Shown: positions 1-64,000 of the stretch, piece by piece
Numbering within the stretch: the stretch's first letter is position 1
How the letters are laid out: every line of letters begins with the position of its first letter
DNA from: Antitrichia curtipendula
Taxonomy: Eukaryota > Streptophyta > Bryopsida > Hypnales > Leucodontaceae
NCBI GenBank assembly: GCA_951230915.1
Contig: OX579638.1
Location: forward strand, 30,212,696-30,276,695
DNA: 64,000 bases
Direction of reading: 5' to 3'
The notes under the pieces: generated by a model
What the model saw: only the letters and a program-made list of their open reading frames with translations
The model's database searches: none
Told to the model about the DNA's origin: nothing
Position numbers and translations under genes: made by a program

Positions 1-335
1 ACACTGCCACGAGCACTCCTCTAAATTGTTACGACACGGGTAGCCAAGTTTGCAATCTCGTGTGGTCGAAAAATGTGAATGAGCTGGTGAGTACACATGG
101 GTACTCTCAGAACCAGATCATCGTGTGGAGGTACCCCGCCATGTCCAAGCTTGCCACATTGACAGGCCATACGATGCGGGTGCTGTATCTTGCCATTTCC
201 CCTGACGGTCAGACCATCGTGACGGGCGCTGGCGATGAGACGCTCCGGTTCTGGAATGTTTTTCCCTCTCCGAAATCGCAAAGTGCAGTTCGGGACACCG
301 GGGTGTGGTCACTGGGACGAACGCACATTCGATAA
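1..335 (+). CDS. FZR: CCS52/FZR (CDH1-type) APC/C activator, terminal exon, partial
   Basis: Seen: from position 3 to the TGA/TAA region at 333-335 one frame reads through the last two WD40 blades of a Fizzy-related protein, including TGSQVCNLVWSKN, NQIIVWRYP, MSKLATLTGH, RVLYLAISPDGQT and GAGDETLRFWNVF. It ends in GRTHIR, so the C-terminal Ile-Arg (IR) tail is present. Known: CCS52/FZR proteins load substrates on the anaphase-promoting complex in G1 and during endoreduplication, and the IR tail docks on the APC3 TPR subunit. The start and the upstream WD40 repeats lie outside the window. No intron is visible in this stretch. This is one of only two confident host genes here. It could be any of the plant CCS52A/B classes; I cannot assign the subclass from this end alone. 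Confidence 0.93.
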   Translation, partial: TATSTPLNCYDTGSQVCNLVWSKNVNELVSTHGYSQNQIIVWRYPAMSKLATLTGHTMRVLYLAISPDGQTIVTGAGDETLRFWNVFPSPKSQSAVRDTGVWSLGRTHIR

Positions 336-536
336 CGCTGGGCCGGATGGGATCCCCTCCGCACGCCTTTCGTTTAGGCCAGAATGATGCAGCTACCGGT
401 ACTCACGTTGGTTGCTGTAGTATAATGAAGTTGGAAAAACCAAACTTAGGTGTTCCCGAGGTTGGAAGTCCACAATTCTTGATAGTTGCAGGATGATCTC
501 TCCAGCACATCACAACACGATGCATGGCTGCTGTCT

Positions 537-754
537 GCACAGGGAGCTCATATCGCGTTCCCGGTGTTCATTCCCGGTGAATTCCCGGTGAGTCTCAAAT
601 TTCCCACTGAACTTTATAATTTGACACCTGTAAAAACTTTCTATTTACAGGTATTTTGGACACATGTTGCAACTACAGATACACAGGGAAATTTGAGACT
701 CACCGGGAATTCACCGGGAATGAACACCGGGAACGCGATATGAGCTCCCTGTGC
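537..754. repeat. Perfect foldback element (69-bp arms, 80-bp loop)
   Basis: Positions 537-605 and 686-754 are exact reverse complements over 69 bases by eye, beginning GCACAGGGAGCTCATATCGC. The loop holds a smaller inverted pair (CCTGTAAA and TTTACAGG). Each arm repeats the short motif TTCCCGGTG three times. It lies about 200 bases downstream of the FZR stop, so it may fall in the 3' UTR. I see no clear target-site duplication. Most likely it is a recent MITE-type hairpin; a small-RNA hairpin locus is also possible. Confidence 0.85.
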
Positions 755-3700
755 TGTACAATTTGACTTCCCATCTGCAGCTGTGTATCCTCCCGAGGTA
801 GAGTGGCAGGAGACCCTTTTACCTTATGTACCTCTGGTCTCCATCGATTTTAAAATGGCTTACTGTGGCAATACCGATGGATTGTCGGGGTACATGATTG
901 CCCAACAGAAAATATGATCAACCTTTTTCGCCAAAGTTATTCTCTCATGGTTGTGAAATTGTGACCTAAAATGGGAAAGTTTGTTTTTGGATGTCGTCGT
1001 ACCAGCTCATAAGAGGGTTTACTTTTGTTTCAAAGTCCGTCAGATTTGTTGACCGTTTGAACTACGTGGTTGAGGGTGCAGGATTGGTTACAAGCCTTAC
1101 CTATTTGTGAGGGGGTGGGGTGGGGTTGGGAATCACGTGATCACCTTCTTGTGTGCGGTGTCGTGGTCTTGTCTTTCCTTAGATCCCTTCGTGTTATAAC
1201 GAAACTGAGTCTAAAGGTGGAAGTCATGCAGGAGCTAGAGATGTGCAGTATAGCGTTGGATGTGAGGGTCTACCACAGTAGTACCTTCATCGAAGCTGGA
1301 CACCGATGTGAAATCTCGCTGATAGGCTATTTGTTACCGAAAGGTACTATTTTGAGAAATTAGTATGGTTGCGATGATTGGTTTCACGAGCTTCGGTGCC
1401 TTGTAATGAAGTCAGATGTGATCGACGGAAACATGTATGCTGAGTTGCTGACCTTTTAAAGAGCGAAAGAACGTAGGTCATGCAACGTGCTCTGCGGATC
1501 GCATTGAATGCGATGTGACCTTTCATTTCATGGCCGATCGATCACTCTGTGCACATCACCGCTGCTGTTCATAAAGTTGAATTGATGAGACCTGCCTTGA
1601 CTTTTATCGCAGGAAAGACACCTACAAAGTGCGAATTACACCAGCCTCTCCCTTCAGTAGGCACATTCTAGGTGTCCGGACTCCAACGACGTCTGTTTTG
1701 CTGAAACCTTCCTCTTTGGCGTACATTGATGGATGACTCTATCTTGAGAGATTGAGTTGGGGTAATTCAGGACATTCCTCTGGATAGATGCATATTGCTG
1801 TCTCAGGCTGTGTGCAAGTAACATTGATATTCACGGTACACACCCTTGGTTTTGATTCTCAGGTGGTATCCATAACCTGCTGCTTATTATTACCAGTAAA
1901 TATGGGATGCAATCTCCAGAATAATTACTACTTGAACCCTTATATGATAGGGAAGCTTCGATCACTCTGTGGATCTCTTGACCTCGATCAATATTTCATA
2001 GTTTTTTGCAAAAACACCTGGAAGTGGAGATGGGTGTTGTATCTTGTTCTTCCTATTTTGTTTCCTTCTTCAGCTAATCATTTGAAGGCTGAATCTCAAT
2101 GTGCACATGCTATCCCAGCTTCAGTGCTTCAGCTTCAGTGACAGGGATTTTCAATTTCCTGGCATTTCGGAATGAGAGATGGCCTCTTCTTGATGGGCCA
2201 GTCCGATCAATCTGATTTCTTCAAATTTGGTTTGAATTCAATCTATGTGCCAGATCACAAGGTCATTTATTCAAAATTCCTGTCATAATTCAAGATCATA
2301 ATGCCTAGTTTTAGAAAATGTTTTGCTAAGAACCAAAAAGTCCCCATTTCATGCAACTAAGCACCCTATCCATTAAAGGTAAAGATATACTTCACCTACC
2401 TTGTCTTGAACCACATAGGATTATGATAAAGGTTTGAATATCTATGTAATTCAATCAATTACATAAATAAAATATAACCTCTTAAATTTTGTGTTTCTCC
2501 TTTGAATTAGAATTGGAGGAGGGCAACTACTGGGTAACAAATTGGAGACTAGAGCTATAGTGGGTGGGTGAAGGACTCTCTGCTAAAGATACAACATGTG
2601 CAGCCATTCAATATGTTAATGAGTTATGGATGATCAACAAGGCTGAAGCTAGCATCCTAGAGGAATATGGAAGGGGTCAAAGTTCCCAATGTTGGAAACT
2701 ACAACTAGGAATAAGTTGAAAACACAATGGATCCTGTTTTTTACTTACATCCAAACCAATGTCATTTGGTACTTCCTTGATAGCATTAGTGTTCTAAATT
2801 GGTAGATATTAGAGAGTGTATTTTTTATTTATTTTTTAATTCTAGAACTTGAGAAAATTTGTAAATTTTTCAATCTACAACTCAAACTTTTGAGCTTAAA
2901 AAAAAGATTGCAAAAAAAGCCTTAGATTGCATTGTGATTTTTACAAATAGTTGTATTGAAATTTTTTAATGGAAGTACTTTAAGACTCTCAAACCTGTGG
3001 AAATTGGTGGTATAATTAACATGAACTAGAAAATTAAAAAAAATCAAAATCAAAATCCGTAGTGCAAATTTTGGTCACAAATGGTAGTCAAAGTCATTTG
3101 AAATTCTTGGATAGAACCCAAAAGAGTTTTTCCTTCACTTCAAATTATTTTATAATTTGTGCTGACAAATGTCACAAATTGTTTATCACATATTCTTATA
3201 CAAGTGTAAATACCAAATTTTTGATTGAATTGCCTTCTTTATGATTTTGTTTGTTTTTTACATTAGAAATGTTTGACTAATACTATTTTTAAGAGGCAAA
3301 TTGTGGAATTTTGTGTAAATAGGGAAGACTGATGACGGATTCAAAGAGGGCTAATAGATAAGATTAGAAAGGTGGCTAATGAACATGGCACCCATTTGGA
3401 TCTAATAATTGATGACTTGCCAAATATCTTCCCCTATATGAAACTAATTTGACGAATTGTTGAAGTATATCTTGATTGTATAATTATGATAAATGATTAG
3501 TGAGGGCATTTGATCTTGTGTTTGGTGAATTTGCTTGAGGTATAAATCTCGTTGTTCATTGTACATTGTTTAATTGCCATCAAAATTGATGAGCTCACGG
3601 TGTTGATGGTGAAAACATAGATGAGGTTTAATATGTTTGAATATTGATTAAGTAAGTTAGTGACCAACAACACTAAATGGTGGATTTTTGGATGGTGTGT

Positions 3701-4099
3701 AAGTTTTGGCAATTTAATTTTGTTGAACTAATCAGAATTGTAATAAGGTTGGAATTTGTCTCAGGTGATAATCATTAGACTTTCTTGACACCGTGAATTC
3801 ACAATGAAGTTGCCAATTGAGATGGTTGATAATTAGGCAAAAGTGCGTGCTTTGAAATCTGTACTTGAAAATTTGAGTTTGTGTCACCAGCCTAGCGATG
3901 GTCCTTGGGTGTGAGAGTAAGCAAACCGTTTGATATTTGTTGTGATAATTGGTCTTGATGACAAAAGAGAGAAATTGTATTATGTGTTTTGAAGTTTTGT
4001 TGTACTGAGATCACGGTCGTTGTTAGGCCAATTTACAAGATTGTAATACCCTCAAACTTATGTACGGTAAATTTACTATATGCTTGTGATGATTGGCCA

Positions 4100-4213
4100 T
4101 TGGCCAAAGTTAATGAATAAGAAAGAGAGACATGCACGATCTTGTCCAACTACATATTGGCCAAAGTTAACAAATAAGAAAGAGCGACATGCACAATCCT
4201 ACCCAACTACCAA
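4100..4213. repeat. 57-bp tandem duplication
   Basis: Positions 4100-4156 and 4157-4213 are two adjacent copies of a 57-base unit beginning TTGGCCAAAGTTAA and running through AAATAAGAAAGAG, ACATGCAC and CCAACTAC. They differ at about seven positions. It lies inside AT-rich non-coding DNA. Confidence 0.8.
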
Positions 4214-7071
4214 TGGTGTAGGCAAATACATGATTTACAGAAGTATCAGGGAGCATTACACACCCTTCATATCATGCACACGGAGAATATTTGCCCTTAC
4301 CGAATAGTTTGAAATCTTTTGCATCCTTGCATTAACTTAGTAATAAGGTTAGGTAATTGACTAATTGGAATATTTGCCCAAACATAAGGTGAATAATAAA
4401 GGAACTTAGAAATATATAATTATAAATATAAATATTTTATGTCTGCATTAGATCATGCATTTGATGGTTTGTCCAATCAAGATGATTTGCTAGAATATTT
4501 GCCCACCTTTAGATAATGACTAGACAAGACCAGAACAACAACATGATGTCTGCATACATTGATAAAGGATAGTGAAGTGAGGAATTGGGAATAATAAGTA
4601 AATTGTCAGACAAATACATTTTGAAACCATTCCTATCTGAAAAGTGACCATAGACACCTAAAACAATAAACTTATTAATATTTTTCCATAAAAATCCTTA
4701 TATGTGTATGCTTGAGGTTTTGTCCTAGCCTAAAAAAAATCTAGTTTATAATAAGTTTAGTGCAAGATCCTATAATTAGATTCCCTACAAAATTATATTT
4801 CAATTTCATGGCTCAAAGAATAGAAATGGCAATTTTGAATGTTTTTTTGAGGGAATAAATGCCTGAAAACTTTAGGATTTAGGTTCCATTAAAAAGAGAA
4901 TGATGTAGACAACCTTTTTGTCTTCTTTGGCAAAAAGAAATGCATAAATTATGAGTCCCCTATAATTGTAATGAGGCCCATCTAGACAAGTGGACTACAA
5001 TTTTTGGAAACCTAGGGGGCCAAAAGATTCATAACAAATTACTTCAAAAAGACTCACATTATGATCTACTCTATTTTAAAAAACATATTAAAACTGCAAA
5101 GTGGATCCTTTTGTATCCTTTTTTACTTTACACTACTTCCAAAGGAATGACCCCCTAAAGACCACCCTTTCAAAGACCAACCATCAACTTTGGTTTACTT
5201 TGCATATTTGTTTTTAGCCAAAGAGGGTGTTTTTTTATCTATTGGATTATTTAAGGGAAGACTCAAGGATGAAAAAATATTTTTGCATCCAATTTTTTTA
5301 AATATGAAAATAACAAATCTATGGATAATAATATTAATATTGTACTTTAGCAATTTTTTATTCTTTACATTAATATAAATTTTAATTATAAAAGTGATCT
5401 TTTTGAATTTGAAATAAACTAATGACATGAAGTTGATTAAGTTCAGTTCCTACTCTAATTTGAATTTTTGAAAAAAGTTCTAAGATTTGTGTTTTTTCAA
5501 AAGCTTCATTGTTCTCTATGTTGCCAATGATGTCCACTGAAGATTGAAAATTCTAGTGCTAGCTCAAGAAATTGTGGTAGCATAAATTCCAAAATGTAGT
5601 CATTGCATGGATGTGGAACCCCCCACCCCAAGTGTTTGTCACGATTGGCCTTGGAGAACAATGTAAACCTGCCATTGTCAATGCACTTCTATGCATGCGC
5701 CCTCATCATTAAGACGAAGTAAACAAACATTTCTAGAGTGTCCATGCATGGTCTTTGTAGTGTGTCATTTGAGAAGTGTAGATGGTATTTTGCCATTAGC
5801 TCCGTCATTTGTGGAGCTAGGTGGGTTGCGAGGAAGATGGTGTAGAATGCATTGACCTTGAATGCAAATTTGGGCCATGGTTTGGGCCACTGGCAAGGAT
5901 TTCAAAACCTTGGTTAGGGACCTCGGTGTCCATGTAGTTCACATGTTTGTGTGAAGACTCATCTTTTTCAAGTTGAGTCTCCCACGTGATAGAGTGAGAG
6001 GCGTTTTGCCTCGGAGTTCCATTCAAGTAGGCATTCATTATTCAAGAATGGTGTAGATTCAACTTGTATAATCTTTTGTGATTTTTTTCAGTTCTTTCGA
6101 AGCTTTTCTTTATGTTCATTACCTGAAAAAGATCTCATTACATTCATAGGTGTACATATAGTGAAATTTTACATCTAAACTAGTCCAAAAACGCATTTTA
6201 GTGTGTTTTAGAGGAATTTCACATGTGCTGAAATTGCAAGTGGAACTCAAGCTTGATTGCTTGAGGTCATGGCCATGGTTTTAGATCATTTTAGACCTTG
6301 TAAATAGGTACTAACCCTTATTAGGAAGATAAATGCATTATTATCCTTGCTTTAGGGGCCAAAAAATTTAAGGAGCAAAGAAAGGGCCAATGAGACAGGT
6401 GACATGTATTAGTAGCCTAAAATTGTAGAAAAGCAAGGTCGTCTCTTTGGAAGTAGGGGAGCCAAAGTTGGGGGGAGATTGTAGAAGGAATTAGTTGATT
6501 TTGGAGTGGTGATGAGGAATTGTGAAGGCAAGTTTGTATTTCAAGAGGTTGGAAAAGAGTGGTGATGCTTGTGTGTAGTCCTGGGGAGGAGGAAGAAGGA
6601 AGTAATTTAATTCGTTCTATGTGTTTGGCTTCAAATTCATAGGCTCTTTTGAACCTCATAATTTTCTTTTGTCAAGATTTTTGACTACCTATTATTCAGC
6701 TGTTAGCCTCTTACGACTGTAAATTGTTTGGGCAAGATATGATTTTGGATTGACTTGCCTATGGAGAGAGTCACAGATTAGCGAGGTCATAAAGATTGTT
6801 GCTTGTAATTATGAAGAACGTGTTTGGAGTATTTTAATTTTGTTGTTCTACAACATGTGTGACTTGTCTGAGTAACTATGTGTTTTGGTCACTGTCTTCA
6901 GAGGTCAAAGGATGACTAGAGTATCATAATTTGCTCAAGTCATTTGATAGTGTAGGACATTCATATGCACCAAGGTTTTAGTTCAACTCCATCTATTCGC
7001 TTTCGTTTAGGATGAAAATTTAAATTGAAGATATACTTTAGCTGGTTGGGGTGGATTGTCTTTGGAAGGGA

Positions 7072-7506
7072 CTAGGATTCAGATTTACATGGAGAATATA
7101 ACTTCTTCTTGTTCCTGAAGTGACGTCGGAAGGGTACAAGCACAGTGACCAACAATGACTTGTCATCGGGAGTTGATGACCAATTTTCTTGCTTGTACAC
7201 AAGGTGTTTTAGACCCAAATTTTTAGTATAAAAAATAAAAACAAAAAAAATCAACAACTTTAGAACTATCTCTACAGGTTTAGCAGAGAGGGTTAAGTGT
7301 TGATTGGGGATGTTTAGGAAGCCTTGAGGGTAGAGGATACTTTCGTTGTAGTCTAAAGCCTCTAGTCTACTCATGGTCACTACCAAATTATAGGCGGATG
7401 CACAAATCAATGATTGTGCTCTGTCGAAGCCACCACGACCTTTACGACAATACACTCGACTAATACACGTGCTTAGAATAATACCCATACTTGTTGTCGC
7501 GTACAT
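7072..7506 (-). other. Unrecognised 144-codon open frame
   Basis: An uninterrupted frame on the minus strand reads from 7506 down to 7072. I recognise no domain. The N-terminal half is of mixed composition, with RKGRGGFDRAQ near residue 25, and the middle has a hydrophobic stretch (LKLLIFFVFIFY) near residue 85. Codon choice does not settle whether it is real. Weaker frames on the same strand at 5817-6038 and 6417-6659 could be parts of the same decayed gene. It may equally be chance. Confidence 0.15.
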
Positions 7507-8094
7507 GCAATTTTGTCATCTTGCTAACGAAGCATGTCGGGATCCACAATATCTAGATGGTCGAGTAGATTGGCTTACGCAAGCAATATATATTACTGGC
7601 TTACTTTACTTTATCCGGGTTCATTTACCACCACAAGGTGTGTAACATAATAATGCAGGATTTTGGGAAACTTAGAAAATGAGGCTAATACATGCACAAC
7701 AGGGCGGCATCCATTAGCTTGCCATGATGTGCCATACATTGTTTGCAAACCTAAATTCAATTGTTATACTGCGATGTTGGAATGAACATTGTGATGAGGT
7801 TTGTGATTGTCTTTCACGGATGCAAAGGGTGCATGTGATACTAGATGGAATTATAGGAGTAGGGGAGTTTGAGATCAACTGAAACCGCATGTCAGGTTTG
7901 CAAATTGATCTCTCTATGTAATAGGTGTAGTTTTAGTACTAGCACAAGACCATTAACTTACTTGGTGTAGAGGTGGATTAGATCTAGATAGTTTATTTAG
8001 TTCTAGTTTTGGAATGTAATTGGTGGTATGTACCAAACACTTCTTTTATTTATGAGTGACAGTTGATTTTCCCACATATGACAAAAAAAATTAT

Positions 8095-8330
8095 GCCACA
8101 TTTAACTATTTTTGGACTTTTACGTGAATTCTGGACAAAACATTAAAAAATCTCCAAATAATAACATTTGCAGATCTCCAGATGTTTGTATAGATCTTCA
8201 GATGTTTTGTAATGATCTCCCAATGTTTTACATAGATCTCCTGATATTTTGCATTATTTTCAAATGACCATTTTTTTTCTATTATTAATTTTGGACCCTT
8301 TGAAAGTCCAAAAATAGTTAAATGTGACAT
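8095..8330. mobile_element. TA-flanked inverted-repeat element with internal short repeats
   Basis: The ends are inverted repeats of about 26 bases: TGCCACATTTAACTATTTTT on the left, matching the reverse complement of the right end with one mismatch. Both ends abut TA, consistent with a Tc1/mariner-type target duplication. Between them a unit of about 28 bases (GATCTCCAGATGTTTTG-like) recurs about four times. No coding sequence. Confidence 0.65.
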
Positions 8331-8908
8331 AATTGGATTAAACCATTTTTGTGATTGTATTTCATTTTGCAATGGTGAATCAAACCACATGGTTTCACAA
8401 GGGCAAGGATGTCTCTGAGAACATTGGGTGGTTGAATGTTAATCCAACAAAAATCAAATCACTTAAACCAATTTGAGTAGGAGTGACATTCAAAGATTAC
8501 TTAATTTGTTCTATGATTTACAAGTAGCATCACTTAACCCAGTGTCAAGGCAAGATCAAGTGAGGGACTTGATCCCACCATTTGTTTTATCCCCAATCAT
8601 TGTCATGAAATTGCATTGAGGTTCAACCGCAAAGAGCTCAAGGTACAAAGATATTGAGTGCCAATGCTATTAAATTTTGGACTAAACAAAGGGGGCTTTT
8701 GCTTTATTTGTGAACAATGCCTTGAAAGACCAGGGATTGAAGCTCCTTTGTCACTAGTAGAAATTTTAGCGTCCAAAGTGACAAAAAAATGTTGATTTTT
8801 TTTGTTCATTCTCGTGTTGATTTGGACGTGTTGACTTGGACATTGCATAGCAAAATAGTGTTGATTTGGACATGAAAATGAACACTTTTGTGTGGTTTAT
8901 CAACACAT

Positions 8909-9045
8909 AAGTGTTGATTAAGTGACTAGAAAGTGTTGATTAAGTGACTAGAAAGTGTTGATTAAGTGACTAGAAAGTGTTGATTAAGTGACTAGAAAGT
9001 GTTGATTAAGTGACTAGAAAGTGTTGATTTGGCAACTAGAAAGTG
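8909..9045. repeat. 22-bp tandem array inside CACTA element
   Basis: Five identical units of 22 bases (AAGTGTTGATTAAGTGACTA plus GA) and a sixth variant unit stand head to tail near the left end of the CACTA element. Arrays like this near the ends of CACTA elements often bind the transposase; that role here is inference. Confidence 0.85.
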
Positions 9046-9109
9046 TTAATTTTTCAACAATTTAAAAAAAAAAATGGAAATATTTTATAAATTAATAAAT
9101 TTTAACCAA

Positions 9110-9310
9110 TGCCTCACTGCCACATGGCAACTACCACGTGGGCAAGACCACCACGAGGGCAACCTGCCACGTGGGCTAGGCCGCCACGAGGGCAGAGCTT
9201 GCCACCCGGACAAGGCCGCCACGAGGGCAGCCAGCCATGCAGGCAAAAAATGCCAATGGCTGCCCGGGCATGCCAGCCATGCATGCAGGCTGTATGGCTG
9301 CATGGCTGGC
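9110..9310. repeat. GC-rich degenerate tandem repeat
   Basis: Repeated GCCACGTGGGCA and CCACGAGGGCA units, then a run of TGCCAGCCATGCA-like units, make a GC-rich island in otherwise AT-rich DNA. Long frames on both strands here (for example 9074-9376 and 9085-9441) come from the repeat and are not taken as genes. Confidence 0.6.
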
Positions 9311-12059
9311 TGGTTGGTGTTTAAAAGTGTAAAAAAAAGGAGCCCATTCCAACCCTTCTCTGAATTTTGTCCATAACTTTTCATTGAAGACTCCAAATTG
9401 CAAACGGATTTTTGGAGATGAAATATACCTTCATTTAACAACTTTTCTTAGTTAAAAGTCTTAAGAAATAAGTTAATTTACTATTTGAAAACGGCCCCTG
9501 AAGTCTGCTGAAATTTGTAAACACTGATTTGTGAATGATGAAGTTATTAAAAAAAAATATGTATATACTATTTCCTTCAAGCATGAATATAAAATATTTT
9601 TTTCAAGGTTGAAGTATAAATTTCCAGCATATTTCTTCAATATGTAATGAACACTTGCAAGTTCAAGAATTGACATACAATTTTTGAGATAAATTCTTTG
9701 AAAGATAAAACTTATCCTATTGGAAATTTAAAAATTTAACCTCTAAATGACCAATTAGCATTTTATGGCAATATAGAGATTTTAGATAGCTCATTGCGGA
9801 TACAATTACAATTTTTTGGCTTTAACCCCTCAAGGCGTAACAATGTTTTTACAATGGAGGCTCTCAATGAATTGCCTAATTTTGATGTTTTTTTGCAAAT
9901 GGACGTGTTTGAAATTTTTAATTTTAACCGTAAAAAAGTGAAGGATAATTTGTCTAGTATGCACGGAATTAATTGTGGAAAATACTGACCATTATATTTT
10001 TAAATTATAGTAATTTTGGATGATCAACTCTTTAGGCAAAAAACTCTTCTAGAGAAAAAAAATTATAAGAAGGTAATAAATGCTTTATTGCCCTCCAAAA
10101 AAATAATTTTAGAATCTAAGGCACATGTATTATTTTTTTATTTAAAAAATTAAAAAACTAAAAACTCTCCCAAGTTTGTAGACATTTTCAAGCAAAAGGA
10201 GTAGAAAGCCAAACCTGACCAAATTGGATCCTACAAAAAATTTAAAAATTGATAAATGTATCATTTTCTGAAATTTAACAATTAATATCAGTAGTTTAAT
10301 GTTGGGAACATCTCCAAAAAATTTGAAATCATTCTAATTATTTTTGTATTCTTAATCAAACCAAATTGAATTTTGTATTTCTAAAATTACAAAAATTTAA
10401 AATTTGAATTTCTTACTTCAAACCTAGTTTGATTGAAGAAAGTAAAGACTAGAAATGTTTAAGAAAATGTTTTTTTGCATCCCTACTATTTCTTTCATTG
10501 TAAGCAAATTATATTTGCTCCCTTTTTCCTTTAGACTACATTTCCTAAATAAATTTTTAAATACTTCCCATATATATATAAATTTTGAAATCGGATAATA
10601 GCGTAGAAATTAACATGGAACCTAACAAAATGGAGATAGGTTTTTAAAACTATTTCATTGTAAATTCAGCAAACTTTGGAGGTTGTTTTGGCATAGTAGA
10701 AGAACTTTTTTGAAAAGATTTTGAACTAAGAAAAGGTAGTAATTCAAAAAAGCTTTCATCTCCAAAATTCCATTTGAGATTTGGAGATTTTACTCAAAAG
10801 TTTTGGACAAAGTTTAGAGAGAGGTTCGGAAATCATCACTTTTGACATTTTTGAACATCCTCTCTGAATTTTATTCATAGCTTTTGATTGGAGGATCAAA
10901 ACTTCAAACTAATTATAAGAGATGAAATTTTTCTAGAATTTACAACTTCTCTAAGTTTAAAAAATTTTCCAAAAAATCCTTTTACTATACCAAAACGACT
11001 TCCAAAGTCTTCTGAATTTACCAAAAATACAATTTCCAATACTTCTCTAAAATTTATTCATAACTTTTGATTGGAGATTTGAAATCTCAAAAAGACTATT
11101 GGAGATGAAAGTTGGTTTAGTTCCACAACATTTTTTAGTTGAAAGTTCTTTGAAAAATGTTCATTTATTATGTGCAAATAACCTCCAAAGTCTACTGACT
11201 TTATGGAACACCAAAATGTGTACTTAATTTTTTTTTTAAATACACTGTAAAATGAAGGTGTCAAGAGATTCTATAAAATTCCAAAAGATTCTAGAAGGTT
11301 CAAAAAGTATTCAACAAAAATCTGTTGATTTTGTCACTGATTGTCCAAATCAACAAAAAAAAATGTCGCCATTACCAAAAAAAATGTGAAGATTGTCCAA
11401 ATCAACAAAAAAAATGTTGCCATTAACAAAAAAATGTGAAATCGGACATTGCAGTAACCAAATCAACATAAATATGTTGATTTTTTGTTAATTTGGACGT
11501 CATTTTCTACTAGTGTGTGTAGAGCTAGAATAAGGGTGGAAGAAAGGAATCTTATCATCCCTTATATAGTGGTACTTTTGAAAAACAAAGGCCAATAAAG
11601 AAAATGTAGGTAGTACCACTTGACAATGGGAGCATGGTTGGTTGTTGAACTGGGCAATTAGTGTCTAGAATGCACTAAAACTGGCAATCACCGATTACGA
11701 AGTGCTACACACTATTTACTTGAATGCCATTGCGAGTAAGCACGAGGTTTGACAATATTATCCATAAATCTAAAACTGGATTTTCCTCGGCGGACAAGGT
11801 ATACTAGGAGTAGTGTGCCATTTGTGAGTGATTTTATTCCGGAGCCATTGGAAATTGTAGAGGTCGTGTCAATTTAACTTTGAAGCCAACAACCTTTTAC
11901 TGGTTTGCGACATTCCAACGATTTAATACCAAAGACTTCTGAGGACCAAATAGATTGGGTGGAAGGGACCACAAGTATCAATGGAGGAGATTTCTAAGCC
12001 ACTATGGTGAACCTTGAGTAAGGTTTCCTTGTATTGAATCGATTTTTGTTTGGGACAAG

Positions 12060-12732
12060 ATGACATTACCATATGAAGATGCCGATAGTGGGGTACAATG
12101 TTTTTCAGGTGCCATGGGCACTATGGTGGTTGACAATTTCAGGAGGGAGCTCACAATGTGGTGTGAACTTCAAAAATCACGCAATGTGAGTTTCAACCCA
12201 TATATGGTATGGAGGGCACTATTTGGGTGCCTAGAAAGGGCACTACTCTTGGATTACAGGGAATTTAAGCTACTTGCTCCACCGAAATTTTGGCATGGTA
12301 GAATTACTATGCCTCAAATATGTCGATATACGGGGAGAAGGCCCAAGTGTTGTGTTACCAGCTAATAAGGGGAAGAAAGAAGAAAGGGATGCGAGCACAA
12401 CAACCCCTAAGGCCACCGTGACTATGACCACTACATTAGTGGAAGACCCACCACCTTTCAATTCCACTGCAAGATTTTTCATACAGTTACACGGAATTAT
12501 TTTGGCTAACGTGTGAACAAGATAAAATCATTTCACACGTTTGTCCAAGGTTGGTGGTTTTTGTTCAGGTTGTGGTGTCAAAAGCCATGGAGAGGCAAAT
12601 TGCTGGAAAATACATCCAGAACTCAAGCCCAAAGGTGGAAAAGATGCCAAAAGAAGTGAATCTAAGGAGGCCAAGTCCATGGAAGGAGAGAAAAAATTGC
12701 AGAAGGCTCGATTCATAGAGTTAGAGGCCTAG
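12060..12732 (+). pseudogene. Ty3/gypsy gag with CCHC zinc knuckle, broken
   Basis: The frame from 12060 has the gag-like stretch RRELTMWCELQ and LERALLLDYREFKLL. It shifts frame near 12290 and is resumed at 12541, where C-X2-C-X4-H-X4-C (12562-12603) forms a retroviral-type zinc knuckle followed by a Lys-rich tail (KGGKDAKRSESKEAKS). A TAG at about 12730 interrupts the frame, which then continues toward the protease. Known: gag forms the particle and the knuckle binds element RNA. At least one frameshift and two stops show it is dead. Its 5' boundary and LTR were not found. Confidence 0.75.
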
Positions 12733-13560
12733 ATGGTAGCAATGAGTGCCACCACCAAAGCAAAAGGGTCTTCTTCTCAAAAGACCTCAATATTTTTTTA
12801 TGCAAAAGAAGATGACTACATATTATATGATATGGTAGATCCAAATGAGACACCAATGGATGCTTTTGCTATGACACGGAGTAAGACTATGGTGCACAAT
12901 GCACCACGGGGCGCGAGTTTGGACTTGGATCCATAGAAAGGTGGACCAACCGCCCAACACGATTGCCAAAATCATTCACATTGGAGGATGTGGTGCCCAC
13001 TTCATCCATGGTTCTACCGGTTTAAAATTCAAGTGGTCATCATGCTACTTGAGTTATCAACATTAGTGGCCAAAGCACAGACGTACTTCCGTCGAGCGGC
13101 AATAGAACATTCATCCATCACTCCAATATTGCTAGTACTTGACAATTCTCAAGGCATTTTCCAACTTGTTGGGTTCAAAGGGAGAGGTTCTATGCCTCAA
13201 CGGGTATTATTGGATTCTGGTGCACAAGATGCTGGGTGAGTTGGCAATTGAAGGCTTAGGTTTGACTAAAGACACGTTGAAAAAGCATCCGTGGACAATT
13301 AGTACTTCTATAAGGAGCAAGCATATGGCATTACAAGGAGTGAGTTGACACTATGACTCTATTACAATGATGTTTAAGATGCCAACTTCATGAAGGTGAA
13401 AGCTATAGTCATGGAAGCCAAATCATATGATGTTTTGATAGGGACTATGGTCTTACATCCTATGGATTTTACCTTCGACTTCTGAAAGGAGACGACATCA
13501 TATAGACCAAGATGACAAACAAGAGATGGACGCAAGGTTCAATTGACAACTCTTTTTATA
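12733..13560 (+). pseudogene. Ty3/gypsy gag-protease linker and aspartic protease, broken
   Basis: The gag frame continues past TAG codons near 12730 and 12934 to RVLLDSGAQ at 13201-13227. LLDSGA is the active-site loop of a retropepsin-type aspartic protease, with the catalytic Asp codon at 13213. The frame shifts just after it. In the next frame ELAIEGLGL and, further on, SYDVLIGTMVLHPMDF resemble the flap and C-terminal protease region (the usual Ile-Leu-Gly strand reads VLIG). It lies between gag and the methyltransferase, the normal gag-pro-pol order apart from the extra domain. Confidence 0.7.
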
Positions 13561-13905
13561 CAAGTTTTTACCGGTAATTTGACTAATTTCTATTGTTTTG
13601 GAGGGCTTGTTGCAGAGGGACAACCTTGATTTGAAGAAGATTTTGATACTCCTATTATTACTGCTTCAGTTGCCAACGTTAAGGAAGATGAGGACGTTGA
13701 GGTTTTTGGAAGCTAGGGACAAAGTATCATATCAACTAAAGGTGGGATCAACATAGGAAAGCACCACCAAGCTACAACGTGTCTCAGAGACTGTGATCCA
13801 AGAAGCATGACAACAATTCTTGTTGCTACAAGATGATGAAGAAGATGGAGGTGTAGAAAATGTTGGTCCACCTCTAGACACTTCTACAATCCATTGGAAG
13901 TCGTC

Positions 13906-14200
13906 AAATGAAAATATTACATTTTTGGAGTTGTTTGATAGTTTTGGCATTAGATTGGCTGCAGTGTTGTAGGAAGACTCAAAGGTATGACACTATATTT
14001 ATGAGGACAATGATGACATGGCACAACAAGTAGCCAAATATTATGTTCAACAATTGCACTCAACCATTCTCTCATTATTGAGCACCAATGCTATCAAGAT
14101 TGCGTTTTCTGCACTATCAAGCGACATTTCTTTAATTTCACATAATGACATTGTATAATTAGGGCCCGTGGATTTAATTATTGCGGGGTGGCCATATCAA
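13906..14200 (+). pseudogene. Retrotransposon-borne DNMT3-like cytosine-5 DNA methyltransferase, N-terminal part
   Basis: One frame with three stops (TAG, TGA, TAA) reads FLELFDSFGIRLAAVL (motif I, SAM-binding loop), then YIYEDNDD (acidic motif II), then a spacer, then GPVDLIIAGWPYQ (motif IV). In active C5 methyltransferases motif IV is Pro-Cys; here the Cys codon reads TAT (Tyr, 14195-14197), so catalysis is lost. The frame breaks off after the Gln at 14200, where the 13.2-kb insertion starts, and resumes at 27409. The motif order I-IV-VI-VIII-IX-X is not rearranged, unlike plant DRM enzymes. The spacing and wording are closest in my memory to DNMT3. Confidence 0.8.
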
Positions 14201-17200
14201 CATCTCAAACTTCCTATAGGACTAAATGTCCATTTTTGTCGTACGAAAGTCATGAATTCATACCTGCGTACCATTACCGCACTGATTTTGTGCGTTAAAA
14301 CAAGCACAAATTCCGTACGTTTGATGTACTGGATTGATATGAACGGAAGTCGTGCTACTTCTGTATTATTGAATCATGCATTGTAATTGTACAAATTTGA
14401 CACTTTTGTACATCATTGTATCCATGTATTTTCTTCATGGAATAAATGTTATTTTGCACAAATTTAAAAATAAATAAATAGATAAAATAAAATAAAATAA
14501 TAATAATAAAATAAATTTAAGATTTAAATATAAAATAAAAACAAATAAAAATAAAAAATTCAGTCCCACAACCCGTGCAACCCCACAACTCGGGCATCCC
14601 ACCAAGTGGGCAGCCAGGTTCAAATCCTTGACCTCCTAAATGGGAGGTCATATACTTATGGCCAATGCACCACGTTGTAATTCCTTTATGTAATGTAGGA
14701 GTAGAAATTTACTTGTATACTTCTTGCAATTTTTTTTTCATTTCATTTGTTAGTTCAATAGACTTTGGTGTCCGTTTAGGCATAGTAGAAATGTATTTTT
14801 CAGAAAACTTTGAACTAATAAAAATTGGGAAATCAAGTCACATTCCATCTCCAAAAATCTGTTTGCAAATTTTATTTTATTTTTTGAACAAATGGGAAAA
14901 ACCCACTGCACTAAAAAAACACCACAATACAAGACAGCCAAGCCAAGAGGCTGGACAAATGAAGAGAAGAAGAGCAAAAGGAAACAAAAAAAAGAGGGAG
15001 CGGAAATCCTAGAAAAAACTACATCTAGGGGGACCACACCCTTGCCACCTAATAATGTTGCCCTCCCTCAAGGCTAACAACTTGGAGCGGAGCCAAATGT
15101 TATCAAATTTGAGCCAAATGGAAGGCACATGGTGAGAATTGAGCTAGGACAACCTAAGGGCTTTAACCCCTAAAGGTCAGTGACTATGTTTTCACCAAAA
15201 TCGCTCCAAAATTGCTATTTCTAATACAAGTACCAAATTTTAGAAAAAAAACGTTTTTGGAAAAATGCAACCGTAGGATCTTGCATTAACCCTTTAGTGA
15301 CCGGTTGACCACTTTGTGGTCGATTTTGGGACTCTTGGTCTGATGTTGTTCAAAATACATTTGATCACAAAAAACTCAAAGAGTAACGCAATTAGAGTGT
15401 CTTCGTGCACTTCAAACAAAACCAATTTTAAGGAAGTTGGAGCGTTGATGAATTAGATATGAGGTTGCAAATTCAAATGGCCTGGACCTTCAAATAGAAA
15501 GTATTCAACAAAAATACAAAAAAATGTCAACCAAATTGTAAGATTTTTTTGTAACTTGATGTCTTGACAAGGCATAAGTGTTTCTTTGTAATCTCATGAA
15601 TGCCCAAAGTAAATTTATGCATTGATATTTATGTAGCGCAAATTCTAAAGGGTCATTCAAATCATTGATTTTTGAGAATTAAGGAAAGCAACTCAAACTC
15701 CAACAAGGCTCTAGAAGCAAACATGATGTAGAGGTACATTTTACTTTCTTCAATGTACCAAATCTGCACATTTTAGAATGGTATTTGCATTGATGACCAC
15801 AAATGACCATTTTTTGTGAACTTCAAAAATTTGTAACTAATTTCACAAAGCTTGAAAAAATATGAAACGACTTGGGTTAGATGCCTATTCTACTTGTCTT
15901 TTGTGAAAAATTTACTAAAAAATATTAAAAGATGTTTCACCTCCCCAAAATTTAATTTTAGCCCTTAACACCTGAGCGCCCTAGCGCCCCAAAATCGGCC
16001 TGTCCAAATTTTATTCTCAAGAAAATAAGGCCAGATCTCGTCTGTATTGGCAAAATAAAAGGACAAGGGATAAGGACAGGGGTGTGTGTGATAATGCGGA
16101 GTGGGGTCAGCGGTTCTGGGGCGGTCATTAATGAGTGGGGCCAGCGGAGCAGAAAGATGTACACGGAAAGCGCAGTTTCTGTGCTCTGGCCAATTTTTAG
16201 GCGACCGGTTCCACCGGCTCAAGCCGGTTCATAGCCGTTGGCCCAATTTCGCGCGCTCTTTTTGCTCCCTGCTTTGTCATTCCCCGCTGTCGGGTAGAGA
16301 GGAGCGCGCTTAGGGAACACACGAGGTGTCTGGCTGCAGGTTGTGAGTGTAGATGAAAGGTAAGTAACAAAACTTGAATCTTCACTTAATCTTTTCTTCA
16401 ATCTTCGCTTGATCTTCACTTCAATCTTCCGTTGACCTATCCTGTGGTGGTTCTATAGGGCCAAAGGTAAGGGTGTGTTATAAGAAACAAGGCCTCGGAC
16501 GGGTAAAACGGGACAGCCAAACCACGAGTTGGCCGTCCGAAAGATTGGCTTCTAAAATCAAACCCACGGTGACCAAGAAGCGCCTTTCACCGGTGGGAAC
16601 AACAAATAAGATCGACCATGTGGGCCATTAATCCCACTTCGTCGCTACAAACACGAAAAGGAGCGCTTACTGGATAACCACGGCTCGCAACAAGTTTACA
16701 ATGCAGAAATTGAATTGCAACTAGCCTCCAAATCCGGCTAGGAATAACAGAAATGAAAACGAACCACAAGCCACAACACACTGGAGACCTTCAAAGCTCT
16801 TCAAATCTTCATCTTCAAGTCTTTAAGCCTTCACATCTTCAAAAATATCTTCAAAACTCTAAAAGAACTCCAACTTCACCTTCAAACTACCTAAACTCCA
16901 CTCAAAAAGAAAAGGCAGCAAACCTTCCTATGCTTCCATATTCATAACTTTTGCATTTCTTCTTCAAATTAAAAGATTGATAGCTTTTTTGAGAGCTAAC
17001 AAATTTTCCTATCACTCCTACAACTTTCAAGTCACTCCAAAACTCTGTCCAACTTCTATGACCTCTCAAAGTTTCGGTCCATATATGGTAAAACCAAGAG
17101 ACTCTCTCACCTTCTCACACTCACAACTCACTCATAAATGCTCCAAATTGAATGAATCATAGCTTTATAGAAAGCTAACAACATGTACTACACTCCATCA

Positions 17201-17773
17201 AAGTTTCATTCTAAACAAAAGACCTGTCTATTTTCTATGGTCGGTCGAAGTCTCAGCCCCTCTTCATAGGAGGCAGCAGACCTCCCTCCACTCAAACAAG
17301 CACAAATCTCAACTCAAAAATTCAAATAAAGCAAGAGAGAACAATTTGGAAAGCTAACAATATGATAAACAACTCCTCCAATTTTCATTACCAAATTCCA
17401 AAAACCCAATACACAATGAGCTTCCAAACACTCGGTTCCCCCAAAACAACATTGGGAGAGAAGATGAATAGTGTCCATCTTTTCCTCCCCTTTTTCAACA
17501 CCTTTTGCCCCACCTAAACAAGTGTACATCAGCCCTTAACTCCCTCTTAAAGTCAACTTACACCTAATGGCCTTCATATTTGGCCCCACATCTAAATCTT
17601 TATCTTTAACTTAGAAGGAAAATCACTTCAAAGTCCAAACTATTTCCATTCTTTCCTTCTACAAGTATAACCAAACAAAATAGTTTCAACAAAATACTTC
17701 AAATATGGATTGAAGTACTAACATTAAACCAATGCCTATTAGAGGTAAAAAAATAGAATTCCAAGACTATTTT

Positions 17774-18262
17774 TTACTCCATCTGCAAGAACTTGAGAAT
17801 GCGCTTGATAGTCGCAACGATGTAATCAACACGACCCGTCTTTGTTAAAGGATTCACTGGCCCTTCTAACCAACGATGGTGACCACGACTTCCTTCAGTA
17901 GGCTTCATCATACAGTAATATTGATCAACGTTGAAACCTTCGAAACATCCTTCAAATGTCACATCTCGACTGCCAGGCTCAACACATCCAACCTGCAACA
18001 AAATCACCAGTGCCCGAGCGTCACGTTGAAGATTCCCGTGCCATCGCCGCTCCACACGAGGTTGCTTTGGCGAGCGAGAAGGCCCAGCTTCTTCTTGTAG
18101 ACGCTCATGCGGCGGCGCAAGACTTAGTGGCAGAAGAGGTTGATCCGGTAGTTGTGACAATGAAAATTCAAATCCAGGCTCCGATTCTACTTCTTCCTCT
18201 TGGGACTCTGAAAAAACCCTCCAGTTCGACATTCTGACTATAAAGTGGAAAATTAATATCAC
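17774..18262 (-). CDS. Divergent accessory ORF of piggyBac-1, unknown function
   Basis: An intact frame of 162 codons; a second Met at 18232 (MSNW) gives 152 residues and is a likely start. The first 30 residues are acidic (ESQEEEVESEPGFEF), followed by a Pro/Leu-rich stretch and a basic PSRSPKQPRVERR segment that could be a nuclear localisation signal. The C-terminal half (ARALVILLQVGCVEP, GFNVDQYYCMMKP, DYIVATIKRILKFL) is unrecognised. On its strand a TATTTAAAAGG box lies about 70 bases before the start. It is divergent from the transposase and inside the same terminal repeats, so it probably belongs to the element. Unlike the transposase it carries no stop or frameshift. I do not assign a function. 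Confidence 0.45.
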   Translation of the reverse strand: MILIFHFIVRMSNWRVFSESQEEEVESEPGFEFSLSQLPDQPLLPLSLAPPHERLQEEAGPSRSPKQPRVERRWHGNLQRDARALVILLQVGCVEPGSRDVTFEGCFEGFNVDQYYCMMKPTEGSRGHHRWLEGPVNPLTKTGRVDYIVATIKRILKFLQME

Positions 18263-18753
18263 TAATGGACTTCAATGAAACTCTAAAGCAAAACCGTCCT
18301 TTTAAATAGATAACATGAACCTCCACGAAACGTCATCTTGAAGTTATTCAACAAAATAGCGTCACCATGAAGCTACTCAACAATACATATTATAATATGT
18401 TTTTATACTATGAACAAATTTACAACATGACACCGCCTCTCCCAGTCGTGACAGTGCCGCCAAGGGTTTAGGGTTTTTGTGCACTTGGCGCAATTCCGTG
18501 CGTCCTCTCCAATTTTTGGTACGTAAAAAGAAAAATACAGAGAGTGCTCAATGCGAGGTGTGATTCATTGTGGAGAGTGGAGCTGCCAAAAAAATTGTTT
18601 TGTGGAGATGTTTGGATGAGGTTCCACTTCCAGAGCACCATTATCAGTTGTGGAGGTTTAGCACGTACATTCCCTACACTCATCGCAAGTAGTGCGCTTC
18701 GCCAGGAAGTGGCGAGTGGTGCTGTGTGTGTGATTGATCCATTTGGAGGTGGC

Positions 18754-21700
18754 ATGGACTTACAAGAGCGAAGTCCGGTTGGAGAAATGGCGGATGTGGA
18801 AGGACCAGAGTGTGCGCGCATCGCCATGGAAATGTGCAATTCGGCAGGTCGGAGGGCAACGGCTGAAGAATTGTGCGAAATTGAGGCGCAGTTGGAAGCG
18901 TGGGCCATCGGCCGGCATAAAGCAACGCCCGATCAGGTCGCCAAAGTCAAGCTGTGTTTGCAGGAAGAATTTCTTGTGCAACTCATTGAACCGTCGAAGA
19001 ACCATTACTGGCCTGAGCATCCGGGTGGCGAAAATTGGCGATACTTGTTTCGTCGACATTGCTTCCGCGCACTAGGGATTTACGAACGCATTCCCGAAGG
19101 GCATCCAGATGGGCTGCCCCCCTCTGTGAACGAATTCATCAGAAAGAAGTGGTGGCCTATTGCAGATCAGGTAGACGTGCGGAAGGGGCAGGAGATGACG
19201 AACAACGCCCTACAGCTTCAGCTCCGTACTCAATTCATAAACGGGGAGGCAGCACGCGAACGGGGCGCGGCAGAGTGAGAGCAGACACTGCTGCCGAACT
19301 CGCAAGCAGTGCCAACTCCGATTGATGCTCCCGTGAATCGGGGACGTGGGCGCGGTAATGGCCGCGGAAGGGGGAGGGGAATCAATCAGGGTCGGGGGGG
19401 AACGGAGGGCATGCAAGAGGGAGGACCTCACGCACCCAAAATTTTGATCTAAATCAAAGTGCATATGCGCTAGACTTGAATGGCCCGCCGGAATCCGATG
19501 GGGAAAACATTGTGGAGGGACACAAAAATTCATTACCTGCGGCTGGAGAAGTTGCCCAACCGATTCATGGGCGAGGACGAGGGCGACAGAGACCTGCGCC
19601 TAGAGCAAGCATTGACGCCCCTGCAATTCCGGGAGTAGCCACACCGGAGCGTGGCAAAAGACGCGCGCGGGGCCGTGGGCGCACAGCAGGGGGCGGGTGG
19701 GGAGTTGCAGCAGGTGGGCCGGCGCAAAATGAAACAGACTCCGATGGATGTTCAACACCACATGGCCCGATTGCGGATCCGCCACCAGGATGGTCTCCGC
19801 CAGTGATCCATCCGGCGCTCAGGTCCCCGCATTCCTTGAGGCGCCCGCGGGGTCACGTGACGGGGGCCGCGGGAGAAAGACATGCATCACCCAGGCAAGG
19901 AATTGGGGTCCCGGCGGTGGATTTCTCTCCCAATTCCAACCTTGGACACCATCGGCGTCGGAGGCGCATAAGCCAAGATCGGTAAGTAATGTGATCCATT
20001 CAATTTTCACTCCATGATTGCTGTAATATGCTTTGGATGATTTCTAAAAATTCACTTCATATGCCGACTGGTTCTCTGAAAGCAGGCGGGGTTGGCTCTC
20101 AAAAAGGAGTATATTTTGGAATCCCATGGATACAAGTGCTACATGTGCTTTGTACTGGTCAGTATTTGGACATCTTCGAAAATTTGAGAGAACAAATTCG
20201 TCTCATGCACATCAAAATTCCATCACATTCGTCTCATGCGGCTACATGTACTTTGTCTCTAACCGTGGTAATTGGTGGTCTGTTCAGATCTAGGGCTGAG
20301 GGTAGTGCATGCCTGGGATCAGCAGTGAGAGGGCTTGCAGAATCCTTTGCAGCATCCGCACGCGTACGGGAATGGCTACAATATGGGAATCAGGGCGGAG
20401 ACCAAGAGGGAGCAGGGGCCGATGATGATTTCCTACCGTGCCTTCAGGGGCCATTTGGATCTGTATCCGGGCGTACATTGCCGCAAGCAGTATGGGTGTC
20501 GCTCGGGGTCCTTGGCCTAAACGTTGATGACTATGGCGGGGTGCATGAATTCGTGGGCGAACCGCTCCAACGCTGGCAAGAGGCCGGAGTGCCATTCTAC
20601 TTTGTTCTCTTCGCAGGCAGTGTCGGCGGCCACAAGGTTCGAGTCTCCGACTGCAGAGCACTTCCACAAAATGCAAGAGCTGCTCCCGATATTGAACAGG
20701 CAGGCCCCTTGAATGAGGCAAGGGCGGGCTCTAATTCTGACGATATTCCGCACTTCCCCACGCAGCGATTAGGCGAGGAAGAGGCAGTCACAGTTGGGGT
20801 GCCGACGGACCATCAGGCTGGCCCATCGCATATGGGGGGCGAAGCGGAGCAGACCAGTTCAGCTGGACCATCGGAAGAGGAGCCGACAGCACAACAGCAG
20901 CCAGAAGGTATGACCGGAACTGACTCGAGCTCAAAGTCGGATTGGCGGGGGGATTGGCAAGATTTTGCAGGTGACGATTCATCGCTGGACTACTCTGATT
21001 CACAGTCACCGTTAGAGAGTGGAAGCATAGATCTAATTCACGAGATTGGGTATTATGGAGGGGACGGTGACTTGGACGATTTAGATTTCCGTGCCAAATA
21101 CCATGATCGGTATTGGCAAAGCCCCGAGACGACTCTATTAGGAGACCGCCAATCTTTTCGTGGCCCTCATCCTGGCCCAAAGTCTAGAGTGAACCGGAGA
21201 AGACCTCTTGCCATTCACTTCTTTGAATTATTTTTTGACGGTCCGGTAGTGGAATAGATTGTTGAACAAACAAATCTGTATGCATCTCAGCCGGGCACAG
21301 GACGCTCTCAGACCACGAACGGTGGCCCTCTTTGGGTGCCAACATGTGCTTTGGAAATCCGCGCCTTTATCGGTGTGACGATTTTTATGGGTATCAAGGT
21401 CCTGCCTACTATAAGGGACTATTGGAAGCGAAAGGATTTCTTCCAATGCACCTTGATACCTCGTGTCTTCACACGGAACCGCTTCGAGTCGTTACTACGG
21501 TGTCTTCATTTGGTGAATAATGCAGAGATAGTGAGTGACAAAGAATCCCCCCAGTATGACAAGCTAGCGAAGGTGAGGTGGATTCTAAATGACTTTGTCA
21601 CCAAGAGTCGAGCATTGTACAACCCGGAGAAGTTCATCACTTGTGATGAGATCATGGTTGCCTACCGTGGGCACTATTCGGGATTCCGCCAGTAGATGCC

Positions 21701-22649
21701 GGCTAAGCCGACCAAGTATGGTTTCAAATTTTTTGCAACCGTATGCAATCCGTCACGATATATATTCAATCTCATTCCATATGTAGGGCGGTCAGGCGTT
21801 CCAGACTCGGGCCAAGGTGAGAAGGTGGTGCGTGATCTCACTATTGGCTTGGACGATGTTGGCCACACTGTAGTTTGTGATAATTGGTTCACAGCACCGA
21901 AGCTCTTTGAGGACTTATACCGACGTGGCATATGGGCAACAAGGACCTTCAGGGAGAACCGAATCGGATTGCCACCATCACTTCTAGGGCACAAGAGAGG
22001 TGAGCACCCTAGGGGCACCTTGATGTGGCGGATGCATGCCCAACGGCGTATAGCGGCAATATGTTGGTACGATTCAAAGCCTGTTTACATTTTGTCCACC
22101 TCTGCTGATCCTGTGGTTGAGGGTGCTCGTTCCATGAGATGGGTGAATGGTATTCGAGAAGCCATTGACTCTAGTCCACAGCAAGTTGAGTACCAAACAA
22201 ACATGCGGGGCGTTGACGTCGTCGATCAAATGCGTACAGACTACAGTGTGCAATTCCACTCGCACAAGTGGTGGCACAAACACTTCTTCTTCGTTGTTGA
22301 CAGCTGGCTCAACAATTCATGGGTGTTGCTCAAGCATGACCGTCTCACCCGAGGGAAAAGCGTATATCGTCGCCGACTGGCCTATCACATGGAGGTAGCC
22401 GACTCACTGATTGGTCCTTGGTTGTCTGCACCCTCCACGAGCAAGGTGGAGTGCCTTCGCCACCCAGGGGCAATCCACTTCAGCAGTCATCGGCCTAGCC
22501 TTTGGCGGAGATGTATCGTCTGCAAGAGCAAGACTCGATTTCGCTGCAATACCTGTTCGGGTGCTCATATGTGTGTTGATCGTTGCTTTGTGAAGGTCCA
22601 TACACAAACAAAGTGGGCGCTGAAGGTAACGCGACCTAGATGTCAATGA
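18754..22649 (+). pseudogene. piggyBac-1 transposase with long N-terminal extension, broken
   Basis: Seen: an N-terminal segment (18754-19275; phrases ELCEIEAQLEAWAIG and WPEHPGGENWRYLFRR), Arg-Gly-rich stretches (about 19330-19420 and 19560-19700), an acidic Ser/Glu-rich segment (about 20700-21110), then the piggyBac core. In the core the three catalytic acids are present as TCDEIMVAYRG (about 21650), VVCDNWFTAP (about 21885) and RGVDVVDQM (about 22210). A Cys-rich zinc domain closes it (RRCIVC, RCNTC, CVDRC, about 22505-22600). A GTAAGT donor at 19982 and an acceptor at 20287 keep the frame and would remove a 306-bp intron. Lesions: TGA at 19276, a frameshift near 19440, TAG at 21255 and TAG at 21693. 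It would be near 1,190 residues if whole, about twice the usual piggyBac length. Known: these enzymes cut and paste at TTAA. Confidence 0.82.
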
Positions 22650-25079
22650 GTGATTTACCGTTTCAGGATTGAGTCAGGTGCCATGGGTTTTGGATGTGAG
22701 CGGTGCTGGCTTTGGTGGTCCTGTCTCCGAGGATGGTGGAGGTGGCAATGACTCAGCCGATTGGATTGTAGGGTCATCTTTGCTATACTTCCTATTCCTC
22801 GAAGCATTTTTTGGCACGTAGACCGTCGCAATGGAAGCGAGGACCTTAGCGGTTGGACTTATGGATGATCAGCGCCAAGTTTTCGTTAGGTCTGCAGCAG
22901 ACTTGTTGTAGGTTGTGAGGTAGGGACGGTACTGTGTTCACTGATGTGCTTCGCCCCATTGAACTGTGAATGTTCTTATTTGCAAATTCTAATGACCTCA
23001 TTTGAATCTATAAGATTGATTCGTGTTGCATGCCTTCACGATTGGTATTGAGTCTGCGTAGTCCTTTTTTTCCGGACCAGTCTTTGTTCTGTAGCCTTGG
23101 CCAATTTTGCTTGCAACCGTTCGACCGCCTCTTCAGCTGGCATTGGCAGTTGGTTACTAGGCGCGGGACTTACACGGTGGCAGGGGGGTACGGGTTGTAC
23201 CGTGGGGCAGCAGTCCGAGGTGTAAGTCTCCCAAGTACACTGCTCCCTGTCAGTCCTTCAGTCTGCGGCGATGGCCTGCCGAATTGCAGGCTACAGTGAT
23301 CGATCAGGGAGGATCAATAAATTCCGGAAATTGGCCACCCATGTTGTCATACTTTTTCCCCACCACCCTGACAAAATGGCGCCAGGAAATACCAATTCTG
23401 CTTGCCGCAGGGCTTCCTCGAAGCTGCAGACCCCCTCAATTTTTGTGTCAGAAAATAAAGTCTTCGAATCTTTGACTATTATAATATTAGTCACCCTACG
23501 GTGAAAAGGGCTGTAATTCTCGCCATAGCCGCGGACTGCACTCCTTTCTCCGATTCAACGGTCAAGTCCTCTGGATCTCCAATTTCGATCTGTGGTAGGC
23601 ACTTATGCGGCAGTGGGCCAATATGGTGTGATAATGCGGGAAAACGCCGAAGGCACTCAGGGGTTAAAAGGTTCATTTATGGACCTTCTACTTTATTTTT
23701 AGAGATTTGTACCGTTGGATGAGTTTGATTTTTTGTTAGGTTGAAGAATCTTCCTTATAGAAACACCTTATACGGTTTGATCTAAGACTACATCTTTAGA
23801 GTGGCCACAAAGTTCACTTTCTTGAAAAACTATGCCCGCCCCCCAAATCAACCACGGTCACTAAAGGGTTAAATTAGTTTGAGAAGTCGTGGTAAATTTT
23901 TCAGAAATTTCCACCGTGTGGATTGCAAGATAATAGCGTTTGAATTGACATAAATCCATTTTTTGTCCCTGCAAAAATCCGGGCAGGTGCACTTCACAAG
24001 GTCACATTTGTATGAAAAAATGTACAAAATGGTGGTTACTCTTTGGATTCATTCTTCAATGCAAGTTAGCTACATGCTTGAAATTTTTTAGATCATTTGA
24101 AATTGTAAAGCATATAGGAAAAAAATAGTAAGTAGAAAGAGGTAGAGAATGTTCAAAACACTAAATTGTTAAGACTTTAAATATGGAATTGAAAGATGCC
24201 AATCCCAACGGTTATAATGTTGTAATAAACAATCTACACCCAATGTTTTTAATTTTTTTTCAAAAATATTGAAAATTGAGTAAAATAAAGGACTTCAAAG
24301 TTTATTTTAGGGTAGAAATTCCATAACTATCCTCAAACTAAAACTCTTCATAACTTTCATCTCATCAATCAAAATGGAATGATTCAAAGCTTTCCACACA
24401 TATATAAACCTAAAGAACCAATTTCAAATTTTTATTTAAAAAAAAAGTGATTTTTAAAGAAGTTTTTTCAGGTGCCCGTGTTGCCTGTCGACCAATGAAA
24501 ATGACATATCATGCAATAGCTTTTTACCCATGTGGTCAAAATTTATGAAAATTGTTGGACCTGAAAGCTACTTCTTGGGCACATCTTTTGTGAAAGTTTC
24601 AAAGAAAAAAATTGAAATTTTCAGTCGTAGTGAGCTGCCCAAAATTGCTATGTTGTCAAAAAACGATGTTTGGTCCTTTAGGGGTTAAGACACGCAGCTC
24701 TGCCTAAGTCCAGGAGAGAGTCCCAGAGTGCTTGTTGGAGGAGGCCACGTGGCCAAAGTGTATGCGCAAACACCTTCTGATTCCTAGCAATTCACATTAA
24801 CCAAAGCGCAGAACCTCGCAAGAGGGACCAAATGATTGTAAAGTCATGAAACCGACGGGGCAGCGAAGAGCCAAAGATGCAAAGAGTTGGTTCGAATCTC
24901 GTATGAGGGCCCATCACTGGTTGGTCATCTAGTAGGTGTTTGCATTTTGAAGTTTGCAATCCGTTTGCAATTTGAAGTTTTCCTTAAAAATTTATGGACA
25001 AAAACCAGAGAGGGTGTTTAAAATTGTCAAAGAAAATTTCCATTTAAACCCCTCTCTGAACTTTGTTCATAACTTATGA

Positions 25080-25215
25080 TTGGAGACTTCAAATTGCAAA
25101 AGGATTTTTGGAGATAAAAGTTAGCTTGATTTTTCAACTTTTTTTAGTTCAAAATTTCTTAAAAAATGTTATTCTACTATGCCTAAACGGTCACCAAAGT
25201 GTACTAACTTTAAAA
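25080..25215. repeat. Dispersed repeat copy, also inverted at 14755-14880
   Basis: The phrase TTGGAGACTTCAAATTG, then TTTTTGGAGAT, then ACTATGCCTAAACGG is shared with 9345-9520, 10860-11190 and, inverted, 10665-10835 and 14755-14880. The inverted pair 14755-14880 / 25080-25215 brackets the family A element, so an extra nesting layer between it and the 13.2-kb insertion is likely (inference). Confidence 0.55.
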
Positions 25216-25384
25216 AATACGGGATTGTGAATGATCTAGTTTAAAAAGAAAATTCCATTTCACATAGAAATCCAACCTTGGTGATTTTAACATTGCCCAA
25301 ATGCCAAAAAATTATTTGAAACTCTTCTAAGTCAATATGAACAAAATGAACAAAAAAGTATTGATTTTTTGGTTGATGTAGACG

Positions 25385-26265
25385 TTGTACAGTGGGGTAT
25401 AGTTCATTTACAAATTGTCTACTGTGCCATTCCAATTTTGTTTGCATAGTATAGAGAAATTTTGGAATTTCTTGTCTTGCATAGTTAATACTCAATTCTT
25501 ATGCAATCCCAATCAAGCATACCAAACTTAAGTTCCAAAAATGCAAAATTCTATTTTTGGTGAATTTTTGAAGCCAATTTGTATAGTTATACATGATATT
25601 TTATTGAAAACAATTAGTGATGATAATTCAATTGTATAGATATGTAGGAAACATTCATATGCACATCTTTCATATTAAAAAACACCCCTTTAAGTAACAA
25701 AAATATTATTTAGGACAAGTTCCATATGAGGCGTCATATGACCAAACTTTGTAAAATAGATATTTTTATATTTCAAGTAGATTTTGGCAAAGTAATTGTA
25801 CCATCATATTCACATTTACAAAATTAGTCACAATGTGCGGGTCAAATAGCAAAAACTAGTTAAAATATATAAATATGTATTTGACAAAGTTTGGTCATGT
25901 AATGCCTCACATTTAACTCTTCCTTGATCATATTTTTGTTACTTAAGGGATGATTTTTAATATGAAAGATGTGCATATAGATGTTCTTTACATATTTAAG
26001 CAATTGAATTAAAAAATTCATCACCAATTGTTTTCTATAAAATATTACGTATGACCATACAAATTGGCTTTAAAAATTCAACAAAAATGATATTTTGCAT
26101 TTTTTGGAACAAAAATTTGGTATACTTGATTGGAATTGCATAAGAATTGAGTATTAATTATGCAAGACAAAAATTTCCAATTTTTCTCTATACTGTGCAA
26201 AGAAAATTTGAATGGCACAATAGGCAATTTGGAAATGGATTGTACCCCATTGTACTATCCGAATC
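25385..26265. repeat. Large foldback, arms about 410 bp, loop about 50 bp
   Basis: The left arm (25385-25790) and right arm (about 25845-26265) are imperfect reverse complements. Shared phrases include CATAAGAATTGAGTATTAA, ACCAAACTTTGT and GAAAGATGTGCATAT. Weaker pairing extends outward to about 25240 and 26390. The 83-codon frame at 26160 lies in the arm and is not a gene. A transcript would fold into a long hairpin. Confidence 0.7.
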
Positions 26266-26609
26266 AACAAATTTCTTTGACCATTTTGTTAACTTGTGCC
26301 AAATCAACAAAAAATTATAAAAAAAAAATCAAAACAATACCCAATGAACAAAAATTTGGTTTTCTATCCTATCCGGAATATTCTAGATTGCGCTCACTAT
26401 TAGTTGTCTGATCTTGCTTCACGGTGGCCAATTTTAAACCTACAATCTCGCATTTACAAAGGTTATTCTTAACCAAAACACCACATGAATCACTTATTGA
26501 AATGGTTGTAAATTTTTTCATACTTAAAACTATTCATTGTTCTTAGGGATTAATGTTAAAGAAAATCAAAAACTATAAAATATATATTCTTTATTTGCAT
26601 TAGAACGTT

Positions 26610-27065
26610 TGGTGCATCCAAAAAAATTCAAAAATTTTGTGATTTATTTTTTACAAAATTGAGATGGTTGAAAATTGTTTTCTTTTCCACAATGGGCTTT
26701 GGATATTTTTAGCAATGTAATTTTTTTTTTCAATTTTCTTTTGGTAATATATAATTCAAGCATTTTTATGTATCTAGAAAAAAATTTGAAAAATTTGAAA
26801 AATATTTTTTTTGACAAAATTGTAATGGCTGGGAGTTGGGTTTTTCCCAAATTGAACTTTGGATATTTTTAGTGATGTTAAAAGCTTTTTTTCCATTTTT
26901 TTTGCAGCAGATTATGCAAGCTCTTATGTATTTCTAGAAAAATATTTGTAAAAAATTTCAAAAAATATTTTTTTTTGACAAAATCATGATGGTTAGGCTG
27001 GAGCTGTTCATTTTTCAAAGAGGATTGCAAGTATTTTTAGCAATGTTAAAAACTGCTTTTTTTTG
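26610..27065. repeat. Three degenerate tandem units of about 130 bp
   Basis: Three successive blocks share the order TCTAGAAAAA-type start, ATTTTTTTTGACAAAAT, ATGGTTGG/ATGGCTGG, TTGGATATTTTTAG and AATGTTAAAA. They are T/A-rich and non-coding, within the right part of the 13.2-kb insertion. Confidence 0.55.
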
Positions 27066-27408
27066 CAAAAAAATTTCACAACTTTCCTTTAAATTTTTTA
27101 AGAAATGCATTCAATCAGTATCCATGTCGCACGGATTCCGTACAAGTTGATTCAGGACGTAATCAGTGACGCTTTCGTCAAGCATTACTTAGACACTGAA
27201 TCCGCATGGAATTGGTTACACATGATTTCTGTGCAACATTAACATGATGATAATATACATGGAAGAGACACGATATACGTATTGTCATAATGGATGTTGT
27301 TACGTGTGAATGGGACACTTTGAAGCCCGCGTAATCCGTACGTTTGTATGAACCAACGGAATTCGTACGATAAAAATGAACATTTAGTCATATAGGAAGT
27401 TTGAGATG

Positions 27409-28083
27409 AAAGAATTTCTATGGCAGATAAACATAATGGATTAAAGGACAATTATTCTTTTCAGTATTATGATATGGTGTGGGTGATATGTTCTATTCAG
27501 ACTTATCAATCCCGACCACTAGAGTATATTATTGAAAACATACTCGTGATAGGTACTTTACATATATCCACACTTGAAAATATCCACTACATCCACGAGA
27601 TTCTTAGAATTCCCGTATTCTTGGATGCAGTAGCAATGGGCTCACAAGCTCATAGACTGTGACTTTGGTGGACCAATATGGCACCGCCAGAGTTATTACA
27701 TGGAGTGGTTGGATGTATTCAATGGTCTGACGTTTACGTGTAAGACATTTTGGATTCCTACCATTCACCAAGGCAACTATATCACAATGACCAAATACTG
27801 TTGGCGGTAGTCAACCGCAAATGTGAGTCATGAAAGGTTTTGTCCACCTTGGTGAGTTTTTCAAAGTCCTATGCATTTAAAGACAATGGCCCAAACTTAG
27901 TGTAGAATTCTTGCTCTGAAGAGATGGTTGAGCTTAACACCAATGAACAAGAATGGACTATAGGATTTTCCACGGGAGTCACTTAGGTTCTTGACATTAC
28001 AGAGTTTTAGAGACAATATTTATTTGGTCAAGTGATAGATTTAAATTGTTTCTTTTGGGTGGTTTCACTTGTGATGGCAAAAC
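27409..28083 (+). pseudogene. Retrotransposon-borne DNMT3-like cytosine-5 DNA methyltransferase, C-terminal part
   Basis: After the insertion the same protein resumes: SMADKHNGLKDN, YYDMVWVICSIQ, then EYIIEN (motif VI, Glu-Asn), then LDAVAMGSQAHRL followed by a TGA and LWWTNMAP (motif VIII), then EWTIGFSTGVT (motif IX-like) and RQYLFGQVIDLN (motif X). All of this lies in one frame from 27420 to about 28083, with five or more stops (TGA, TAA, TAG) and no obvious frameshift. The resemblance to DNMT3 in the stretch from the ENV motif to the AHRxRxxW motif is by memory, not by search. It lies between protease and reverse transcriptase, so it was part of the element's polyprotein. Confidence 0.8.
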
Positions 28084-28496
28084 AAAAGCGTATAACTTTG
28101 GCACTAGCGAGCCACTTGAGTTTTTATAAGCTGTGAGAGTCTATGAAACCATCAAGTTTTGGAGGTCCAGACTTGGTGGTTGGAGGTAAAGAGGCCTTCA
28201 CAACTCACCCATAGGATTTATGAAAAGATACTCCATTTTTTACGACTCCAAGAATGAGTTGGTCTATTTGGGAAGGAATGGCCAAACACAAAATCAAATT
28301 GGAGGAGCATGTAGAGAAATTATTCTTAGAGGAGTACTTAGAGGGTTAAATAGAAGAATTGTGGCATAGTTCAAAAGCAATATAGCGTGGTTGGCATGGA
28401 ATAAGAAGACTTTGCTCTAGGTGGTATACAATAACAACCAAAGGTGGAAATAACTGTTTCAAAGGAAGATAAGAAGGAGGCGGTAACCAACAAAAC

Positions 28497-29101
28497 TTAG
28501 AAACCGTTGGTAGGTTTAAAGGATGAAGCAAAGATGAAGGAGGAGCAAGAGGTCCTTAAAGAATACATGGATTGTTTTGCCTTTAGTTTCAAGGATTTGG
28601 GAGTATTAAAAGGGCAAAAAGTACAAATTAACTTGACAAATGATGCACCAATTTATCACAAACTATACAAGTATAACGAGGTAGAGTGCAAGATGATTTA
28701 AACCTAGACCAAGGAGTTATTGGAGGCAGGATTGGTGGAGTTAGCTTCACCGGATTCTGAGTATGCATCTATGCCATCCAAGAAGGACTTCAATGAAAAT
28801 TGAACTGAGAAAAGGATGTGTGGGAATTATTATAGAATTAATAAATTCACGAAGTTGGATCGTTATGCAATGCCAACATCAAACAAGAATTTTGACGCTA
28901 TTGGCATTTGGCCATGCTAAAGTATTTAATACTTTGGATCTCTGGTTGAATTATCACCAAGTGAACTTGGTATTTGAGGGAGTGATAAGGAGAAGACGAC
29001 ATTTTGGGGAATTGATGAGGATGGAAAGGACCGCCTATATCAATGGAGATTCTTTCCATTTGGTTTTTAAAATGCATCGACGAATTTTCAAAGAGTTATA
29101 A
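28497..29101 (+). pseudogene. Ty3/gypsy reverse transcriptase, N-terminal half only
   Basis: Frames in this stretch read the usual gypsy entry region (EYMDCFAFSFKDLGVL, INLTNDAPIYHKLYKYN, TKELLEAGLVELASP), motif A (VFNTLDLWLNYHQV, with the catalytic Asp in the FxxLD position) and motif B (DRLYQWRFFPFGF). Frames shift near 28750, 28800 and 28985 and several stops occur. The sequence then jumps straight to RNase H at 29104, so the YxDD active-site motif and the thumb are missing. Confidence 0.8.
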
Positions 29102-29775
29102 ATCGCATACTTTTTTATTTAGATTAAATGGCAACAAATTCCTATTGGTGATAGACCTCCAACCATTGAAGTGGCTAATGGAATGTGATAAGCTCATTGG
29201 CAAGTTTGCACCGATGGGTTCTAATGCTAATGGAGTATGAATTTAAAATTGTGCATTGTGCCGGTTTGGTGAATATGGATGTTGAAGGCTTAAGCCGCAA
29301 TCCAACTTTTAGCCAAGTGTATACGGGGGCCTGATGGCACGTGGAGGAGGGAAAAGATTTGTTACTAGACTAGCATTTTGTCGCCTATTTGAGTTTATTG
29401 GCGATGACTGGAGACACTTTTAAAGAAGCCATTATGGCCATAATGGATGTGGATGGAGGTGAAGAGTCTAGGAGCGCCAAGGATATTTTTGATGATGTGG
29501 AGGTGATGAAATACTTGAAGCATGGCAAATTGATTGCCACGACATCAACCAAAGAGAGAGATTGGATTCTACAACAAGCCAAACGGTTTATGTGGGAGGG
29601 GTTCATTTGCTTCAAGTGTGACTGGATGGCAACAAGAAGGTGGTACCGGCGTCTCACAAAAGAGTAAAGCTAATCATGCATACACACAAGGACTTCGAAC
29701 ACTTTAGAGTGTGAAGAACTCACAATTTACTACAGATTCACTATTGGTGGCAAGTATGCAAATACAAGTCAAATA
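29102..29775 (+). pseudogene. RNase H remnant and first half of integrase zinc finger
   Basis: RNKFLLV-type start then IDLQPLKWLMECDKL matches the HQPLxWL segment of gypsy RNase H, followed after a frameshift by MEYEFKIVHCAGLVNMDV and GLSRNP, the usual end of that domain. A linker (29389-29667) leads to LIMHTHKDFEHFRV, the His-His half of the integrase HHCC zinc finger, then NLLQIHYWWQ. The CACTA element begins at 29776, before the Cys-Cys half. Confidence 0.75.
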
Positions 29776-30811
29776 CACTACAAGAAAACAAGGGGTTTTG
29801 CAACTACACTATGCAACTCATTTTGTAGTTGCATAGGTCATTTGCAACTAGGTGATAATTTGGAGCCCGCAGTTGCAGTGGACAAGTTGCAAAGCAGTTG
29901 CAAAAATTTCAAAATTGTTTATCATTTGACAGTATACTTGAAAGTTCATCGATGAACTTTTCTAACGTAGTTGCTTATGTGGAAGTCATTTGTGTGCAAC
30001 TTGTTTGCAACTAATGTGCAATTGGTTTGCGACTGGTGTGCAACTAGTTTGCGTCTTTGTGACTTGTAGTTTTGAAATTTGAATTTCAAAGATTTGTAGA
30101 TTCTAAATTTCAGATCTATCTTTTTTTTAGATTGCCAAATCTAGAAATATCTTAAACTTTAAATATTTTTAGATTTTTGTAGATTATAAAAATCTTCAAC
30201 TTGTAGAAATCTACAAAGTGTAAAAATCTACAAAATATATAAATATTAGAATTTCATTATCAAAATTCATTACACAATACTGCTATAACTTACAATTTTT
30301 ATATATTCAACCTAATGGTATTCTTGACAATTGATGTGGGACAATTAATAAAAGACTTAATAGTAGTTGCATTTTAGTTGTTTTCTAGTTGCATGCTAGT
30401 TTTTTCAAGTTAAAGTCTAGTTGTTTTTAAGTCAAACACTAGTCGAATTGTAATTACAATATAGTTGTAGTCTAATTGCAGTCCAGTTGCAATCTAGTTG
30501 CATTCTAGTTAATTTGCTATCGAATTTAAATTACATGCAACTGTAGATAGACATATTGGACTCTACAGAACGTAAAATTGTCCACATCAACAATTGTGAT
30601 GAAGATTGGATGTAAAGTACCTCACATCAACTCATTTGTTACATTCCCGTACGCGTAACTACATGTTGCGACTACTTTGCAACTATTTTGCAACTACAGT
30701 GTAATTATGTCAAAGTTGGTGCAAATATAGAGGATTGTAGTTGCAGGGCAATTGCATAGAACATGTAGTTGCATTTCAGTCGATTGTAGCGGACACGTTT
30801 TTCTTCTAGTG
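29776..30811. mobile_element. Non-autonomous CACTA element inserted in integrase
   Basis: It starts CACTACAAGAAAA, the standard plant En/Spm terminus, at 29776 and ends TTTTCTTCTAGTG at 30811. The 3-bp target duplication ATA lies at 29773-29775 and 30812-30814. Many AGTTGCA/TGCAACT repeats fill both subterminal regions. No transposase frame. The same terminal sequence and TTGCAACTAC motif recur in the 181-bp hairpin at 57034. Confidence 0.92.
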
Positions 30812-31790
30812 ATAATTGGTGGCCAAATGCATGGTTTGTGATAGAGTATGGGTGTCATTTAACGCTTGGATGCCTTAGTTACAACCATTGCCAATTATGA
30901 AATTGGACTATAGCAGGAGTTTGAATTTTACAAGACCATTGCCAATGACACCACAACATAACAAGAATGTGTTGGTGATGATCAAACACTTTTCCAAGTG
31001 GATTGAGTTGGGGGCATTGCTTGACAAGTTCAATAATAAGGTAGCTTATTCATTTTTGGATTGCATTTTGAGTCGCTTTAGAGTTCCAATGGAGATATTG
31101 ACAAACCAAGGACACAAATTTCTTGGTGAGTTTCAAGCCTTATGTGAATGAACAATGATTGATCACTGTACTACCTCAAGAAATCACTCCAAAGCATATA
31201 GATTTGTAGAGTGCATGGTGCAAACTGTCAAAACGAGACTTCAAAAGTATAGCTTAAAGAAAAGGCATCATGGAGATTGAGACTTATAATTACCATGGAT
31301 AGCAATGGGTTATCGTTTTAGTAAGCAAGCTTCTCTAGCTTCTTTTTCACCCTATTATTTATTGTTTGGGCTCCATTTGATTTTACCAATGGCTATCAAA
31401 CAAGATACATATAAGATATTAGATAACATGGATGATCCAGACACATGGGCACCCGTATGTGGGCAATGTGCAGATTTGTACAAAAAGGTGATGCCAATGG
31501 CTTAAGAAGACCTTTATATTGCGCAGTATAGAGACACTTTGTGCTATGCCACAATACGAGGAGGGAATTATAGGCCTCAAGTACGATGTTTTCTGCTTAG
31601 CGACTATGTGTACTTGCACCAAGCAGTGCCAACCACTGTTGACGTGATTGCAAGGCGTATTATTCTACAAGTGTCTAAGGTGCTCAAGTCAAGAGTGTTA
31701 CTCTTGAAAGGTAGTGATGGCAAAATCAGGGAGGATTACATGCACAATTGTGTGCCATATCATTTGCTTCACATTGATGGGTAGATTGAT
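30812..31790 (+). pseudogene. Ty3/gypsy integrase (Cys half of zinc finger, DD35E core, C-terminal region), broken
   Basis: Directly after the CACTA element the frame reads LVAKCMVCDRVW, the Cys-Cys half of the zinc finger, then LQPLPIMK and the core. The DD35E positions can be placed. Asp-1 is Asn (AAT, 30924-30926, in SLNFTRPLPM). Asp-2 is Asn (AAC, 31104-31106, in EILTNQGHKF). The Glu is kept (GAG, 31209-31211, in FVECMVQTVK), exactly 35 codons after position two. A TGA at 31149 and later stops and shifts interrupt it. The tail (YNAT-free, with REDYMHNCVPYHLLHIDG) leads to the PHD finger. Confidence 0.85.
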
Positions 31791-31993
31791 TCTAGTAGTT
31801 CACATATTTCAGTTGGACTAAATTGTGTGATGTGTGGAAGCGCTAAGAACATTGCCACTATAGTGTTGTGCGATATTTGTTTTATTGAGTGGCATACAGA
31901 TTGTTTGAGTTTGCCGCTGCAAGAAATATCGGCAGACCGGTGGATTTGTCTCAAATGTGTGATGGAACATGGACAATTGTCTTCATCTTTGTA
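31791..31993 (+). pseudogene. C-terminal PHD finger of the retrotransposon polyprotein
   Basis: After one TAG the integrase frame continues to a C4HC3 zinc finger at 31824-31958: C-X2-C-X11-C-X2-C-X4-H-X2-C-X15-C-X2-C, with the conserved Trp two residues before the seventh ligand (RWICLKC) and LCDIC in the centre. All eight metal ligands are intact. The frame ends at a TAG at about 31993. Known: PHD fingers read histone H3 tails, mostly methylated or unmodified Lys4. By position it may have guided integration to particular chromatin (inference), a role chromodomains play in other gypsy elements. Confidence 0.85.
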
Positions 31994-32072
31994 GGGTTTT
32001 TCCATGGGTCCTCGTTGATTCTTCAAAGAAGGTCACTGAGTTCGCCAATGTGAAAAGGGCTTCGACACTGCT

Positions 32073-32092
32073 AAAAGGAGCAAGGAAAGGGG
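32073..32092 (+). other. Candidate polypurine tract and 3' LTR start
   Basis: A purine-rich run (AAAAGGAGCAAGGAAAGGGG) about 80 bases after the last codon is followed by TGGTTG, so a 3' LTR could begin at 32093. I could not find a matching 5' LTR upstream of gag, so the boundary is unproven. Confidence 0.35.
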
Positions 32093-32766
32093 TGGTTGTA
32101 AAATCACTTACCACACTTGGTGTACTTGTGTATTATGAGTGTTTATTTTCTTTGCTCTACTATAGATGTTGCAATGTTTAGTGCCTATAATAATATGATA
32201 TTTTTTGTATTTTTTTCATTACTTGAAGGATTTGCTGTAATTGTGACATACATCACAATCACATGGAGTTTTTCCTATGACCACGGTGTCCACTGTTGGT
32301 CAAGAACTATTGAGCCTTGGTGTGGTTTGATTGTTAGCCAATTACAATGTTCATTGTTAACTTATGGTACGCTATTTCTCATGTTGGCACAATATGATCT
32401 TGGCATGATGTGTTTGTGTACAACAAGTGAATATCTTAAGCAGTTTCTAATGAATGCCAAATTGTTATACAATGGACTTTGACTTGCTATGCATGGCATA
32501 AAAAATGGAGCATGCTTTTATTATCCAACATGGTTAGCAATGAAACAATAGATAAACATAGAATTTTTTTTATATGGACATGGGTTTATAGTTTCAAAAC
32601 CCATTTCAAATGACATATGCTCTCATGTGTGATTAGTTAATGATGACTTGAATCTTAATGAATAAAGCATTTTTGCCATTGGCAATAATATAATATAATA
32701 CAAAATAAATTAAAGAATAAATAAATTTGGACCTAAAATAATTCTTCAACTTTCAAAGGGCTACAT

Positions 32767-32800
<34 letters not shown>

Positions 32801-33357
32801 TAGATAATTGCAATTATAAGTAATGTGGATAAAAAAGACACACAAATTATATGAAGCAATAGTCATGCTTTGGTTGCACTTGTCTTGGCTTCATTTAATA
32901 ACTATTGTCCTATGGCATCATGATTCTATAGCCATGTTGTAGCTTCATTTGAATTTTTTTAATGTTTGGCCTCATAATTCTATGGCTAAATTGTATCTAA
33001 GCAATTCTTCACATCTAATGCACCTTATATTTGTCAATATAGATATTTATATCACCAAAATGGCTAAAACAATTCCTACCTAGACGTTGTCAATAGAATT
33101 ACAATTTGAACTTTGAGCCATAGAGAGTTGATTTTGTATTTTTTGAATGCTATAGTTAGTTAATTTTTATTCTAATATTCTACACTATAGTGTAAACCTA
33201 TTGAAAAGATTTTAGATCTTTAATCCTTGAACGCTAGGTTGGTGACCCTAGAATTTATCCCTTTTGGTACACGTGAAATTATTTGCTTAAAAAACACCCA
33301 ATTGTATTCATTGGAGGTGAAACTACTATGCAAGATCTACCCTTTTTGTACAAAATT
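32093..33357. other. Possible 3' LTR remnant and repeat-derived DNA
   Basis: If the polypurine tract is right, the first few hundred bases are 3' LTR. A simple repeat (TA)n followed by (GA)n lies at 32767-32800. Around 32830-33000 there is a sequence (CATTTAATAACTATTG, TGGCTTCATTT) whose inverted relatives occur at 54540-54660 and 54770-54900. A TTAATCCTTGAACGC at about 33219 resembles a piggyBac-type terminus but I found no partner. No gene. Confidence 0.4.
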
Positions 33358-34274
33358 TTAACCCCTAAAATCCCATGGGCCTCATGAGGGCCAAAAAGCA
33401 ACTTCAGGTAGGCTCATATAGTCTCAATATTCATTGTAATTTTTTGGATATTTTTTCAAAGCTAGAAAAAAAATATAAGATTCATGGGATATCATTTTAT
33501 TTCAATCGATGCCCAAGAACAAAAGTTATGGCATAATGAGCAAAAAATGAAGGTCAGCAAGCATTTGAAAATATAAAATATAAAATATAAAAAATAATAA
33601 TAACAATAATAATTTTTCTAAATATATTATATGTTTGTCCACATGTGAAGCTTTGATTCCTTCTATTTGGGCTAGTGATGAGAAAGTTATGGACAATCTT
33701 ATTTTTCTAGCAATCTAAGCATCTTCTTCAGAAAATAACTTATAGAATTCATTTCTTAATGCAAATTTTCATATTTAAAAAAAATAAAATTGTTTGGCAG
33801 GGGTATTTATGCTTGCTAGAATAATCTCATCGTTGAAATTATCATGCTTCAATTCCATCTTAGAGGTATTAACAATTTAGTCTTTCTTTCAATTTTAGAC
33901 TTATTTCTACTTAACAATTTTTTAAAGAATGAAAGTCAAGTTTCTTTTTAAAATTTTTTTTTTCTAGATTTTCAACTCAATTCTTCAACATAATATATTT
34001 TAAATTCAAAGTGTGTTGTGCAAAAAAATTCCACAAATGGCAGCCAAAGGCATTGCAGGCCAAAATTCAATTTTTTTTTCCAACTTTGAATGCTAATATA
34101 TTTTAATCTGCATGGTCAAACTTCATGAAATTTTTACCACATGATCTAAGACAAGACAAGTACAAGATTCTAAGGTTAGATTCAATTTTTTTTTTCTTGG
34201 GCAAGTGCAACAGAAATGGCAGTTTTGAATGTTTTTTTGACAGAAAAATAGTCTTGGGACTTTAGAGGTTCTAG
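33358..34274. mobile_element. TTAA-type element, family B, reverse orientation
   Basis: It begins TTAACCCCTAAAATCCCATG and ends in GGGACTTTAGAGGTTCTA, the decayed inverted end. The order of phrases (CAAAAGTTATGGCATAAT, then AATTCCATCTTAGAGGTATT, then GCAACAGAAATGGCAGTTTT) is shared with the copies at 53554-54138 (opposite orientation) and 56073-56982. Non-coding. Confidence 0.6.
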
Positions 34275-35337
34275 ATGAATAATTGCATTTTTGTGATACA
34301 TAGAAGGAATTCTTTGTAATTCATTGACTAAAAAACGGCTACAAATCCATTTCAACACATTTTTTACTCAAAAAAATGATGATATTTTATTCAGAATTAA
34401 ATTTTGAATTTAAAAAAAAAAATTCCTTTCAAAATTTATAAAAAATCAATGATGGCATTGATGAATCTAACCATATAAATGGATTTAAAAACTAATAATC
34501 TACAGCTTTTATTTGTATATGAATTATAAAATATTCTTTCAAATAGTGCATTATAAATTTTTAATAATTTTCACAATTTGTCAATTCTGGAAAATATTTT
34601 GTAGCTTTAGGGATTAAGGATTAAGTAAATTTTCTACTTGATATGAATGTTTTACTTTTTATTCAAAATTTATGTCTATTTTAAATTTTCACCAAAAATA
34701 ATTAAAATTTTTATGACTTGTAGAATATATGTGGTTACATCTAATTATGAAGAACAAATATAAAATATATATACCATGTACATATAGTTGCAAAATGGGT
34801 GCATATATAAAGGACATTCCACACTACTATTTTTTTTTTCTATTGTAGACTATTTCATTATTAGACTTATGTGGTTTTATAGTTTATTACTGACAATCAA
34901 TAGGAGATTTCAATGCACAAAGGAATACATCATTTGGATATTGTATGTAAAAATTACAAAGTGTCATGTTTTTTGGTAGATATTCTATTAACATTTTTAA
35001 GGAATAGATATGTATCGATTTAAGAGATCTAAAGATGGTGAACATCTCTTCAAGTGGCCCATTTAGGCATCTGGTGCATTTGGATGTCCTTATGTTGTAC
35101 ATAGAGAAGGACTTTGAAGTTTGAAAGCCAAGGACTTCATAGGCCTTATCTATTCAAGGATTAATATGAAATACCAATCAATGGATGATGAATGCCTTTC
35201 ACAAAAATTATGAAAACAAATAATGCACCTAAGGTAGAAGGTCTATAACCAATTAGGTCTCTAAATGCATCGAATATCTAAGAATAAGTGCCATGTTCCT
35301 TGAAATATCTATTAATGCCATTGATCATGAGGTAGGC
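34275..35337. other. AT-rich DNA, nothing recognised
   Basis: Long A and T runs, no frame above 75 codons with a recognisable motif and no paired termini. An AGGGATTAAGGATTAA near 34610-34625 looks like a piggyBac-type right end without a confident partner. Confidence 0.4.
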
Positions 35338-35566
35338 TTAACCTTTAAATGACGAACTCATAACCGTGGAAATCATCTGTTTTGTCACCATGTGAATTGT
35401 TGGATTAAAATATTGCAAAAACACTTATCGGAAGACAAACTACTGTAGATTATCTTTCCTTTTCACACAAAATTGGGAGGATGTATAGTTGCATTTTTGT
35501 CTTACATGGAGAGATTTTTTGTCAATCATTGGCCAAAAAATGTCCTTGGTGGCGTTTATGGGTTAA
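35338..35566. mobile_element. 229-bp piggyBac-type MITE (family C), intact copy
   Basis: TTAA at 35338-35341 and 35563-35566, left end TTAACCTTTAAATGACGAAC and right end ATGGGTTAA. The same family lies reversed in a CAP intron (40718-40941) and split at 42784/50652. Shared phrases include GGAAATCATC, CTTATCGGAAGACAAACTA and CATTGGCCAAAAA. About 850 bases upstream of the CAP start. Confidence 0.8.
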
Positions 35567-35699
35567 AGGGATGGTTTGTGGACTTCTTACCTTATTCACT
35601 CACAAATCTGATAGTTTGGGTTGACTACCTTGGTAATTTTGGGTTGACTACCTCAGTGACCTTGGTGATAGGGCCCGTCCATGACGTCCTTACTTAGAT

Positions 35700-36421
35700 T
35701 AGTTCCAGCGTCACCCGATTCGGTGAGTGTCACCCAACGCACATGCGGGGGTTTCTGCCCCCCACCCGCCTGGCCAGGTGGCGTGGGCTGAGTGGGTGGG
35801 CCAGACTGGAGTGGGGGATTGCACTGCCAGTCTGCACATGCATCCCTTCCACGCCCTGCCGCGCCAGTCCCCTCAAGTGAAAATTCAAAAATCTGAAGTC
35901 CGGGAGGGGGTGTAAAATTGGCCGCTCCGCCAGCCCTGGCGGTGGTCAAGTCCGCCAGGGCTCCCCCGCCGGTCCGGCAGGCGGATCCTGGCGGACTCCG
36001 GGACACCCCGCCAGCAGAACGGTGCATGTGCGTGGGGTGTGTGTCTCTTTTCTTTGGCCCTCGGGCTCCAGCTCTGCCTTCTGGCTTGTGGCCTTTTCCT
36101 CTCTCCTGCCCTCGGGCGTGTGTTTTATTTATAAAATTCCACCCAAGAACAGGTTTTCTCGTAGTTCCAGCGTCGCGCAGGACGGGCGTGGAGCGTCCGT
36201 CACTTGCTCGCCCGCCCGCCCTCGGCAGTACGTTGCGCTAAGCTTGCGCCCTCGGCCCTCTCTGTTCGCCACTCTCCCTGTTCCCTTTGCCCTTCGGTAG
36301 GAGCCTGCCCTCCCCCTCAGTCTGTCCCGTTCTTGTTGGATTCGGATGTGGTGCTGGGATTGCGGTGCTCGTGGTCGTCGTTGCCCTATCTAAGTAGGCG
36401 ATCTCGCGGTGGCCCTTGACC
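35700..36421 (+). promoter_or_regulatory. GC-rich promoter and 5' UTR region of CAP
   Basis: The sequence changes from AT-rich to strongly GC- and CpG-rich at about 35700 and stays so through exon 1. A TATTTATAAAA box lies at about 36127-36137 in a short AT dip, followed by an ACCCAAG stretch, so transcription could start near 36160 with a 5' UTR of about 260 bases. CTCTCCTGCCC and CCTCCCCC pyrimidine tracts surround it. The start site is inference. Several frames here (for example 35653-36027 on -) reflect high GC, not genes. Confidence 0.45.
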
Positions 36422-39400
36422 ATGGACCCGCGTTCGCTGGAGGCCGTGGTGCTGCGCTTGGAGCAGGCGGTGTCGCGCTTGGAGGGCTTAGGCACCTTTG
36501 CCACCTCCACCTCGAAGGATCAGGGCATTTCGTCGCTCGTGGCGCCCCCAGGCGCAAACACGCTGCCGCCGGTCGTCGAGGCGTTCGATCAGTTGGTGCA
36601 GGCCAGGGTGGGACGCGTCCTGACCGCGGCGGACAAGATCGGCGGCGGGGTGCTCCAGACATCGCAGGTGCTGCAGCGGGCGTTCGAGGCGGAGAAGGCC
36701 GTTGTTCATGCCATTTCGCAGTGCAAGGTCAGTGGAGGCGTCATTGCCATGGTCTGATCTGGTCTGGTCTTGTGGATTCACAAAGAAACCTGGAGGCAGA
36801 ACTGAATTATATGAGCGTGAAAGGATTCTCGACTGCTACCTTCTTCTTGTGAATCTCTAGATGTAAGGCGCATTGTTCTATTATGGAAGGAGAGGAAGTG
36901 GTTCGTGCGGTGGATTGAAAATTTTTGTGCTCACTGCGGGGGGATTGCGTTGACGATGACGGATTTTTTATTTATTTACTTTTAGTTAAGAGGATTAATT
37001 AGGATGCGTCCATATATCCAAATTGGATACGACGACGTTATCTTCTCAGTCTAGGTTCGAGTCAGGCAATTGTTCATCATTGTCACATTAGGTGAAAGGT
37101 GAGTTTTCAACAGGTTGCCACTTTTCCAGGCGCTCGTGTGGAACATCAGATCTATTCCAGTTGTAGTTTTTTAGTTCTGTGCACTGGAATGTCACAATTT
37201 TGGCGTACTGAAACATGGCAATTTTATTCATGTGATCGTAATCTAAAATTCTGTCTATTGAGCATATGATTTTAGCTCCGGGAGAATCCGCACCATTATA
37301 GTCCGTAGTCTTGGCCATGTCAGCCTTGAATATTAGGTCAGAAAACTGTAATTCAATGTTTTCTGGCAATCGGACTCTACCAATGTTTCTAAATTACATT
37401 TACTACGAAGAGACGATCGGGATGGAATAATGCCATTTAATTGGCTGTAAAGAATGTGTGGCACCGATGCTATGGAAAGGGAAGCCTATTCTTGTGTATT
37501 TTCCGGACCTGGAGATATGTTGTGAAGTTTATTTTGTTTCTGAATATGAGCGCTCACTATTTGTTGCAATCGTTGCTGAAGGGCGTAGTTATATGCTACT
37601 GTAAGCTGAAAATTTCACTGACGATCTGTCTTCTGGATCACAGTCACAAGGCTTTCACTGACAATGTGTTGTGAAACTTGTTTCTTCAACAGTTACAGCT
37701 GGTGTAACTACGACATGCCATCGGAAATGACTGACGCTTTTTGCTCATGGCAACTCACGTATTGTTTTGGACATGCAGCGACCAAATCCAGAAGCAATGC
37801 AAAAGGTTGTGCAGCCACTCGCTGACGCCCTAACTAAGGCGCATAGCTTGACCGAAGGCAAGAGGACTGAAGCTTTCAACCATCAGAAAGCTGTTGCTGA
37901 AAGTTTATTGGCCCTGACTTGGGTCTGCTATGCTGGCAGAGATTGTGGTACCGCACTTGACTTCTTCTCTTGTTAAATGATATCTTTCACTCTTTTCGGA
38001 ATTTGTTTTCTCTAATTTGCACTTTTCCTTGCCTTACTCGTTATATTAGGTATGGCAATGCTTTTGGATTGTCTTTCTTGGGGGCCAGCCACTCTTGTGA
38101 CGTTAGAACCTGTCTCTCAATGTCTATTTCCTCATTTCCTCGCAACCATGAGGTTTTGTAGGCATATACACAATTGCTATTTTTTTTTTTCGGTTTTAAC
38201 TATGTGACTTTGCATTGTGCTGGGCGTCTTGAGTTCCTGATTTCAGTGAGGTTTCTTACAAGTGGGAACCTTCATTACCGACTAAGTTTTAATAGAGTTC
38301 AAGATAGCTGATGTATTCATTCTGGGCAGGTATGAGTCTTCCTGGGCCTCATGTCGAGGAAAGCTGGCAGTCTGCAGAATATTACAACAACAAGGTATGC
38401 ATTTGCTTCTAGAACCAATGGCTTCCCTACCATTTGCAAAAGAGTATTGAAGGACTTTATTTCGTGAAAAGGTGGACAGCTCGTCGAAGCCACCCGCATA
38501 TGAGTTTCTGCAACATTCAGTCTATGAAGTTGTGTCCCGCCATTGCAGGGTGCAAGTGCCTTATTTTGGTTATTAGAAATCTTATGTAATTCTCAGATTG
38601 CAGAACGTTTAATGGCAAGGTTTTCCTGCATTAATTTTCCTAATCCTCATGAGAATGTGTAGTTCTTTTGTTTAGTCTCCGTTGTATTTTACAAGCTACA
38701 TGGGTATCCAGGTCAAATGCGGCTAGACTCCGGTGTCTATTGGAAAGAGATGAAAGGGTCCAGTCCTAAGGACTTGTTGATTGACGGTATGGTTTATGTT
38801 TCAGGTTCTTGTGGAGTATAGAGGCAAGGATCCTAATCATGTTGAATGGGCACGTGCGTTAAAAGAGCTGTACCTGCCAGGCTTACAATCCTATGTGAAG
38901 CTGTATCATACTACCGGACCTGCTTGGAACCCCAGTGGTGTAGATGTTTCTCAGTGGTCTCCTGACAGTCAAGAGACCGCCAAGAAGAAAAGTGCACCTC
39001 CCCCGCCTCCCCCAAGAGGACCACCTCCCCCACCCCCTCCCCCTCCTGGTCCGCTTGCCCCACCCCTCTCCAGTGCTTCGACACCAAGTTCTTCCGGTGT
39101 GGAACCTCCTAGCATGTCAGCTGTTTTTCAAGAGCTTAATAAGGGAGAACATGTGACTGCAGGTGAGAAATATTTTTCCTTATATTTCTTTCTTAGGAAC
39201 GGGGTTGTCTTATATTGCTTTACCGATTAGATTGATACTTCTTAGTCTTATGATTATTTTTCTATTAGTACAATCGACTTCGCAACGAATGTCCAATTTT
39301 ACCATTATGGTAATTAATCACATCCTTCAATCCAACTCTAGAACCATTCCTGATGGAGCTGTCACTCTTAGTTAGGAGCAGCAGTAGGGCATCTGAGCAT

Positions 39401-42074
39401 GCTAAGATATTACTTGTCTCAAATGTCTCTTAAGAGTTGCGGAATGTTGTCAAATTCTTTTATAATGGTTTCTAGAAAGCCTTGTTCAGAATAGCCTGGA
39501 TTAGATAACAGTGCTCTTGTTCATGTGTTCGGTTGTTGTTGTGTCTTATTGATCGACTTGTATCGAGAGATTGAAGTTGTTTTCTTGTAGGATATCAAGA
39601 AATGTTCTTTGGAACATCTGCGATGTAGGCACCTGCATTTTCTCTAATATTGATGGAAGTTCATGCACTGATGGATATGTTTTTGCAGGGTTGAAGAAGG
39701 TAACCGATGACATGAAGACAAAAAATCGTGTAGACAGAAGTGGTGCTGTTCCTGCTGGCTCTGCACCCAGTGAGAAGACTCCTACTGCTTCTACAGCAGC
39801 TGCAACCAAGAAAAGCACACCAAAATGTGAACTTGATGGGCGCAAGTATGTCTCCTTATTAGTTGCTGTACTTTGTAACTCCATTTAATGTGTGCAATAC
39901 GTAGCTACTACTATTGTTTAGCAAATGCGCAGTATACTGATTTCACTGTATCCTGCAAATTCTTTTACATGGTGGTCATGTAGGTAGGCAATATCATTGC
40001 TGAAGGAAGTCATCATTGGTTTGATCATTAAATGCAATTGTTTGCCAGTAATTGACGTACAAATGGTTTTGAGGGTTATTTGTGACAAAGTTGCAACAAA
40101 CAACTTGGCGACTTCTGTGACTGATACGTTTCTTTATGTTTGAACAGGTGGGTAGTGGAATACCAAGTTGGTAATAGGGGCATTATCCTTGACAAATGTA
40201 AACCTAATGAATCGATCTACATTTTTGCTTGCAAAGATTCAGTAATACAGGTTCAAGGTAAGAGCGCTGGACTGTTCCTCTCAGTAACCCGAACATGTAC
40301 TTGTACTGCTTCTGTAGCGTCACTGCAGACTGGAGCTCCTGTGAAACAGTATTTGTTGAGTCTCTTTCTAATTGAAGTAGTTAAACAGTAGGTTTGTGGA
40401 CAGCGCACTGCCTTTGTTAATCTTGATTTCATTTTTAGGGAATCTTTCAGTTAATCTTAGGGGTTTGCCTCCATTACCGGTTGAAGTTATTGCACATTCT
40501 GAATAGGACTTACCAACTCTCTGTTTTCCATTATTGTCTTCAAATTCTGCCTTCATATTGAAAAGAAAAATGGAATTGTCTGGACGGATAGGGTCGGCAA
40601 ACTGTCCTTCCCATGTGTGAGTCTTAATTCCCTTCTATGCAGATTCATGTCTTGTATGAAGTGTCATTAGCGCTAATCACTGACCTAATTGCATTTGGGC
40701 AAAACAACTACATGTGTTTAACCCTTGAACGCCGACGAGGACGTTTTTTGTCCAATGGATGATAGAAAATCCTTCTAGTAGAACAGAAGTTCAGACTATT
40801 CATCCTTGGATTTTGGTTGTGAAAAGGGGAGATCTTCTGTTTGACTTCCAATGAGTGCTTTTGCAATTTTTTTAAGCCAATGATTCACACGGTAACCAAA
40901 GGGATGATTTCCACGGTCTCCAGTTCGTCCTTAAGGGTTAAATAAGTTCGTGTCTTCAAAGTGTTTTGTAAGTAGCACACCTTACTCAAACTTACACCTA
41001 TTATGCAGGAAAAGTGAATGCCATCGCATTTGACAAGTGTACCAAGTCGGCACTTGTCTTTACTGTAAGATCTTGTTCTTCTCTAACTCAATGCTGCCAT
41101 TTAGGAAATCTTGGGGAAGGAACATGCTTTGCCAGCAGGCATTGGATATTCTTTTTTATGACCATTGTTTAATGAGTACGAAATCATGCAAGTGAGACTG
41201 GATCACACGTTTTGTTGATTACTCATTATTAGACTTCATTGCTCTATGATACGTGCTCTTACAAGAGTATATATATGAAACCTGCTGCATTGAACTAATT
41301 TTTGCAGCTATTCACAGGATGTTGTTGCAGCTTGTGAAGTTGTAAATTGTACTAGTGTGGAGGTGCAATGTATGGTAAGTTCCGAATTATTTAATTTTGT
41401 TCTTGTCCATCACTTCTCACTTGCAAGTCCTTTATTGCAGTAGGCTATTTTCTTAGAGTTATGACACGGACAGTGACATGATTTCTCAGTCATCATCTAC
41501 TAATCTTCTGTCTAGAAAGATTGCAACTTTCCTAAGTTTTCCTTTCATGGTTTCTCGATTCCATAGAAGTATGAAACAAGAATCATCTTGCATACTGTGA
41601 GAAATTGATTAACATTTATCCCATTATCAATTTTCTGATTAACTACATTTCATACTGTCCATGCCTTGTATTCAGGGATCTGCACCAACAATTGCGATTG
41701 ATAACACAAATGCGTGCCAGCTGTATCTTGGAAAAAACTCTCTAGACGCTGCAATCACTACTGCAAAGTCTAGTGCTGTCAATGTGCTTGTTCCCGGTCC
41801 TGCCATCGACTCTGATCCTGTGAGTCTACGACCCTTGCTCTCTCCTCTGCTCTGCCCTACTGTGCAGAGATGCCATGCAGAGTTAGTTTTAGAAGCAGTG
41901 ACATGCAGAATGTGTGACGGGGTTTACGTTCCGTGACGCTAGGCCCCTGACTGTTGTGTGCATGGTCGCGTGGATATTGTTGTACAGGTGGAGCATGCGT
42001 TGCCGGAGCAGTTTCTGAACTCTTTCAAGGACGGGCAGTTCACGACCACCCCCGTTTCGCACTCTGGAGGCTGA
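36422..42074 (+). CDS. CAP1: Cyclase-associated protein (CAP/Srv2), ten exons, 502 residues
   Basis: Exons by GT-AG joints that keep the frame: 36422-36727, 37779-37947, 38330-38394, 38805-39162, 39689-39845, 40148-40257, 41009-41064, 41318-41374, 41676-41819, 41988-42074. The total is 1,509 nt including TGA. Domains: an N-terminal RLE coiled-coil (VLRLEQAVSRLEGL, residues 10-23), a helical folded domain (to about 235, including HVEESWQSAEYYNNK and EWARALKELYLPGLQ), a profilin-binding polyproline run (about 244-272), a WH2-like segment (LKKVTDDMKTKNR, about 300), and a beta-helical CARP domain ending FTTTPVSHSGG. Plant CAP1 is about 475 residues. Known: CAP recycles actin monomers, helps cofilin depolymerise filaments and recharges ADP-actin. 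ATG at 36422 is chosen because the family starts just before the RLE motif. Introns are 0.25-1.05 kb; one carries a MITE. Confidence 0.95.
40718..40941. mobile_element. 224-bp piggyBac-type MITE (family C) in CAP intron 6
   Basis: Starts TTAACCCTTGAACGCCGACG and ends TCCTTAAGGGTTAA, with TTAA at both ends. It is the reverse orientation of the copy at 35338-35566. It sits in the 751-bp intron between exons 6 and 7, about 70 bases before exon 7. It does not touch the splice sites. Confidence 0.85.
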
Positions 42075-42783
42075 AGCATGTGATTCAGAAGTTTGACCTA
42101 GTACCTACTTTGGTATCAGGAAAACGGCGCATGAATATCTACAGTACTGCTGCTGGCGCTTTATTTACATAATGTATCGGTAGCTGAAACCAATTTGAGG
42201 GTCTACCATTAGCGGTACTATTTCTCTTGTGACGAAAATTTAGTGTAGTGTTTTAGCCAACACAGTTGTGGTAAACAGTTGCAGTTGTTTCCTCACGGTG
42301 AAAACGAACTTTTCTGGTGTTCCACGTACTCCTTGAGAGGTAGATTTGTTGCAGTGGTAGATTTATTGATCTCGATGGGGTTCTGAGTTTTCCACAAACT
42401 TGAGTTTCGTTGGTCACTACAGCTAGTAGTGTTATGACCACCAAGTTCCGTTTGTGTACATTAGCTTAATTTTATCACCAATTTTCTCTTAGCATGAGCA
42501 GTGTGATGGAGTTTTAGATGGAATCAGTGACAGAAGCTCTGTCCTATTGAGTCACTAGTAACGTGTGGTAGATGACGTAACTTAGGACTACAGTTTGTCT
42601 GTTTGGAATGAAAGTGAAACCAGCCAATTTCCACGTTGCGAGTAGCTGGTGATGAGATTGGGCTTACAGTATTGTAGACGTAGGTCGAAATGGTTTAACC
42701 CTTAATGGACGTAGTCACCAAACTGTTTGGAGTATTGCATTAATAGGTGTCATCCAATGGTCACTTTTCGGCCTCAGCATTCT
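42075..42783. other. 3' flank of CAP
   Basis: Probable 3' UTR and downstream DNA; no frame of note. TTAACCCTTAATGGACG at 42695 looks like another piggyBac-type terminus, but no inverted partner could be placed. Confidence 0.4.
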
Positions 42784-44044
42784 TTAACCCTTAACCCCAA
42801 AATGACCCTGTAATTTCTCGAAACTGCACCCCTCGTCAGACAGTCATGGATTTAGGGTTTTCATAATTGGTAAAGGAAAGCAGGGGAAAATGTAACCGTT
42901 CTGATTGCGAGTTAAAATAATAAGGATCACGCTGCAATTTTTCTTTTTGGTAAATTGTGAGCCATGGTACTGCAGATTGGCCTTCAGTTCACGGGGTTCT
43001 GGTGCCAAACTACGGTCTCCCAGATGTACGATTTAGTTTGATGCGTGCTGCGAGGTGAGTAGCTCATTGATTCAGGCGCAATTTTTTCGGACAATAAGCT
43101 AACGACTCCTACAACAGATGGCCCAAAAAGAATCGCGAAAAGCATCATCTAATCAGCATGGGGTGATTAGAAAGTGGGGTGTATTTCACAAACTTTTGGA
43201 TCACCCCTATATCAATTAATTTTGAAAAAAAGGTACAGAGTGCATATGAAAGATCTGAATGGTGGACCGATCATGTTCAAGCCTGCACAACAAGTATATT
43301 GATTTTCACAGAAATCGGACGGTGCATTTGTACAATGACTCATTCGCAAAGCCTTTGAGTGTTCAACCTGGAGATATGGAGGGTGACAACTGCAGGAAGC
43401 AAACGTGGCAAGAAAGCAAACATGTTGGGAGAGTTACTTGGCGCATACGGAGGGTGGAATTTGGATGGAGGCAGTTCCAAGGTGGCAAGATGACTAATCG
43501 TTGTCCAGCCCAACAGTGCAACTGGCAGTGTCATACCTTCTTCAAACAACGATGACCTTGTTTTGAACACACCCATTTATGCAAACTTTATGATCCAATT
43601 GACAAGAAACAACTACAAGTACACTCTTTGAACAAAATTACAAGAACCCATGAAAACAATTTGAAGAAATTGAAATGGATTTCAGAAGTCCATGAAATAA
43701 ACGTTCACCTAGGCATCCTCAAGAAAAAACAAAAATGGCAGTTTAATTTCTCCTCTCGCCGCTATGGGAAACACAAGCAACACTACATTGACTTGTCGAA
43801 TCACTACAGAAGGGACAAGCAATCCATAGTAAACTCCTTCAATTAATTCTCTCTTGTGAGCCAAGCCAGATACCCAACAATCTCCGCTGTAAAATGACCC
43901 TCGAGGTGGCTTGTCAAATCTTCCATAGGACTCTCCACCGTTGGTACGCCTACAACACGTCCGCCAAGCTCCCGAAGCAAACCTGCTAGACAATCTCATT
44001 TCAGTACCTTCACTGTGTACTTTGGAATAGTATGCACCTTCATG

Positions 44045-46260
44045 TAGCACAACCCTTTGCACATGTACGCTCAATACCGACAATATCTTATATGGTTATG
44101 GCCATAGACGACGCACTTTGCTTGGAGTCTCTTATGCTTTGGTGGATACTGAAGTTTGTGGTCTGTTATGTTGAATGAAGCACCAGTGCATCCAAGCTGT
44201 ACTTTTGGGTTGCACAACTCACTAGCAAGGGCATAATGAAACTCTACCCAAGACATCAACCGTTTCTGTTGAGAGCCCACCGCATGAGCCTTGTTAACAC
44301 ATAGGCATTACCGAAAGAGGTATCTAAAATGAACAACAAATAATGCTATCATTTGTGGAATTGCAGTTGCGCTATGTATTCCATGCGGCACTGATCAACC
44401 ACATCTACTCCTTGCACCATCTCTTGATATTCAACCAGGATAGGAAGTGTGATATGGCTTACGTCCCTGGTGCCTAGTCCACCTGAGGCATATTGCTCCC
44501 TCGGCTATCAAATCCACAAATGTGCTCAACAAAAAGACATGTATGTGATCAAATTAAACTATTGCAGACATGCGCTGCAAGCGGTGCATTTGTACAATGA
44601 CCCCACCCCGTTCTCCAGCTACCCGTGAATATGTTGCCAAATTCAAAGGCATACCAACTCTGTTTGGGGGAATAGTGCCTGTTGTTATAAAACAAAGCTT
44701 CAGTAGATCGTCAAAAAAGCACAAAGAAGTAAAAAAAACGATTTGTAACGACAACGTGACCTAGCCCTTCCAAATCCACAACCGTTACAAAAAATTTCAG
44801 CCCTCGACAATGCTGTTTAGGAAAAAATTTCGGCACCCTCCGCGGTGCAGTTACAGAAAAATAAAAATAATTTTTTTTAATTTTTTTAATTAAAAATAAA
44901 TAAAATAATTTTAAAAATAAAAAAATATTTAAAAATTCTCCAGTCTGACGTGGCACAAGTAGTGCCATGTCAGATTTCCCCCCCAAAAAAAATTTAAAAA
45001 CAAAAAACAAAAAAACAAAACATTTTTTTCCCTAATTGCACCACAGCCTTGCAAAACTCACTAGACTCCCGAGGGCTGAAATTTTTTGTAATACAAGGAC
45101 TTCACGCTTTTAATCCTAGGTTTTTCTCTGGCTTTAGATCCTTTTGCCCAGTATACACTTGGAGATCATATACATACCTGGACTTTGAATTTCATACTTG
45201 ACCAGCTTCGATGGCATGTATTGCTTTATATCGCATCTTATGCCCCTATGCGGAATCATGATCTTGTCAACACAGACATGCCGCTCACAATTGTAGAGGT
45301 TCTTGCAGGTTTGAACAAATGACTCAGTTAACCACCAAGCCTTTCCAAGCTTGTTGTAATTGATTTTTGACTTGTCTACATCTAAGGTATTATTGTCCAC
45401 CAAGTGTATATTACGACATATTGACTCAAAATGAGCTCTGCGCATGGAGGACTTTACTAAAGGGCAACTAAAGAACTTCTTCGGCTCTAGTACAAGCGAA
45501 TATTTGGGAGCTTTTTGAGTCCCATATAAATGCATATACCGAGCCAATAATGGAACTCTCTAGGTATGACATCCTTCCATCCTAACCCATCATTGATTTT
45601 ACTTGGATTCTTATACCTCGGCTGTCTGGCATAACGGTTTGTTTCATCACAAATCTGTTCTAAGGTTTCAACATGCCAATAAGGTTCAAAAAAAGACCCC
45701 GGAGCTACAAGACGACGACTTTGGCGACAGACAGGCCCAGGACAAGGGCTTCTGAAAGGAAAACAGTCTTTGAACAATGACATTTGAAGCTCCTTCCAAT
45801 GTTGAGCACCATAACAGTGCTCAAAATCAAGCAACTCGAAATCCGCATCAAGGGCATCTAAAAGACTATCTTCTACGACTTTAGGGTCACTAATGTCATC
45901 AAATACAACCCAATTGGAGTTACCTAAATCTGAATTGCCTTGCCAATTGACAAACTTGGCCTCCCACTCTGCCGCTTCATCGTTATCGTCTCCTTTGGTT
46001 TGTAGATAAGAAGGCAACTTGAGTGTGAAAGTGTTCTCTTGAGTGAACTCTAGTAATTCGTTGTTGGTGGCATCAACTTTAGGTGATACGGGTAGTAAGT
46101 TTATTCCACTTATGGGCTGACAGGAAACCTTTTCAATTGCATATACACCAAGTACTCCACCAAAATCGACTTTATACATCACCACTCTTGTAATGACATG
46201 TTTGAATTCATGCTTGACATCCCCAAGTAGCAGGTTCCTCGACTCATCACCAGGGCTCAA
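44045..46260 (-). pseudogene. piggyBac-2 transposase, broken
   Basis: Reading from 46260 downward: an acidic N-terminal segment (EAAEWEAKFVNWQGN, DALDADFELLDFEHCY), the core start (YWHVETLEQICDETNRYA, HYWLGICIYMGLKKLP), a frameshift near 45510, then FESICRNIHLVDNN and ERHVCVDKIMIPHRGI with catalytic Asp-1. After the 301-bp insertion comes GLGHVVVTNRFF, where Asp-2 is Asn, then TTGTIPPNRVGMPLNL, EYQEMVQGVDVVDQC with Asp-3, and a Cys-rich tail (QAKCVVYGHNHIRYC). Several further shifts and stops occur. Only distantly similar to piggyBac-1: it lacks the Arg-Gly-rich extension in the part I can read. Confidence 0.8.
44788..45088. mobile_element. 301-bp TA-flanked inverted-repeat element in piggyBac-2 transposase
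   Basis: Ends CAAAAAATTTCAGCCCTCG are inverted at both sides and abut TA (44786-44787 and 45089-45090). Removing the element and one TA restores an open transposase frame across the joint (VLVLTVVDLEG). The inside is A/T-rich, with an inner inverted pair around CTGACGTGGCAC and GTGCCATGTCAG. Mariner-like MITE by target site. Confidence 0.85.
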
Positions 46261-46310
46261 TCCGAGTACAGCCTATGGAACCCTAACATGCATTACAAAT
46301 ATATCTTGAT

Positions 46311-46721
46311 TCAGTAGTGTTTCTGCACACTCCAAACCGCCAATGTGTAAATACAAGGGCCTTCCTTGCTACATAAGTTATACCACTGAAGGATGTCACA
46401 AGGGCGTTCCAAATTACAAATGATCCTTTTGTGGGCAATCAAGTGCTTACCTTCTCTAATTCTTCTCAATCTCTCCAAGCCATGTCGCTCATCTTGCATT
46501 CAAAATAGCAAATTAGTGGACACATTTTCTCTCAAACATTGCGTTGAGTGTTGAGCATCTGCTTCAATAGCTAGTCCAAACCACCCCAGTAGTGTGCTCA
46601 TATTTGAAAAAAATAGAACTTCATCAATCATTGGGGCTCTTTTATTTAAACCGTGACCTTTCCCCCCTCGACGAGCACATCCAGCTTGTGAAGCATCATT
46701 TGCATCCGCATTGGCCTCCAA
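46311..46721 (-). pseudogene. Possible 5' coding part of piggyBac-2 ORF
   Basis: Two stretches in one minus-strand frame, separated by a single stop, read CARRGGKGHGLNKRAPMIDE and GLERLRRIREGKHL. They are charged and upstream of the transposase core, so they may be its N-terminus. A further charged stretch (RRLWTRYNKHRREERDQRR) lies at about 46770-46870 on the same strand. No family recognised. Confidence 0.3.
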
Positions 46722-48151
46722 AGTTGAGTCGGTTGCCCTCCCATGCCCTCATCGTCCCTCTACATTGTTACCTTTGATTGCTCTATAAGCTCATGGATTC
46801 TTCTTTGATCCCTCTCCTCCCTCCGGTGCTTATTGTATCGGGTCCACAACCTTCTTTGGTCTCCCTTTGCTTACACCCTTGCGTTTGTTGTCCCCCCCTC
46901 CCTTCCAAATGTGTATTGTGTTGTCTTCTGCTTGTTTCCTACAATATTCTTTCCTGCAACACTAATGGCGAGAGCTCCAACCCGTTGAAGTTGCAAAGTC
47001 AAGGGACTTTGTTGTTGTGTGTCGGCCCCGGGTCTTGGTGGAAGCCCAACTGGAAAATGCTCCATTCTTCTGCAAGTTGTGGGTTGTGGTAGGATAGGCA
47101 ATTTCGCACTCCTCGAACCTTCTAAAGTTCTAATATCGCTTCAATCGATTGGCGTCACGGGTGGACAATTTTGCTCCTCCTCCTCTTGAATTGACGTTTT
47201 TTGCAAGCGCTCTTGCCTCCGCCACTTCACTCGTCTTTTGCACATTGGAGAGCGCATTACAAGCTTGGCCTTTGGCCGCGATTCAGGCAACTTCCTTCAC
47301 CAAAATTTGAGTAGTCATTCTTGTCAAGCCAAATCTGTTGTACCACCCAAAAGAGTAGGTCTAGGAAATCATGCCTTGTCCTCCACCCTAGATTATATGC
47401 AACGTTGCTCTAGATGAGAATTCTCCAATGCATGGTCCTAATGACCTCTGGCAAAATTACAATCTTAGTGCACCTAGGGAGGGAAAGAAGGTGACATTGT
47501 CCAAACACTTCAGTATGCGCCTCATCTGACTCTCAGTCACTTCAATCTTAAGAAGTCAAGCATCGATTACTCGCGCATACTCCCTTCAAAATTTAGGAAC
47601 TCCTTCAATTGCGTCGCTCTATAAATTTGCCATGGCAACGTTAAGTGCCCGTTGCAGCAAAGGTACAAACAACGTTGCTAGGTTGGTGATTACAAATAGT
47701 GGCCGCAAACTAAAAGAAAAAAAATTATGTTGCTGAACCCACTACACCCTTTCATTACCAACATGCAACCAAACTCTGAAATGCCATTGTGACTTTGGGA
47801 AGCCGCAATTGGAAGTTGCTCCATATTGATTGTCACCATCGCCACCCTATGCTTCTCTCTCCCCCCAGAATTCTACTCTTGCATTGGAATAGTCCTTGCC
47901 CGAATTCAAAGCTAATCTATAACAACCGCAAGCAATCCACACTAAACCCTAAGCCCTTATCTTCGCGCAAGGGTGTCCTATATTGTTTGTAAATTATGCA
48001 TTACAGGATTCTTCAGACAAGAGTATATGAGGAACCACCTCAAACCCTGATGGCGGGAACAACCTTGTCCTAGAGGACAGACCCCATTCCTGCAACGGTC
48101 ATTCACTGGGTTGCCCCTTCATCGCTCGACTATGGACATCCTTGTTGGCAC
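46722..48151. other. Coding-like but unrecognised left flank within piggyBac-2
   Basis: Composition is less AT-rich than the surroundings. Minus-strand fragments at 47200-47700 (ALSNVQKTSEVAEARALAKN, SQMRRILKCLDNVTFFPSLG) look like decayed protein sequence, with stops and shifts. I cannot name a family. Confidence 0.3.
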
Positions 48152-48489
48152 CACTACAAAAAAATGGGTATTTTATGACTGCAAAAATATGACTGAGGAT
48201 GACTGACGACTAGTTGCAGTCATATTCTTGAAGGCCAACACATTGATGAAAAATATGACTGCAAAATATGACTGTCAGTCATTTTTGGGCCTTCTACTTC
48301 ATAAGTATACACTATACGACCATTAGGAACACCAAAGTACTTCATAGGGAACGTAGGGAACATGTTTGGGGAACATTGAGTCATATTGTCAGTCATATTT
48401 CTATAGTAGTGACATTTTTTTGTTTTGGGCAACCCAAGAAAAATACGGGCAATTCAAAAAAAAATTAGAAAAACCATTGTTTAAGATTT

Positions 48490-48665
48490 TGAAATCCTAC
48501 TCACCTATTTTTTAGGATTTTAAAACCTAGTCACCACTTTTTTAGGGTTTTGAGATCCTAGCCGCCACTTTTTTTAGGATTTTGAAACCCTAGCCGCCAC
48601 TTTTTTAGGGTTTTGAAACCCTAGCCGCTACTTTTTAGGATCTTGAAACCCTAGCCGCCACTTCT
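48490..48665. repeat. Tandem repeat with telomere-like halves
   Basis: About five units of about 38 bases with the pattern TTTTTTAGGGTTTTGAAACC then CTAGCCGCCAC. Each unit carries TTTAGGG and its near-complement AAACCCTA, the plant telomere heptamer in both directions. It lies inside a CACTA element, so it is not a telomere. Confidence 0.7.
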
Positions 48666-49557
48666 TTTGACCCTTCTTCCTTGCCTTTTATTGTCTTTTA
48701 GCTCATACTTGTTATTGTTTCTTAGTTGTTGTCTTTTGTTGCATCTTATCTCTTCTTTCTTGTTGCTTCTTAATTCTAATCATGCTTCTTGTTTCTTGTT
48801 ATTGCATCTAAACTCATTCTTTCTCTACCATTTTAACTCTTATCTTCTTCTTAGTTCTTGTTTTTGTTTCTTCTTGTTGTTTTTTAATTCTTACTTCTTG
48901 TTTCTTTTTGTTAGATCTTAACTCTTGTTTCTTGTTGTGTCTTAGTTGTTGCTTCTTGTTTCTTGTTGTATCCTAGTTGTTGCTTCTTGTTTCCTATTGT
49001 GTCTTAGTTGTTGCTTCTTGTTTCTTGTTGCATCTTAACTCTTGCTTATTGTTATCTCTTAGTACTTGTCTATTTCTTCTTCTTGTTTTCTCCATCATCA
49101 TTCTTATTTTTCCTACCCTAAACTTGAACTACATATTTTGTGTTGTTGTAAGCCTTTGAAGGTTGAGCTTTGTTTTTCATTCACTAAAAATTAACCTCCC
49201 ATTTCTTTAATTGTTTATGCAGGCACCAAAAGTTGAAACAAAGTCATTGGAGGCTACTTGCAACCCAATAGAGCCATCTTCACATTATTGTAAGGAATAT
49301 AGGCCTTTTTGAATTTTGTGAATGATTCATTGTAGTATATATATTTTGTATTGGTGATTAATAAATGTTAATGATGAGAGTTGCTTTCCTTCTTACATTC
49401 TTTCTTTTCAATATGATTATCTCTTGTATATCTTTAAAATCATACGTATTCATTTTTAACTACATGGAGTCTTTTCCAATATATGACTTTGTATTTTCCA
49501 AAATATGACTGCAATTAGTCATAAACTACCAATGACATCCACATGAAGTACCACATC

Positions 49558-49900
49558 AACCAAAATATGACTCATAAGAGTCATATTTCACACTAATAAA
49601 ATATGACTCACAAGAGTCATATTCCACATCATTCAAAAATATGACTAACAAGAGTCATATTCCACATCTACAAAAAATATGACTGTACAAAGTCATATGC
49701 CACATTAGCCAAAATATGACTCACCGCAGTCATATGCCACATTAGCCAAAATATGACTCACCGCAGTCATATGCCACATTAGCCAAAATATGACTCACCG
49801 CAGTCATATGCCACATGAGCCAAAATATGACTCACCGCAGTCATATTCCACGTCAGCCAAAATATGACTGACCGCAGTCATATTCCACGTCATCCAAAAA
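49558..49900. repeat. Tandem array of about 37-bp imperfect palindromes
   Basis: About nine units of the type AAAATATGACTCACCGCAG then TCATATGCCACATTAGCC. In each, ATATGACT and AGTCATAT face each other, so each unit can form a small hairpin. The four central units are nearly identical, and outer units diverge. Confidence 0.85.
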
Positions 49901-50652
49901 AATTGAATACGTGGAGTCACATGCCACGTAGGATTTATTTTTGTTTGCCTGGGCAACTCAATAAAAAGTCAAGTCCTCAAAGATAGTCAAAATATACGCC
50001 TTGTTGGCAAAATACGGCTAATTATGGATAATTATACCCCCCAAAAAATATGACTGCCAATATGACTGATGTCCGAAGCGACTCGTCGGTAATGACTCAT
50101 GTCAGTCATATTGCAGTCATCTATAGTAATTTCTGCGGCCAGTCATATTTTTTGATTTTACGACTCATTGCAGTCGTATTTTGCAGTCATAAAACACTGG
50201 TTTTGTTGTAGTGCACCCTCCTCCACCCTTGTCCTAGAACCTATCTTTTGTTTTCAACTCGCCAAAAATACATACCACATCAACTACCAGATCACCAAAT
50301 TTTTCCTTCTTCCTCATTTAAAGTCCCAGATATGTATAGTTAATCGTTCTACCAAATTCGATGCTGATTTTTATTATTCTGCTTGAGAAAAGACTGAAGG
50401 ACAAATTATGTCCTTGGGGGTATTTTGGGGTTAAACAACAAGGTGGTTACCATAGAAATCATCTTTTGGATATTGTATGAATTGATGGCTTAAAAAAATG
50501 AAAAAGCACTTATTGGAAGACAAACTATTGTAGAAGATATTCCCTTTCCATATAAAATTTGAAGGATGAATAGTTGCACTTTTCTCCTACATGAAGAGAT
50601 TCTTTGTTATTCATTGGCCAAAAACTGTCCTCTACATTAATTCATGGGTTAA

Positions 50653-51480
50653 GGGTTAACTTTGTAACAACGCTTAATCTTTTGGTTTTGGTTCCTAGGG
50701 AACCAAAATCTGGTTTTTGTTGTGTAAAAATTAGAAATAATTCTTCTTTAATCCTAGAAACCCTAGAATGATAAAGCCTATGACCCATGTAATCTATCTC
50801 AAAAGAATTTGCTTTGTTTCCACTTCTTTACAACTACATTGAGTGAGAATTATTTTATTGCATTTTTTTTTGAGATGAAAGCATGTCTTCTATCATAAAA
50901 TTTTCAAATTTAATGAAGAAAAAGTGAAGAAAATTCAAATCTAATTCAAAATTAACTCAAAAATCTGAAAAATTCTTTAGTGTATGTTATAGTGTAGATG
51001 AAATTTTAGTATCCAACTAAAATAGAAAATTAGTAGACCATATTAATAGGTCCAATGCTCCAATCACATTTAAGTGTTCAATTTTAGGAATTATTAGTAA
51101 TTTCAAATTGGAGTAGAAATTTAATTCAATAAGCTTCATTTCATTAGTTGGGTTCAAAATCCAAAAAGATCATGTACATGACTCAAATTCAAATCAAGAG
51201 CAAGGAGGTAGGACTTGCCAAAATATACTAGATGAGCATCTTTTGCGATTCAAGACTAAAAATTGTTAAATTAAAAATAAATGTTTTTCCTAGATTTTCA
51301 ACTCAATTGCCCACTATAAAGATTTAAACCTCAAAAGTCTCTAGGAAAAAAAACTAAGTTAAAGGAGTTCAAAGTTTGAAAAACCTTGTATTGCAAGGTG
51401 CAAAAATATATTTTCTTTTCATTTTAAACAAAAATATTTTAAAATCTACACAATGAAAGTATCTACACTGAGTAGGGATT
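50653..51480. other. AT-rich DNA, nothing recognised
   Basis: No frame above 60 codons with a motif and no paired termini. GGGTTAAC at 50653-50660 directly after the family C MITE could be another TTAA-type end. Confidence 0.4.
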
Positions 51481-52418
51481 TTAACCCCTAAAGTTCTTTG
51501 ACTATGTTATCACCAAAAATGCTCAAAAACTGCCCATTTTTAGTACAAGTACCAAATTTTTGAAAACATATCTTTGGGGGACAAATGTAACCATAGGATC
51601 TTGTAGTACACTAGATTGAGAAGATGTGGAAAGAATTTCAGAAATTTCCACTATATAGATTGCAAGATATTAGCGTTTGAAGTGACAAAAATCCTTTTTT
51701 TGGTCCCTGCAAAAAATCGGGCAGTTGCACTTCACAAGGTTACATTTGTATGAAAAAATGTCCAAAATGGTGGTGCTTCTTTGGATCTAATCTTCAAGGT
51801 AATTTGACTACATTCTTGAAAATTTTCAAATCATTTGGAGTTGTACAACATATAGGAGAAAAATAATAAGTAGAAAGATGTAGAAAATGATTCAAAATAC
51901 AAAATTGTTAACAATTTATTTATGGAATCAAAAAATTCCAATCCCAATGATTGCAATGTTTTAATAAAAAAATTTACATCCTATGTTTTTATTTTTATTT
52001 CCAAAAATATTGAAAATTGAGTAAAAAAAGGACTTTATAGTTTATTTTAGATTAGATAATCCATAACTGCCCGCAAACTAAAACACCTCATAACTTTTGA
52101 CTCATTGGTCAAAATGGAATGATTCAAAATTTTCTATATATATGTAAATCTAAAAAAAAGATTTCAAATTTTTATTTTTGAAAAAAGTGGTTTTTAAAAA
52201 TTTGCCCAAATTGCATGAGTTGATAAACAAATCACATATCAGGTCATAACTTTTGACTCATATTTCCAAATGTCCTTAAATTTAGTGCATATGACAGATA
52301 TTCCTCATCCACACCTTCTATTAAAATCTGGACCAAAAACATAGAAATATCTAGTCACACGTACCTGCCCAAAATTTCTATGTTACCAAAAAATGCAACT
52401 TGATCCTTTAGGGATTAA
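51481..52418. mobile_element. Unbroken family A TTAA-type element (938 bp)
   Basis: Left end TTAACCCCTAAAG (51481) and right end inverted, CCTTTAGGGATTAA (52418). It aligns along its length with the two outer parts of the 15163-24688 element and supplies the empty-site reference for the nested insertion there. Non-coding. Confidence 0.85.
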
Positions 52419-53553
52419 GGAGACCCATACTAATTAATCAGCATTACACACTATATAAATATCTACCTTTGTTGTACATCAATAGTTACTAAAGTGTCTG
52501 GGTGCTATACATCATGTTTCAAACATCTACAATTTTCCACAATAAGTCCCTTTAATTTTTTGGTCCCCTTAATAACTCTATTCAGTGTAGAAAAAATTCT
52601 ACGCATAGTCATACAAGTCTCATACAAGATCCTATTGTTGAGTATGGAAAAAAAAAAATAGGGGCTCATTGTGTCTCTTCACACTAAAAATGACAATTTC
52701 AAAATGGTTTCTAATGAAACATAATCACAAATCTTTGTGGATTAATAAATAGGTTGCATTTCAATTACCCTGATTGAATACATACACACAATCATCAACA
52801 TACTTTGTTGAAATATAGTTATACTTTCTAATGGAAAATTCCTCCACCTCCACTTTTTATTTATTTATTGAAGCCATGAGTGACTACTTCTAAGTGCAAA
52901 ATTGACATAGTATATGTATTTATCAAAATCTATATAACATATAGATGTATGCATAATGAAAAAGTATATTTATAACAAATGAATATTATTGTAGATTGGT
53001 TCAATGTTCAATTTTTCCTTTATCCATCTCATGCAATAAATATCATTCCATTTTCAACAGACCATTTTCCAAATCACACAATAATACAAAGAGGATCTTA
53101 TGAAATCTACACATTTTACATATAATACTTCTAGTTATATGATTTGTGCATTGTAGTATTTCTTGCTATTAAAATGAGATTTTTCAAAAGTAATTCTTGC
53201 TACCATCATCTATTTTTTCACAAAGTGACATACACAAAAAATCTTGAGTAGTTGCACACAAAGTCAATTCGAGTTGAATGATCACAAAGTTTACAAACAA
53301 AGTTTAAATATGTACTCCCTTAGTGGAAGTATAAATATTTTTTTGATTGAGAATCTACATTAAATGTTATATTGCCTAGAACTTTTTAGGCAATTAGGGT
53401 AGCTTTAGGCATGTAGCATATGCAAAATTCCGTCTCTAATTCTAAAATTGGCAATTACATAACTACTTAACTAATATGATTTATGATATGATTTATGATG
53501 CAATTGTCAAAAAAATAACTTTGTATAGTGCAAAAATCTCATTTTATGAGGAA
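52419..53553. other. AT-rich DNA, nothing recognised
   Basis: No gene, RNA or paired termini seen; a few short A and T runs only. Confidence 0.4.
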
Positions 53554-54138
53554 TTAACCCCTAAAATCCCAAGGCCTTTTTTCCATCAAAGACCACTCAA
53601 AACTGCCATTTCTACTGCAAAGAGCAAAAAAATTAATTTTTTTTTTTGCATATCTAACCATAGAATCCTGTACTAGACTAGTACAAGAATGCATAGAAGA
53701 AATTTTAAAAAAAATTGACAATGTAGATTGCAAGTTATTTGCATTTAAAGTAAAGAAAACAAGTTGTTTTCAAGAAGATGCTTAGATTGCCTGAAAAACA
53801 AGATTGTCCATAACTTTCTCAACATTAGTCCAAACAGAATGATTCAAAGCTTCAGATGTAGACAAAAATGTAACATTTGAGAAGAAAAAAAATTTAACTA
53901 AAAAAATTCAATTTTTTGTGATTTTTTTTTGGCTGCCCCTCAAACTGTTTTTTGGACTTAGGGTGGCATAACTTTTGCTCCCATGCACCGATTGAAATAA
54001 AAATTATACTCCATAAAGCTAAGCTAATTTTCTATCTTCAAAAAAAGTTTCAAAAAATCATGTAAAAATTTGAAATCACACAAGCCTACCCAAAATCCCA
54101 AGAGTCCTTTGTAGGGACTTTTGGACTTTAGGGGCTAA
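53554..54138. mobile_element. Family B TTAA-type element, forward copy
   Basis: Starts TTAACCCCTAAAATCCCAAG and ends near CTTTAGGGGCTAA. Carries AAAACTGCCATTTCTACTGC near the left end, the complement of the right-end phrase of the 33358 and 56073 copies. Another GGGTTAA at 54368-54371 could mark a second, overlapping end. Confidence 0.6.
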
Positions 54139-55069
54139 AGTCTCTTGTCCTTGTAAGGCAAAGTTGGAAAAAAATTCTTCTAACTTCAAACATTTTAATC
54201 TTTCGATCTATATAATAAAAGTTTATGAAACTTTTCCACACGATTCTATATTAGTCTTGTACAAACTTGTATGATTGAATTTCAAAAAAACTTCTTTCTT
54301 TCGTTTTTTTCTCACTACCCTAAAAGGTGACAATTTTTGTCCTTAATGTGCCTTGTTCCTTTAAGGGTTAAAAATTTGTGTTATTTAGTACATAAAAGTA
54401 TTCTATTGCATTTCTTCAAGGATAGTAAACTTTCTACAAATGATTTTGCATTGACTAGGCTCATGGGCTCAAGATCCTAGGTTCACATGCTAGCAACCTT
54501 GGTCATGGAATCATCAAGCCAAATAACTAAAACAATGAAATGAAGTCATGCCATGGCCATGAAATATGATGCTATATAACTAAAGCCATAAAATGAAGTC
54601 AAACAAGTGCAACCACCACTATCGTTTTATATAATTTGTGTGTTCCTTCATTCACATCAGCTATAGTTTGAATATTTAATTATAATGACGACCTTTAAGA
54701 TGAATCTGATTTAGTTGACATATAGTGAGATTTTGGGGCCATACAATTGTGTTAAAGCCATGAAATGAAGCCTTCACTATAGCCGTGATATGAAACCATG
54801 ATATGGCCATAGAACCAATGTAATCACAATCATATCACAATGATTCACATCCCAACCCTGAAATGAAGGCACTTAATTGTAACCATAACTATTGTTTCAA
54901 ATAATCCTTTCATCCACAATTATTTTATTTTATTTTTAAGAATAAAACATTAGACCTTTGAGAATTGAAAAGTTATTTTAGTATTTAAATAATTTTATAA
55001 TTTATTTTGTATTCAAATAAATTTTTGGGCCCTTCACTTACAATTGCATATTTTAAATTATTTTATATT

Positions 55070-56072
55070 TTAACCCCCAAAGTCCTATTGTCCCTATAAG
55101 GGACAAAATAGATTTTGGATAGGCTCATGTAACCTCAATTTTTGATGTGATTTATAAAAGAATTTATTAAGATAATAAATCACATTAGTTTTTTGAAAAA
55201 TAATTTTTATTTCAATTAGTGCTCAAGACCAAAAATTATGCCACAAGAAACTCAAAATAGGAGAAACCAAGAAACAAATAAAATTCACAAAATTTGAAAT
55301 TAAGTTTTAATTTTATTTCATGATAGAAATTAAGTTTTTATTTTGTCTACATGAAAAGCTTTGATTCATGCGATTTGGATTAGTGATGTGAAAGTTATAG
55401 AGCTTCTTGTTTTGTAGGCAATCTTAGAAATTTCTTGAAAAATAACATACTTGATTTGTTTTTTAGCTCAATTTTTACAGATTTAAAAAAAATAAAGTTC
55501 TACAAGGTTATAAATGTTGCTAACACAAATTTACCATTGGCACTAGTAAGTTTCAATTACATCTCAAAGCTATTAACAATTTAATTTTATTCAATCTCGT
55601 ACCAATTTCTATCTACCAACTTCTCAAAGAATGAAAATCATGTATTTTTTGGGGAAATGATTTTTTTAGACTTTCAACTAAAATCCTCAACATATTAAAA
55701 AAAAAATCAAAATAATTATTTTAAAATTTAAAATTTAAATAGATTCAAAGTCAAATAATCTTCACAAGAAACATGTTCAAAAATCAATTTTTTCACTTTA
55801 AACACAAATATCTTGCAATCTACTCAGGGAGTCTCAAAAGGTCTATCAGTCTGTGAACAGCGAGAACAACAGGGAATGCTGGTTGGAAAAAGAAATTCAT
55901 TTGTTTTTTTGCCATCGAACTGCAAGGACAACTCACTAAAATAATTTTAAGAATATTTTAATATCAAAATAAATACAAAATTTCAAAATTTTCAAATCGC
56001 ATATGGCATCAATGTGACCACATCAGATTGCTGGGTTTTTTTAAACTATTATTAACAATATTTAAAAAAAAT
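55070..56072. mobile_element. Start of a further family B copy, reverse orientation
   Basis: TTAACCCCCAAAGTCCTATT at 55070, followed by the family B order (GATAGGCTCATGTAACCTC, GCTTTGATTCATGCGATTTGG). Its right end may be the CTTTAGAGGAATTA near 57450, with the 56073-56982 copy and the 57034 hairpin inserted in it. That nesting is inference. Confidence 0.4.
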
Positions 56073-56982
56073 TTAACCCTTAAAGTTTCATTGTTCTTTT
56101 GGGGGCCAAAATGGATTTTGGGCAAGCTCATGTGGTCTCAATTTTTTGAGAATATAGAAAAATACATTAACTTTCCAAAAACATAATTTTTATTTCTCTC
56201 AGAGCCCAGGAGCCAAAGATATGGTATAAAATGCCTTTTTCTTGTTTGGCAGGGAGAAAAAAAACTTCAAAAAAACTCAAAGTAAAAAATTTTAGAAATT
56301 TGTTTTGTATAAATTATATTTTTGTATACATAGAACCCTTTGGTTTATTCCATTTGGATTTGTTATGTGAACATTATGGACAATCTTGTTTTGGGGGCAA
56401 TTAGAACATTTTGAAAAAATAACTTGTAGGATTCATTTCTTAACTTAGTTTTTCAATTTTAAAAAAGAAAAGTTTCACGAGGTTAAGATCTCTTGCTAGA
56501 AAAATCTCACCGTTGAGATTAGCATATTTCAATTCCATCTTAGAGCTGTTAACAATTTAGATTTCCCTTCAATCTTAAACCCACTTCTACATAATAATTT
56601 TTTTATGAATGAAAACTAAGTGTTCGTATTTTAAATTTCTTTTTTGTAGACTCTCAAGTCTTAACTCAATTCTTTATCATTTAAAATTCAAAATTCAAAA
56701 TCAATAGAACAAAAATGATAAGCTATAAAGGTTCAAAACCAAAAAATGTAGTTGAGTAAGGTGCCAAGAAATTTGTTTCCTTCACTTTAAATGCAAATAT
56801 GTTGCAATCTACATTGTCAAAGTTTGTGAAATTTCTTCCACACATTTTTACAATAGTTTAGTACAAGCCCCTATGATTAGATATGCTAAAAAAATATTAA
56901 ATTTTTTTTTGCTCTTTGCTATAGAAATGGCAGTTTTGAGTGTTTTTTGATGGAAAAGAGGTCTAGAGACTTCAAGGGCTAA
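56073..56982. mobile_element. Family B TTAA-type element, reverse copy
   Basis: Starts TTAACCCTTAAAGTTTC and ends GACTTCAAGGGCTAA. Shares AATTCCATCTTAGAGC, TGCAATCTACATTGTCAAAG and GAAATGGCAGTTTTGAG with the copy at 33358. Non-coding. Confidence 0.6.
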
Positions 56983-57033
56983 ATATTTCTTTAATGTAGA
57001 CATTGTTTATCATTGATGATAAACAATGGCCAT

Positions 57034-57214
57034 CACTACAAGAAAAAGAGGGGTTCTGCAACTACGGGGTTTTGAGTTGCAGTGGACACAGTTGCAGTGT
57101 AGTTGCACACAACTACAGTGTAACTACAATGCAACTATACTGCAACTAGACAGAGTTTGTGTCCACTGCAACTCAAAAACCCGTAGTTGTAGAACCCCTC
57201 TTTTTCTTGTAATG
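57034..57214. mobile_element. 181-bp CACTA-derived hairpin element
   Basis: Starts CACTACAAGAAAAAGAGGGG and ends with its inverted match (one mismatch in the last bases, TAATG). Flanked by CAT on both sides (57031-57033 and 57215-57217). The arms pair over about 75 bases (TTGCAACTACGGG and CCCGTAGTTG). It shares terminus and TGCAACTA motif with the element at 29776. Confidence 0.85.
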
Positions 57215-57629
57215 CATTGTCCCTCAAAAAGGTTGTAAGTTCCATTGAAGGGAACTCTCACTATGAAGTAGGCCCTTTGAGGCTTCATTTTTTTCCTAAT
57301 GAAATTTTTCTTTACATTTTTATACTAGTCTAATGTAAGATCTTGTGGTTAAATATTAAAAAAAAAGCGATTTGTAAAGTATTTTCCTCTTTGCAATAGA
57401 AACCGCAATTCTAAGTGTTTTTTGATGAGACAAAGGCCTTAAGACTTTAGAGGAATTAGAGGTTGATAAAAATAAACTAGGGCTCTATTATTCTTTGCAC
57501 TACTAGTGATACCCAATTGAAGGTTTAAATTTATAGCTAAAAATGTTATGATGTGAAAGTTATTGTGCAATATTACAAATATTCAATATATAACCATTTT
57601 AGAAAGAAACACTCAACATCCTTATTTCT

Positions 57630-58373
57630 TTGACTCCTAAATTTCTAAGGCCATTTTTATGTCAAAAAAACATTTAGAGCTGCCATTTCCAAGGGAAAGG
57701 GCAAAAATTCTGAGCATTTGATGTTTTTGCATATCCAAATATAAGATACTATATTAGGCTTGTATAAAAATGTGTAGGATTTAAAAAATAGAATTTGAAA
57801 ACAACAACTTAATTTTCATTCTTCAAAAATTGTTAATGAGAGTAGGTACTAGATTGAAGGAAAAACTAAGTTGATAATAGTTTTAAGATGGACTTGAAGC
57901 ACACTAATCCCAATAGTAAGATTGTTTTAACAAGAAAACTAAACTTGTGCAAATTAATTTATTTTAATTGCAAAAGTTAAGTTTAAAAATGGATTCAGTA
58001 TGTTTTTTTCTTTAAAGATGCAATAACCGACTATAAAACAAAATGCTTTGTAACGTTCACAATACTAATTCAAATGAATTCAATCCATGTTTTACATATA
58101 TAGAAAAAAAAAATCTAAAAAACTTTTAATTTTAATTTTTTTGTGAATTTTTCTTGTTGCCTATGCTCGACTATCTTTTAGCTTCATGTAGCATGACTTT
58201 TGCTACTAGGCATTGATTTAAATAAAAGTTATATTCTTATAATGCTAATGTATTTTTCAATCTTAAAAAAAGGTTTAAGAAAATCATGCCAAAAAATGAG
58301 ATCATAGAAACCAAACCAAACCTTCAATTGTCCTTCAAGGGGACACCTAGGATTTTATGGGTTATAGGGTTAA
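57630..58373. mobile_element. Family B-like TTAA-type element, decayed
   Basis: The left end reads CTCCTAAATTTCTAAGGCC, followed by GAGCTGCCATTTCC. The right end is GGACACCTAGGATTTTATGG then GGGTTAA at 58373. The order of phrases matches the 53554 copy. The left TTAA is lost. Confidence 0.45.
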
Positions 58374-60979
58374 TCAAAATAAAAACAAATCAATTTTATT
58401 TTTAAAAGCATCAATCCACCCAATAAAACAAAAATATTAGTGAATTTTTAAAAGTAAATTTATTGGGATTATTGCATTAGAATGGAAATTGAAAGAATCT
58501 TATTATGATTATTGTAATTTTTCTTTTTTGAGTTCTTTTGTTTTAAATTGTGAAAAAATTATTGTATGTGTAGTAGAGTCTTGGTAAGAAAACAAAATTT
58601 AACCTTCAATAATTATCACTTCTAATGGAAACTACTTTACCCATCAATGCGCGTGATCAACTCACCCCATGACCATTGTAGCTTTCACTTCATGCTTTGT
58701 ATGAATTTGTTGTTCCAATACATGCTTGTTCTTTGCAAAAAAGTGACTTACTAGCTTCAACAACCACTCTTTCAGGGATCATGCATTAGTGTCACTATAT
58801 ATTGTATGGAAGTGTAAAAAGTGAGCTTCTTTTTTCTAACATTTTGAAACATGTAAAATATTATTTTGGCAATTATTTCAATTAGTGAGCATCTCCATGG
58901 AGCTAATACAAATGAACAGTTTATATATTTTTTTCAATTTTTTTACAAATTAAAAAATCAAAATTTTTTTTTTTTGTATATTTTTAGATATTTTAGTTAT
59001 CCTACTTAAAGAATTTTTCTACGTTCTATCTTCTTTGGATACAATTTTCTTAAAAGTATATACATTGGCCATATTTTTTAAATATTTTAATAATTATTAT
59101 TTTTTATTTTAAAATACTAAAAAAAATATGGGTACCTTGAAAATACAACGTAACTAGCAAGTGTTTCTTGCAATCACTTTGGCAAAAAGACCTATTGCTC
59201 TCTAAGAAAGATAAAAGAGATTTGATGCTCAACACAAGTTGGCTTGTTTCCTAGCACATAGATGCCGCGTTCAAAGTGCTCTACAACACCAAACTGTAGA
59301 TGAAGGTCTACAAGTGGAATTCGCACTTGATAGACTTTGTCATGTGCTATGTGTTCTTGGGCCATGCTTGCAATTCATCAATGTCCACGACACCCATTAG
59401 ATCCTTGCCCAAATCAACTTGGACAATCCCTATGGAGTGTGCACCATCTACAATTTGTTGCTGCCATATACTAGGCGGTTATCTTCTAGCATTAAGGACT
59501 AGTTGGAAGGTTTGTTGTCCATCCACAAGACCACAACTGGTCCTCAACCAATATGTGGATGTTATGCAACAATCAGATGGATCCTTGTACAAAGTCTTTA
59601 TGATAACCTACGCTATAGACATCATGTTCCATATCGCCTTAGAGAAGCCAATTTAAATTATTTCAATGATAAGGGCATATGTGTGGAAGTGCATTGACAA
59701 TAAGAGATTCATGTTGTTACCCAGGGCTAGTTTTGACAACCACTTTTTGTATGGTCCCACATTTGTGGGAGCCTATGAGGACTACGTTTTGGAATGTCCG
59801 CCCACCAAGTTCTCTTGAACATGAAATGGAATCCTCTAAATTTTCAATCTTCAATAAGTATAACAGTAACAAAGTTCAAATATCTATATTATCTATTTTA
59901 GTATTGATTAATATAGGGGGCACTTAGTGTAAATGGATACAACAAAAAACATAAAATGAATCTTAAAAAGTGAAGCAACAACTAAATCCACTTTCAAAGC
60001 CGTAGAATGAAAGCCATGACCAAGTAATAGTGTCAAAGAAAACTAGGGCTATTGCATTAAATAATTTTTGGCCTTTCACATACTATAAAACTTCTTGTGC
60101 CCTTTTTTTATATGCACTCTCGTTTTTCATTGTTTACATTTATAAGTATTTTAAGCATTATATAATTAAAAATTGATTTAAAGAATTTTTTGAAGCTAAA
60201 TACTTGAATATATATAGTGAAAGAGAGAGAGAAGATTTGAGACATCACCCCGTCAAGACGGTCTCATTCTAAAAAGCTCCTGACAAATACAGGTGCGGCA
60301 GAGCACAACATAGCACAAATGTTACACCTCTTTTTTTGGAAAAATCTTCCTCAAAGAATATTTTAATCAATTTCGTCATATCATATGTCCTATTTATCAT
60401 CTGTCTTAACAAGGTGGGCGGACAGGATCATTGAGCCATATTTCCTAATAGTTAGAAAATTTCATCATCTTCTTAAAAAATAGAAAGCAAACATAGAAAG
60501 TGCTTGCAATATGCCAATACCACTAAAATAATATAGCCATAAAAGTAACAAGTTTAGAGCAAACTTGAGAAGCAAATGTTGGAAATCTTTGTAAAAAGCT
60601 TAAAGCTTGAGGGTCTTGGCCTCACCTACACCCATGCACGCCAACAAACAAGAAGTGTATTAGTTTACGTGCGTGAGGTGTCTTTAGCCAAGGACCAACT
60701 GTCATCTTTTTCACAAACTAAAGCAAATTACAAAAGACTAAAAAAGATGCAAGCAATAAGCCATTGGAAGTCATGTCATCTCTCCTGTCAAACCTAGTTA
60801 GTCATGGTGTTTTCCACTGAGGAAATCCTTGAACCTTAGTAGAATGTGCAACAAGTTATTTGAACTTTGGCACAAAAATTCAGTCTTTGTTCCACAGCTT
60901 CCTTGACCCTCACAGCAAAGCACCACTCAATATGAATCACAACTCTAAATATTTCACAGCCCAGTCTTATCAACTAAGC
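58374..60979. other. AT-rich DNA with one copy of a decayed coding-like repeat
   Basis: Around 59280-59830 a less AT-rich stretch is homologous to 62580-63000 (shared GTGCACCATCTA, GATCCTTGTA, ATGTTCCATAT). Its minus strand reads short protein-like pieces (VQGSI.LLHN) with stops. Otherwise no gene, RNA or paired termini are seen. Confidence 0.35.
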
Positions 60980-61218
60980 TTAACCCTTTATGTACTGAGA
61001 ATTCATGATTTTCAGTTGCAGATTTTGATTAATTATATTATAGAAAATATAATAGAAACATAAAATTTTATTATATCATTAGCTTAAATGAAGAACATTG
61101 TATGCATTGGTTCAAATACACAATTATTTAAGTTTAAAGAAATCTCCATATAAACCCTTCAACATTGCTTAAAAAAATGTGAGACCCAATTTGGGCTTCT
61201 TAGACATTAAAGGGTTAA
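60980..61218. mobile_element. 239-bp piggyBac-type MITE
   Basis: Starts TTAACCCTTTATGTACTGAG and ends, inverted, with TTAACCCTTTAATGTC-type sequence; TTAA at 60980-60983 and 61215-61218. Non-coding. Confidence 0.7.
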
Positions 61219-61631
61219 TAGCACCCAACCTAAAGGTTAGCCTTCCAAAACTCCCAAAACTCACTGAAGTAGCTCTCGGCAGCTTTATGTGTTCATGTAA
61301 CCACCCAGACAGACAGTTCAGGTAATTATGTGGACAGTTCAGGTAATTCATGCAGCAAGGCAAGCAGGTGAAGCAGCAAGGCAAGAAATTGATTGCTTTG
61401 TATTTCTTTAAGGTACCCTTATGCTGTTGTATGTGTGCAAAGTTTATATGTGGAATTTTCAGATGGAAACATCTAATGCATCATGGTTAACTAAGGCATG
61501 TTTAAGGCATGTTGGTGTACTTGAGTTCCCATCAGGAGCCATTGCAATTGTAATTTGATTTTTAATTAATCATTTCCAAGGATGGATGTAGCTAGCTTTC
61601 TTTCTGTACTACCAATCATGTATTTTGAGTA

Positions 61632-61859
61632 AATAAGGTCGAACCACCCATTCTCGATCAGGGACCTAATTGCGATCAAATGTAAAGACCGTATTCATTT
61701 TAGAACTTAAATGTTCTTACACCATAGATAGCTTATGGTTTGTTGATCAAAACCTTAAACTATCTAGGTTGTAAGAACATTTAAGTTCTAAAACAAATAC
61801 GGTCTTTACATTTGATCGCAATTAGGTCCCTGGTCAAGAATAGGTGGTTCGACCTTATT
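61632..61859. repeat. Near-perfect foldback, arms about 105 bp
   Basis: The left arm, starting AATAAGGTCGAACCACC, and the right arm, ending GGTGGTTCGACCTTATT, are reverse complements with about five mismatches across GATCAAATGTAAAGACCGTA and TAGAACTTAAATGTTCTTAC. The loop is about 20 bases. It could be a MITE or a long hairpin RNA locus. No clear target duplication. Confidence 0.8.
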
Positions 61860-62579
61860 GCATTCAAGAATTCCACTTCAAGCCAATTCTTTGCAAGTGG
61901 TGTTAGCTCCACAACCAACCCAAAGAAATAGTGTAACAACCTTGTTATGATGGACTCATTACTAGGAGGGGTTATTCGCTTCTAAACCCAAGCACCAATT
62001 AGTGGTGTAATTAGTATCTTGTACTTTTTGTGTAAGTAGTAGTGGGCTCCCACTTCTTTTTGGAGTAGATATATTTTGTACTACCACTTGGAAGGATAAG
62101 ACTTGTTACCAAGGTGGTTAATCCAAAGATGACTAGATTATTGGAGTGGTGAGTACATTTGTGAAACTTTCTCTATAGTAACTTGGAAAGTTACTTGTAG
62201 GAAATTTATTGTCCATAGTGGACTATCCCTAGTTACTTTGTAATGTTGCATTTTGTGGTGAAAACATTTTTATATTGCCACTCAATTGAATACGGGGATA
62301 GGAGCTCCATTCTTTGTGGATGTGAGCTTCACCTTCCCATGACCATGTTTGGAATAGTATATTTTTTGTCATTTTGCCATTTGTTTGGCAAATATATGTT
62401 TTGAGAGAGAGAGAGAGAGATTTGAATATTTATTTGTCTAATTTTTTGTGTTTAAATAAATTTATAAAAAAATTAGAATCATTTTTTTTTAAACTTTTCT
62501 TTTTATAGAAGTAGGATTTCTTAGGGAGGGGGAGATTGGACTATAGGATTTTAGAAAGGTTCACTTTAGGGTGCTTTTT

Positions 62580-63000
62580 GGTGCCGACCTCAAGATCCTC
62601 AATTTCCAAATCTATTCCTTTCAAATTTGTTCTTTAACAACCACATGACATGCACCATCTAAGACTTGTTGATGTTGCGAGCAAGGCAAAATGCCGCACG
62701 CAACACATTTGCTTCTGGAAATCGAAGCTTGATTAGAAGATCTATTGCTGAGGTGTAAACTAAGGTATCTCGTACTCGTACATTGGCATCGTGCAACAAT
62801 TCAATAGATCCTTGTATAGACTCTTTGCGATAAAGTACACCATGGATATTGTGTTCCATATTTCGTTGTAGACATTAGTTTATGTTGTCTCCTTGATGAG
62901 GGCACTTGTGCAAAAGTGCCTTGACAATGGAGGGTTCACTCTATTTCCAAAGTCAAGTAACAATAACCATTTTCTTAGGGCTCCATTATCTATGTGAAAA
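62580..63000 (-). pseudogene. Decayed coding-like repeat, second copy
   Basis: The minus strand has a 66-codon frame (62859-62659) reading GSIELLHDANVRVRDTLV and RFPEANVLRAAFCLARNI, which has the helix pattern of Armadillo-type repeats. The related stretch at 59280-59830 has lost the frame. Function is not assignable; the ARM resemblance is weak. Confidence 0.3.
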
Positions 63001-63304
63001 GTTACAAATTACAACCCCCCTAAAATATCATCCCTTTGAAACACATCCCTAATATTTTCAATAATAAAAGATTGAAACCTTTGAGTGTGTTGCCATTGGT
63101 AGTGTGAAGAGAAGCAAAGTCCTAGTTTTAGATTACATTAATTTTCATCAATGACAAACGTAATGAGTTTTGGATTATGTGACCAGGTTTATTGTTCTTG
63201 GACCATCCTCTTACTTTTGTCCCCATGTCACTACAGTATGCAGTGGAAAGTGACATCATTCTCCCAATGTTGGACCATATAAAATCACTCTAATATTTCT
63301 TATA

Positions 63305-63959
63305 TTAACCCCTAAATGCCCAAGGCCTTTTTTGAGCTTTTAGAAATTTGTCCTAAATTGAATAAAAAGACAACATTTTGATAGGTTGTATCGATTTTTT
63401 TAAATTGTAACCGTACAAATTTAAACTAGACATACTAGAAATTATATAGGAGAATAAACACAACAATATCACTTATTAATTGAAATATTATAATGTTGAT
63501 CATGAGGGTGTTAAAATTGCAAAAGTGATTTGAAATCTTTTAATGTTCTTTTCACATGACAACTCTAAAAGTTGATCACCAAAAAAATATGAGGTTGAAG
63601 GCCCTAACATACATAACCCCATTTAAATTTATGGCTTCTCAAAATCTACTCTATAATTTTTTGGAATGAATTTCTAATGTGATTTTTTTTCCAAGATGTA
63701 GTGTACTTGAGGCTCATTTCCAAGAGCCTCAATAGTATGGAAAGTCAAGATTGCAATGGACACCCTTGCACAAAATCTGGAATAGAAAAATCATAATCAA
63801 TCATTTTCAAAATCAGATTTTTGATGCTATAACTAGACTTCAAAAATATTTATAAAAATAAATTATAAACTACTAACAATTAGCAACTTTATTAGGTTAT
63901 ATTTAACTTCAAAGTATTGTTGACAACAAAATTTGAAGCCTTAGGCATTTAGGGGTTAA
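63305..63959. mobile_element. 655-bp piggyBac-type element
   Basis: Starts TTAACCCCTAAATGCCCAAG and ends inverted TTAACCCCTAAATGCCTAAG, 19 of 20 matching, with TTAA at 63305-63308 and 63956-63959. Non-coding. Confidence 0.85.
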
Positions 63960-64000
63960 ATGCAATTGGATCATGATTTCATTTGTCACTTATACAATTT

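Follow-up and report, generated by a model that had tools for sequence, protein, structure and literature searches.

A decayed Ty3/gypsy-type retrotransposon with its own DNMT3-like cytosine methyltransferase in the moss Antitrichia curtipendula

The region from 12.0 to 32.0 kb of the window (the 64,000-nucleotide stretch of A. curtipendula DNA analysed here) is, on its domain content, a decayed Ty3/gypsy-type retrotransposon with its own DNMT3-like C5-methyltransferase (MTase). The domains in the window are gag, protease (PR), DNMT3-like MTase, reverse transcriptase (RT), RNase H (RH), integrase (IN) and a PHD finger (Table 1). We hold with moderate confidence that this is a dead copy with the MTase lying between protease and RT, and that in intact relatives the enzyme likely acts on the element's cDNA, methylating it before it integrates. 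When 156 relatives (154 database proteins and the two ORFs of contig L001) were searched against the window by tblastn (E ≤ 1e-3), all 388 of 388 HSPs fell within 11.5-32.5 kb, and the same 156 relatives reversed gave no hits at this threshold. Because the HSPs are confined to the element and the reversed relatives give none, the motifs in the window are more than chance. The copy itself is dead and, judged from its reading frames, cannot be active, since its MTase contains 15 stops, the catalytic Cys is replaced by Tyr and 214 residues of RT/RNase H are missing (L001 ORF2 residues 227-440 are without counterpart in the window).

Table 1. Features of the element copy and a nearby host exon, in positions of the window
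Feature	Position	Strand	Evidence
gag remains	12036..12942	+	tblastn, P0113 at 12036-12551 (40%) and P0119 at 12535-12942 (47%)
CCHC zinc knuckle CSGCGVKSHGEANC in gag	12562-12603	+	Read from translation
Aspartic protease remains, 9 stops in aligned stretch	13051..13647	+	tblastn, P0049/P0070, about 52% identity
LLDSGA of protease	13207-13224	+	
MTase 5' half, motifs I to IV, 5 in-frame stops	13730..14200	+	P0005 residues 142-302, 48% identity, one frame
MTase motif I, FLELFDSFGIRLAAVL	13922-13969	+	
MTase motif IV, DLIIAGWPYQ	14171-14200	+	
Later insertion, inverted terminal repeats	14201..27408	.	Repeat pair; MTase reading resumes beyond
MTase 3' half, motifs VI, VIII, IX, X and C-terminal linker, 10 in-frame stops	27414..28361	+	P0002, P0007
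MTase motif VI, EYIIEN	27522-27539	+	
MTase motif VIII, GSQAHRL	27639-27659	+	
MTase motifs IX/X	about 27940-28090	+	
TAA-CAACCA (GIQ*QPK), probable relic of in-frame stop between gag-PR-MTase and RT	28432..28440	+	
Reverse transcriptase, N-terminal part	28528..29112	+	L001 ORF2, 43% identity
RNase H end and start of integrase region	29124..29640	+	L001 ORF2 residues 441-609
Integrase core and tail	30819..31781	+	L001 ORF2 match; PF00665
PHD finger, integrase C-terminus	31785..31991	+	PF00628, E = 3.1e-8, over its cut-off
CAP_N exon (host gene, pointing to a eukaryote)	38781-39227		

MTase motifs I, IV, VI, VIII and IX/X lie in canonical order between protease and RT, as the original prediction had placed them; the catalytic PCQ of motif IV reads PYQ and the ENV of motif VI reads ENI. 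Relatives align to both halves of the enzyme, which bears out the proposal of a Ty3/gypsy element with a DNMT3-like MTase. The best match by bit score was P0005 for the 5' half (145 bits) and P0002 for the 3' half (51% identity, 287 bits, one frame); P0007 was 47% identical to the 3' half over 319 columns. The profile search that had been suggested as a check succeeded only by way of the relatives. The window's own pieces gave no PF00145 hit, whether searched one by one (E ≤ 1) or, for the 3' half, as a single read-through containing X (E ≤ 10); this read-through also matched no PDB chain at E ≤ 10. However, PF00145 was matched by six of six scanned relatives (E = 2e-7 to 1e-12), which are 37-53% identical to the 3' half of the window copy (relatives were matched to the window at up to 287 bits). 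The assignment thus rests on matched relatives that fit PF00145, and not on the window's own pieces.

The un-rearranged order I-IV-VI-VIII-X in the window indicates the DNMT3 type, the best match to DNMT3 itself having been computed on relatives. Among the matches listed, the closest solved sequences and folds for the relatives' MTase are animal DNMT3, and for one relative a DNMT3-like fold is predicted. DNMT2-type (tRNA) chains ranked far lower than DNMT3 (E = 4e-5 versus 5e-20). No DNMT1 or CMT chains were seen among the structure matches listed, an absence that does not serve as a test. DRM enzymes, whose motifs are circularly rearranged, are ruled out because motif I precedes IV, VI, VIII and X. 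There was no match to PWWP or ADD in the scanned relatives. Most relatives in which this region is present retain the catalytic PCQ and ENV.

Directly after motif IV the MTase is divided by a 13.2-kb insertion, probably a DNA transposon. A pair of inverted repeats of 71 nt, 82% complementary, marks the two break points (14201-14271 and 27338-27408), so the splitting insert is real; this, and the resumption of the MTase reading after it, agrees with the later insertion first proposed.

The order gag-PR-RT-RH-IN typical of Ty3/gypsy elements (Metaviridae), with integrase downstream of RT, is present in both the window and L001 (Pfam order). The best solved match of the L001 RT is Ty3-G Gag-Pol (E = 6.7e-100), while the RT of the window is shortened and its match to Ty3/gypsy-type RT runs via relatives. 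A DDE-type integrase is indicated by rve and H2C2 in L001 and by a weak rve in the window (PF00665, E = 1.4e-4, under its cut-off), which rules out a DIRS element, in which a tyrosine recombinase takes the place of the DDE integrase. Residues 657-1042 of L001 ORF2 match window positions 30819-31982 with 50.5% identity (E = 3e-110).

Long terminal repeats were sought by blastn (word 7) of 4000-13000 against 31501-46000, which gave three matches of 19-40 bases, and no LTR pair was accepted; the only same-strand match (4819-4858/34209-34248) was not taken as an LTR. Local alignment gave best scores of 37 (41 bases, 9583/34519) and 26, with shuffle maxima of 36 and 32 (10 shuffles each). The two ends of L001 share 127 identical bases, which is what a circular molecule with its LTR collapsed would show, and no tRNA-iMet primer site was detected in its non-coding stretch. 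Over the window, there were no Rfam families at gathering score and no tRNAs by ARAGORN.

L001 is an uninterrupted relative, in which gag-PR-MTase is followed by a single UAG and then, in the same frame, by RT-RH-IN-PHD. The possibility that the MTase of uninterrupted relatives lies outside the element did not hold, as gag, PR and MTase are found within a single protein in P0124, P0135, P0140, P0141 and L001. The Gag-side position is not universal, because in five relatives forming a second architecture the MTase adjoins the integrase (visibly downstream of RNase H in three of the five) and in P0143 and P0147 it continues into RT without a stop. Several of the long relative proteins are gene models, in which splicing around breaks is possible. 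A PHD finger is also found downstream of integrase in L001 ORF2, P0094 and P0148; the solved PHDs nearest to that of a relative include UHRF1 and KDM5A.

Named relatives come from Marchantia, Calypogeia, Sphagnum and Closterium, and unbroken predicted proteins occur in liverwort genomes. None of the relatives found carries a Klebsormidium name, most hits bearing no name at all, and none was found in viral contigs by searches with window pieces or by the broad alignment A2. Seven viral-contig loci (L006-L012) and four Streptomyces loci (L002-L005) were set aside as their matches to the MTase profile were partial only (26-58% identity). In a tree of 38 rows hand-picked from 68 usable ones, plus a DNMT3A outgroup filled to 49%, the 3' half of the window copy joins JGI and Logan proteins (98/98), with an end branch of 0.63 and a composition flagged as odd. 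This group stands beside a clade holding liverwort proteins (91/96).

The UAG of L001 is followed by CAATCA, which fits the leaky-stop motif CARYYA, so it is probably a leaky stop. The window has UAA-CAACCA at the same place, which is also where the proteins of six relatives end in '..GIQ'; DNA downstream of the stop was read in two copies only (the window and L001). A leaky-motif stop after gag-PR-MTase means that the MTase is probably made together with Gag. UAA is described as lowering readthrough in the TMV context, and the UAA of the window copy counts against readthrough there. The inactivity of the copy, the Gag-side position of the L001 MTase before a probably leaky stop and the PHD finger ending the integrase all add to the earlier reading.

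Plants usually fight retrotransposons by DNA methylation, and in this case a methyltransferase of that kind is encoded by the target itself. Chromoviruses are Ty3/gypsy elements with an integrase chromodomain; they likewise have a chromatin-reader domain at the integrase C-terminus, but in the present family PHD replaces the chromodomain and an MTase is added. The kind of element is already known, its closest described member being KnitGypsy-Dnmt3 of Klebsormidium, an LTR gypsy element of a streptophyte host whose polyprotein includes an MTase that is DNMT3-related, un-rearranged and free of introns (de Mendoza et al. 2018, PMC5890265). That paper also describes SymbioDIRS-Dnmt3 and SymbioLINE-Dnmt of Symbiodinium, retrotransposon-borne cytosine MTases, in line with the reading of the literature in the original prediction; these belong to DIRS and LINE classes, whereas the family of the window and L001 has a DDE-type integrase core (rve). 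As described in PMC5890265, KnitGypsy-Dnmt3 would differ from L001: its MTase is assigned to the Pol ORF in the text, while that of L001 ends the gag-PR frame before the stop, and the figure legend gives a DIRS-like repeat structure. The term 'PHD' is absent from the main text, while the L001 integrase ends in a PHD finger. What the present family adds to the known kind is a likely leaky stop, a PHD finger and a second architecture. Host DNMT3 (animal DNMT3A/B; Physcomitrium DNMT3, PMC6453930) shares the motif order, and the solved matches are animal; it differs in that the scanned relatives have no PWWP/ADD match and their MTase is embedded in a Gag polyprotein, the solved comparison being animal DNMT3. 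RIRE2-type rice gypsy elements are named as readthrough candidates in a passage that mentions no MTase (PMC2754532).

A 2019 opinion paper gives methylase-encoding transposons as absent from land plants such as tracheophytes (PMC6338049), and we found no literature report of land-plant hosts for MTase-carrying retrotransposons. Bryophytes do carry such elements, since relatives lie on long contigs in Marchantia and Calypogeia and at least remnants occur in Sphagnum. With this enzyme, the liverwort elements would likely be able to methylate DNA copies of themselves. Since Marchantia is a tractable model, the advantage that DNA methylation may bring to a retrotransposon can be tested there.

In the mechanism that we propose, the leaky UAG-CARYYA would yield mostly gag-PR-MTase and only a minor share of RT-IN-PHD. 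Packaged in the particle with Gag, the MTase would meet double-stranded cDNA there and methylate it before integration, and the PHD finger may direct integration via histone H3. An MTase on the Gag side of the stop predicts both stoichiometry and site of action. As a tentative extension, on balance doubtful, a streptophyte-wide family (zygnematophytes to mosses and liverworts) may package a captured DNMT3 at Gag-like amounts by carrying it before the leaky UAG-CARYYA, with in-particle methylation of cDNA and PHD-guided insertion of the marked copies.

Alternatively, the MTase might act on the host side, methylating resident copies or target chromatin and leading to self-restraint or to settling in silent DNA. 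We think this unlikely, despite the C-terminal PHD finger being a likely histone reader on the integrase, because the stop in L001 separates the two, the MTase lying before it and the PHD finger on the product after it, so that they need not act jointly. The CpG observed/expected ratio of the element parts (0.35-0.53) compared with 0.77 in the later insert fits past methylation, but host methylation alone could explain the loss, and CpG is scarce outside the element as well: the host CAP exon, at 0.395, matches it, and the ratio over the whole window is 0.555. An RNA substrate (template or primer tRNA) or a non-catalytic, structural part in the particle seems improbable. RNA methylation has been suggested for LINE-borne enzymes by de Mendoza et al., in whose yeast assay the SymbioDIRS enzymes gave de novo CG methylation and the K. 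nitens gypsy DNMT3 gave no detectable methylation, a result that weighs against methylation of the cDNA too and that the authors called inconclusive (PMC5890265). Eight of 78 relatives have no Cys at the first motif IV-like match, of which at least one (P0134) has PCQ elsewhere in the protein. Against such a role, the Cys is kept in the other 70 and motif VI in 21 of 21 long members, and DNMT2-type chains rank well below DNMT3.

With its broken frames, the window taken by itself would be compatible with insertion of an unrelated host or bacterial MTase gene into a single gypsy copy, which we consider scarcely credible. Independent insertion of a host or phage MTase is ruled out, barring assembly or annotation errors in all of them, by the single-protein fusions of PR-MTase or gag-PR-MTase (P0005, P0045, P0124, P0135, P0140 and P0141), and P0140, from Marchantia, is encoded on a contig of 26,988,051 bases.

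Reading the + strand of the window from stop to stop gave gag, protease (PR), methyltransferase (MTase), reverse transcriptase (RT), integrase (IN) and PHD pieces. The 3′ half of the window MTase, read through with X, found 24 proteins at E ≤ 0.01 (37 to 55% identity; approximately 5.8 billion proteins searched). P0005, one of these 24, and the MTase of L001, a contig with an uninterrupted relative, found 119 (E ≤ 1e-5) and 37 proteins (E ≤ 1e-3), respectively, each among the approximately 8000 candidates with most shared words. When the relatives (154 proteins and two L001 ORFs) were compared with the window, 388 HSPs were obtained at E ≤ 1e-3, all within 11.5-32.5 kb, and their reversed sequences gave none at this threshold, which bears out the predicted element. 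The proposed search for the C5-methyltransferase profile PF00145 was negative for the window's own sequence (none of ten pieces, nor the read-through MTase 3′ half) and positive for relatives, with precomputed PF00145 in 18 of the 24 proteins found with that half. Element-relevant Pfam matches of the ten pieces were limited to PF00665 (E = 1.4e-4, under its cut-off) and PHD-type families, the best being PF00628 (E = 3.1e-8).

Element pieces and transposase remnants in the window
Feature	Position	Strand	Pfam
gag with CCHC knuckle	12036-12942	+	
PR	13051-13647	+	
MTase, two parts	13730-14200 and 27414-28361	+	
piggyBac-type transposase remnant, in insert	21258-22646	+	PF13843
RT	28528-29112	+	
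RNase H and IN start	29124-29640	+	
IN	from 30819	+	
PHD finger	within 31785-31991	+	
Second piggyBac-type transposase remnant	45137-46272	-	PF13843

The MTase is split by an insert of 13.2 kb (14201-27408) with inverted terminal repeats (CATCTCAAACTTCC..., 71 nt, 82% complementary). As the flanks are read here, the left half breaks off at the CAA codon of motif IV. Past two or three repeated bases, the right half picks up at the next codon, which makes the interruption a precise insertion of later date. The insert is probably a TIR DNA transposon with a target repeat of only two or three bases, and the piggyBac-type transposase within it may itself be nested.

Each MTase half occupies a single frame, with five and ten in-frame stops; 12 of these 15 align with Trp, Gln or Arg in the relative. 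Motif IV reads PYQ, not PCQ, and the window has no match to residues 227-440 of the second L001 ORF, which cover part of RT and RNase H. The element parts have a CpG observed/expected ratio of 0.35-0.53, against 0.77 for the insert, but a host exon is just as low (0.395) and the window as a whole stands at 0.555. Taken together, this points to an old, dead copy that was probably methylated. Approximately 1.2 kb of extra sequence lies within the integrase region (29640-30819), its translations containing repeated words such as VCNLFATNVQLVCDW.

L001 (9285 bases) is binned in a cyanobacterial MAG labelled Synechococcales; it and P0059, labelled Obscuribacterales, are probably eukaryotic contamination of bacterial bins. 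The ends of L001 share 127 identical bases, and its gag start lies at the opposite contig end, from 8582. Frame 3-3491 encodes gag, knuckles, PR and MTase (PF00145, E = 7e-12; aspartyl protease, E = 8e-4, under its cut-off), and 3492-6635, which continues this frame beyond a single TAG, encodes RT, RNase H (RH), IN and PHD (RVT_1, RT_RNaseH, Integrase_H2C2, rve and PHD in Pfam), with Ty3 as top solved-structure match (E = 7e-100). The order gag-PR-MTase also occurs in P0124, P0135, P0140 (Marchantia) and P0141; P0147 has gag knuckle-PR-MTase-RT, P0109 (Closterium) knuckle-PR-MTase and P0143 MTase-RT-RH-IN. The original prediction of a Ty3/gypsy element carrying an MTase and split by a later insertion was correct in both observation and reading. 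A second architecture, RT-RH-MTase-IN-PHD, is whole in P0148, P0151 and P0153, with its MTase-IN-PHD portion in P0152 and P0154; four of these five proteins were in the tree and form one clade (100/99).

The enzyme type was examined on relatives by profile, model and fold. Sequence profiles ranked DNMT3A first (E = 5e-20), followed by 4onj, a tobacco DRM (E = 2e-10), and by HaeIII, DRM2, HhaI and DNMT2. DNMT3 chains also rank first in structure matches of the P0005 model (mean pLDDT 70.9; 40 sequences). A DRM is ruled out because the motif order is not rearranged. The window's own piece, P0001, matched no PDB chain.

The L001 stop reads TAG CAA TCA, the sole TAGCARYYA on the + strand of that contig. 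In the window, frame 28330 reads GIQ*QPK, with TAA CAA CCA at 28432-28440. Six of the 154 proteins (P0012, P0014, P0016, P0017, P0019 and P0020) end in GIQ, and P0086 reads GIQYQSK and continues into the RT start. UAG-CARYYA is the leaky stop that tobamoviruses use, classed as type I (PMC2754532). CARYYA is expected after a stop by chance in approximately 8 of 4096 cases, assuming equal base use. Readthrough at the element stop is a prediction.

This kind of element is already known from Klebsormidium (PMC5890265), and PMC12344493 restates that DNMT3s within retrotransposons have been reported from streptophytes and dinoflagellates. No description of bryophyte DNMT3 retrotransposons was found in the open-licence literature searched, including passages of PMC6453930, PMC6338049, PMC11244446, PMC10952607, PMC8616336 and PMC5382211. 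This analysis adds that such elements extend to bryophytes, that the MTase lies ahead of a stop that is probably leaky, that the integrase is followed by a PHD finger and that a second architecture exists; the function of the MTase element is a prediction. Named matches come from Calypogeia fissa (P0044, P0073, P0091, P0106), Marchantia polymorpha (P0051, P0081, P0094, P0101, P0120, P0140, P0142, P0144, P0145), Sphagnum (P0080, P0092, P0110) and Closterium (P0109, P0155); one is MAG-labelled (P0059), and ten of the named matches are assigned to contigs between 8.8 and 67 Mb in length. Parts of the MTase are missing from all three Sphagnum proteins, and part of the protease from P0044, which leaves Marchantia P0140, a gene model, as the clearest uninterrupted example from a plant.

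Elsewhere in the window, an exon from the host's gene for adenylyl cyclase-associated protein lies at 38781-39227 (+) (CAP_N, E = 4e-8; solved CAP1, E = 6.5e-14). Short tandem arrays lie at 8887-9062 (units of approximately 22 bases) and 49551-49929 (approximately 75 bases).
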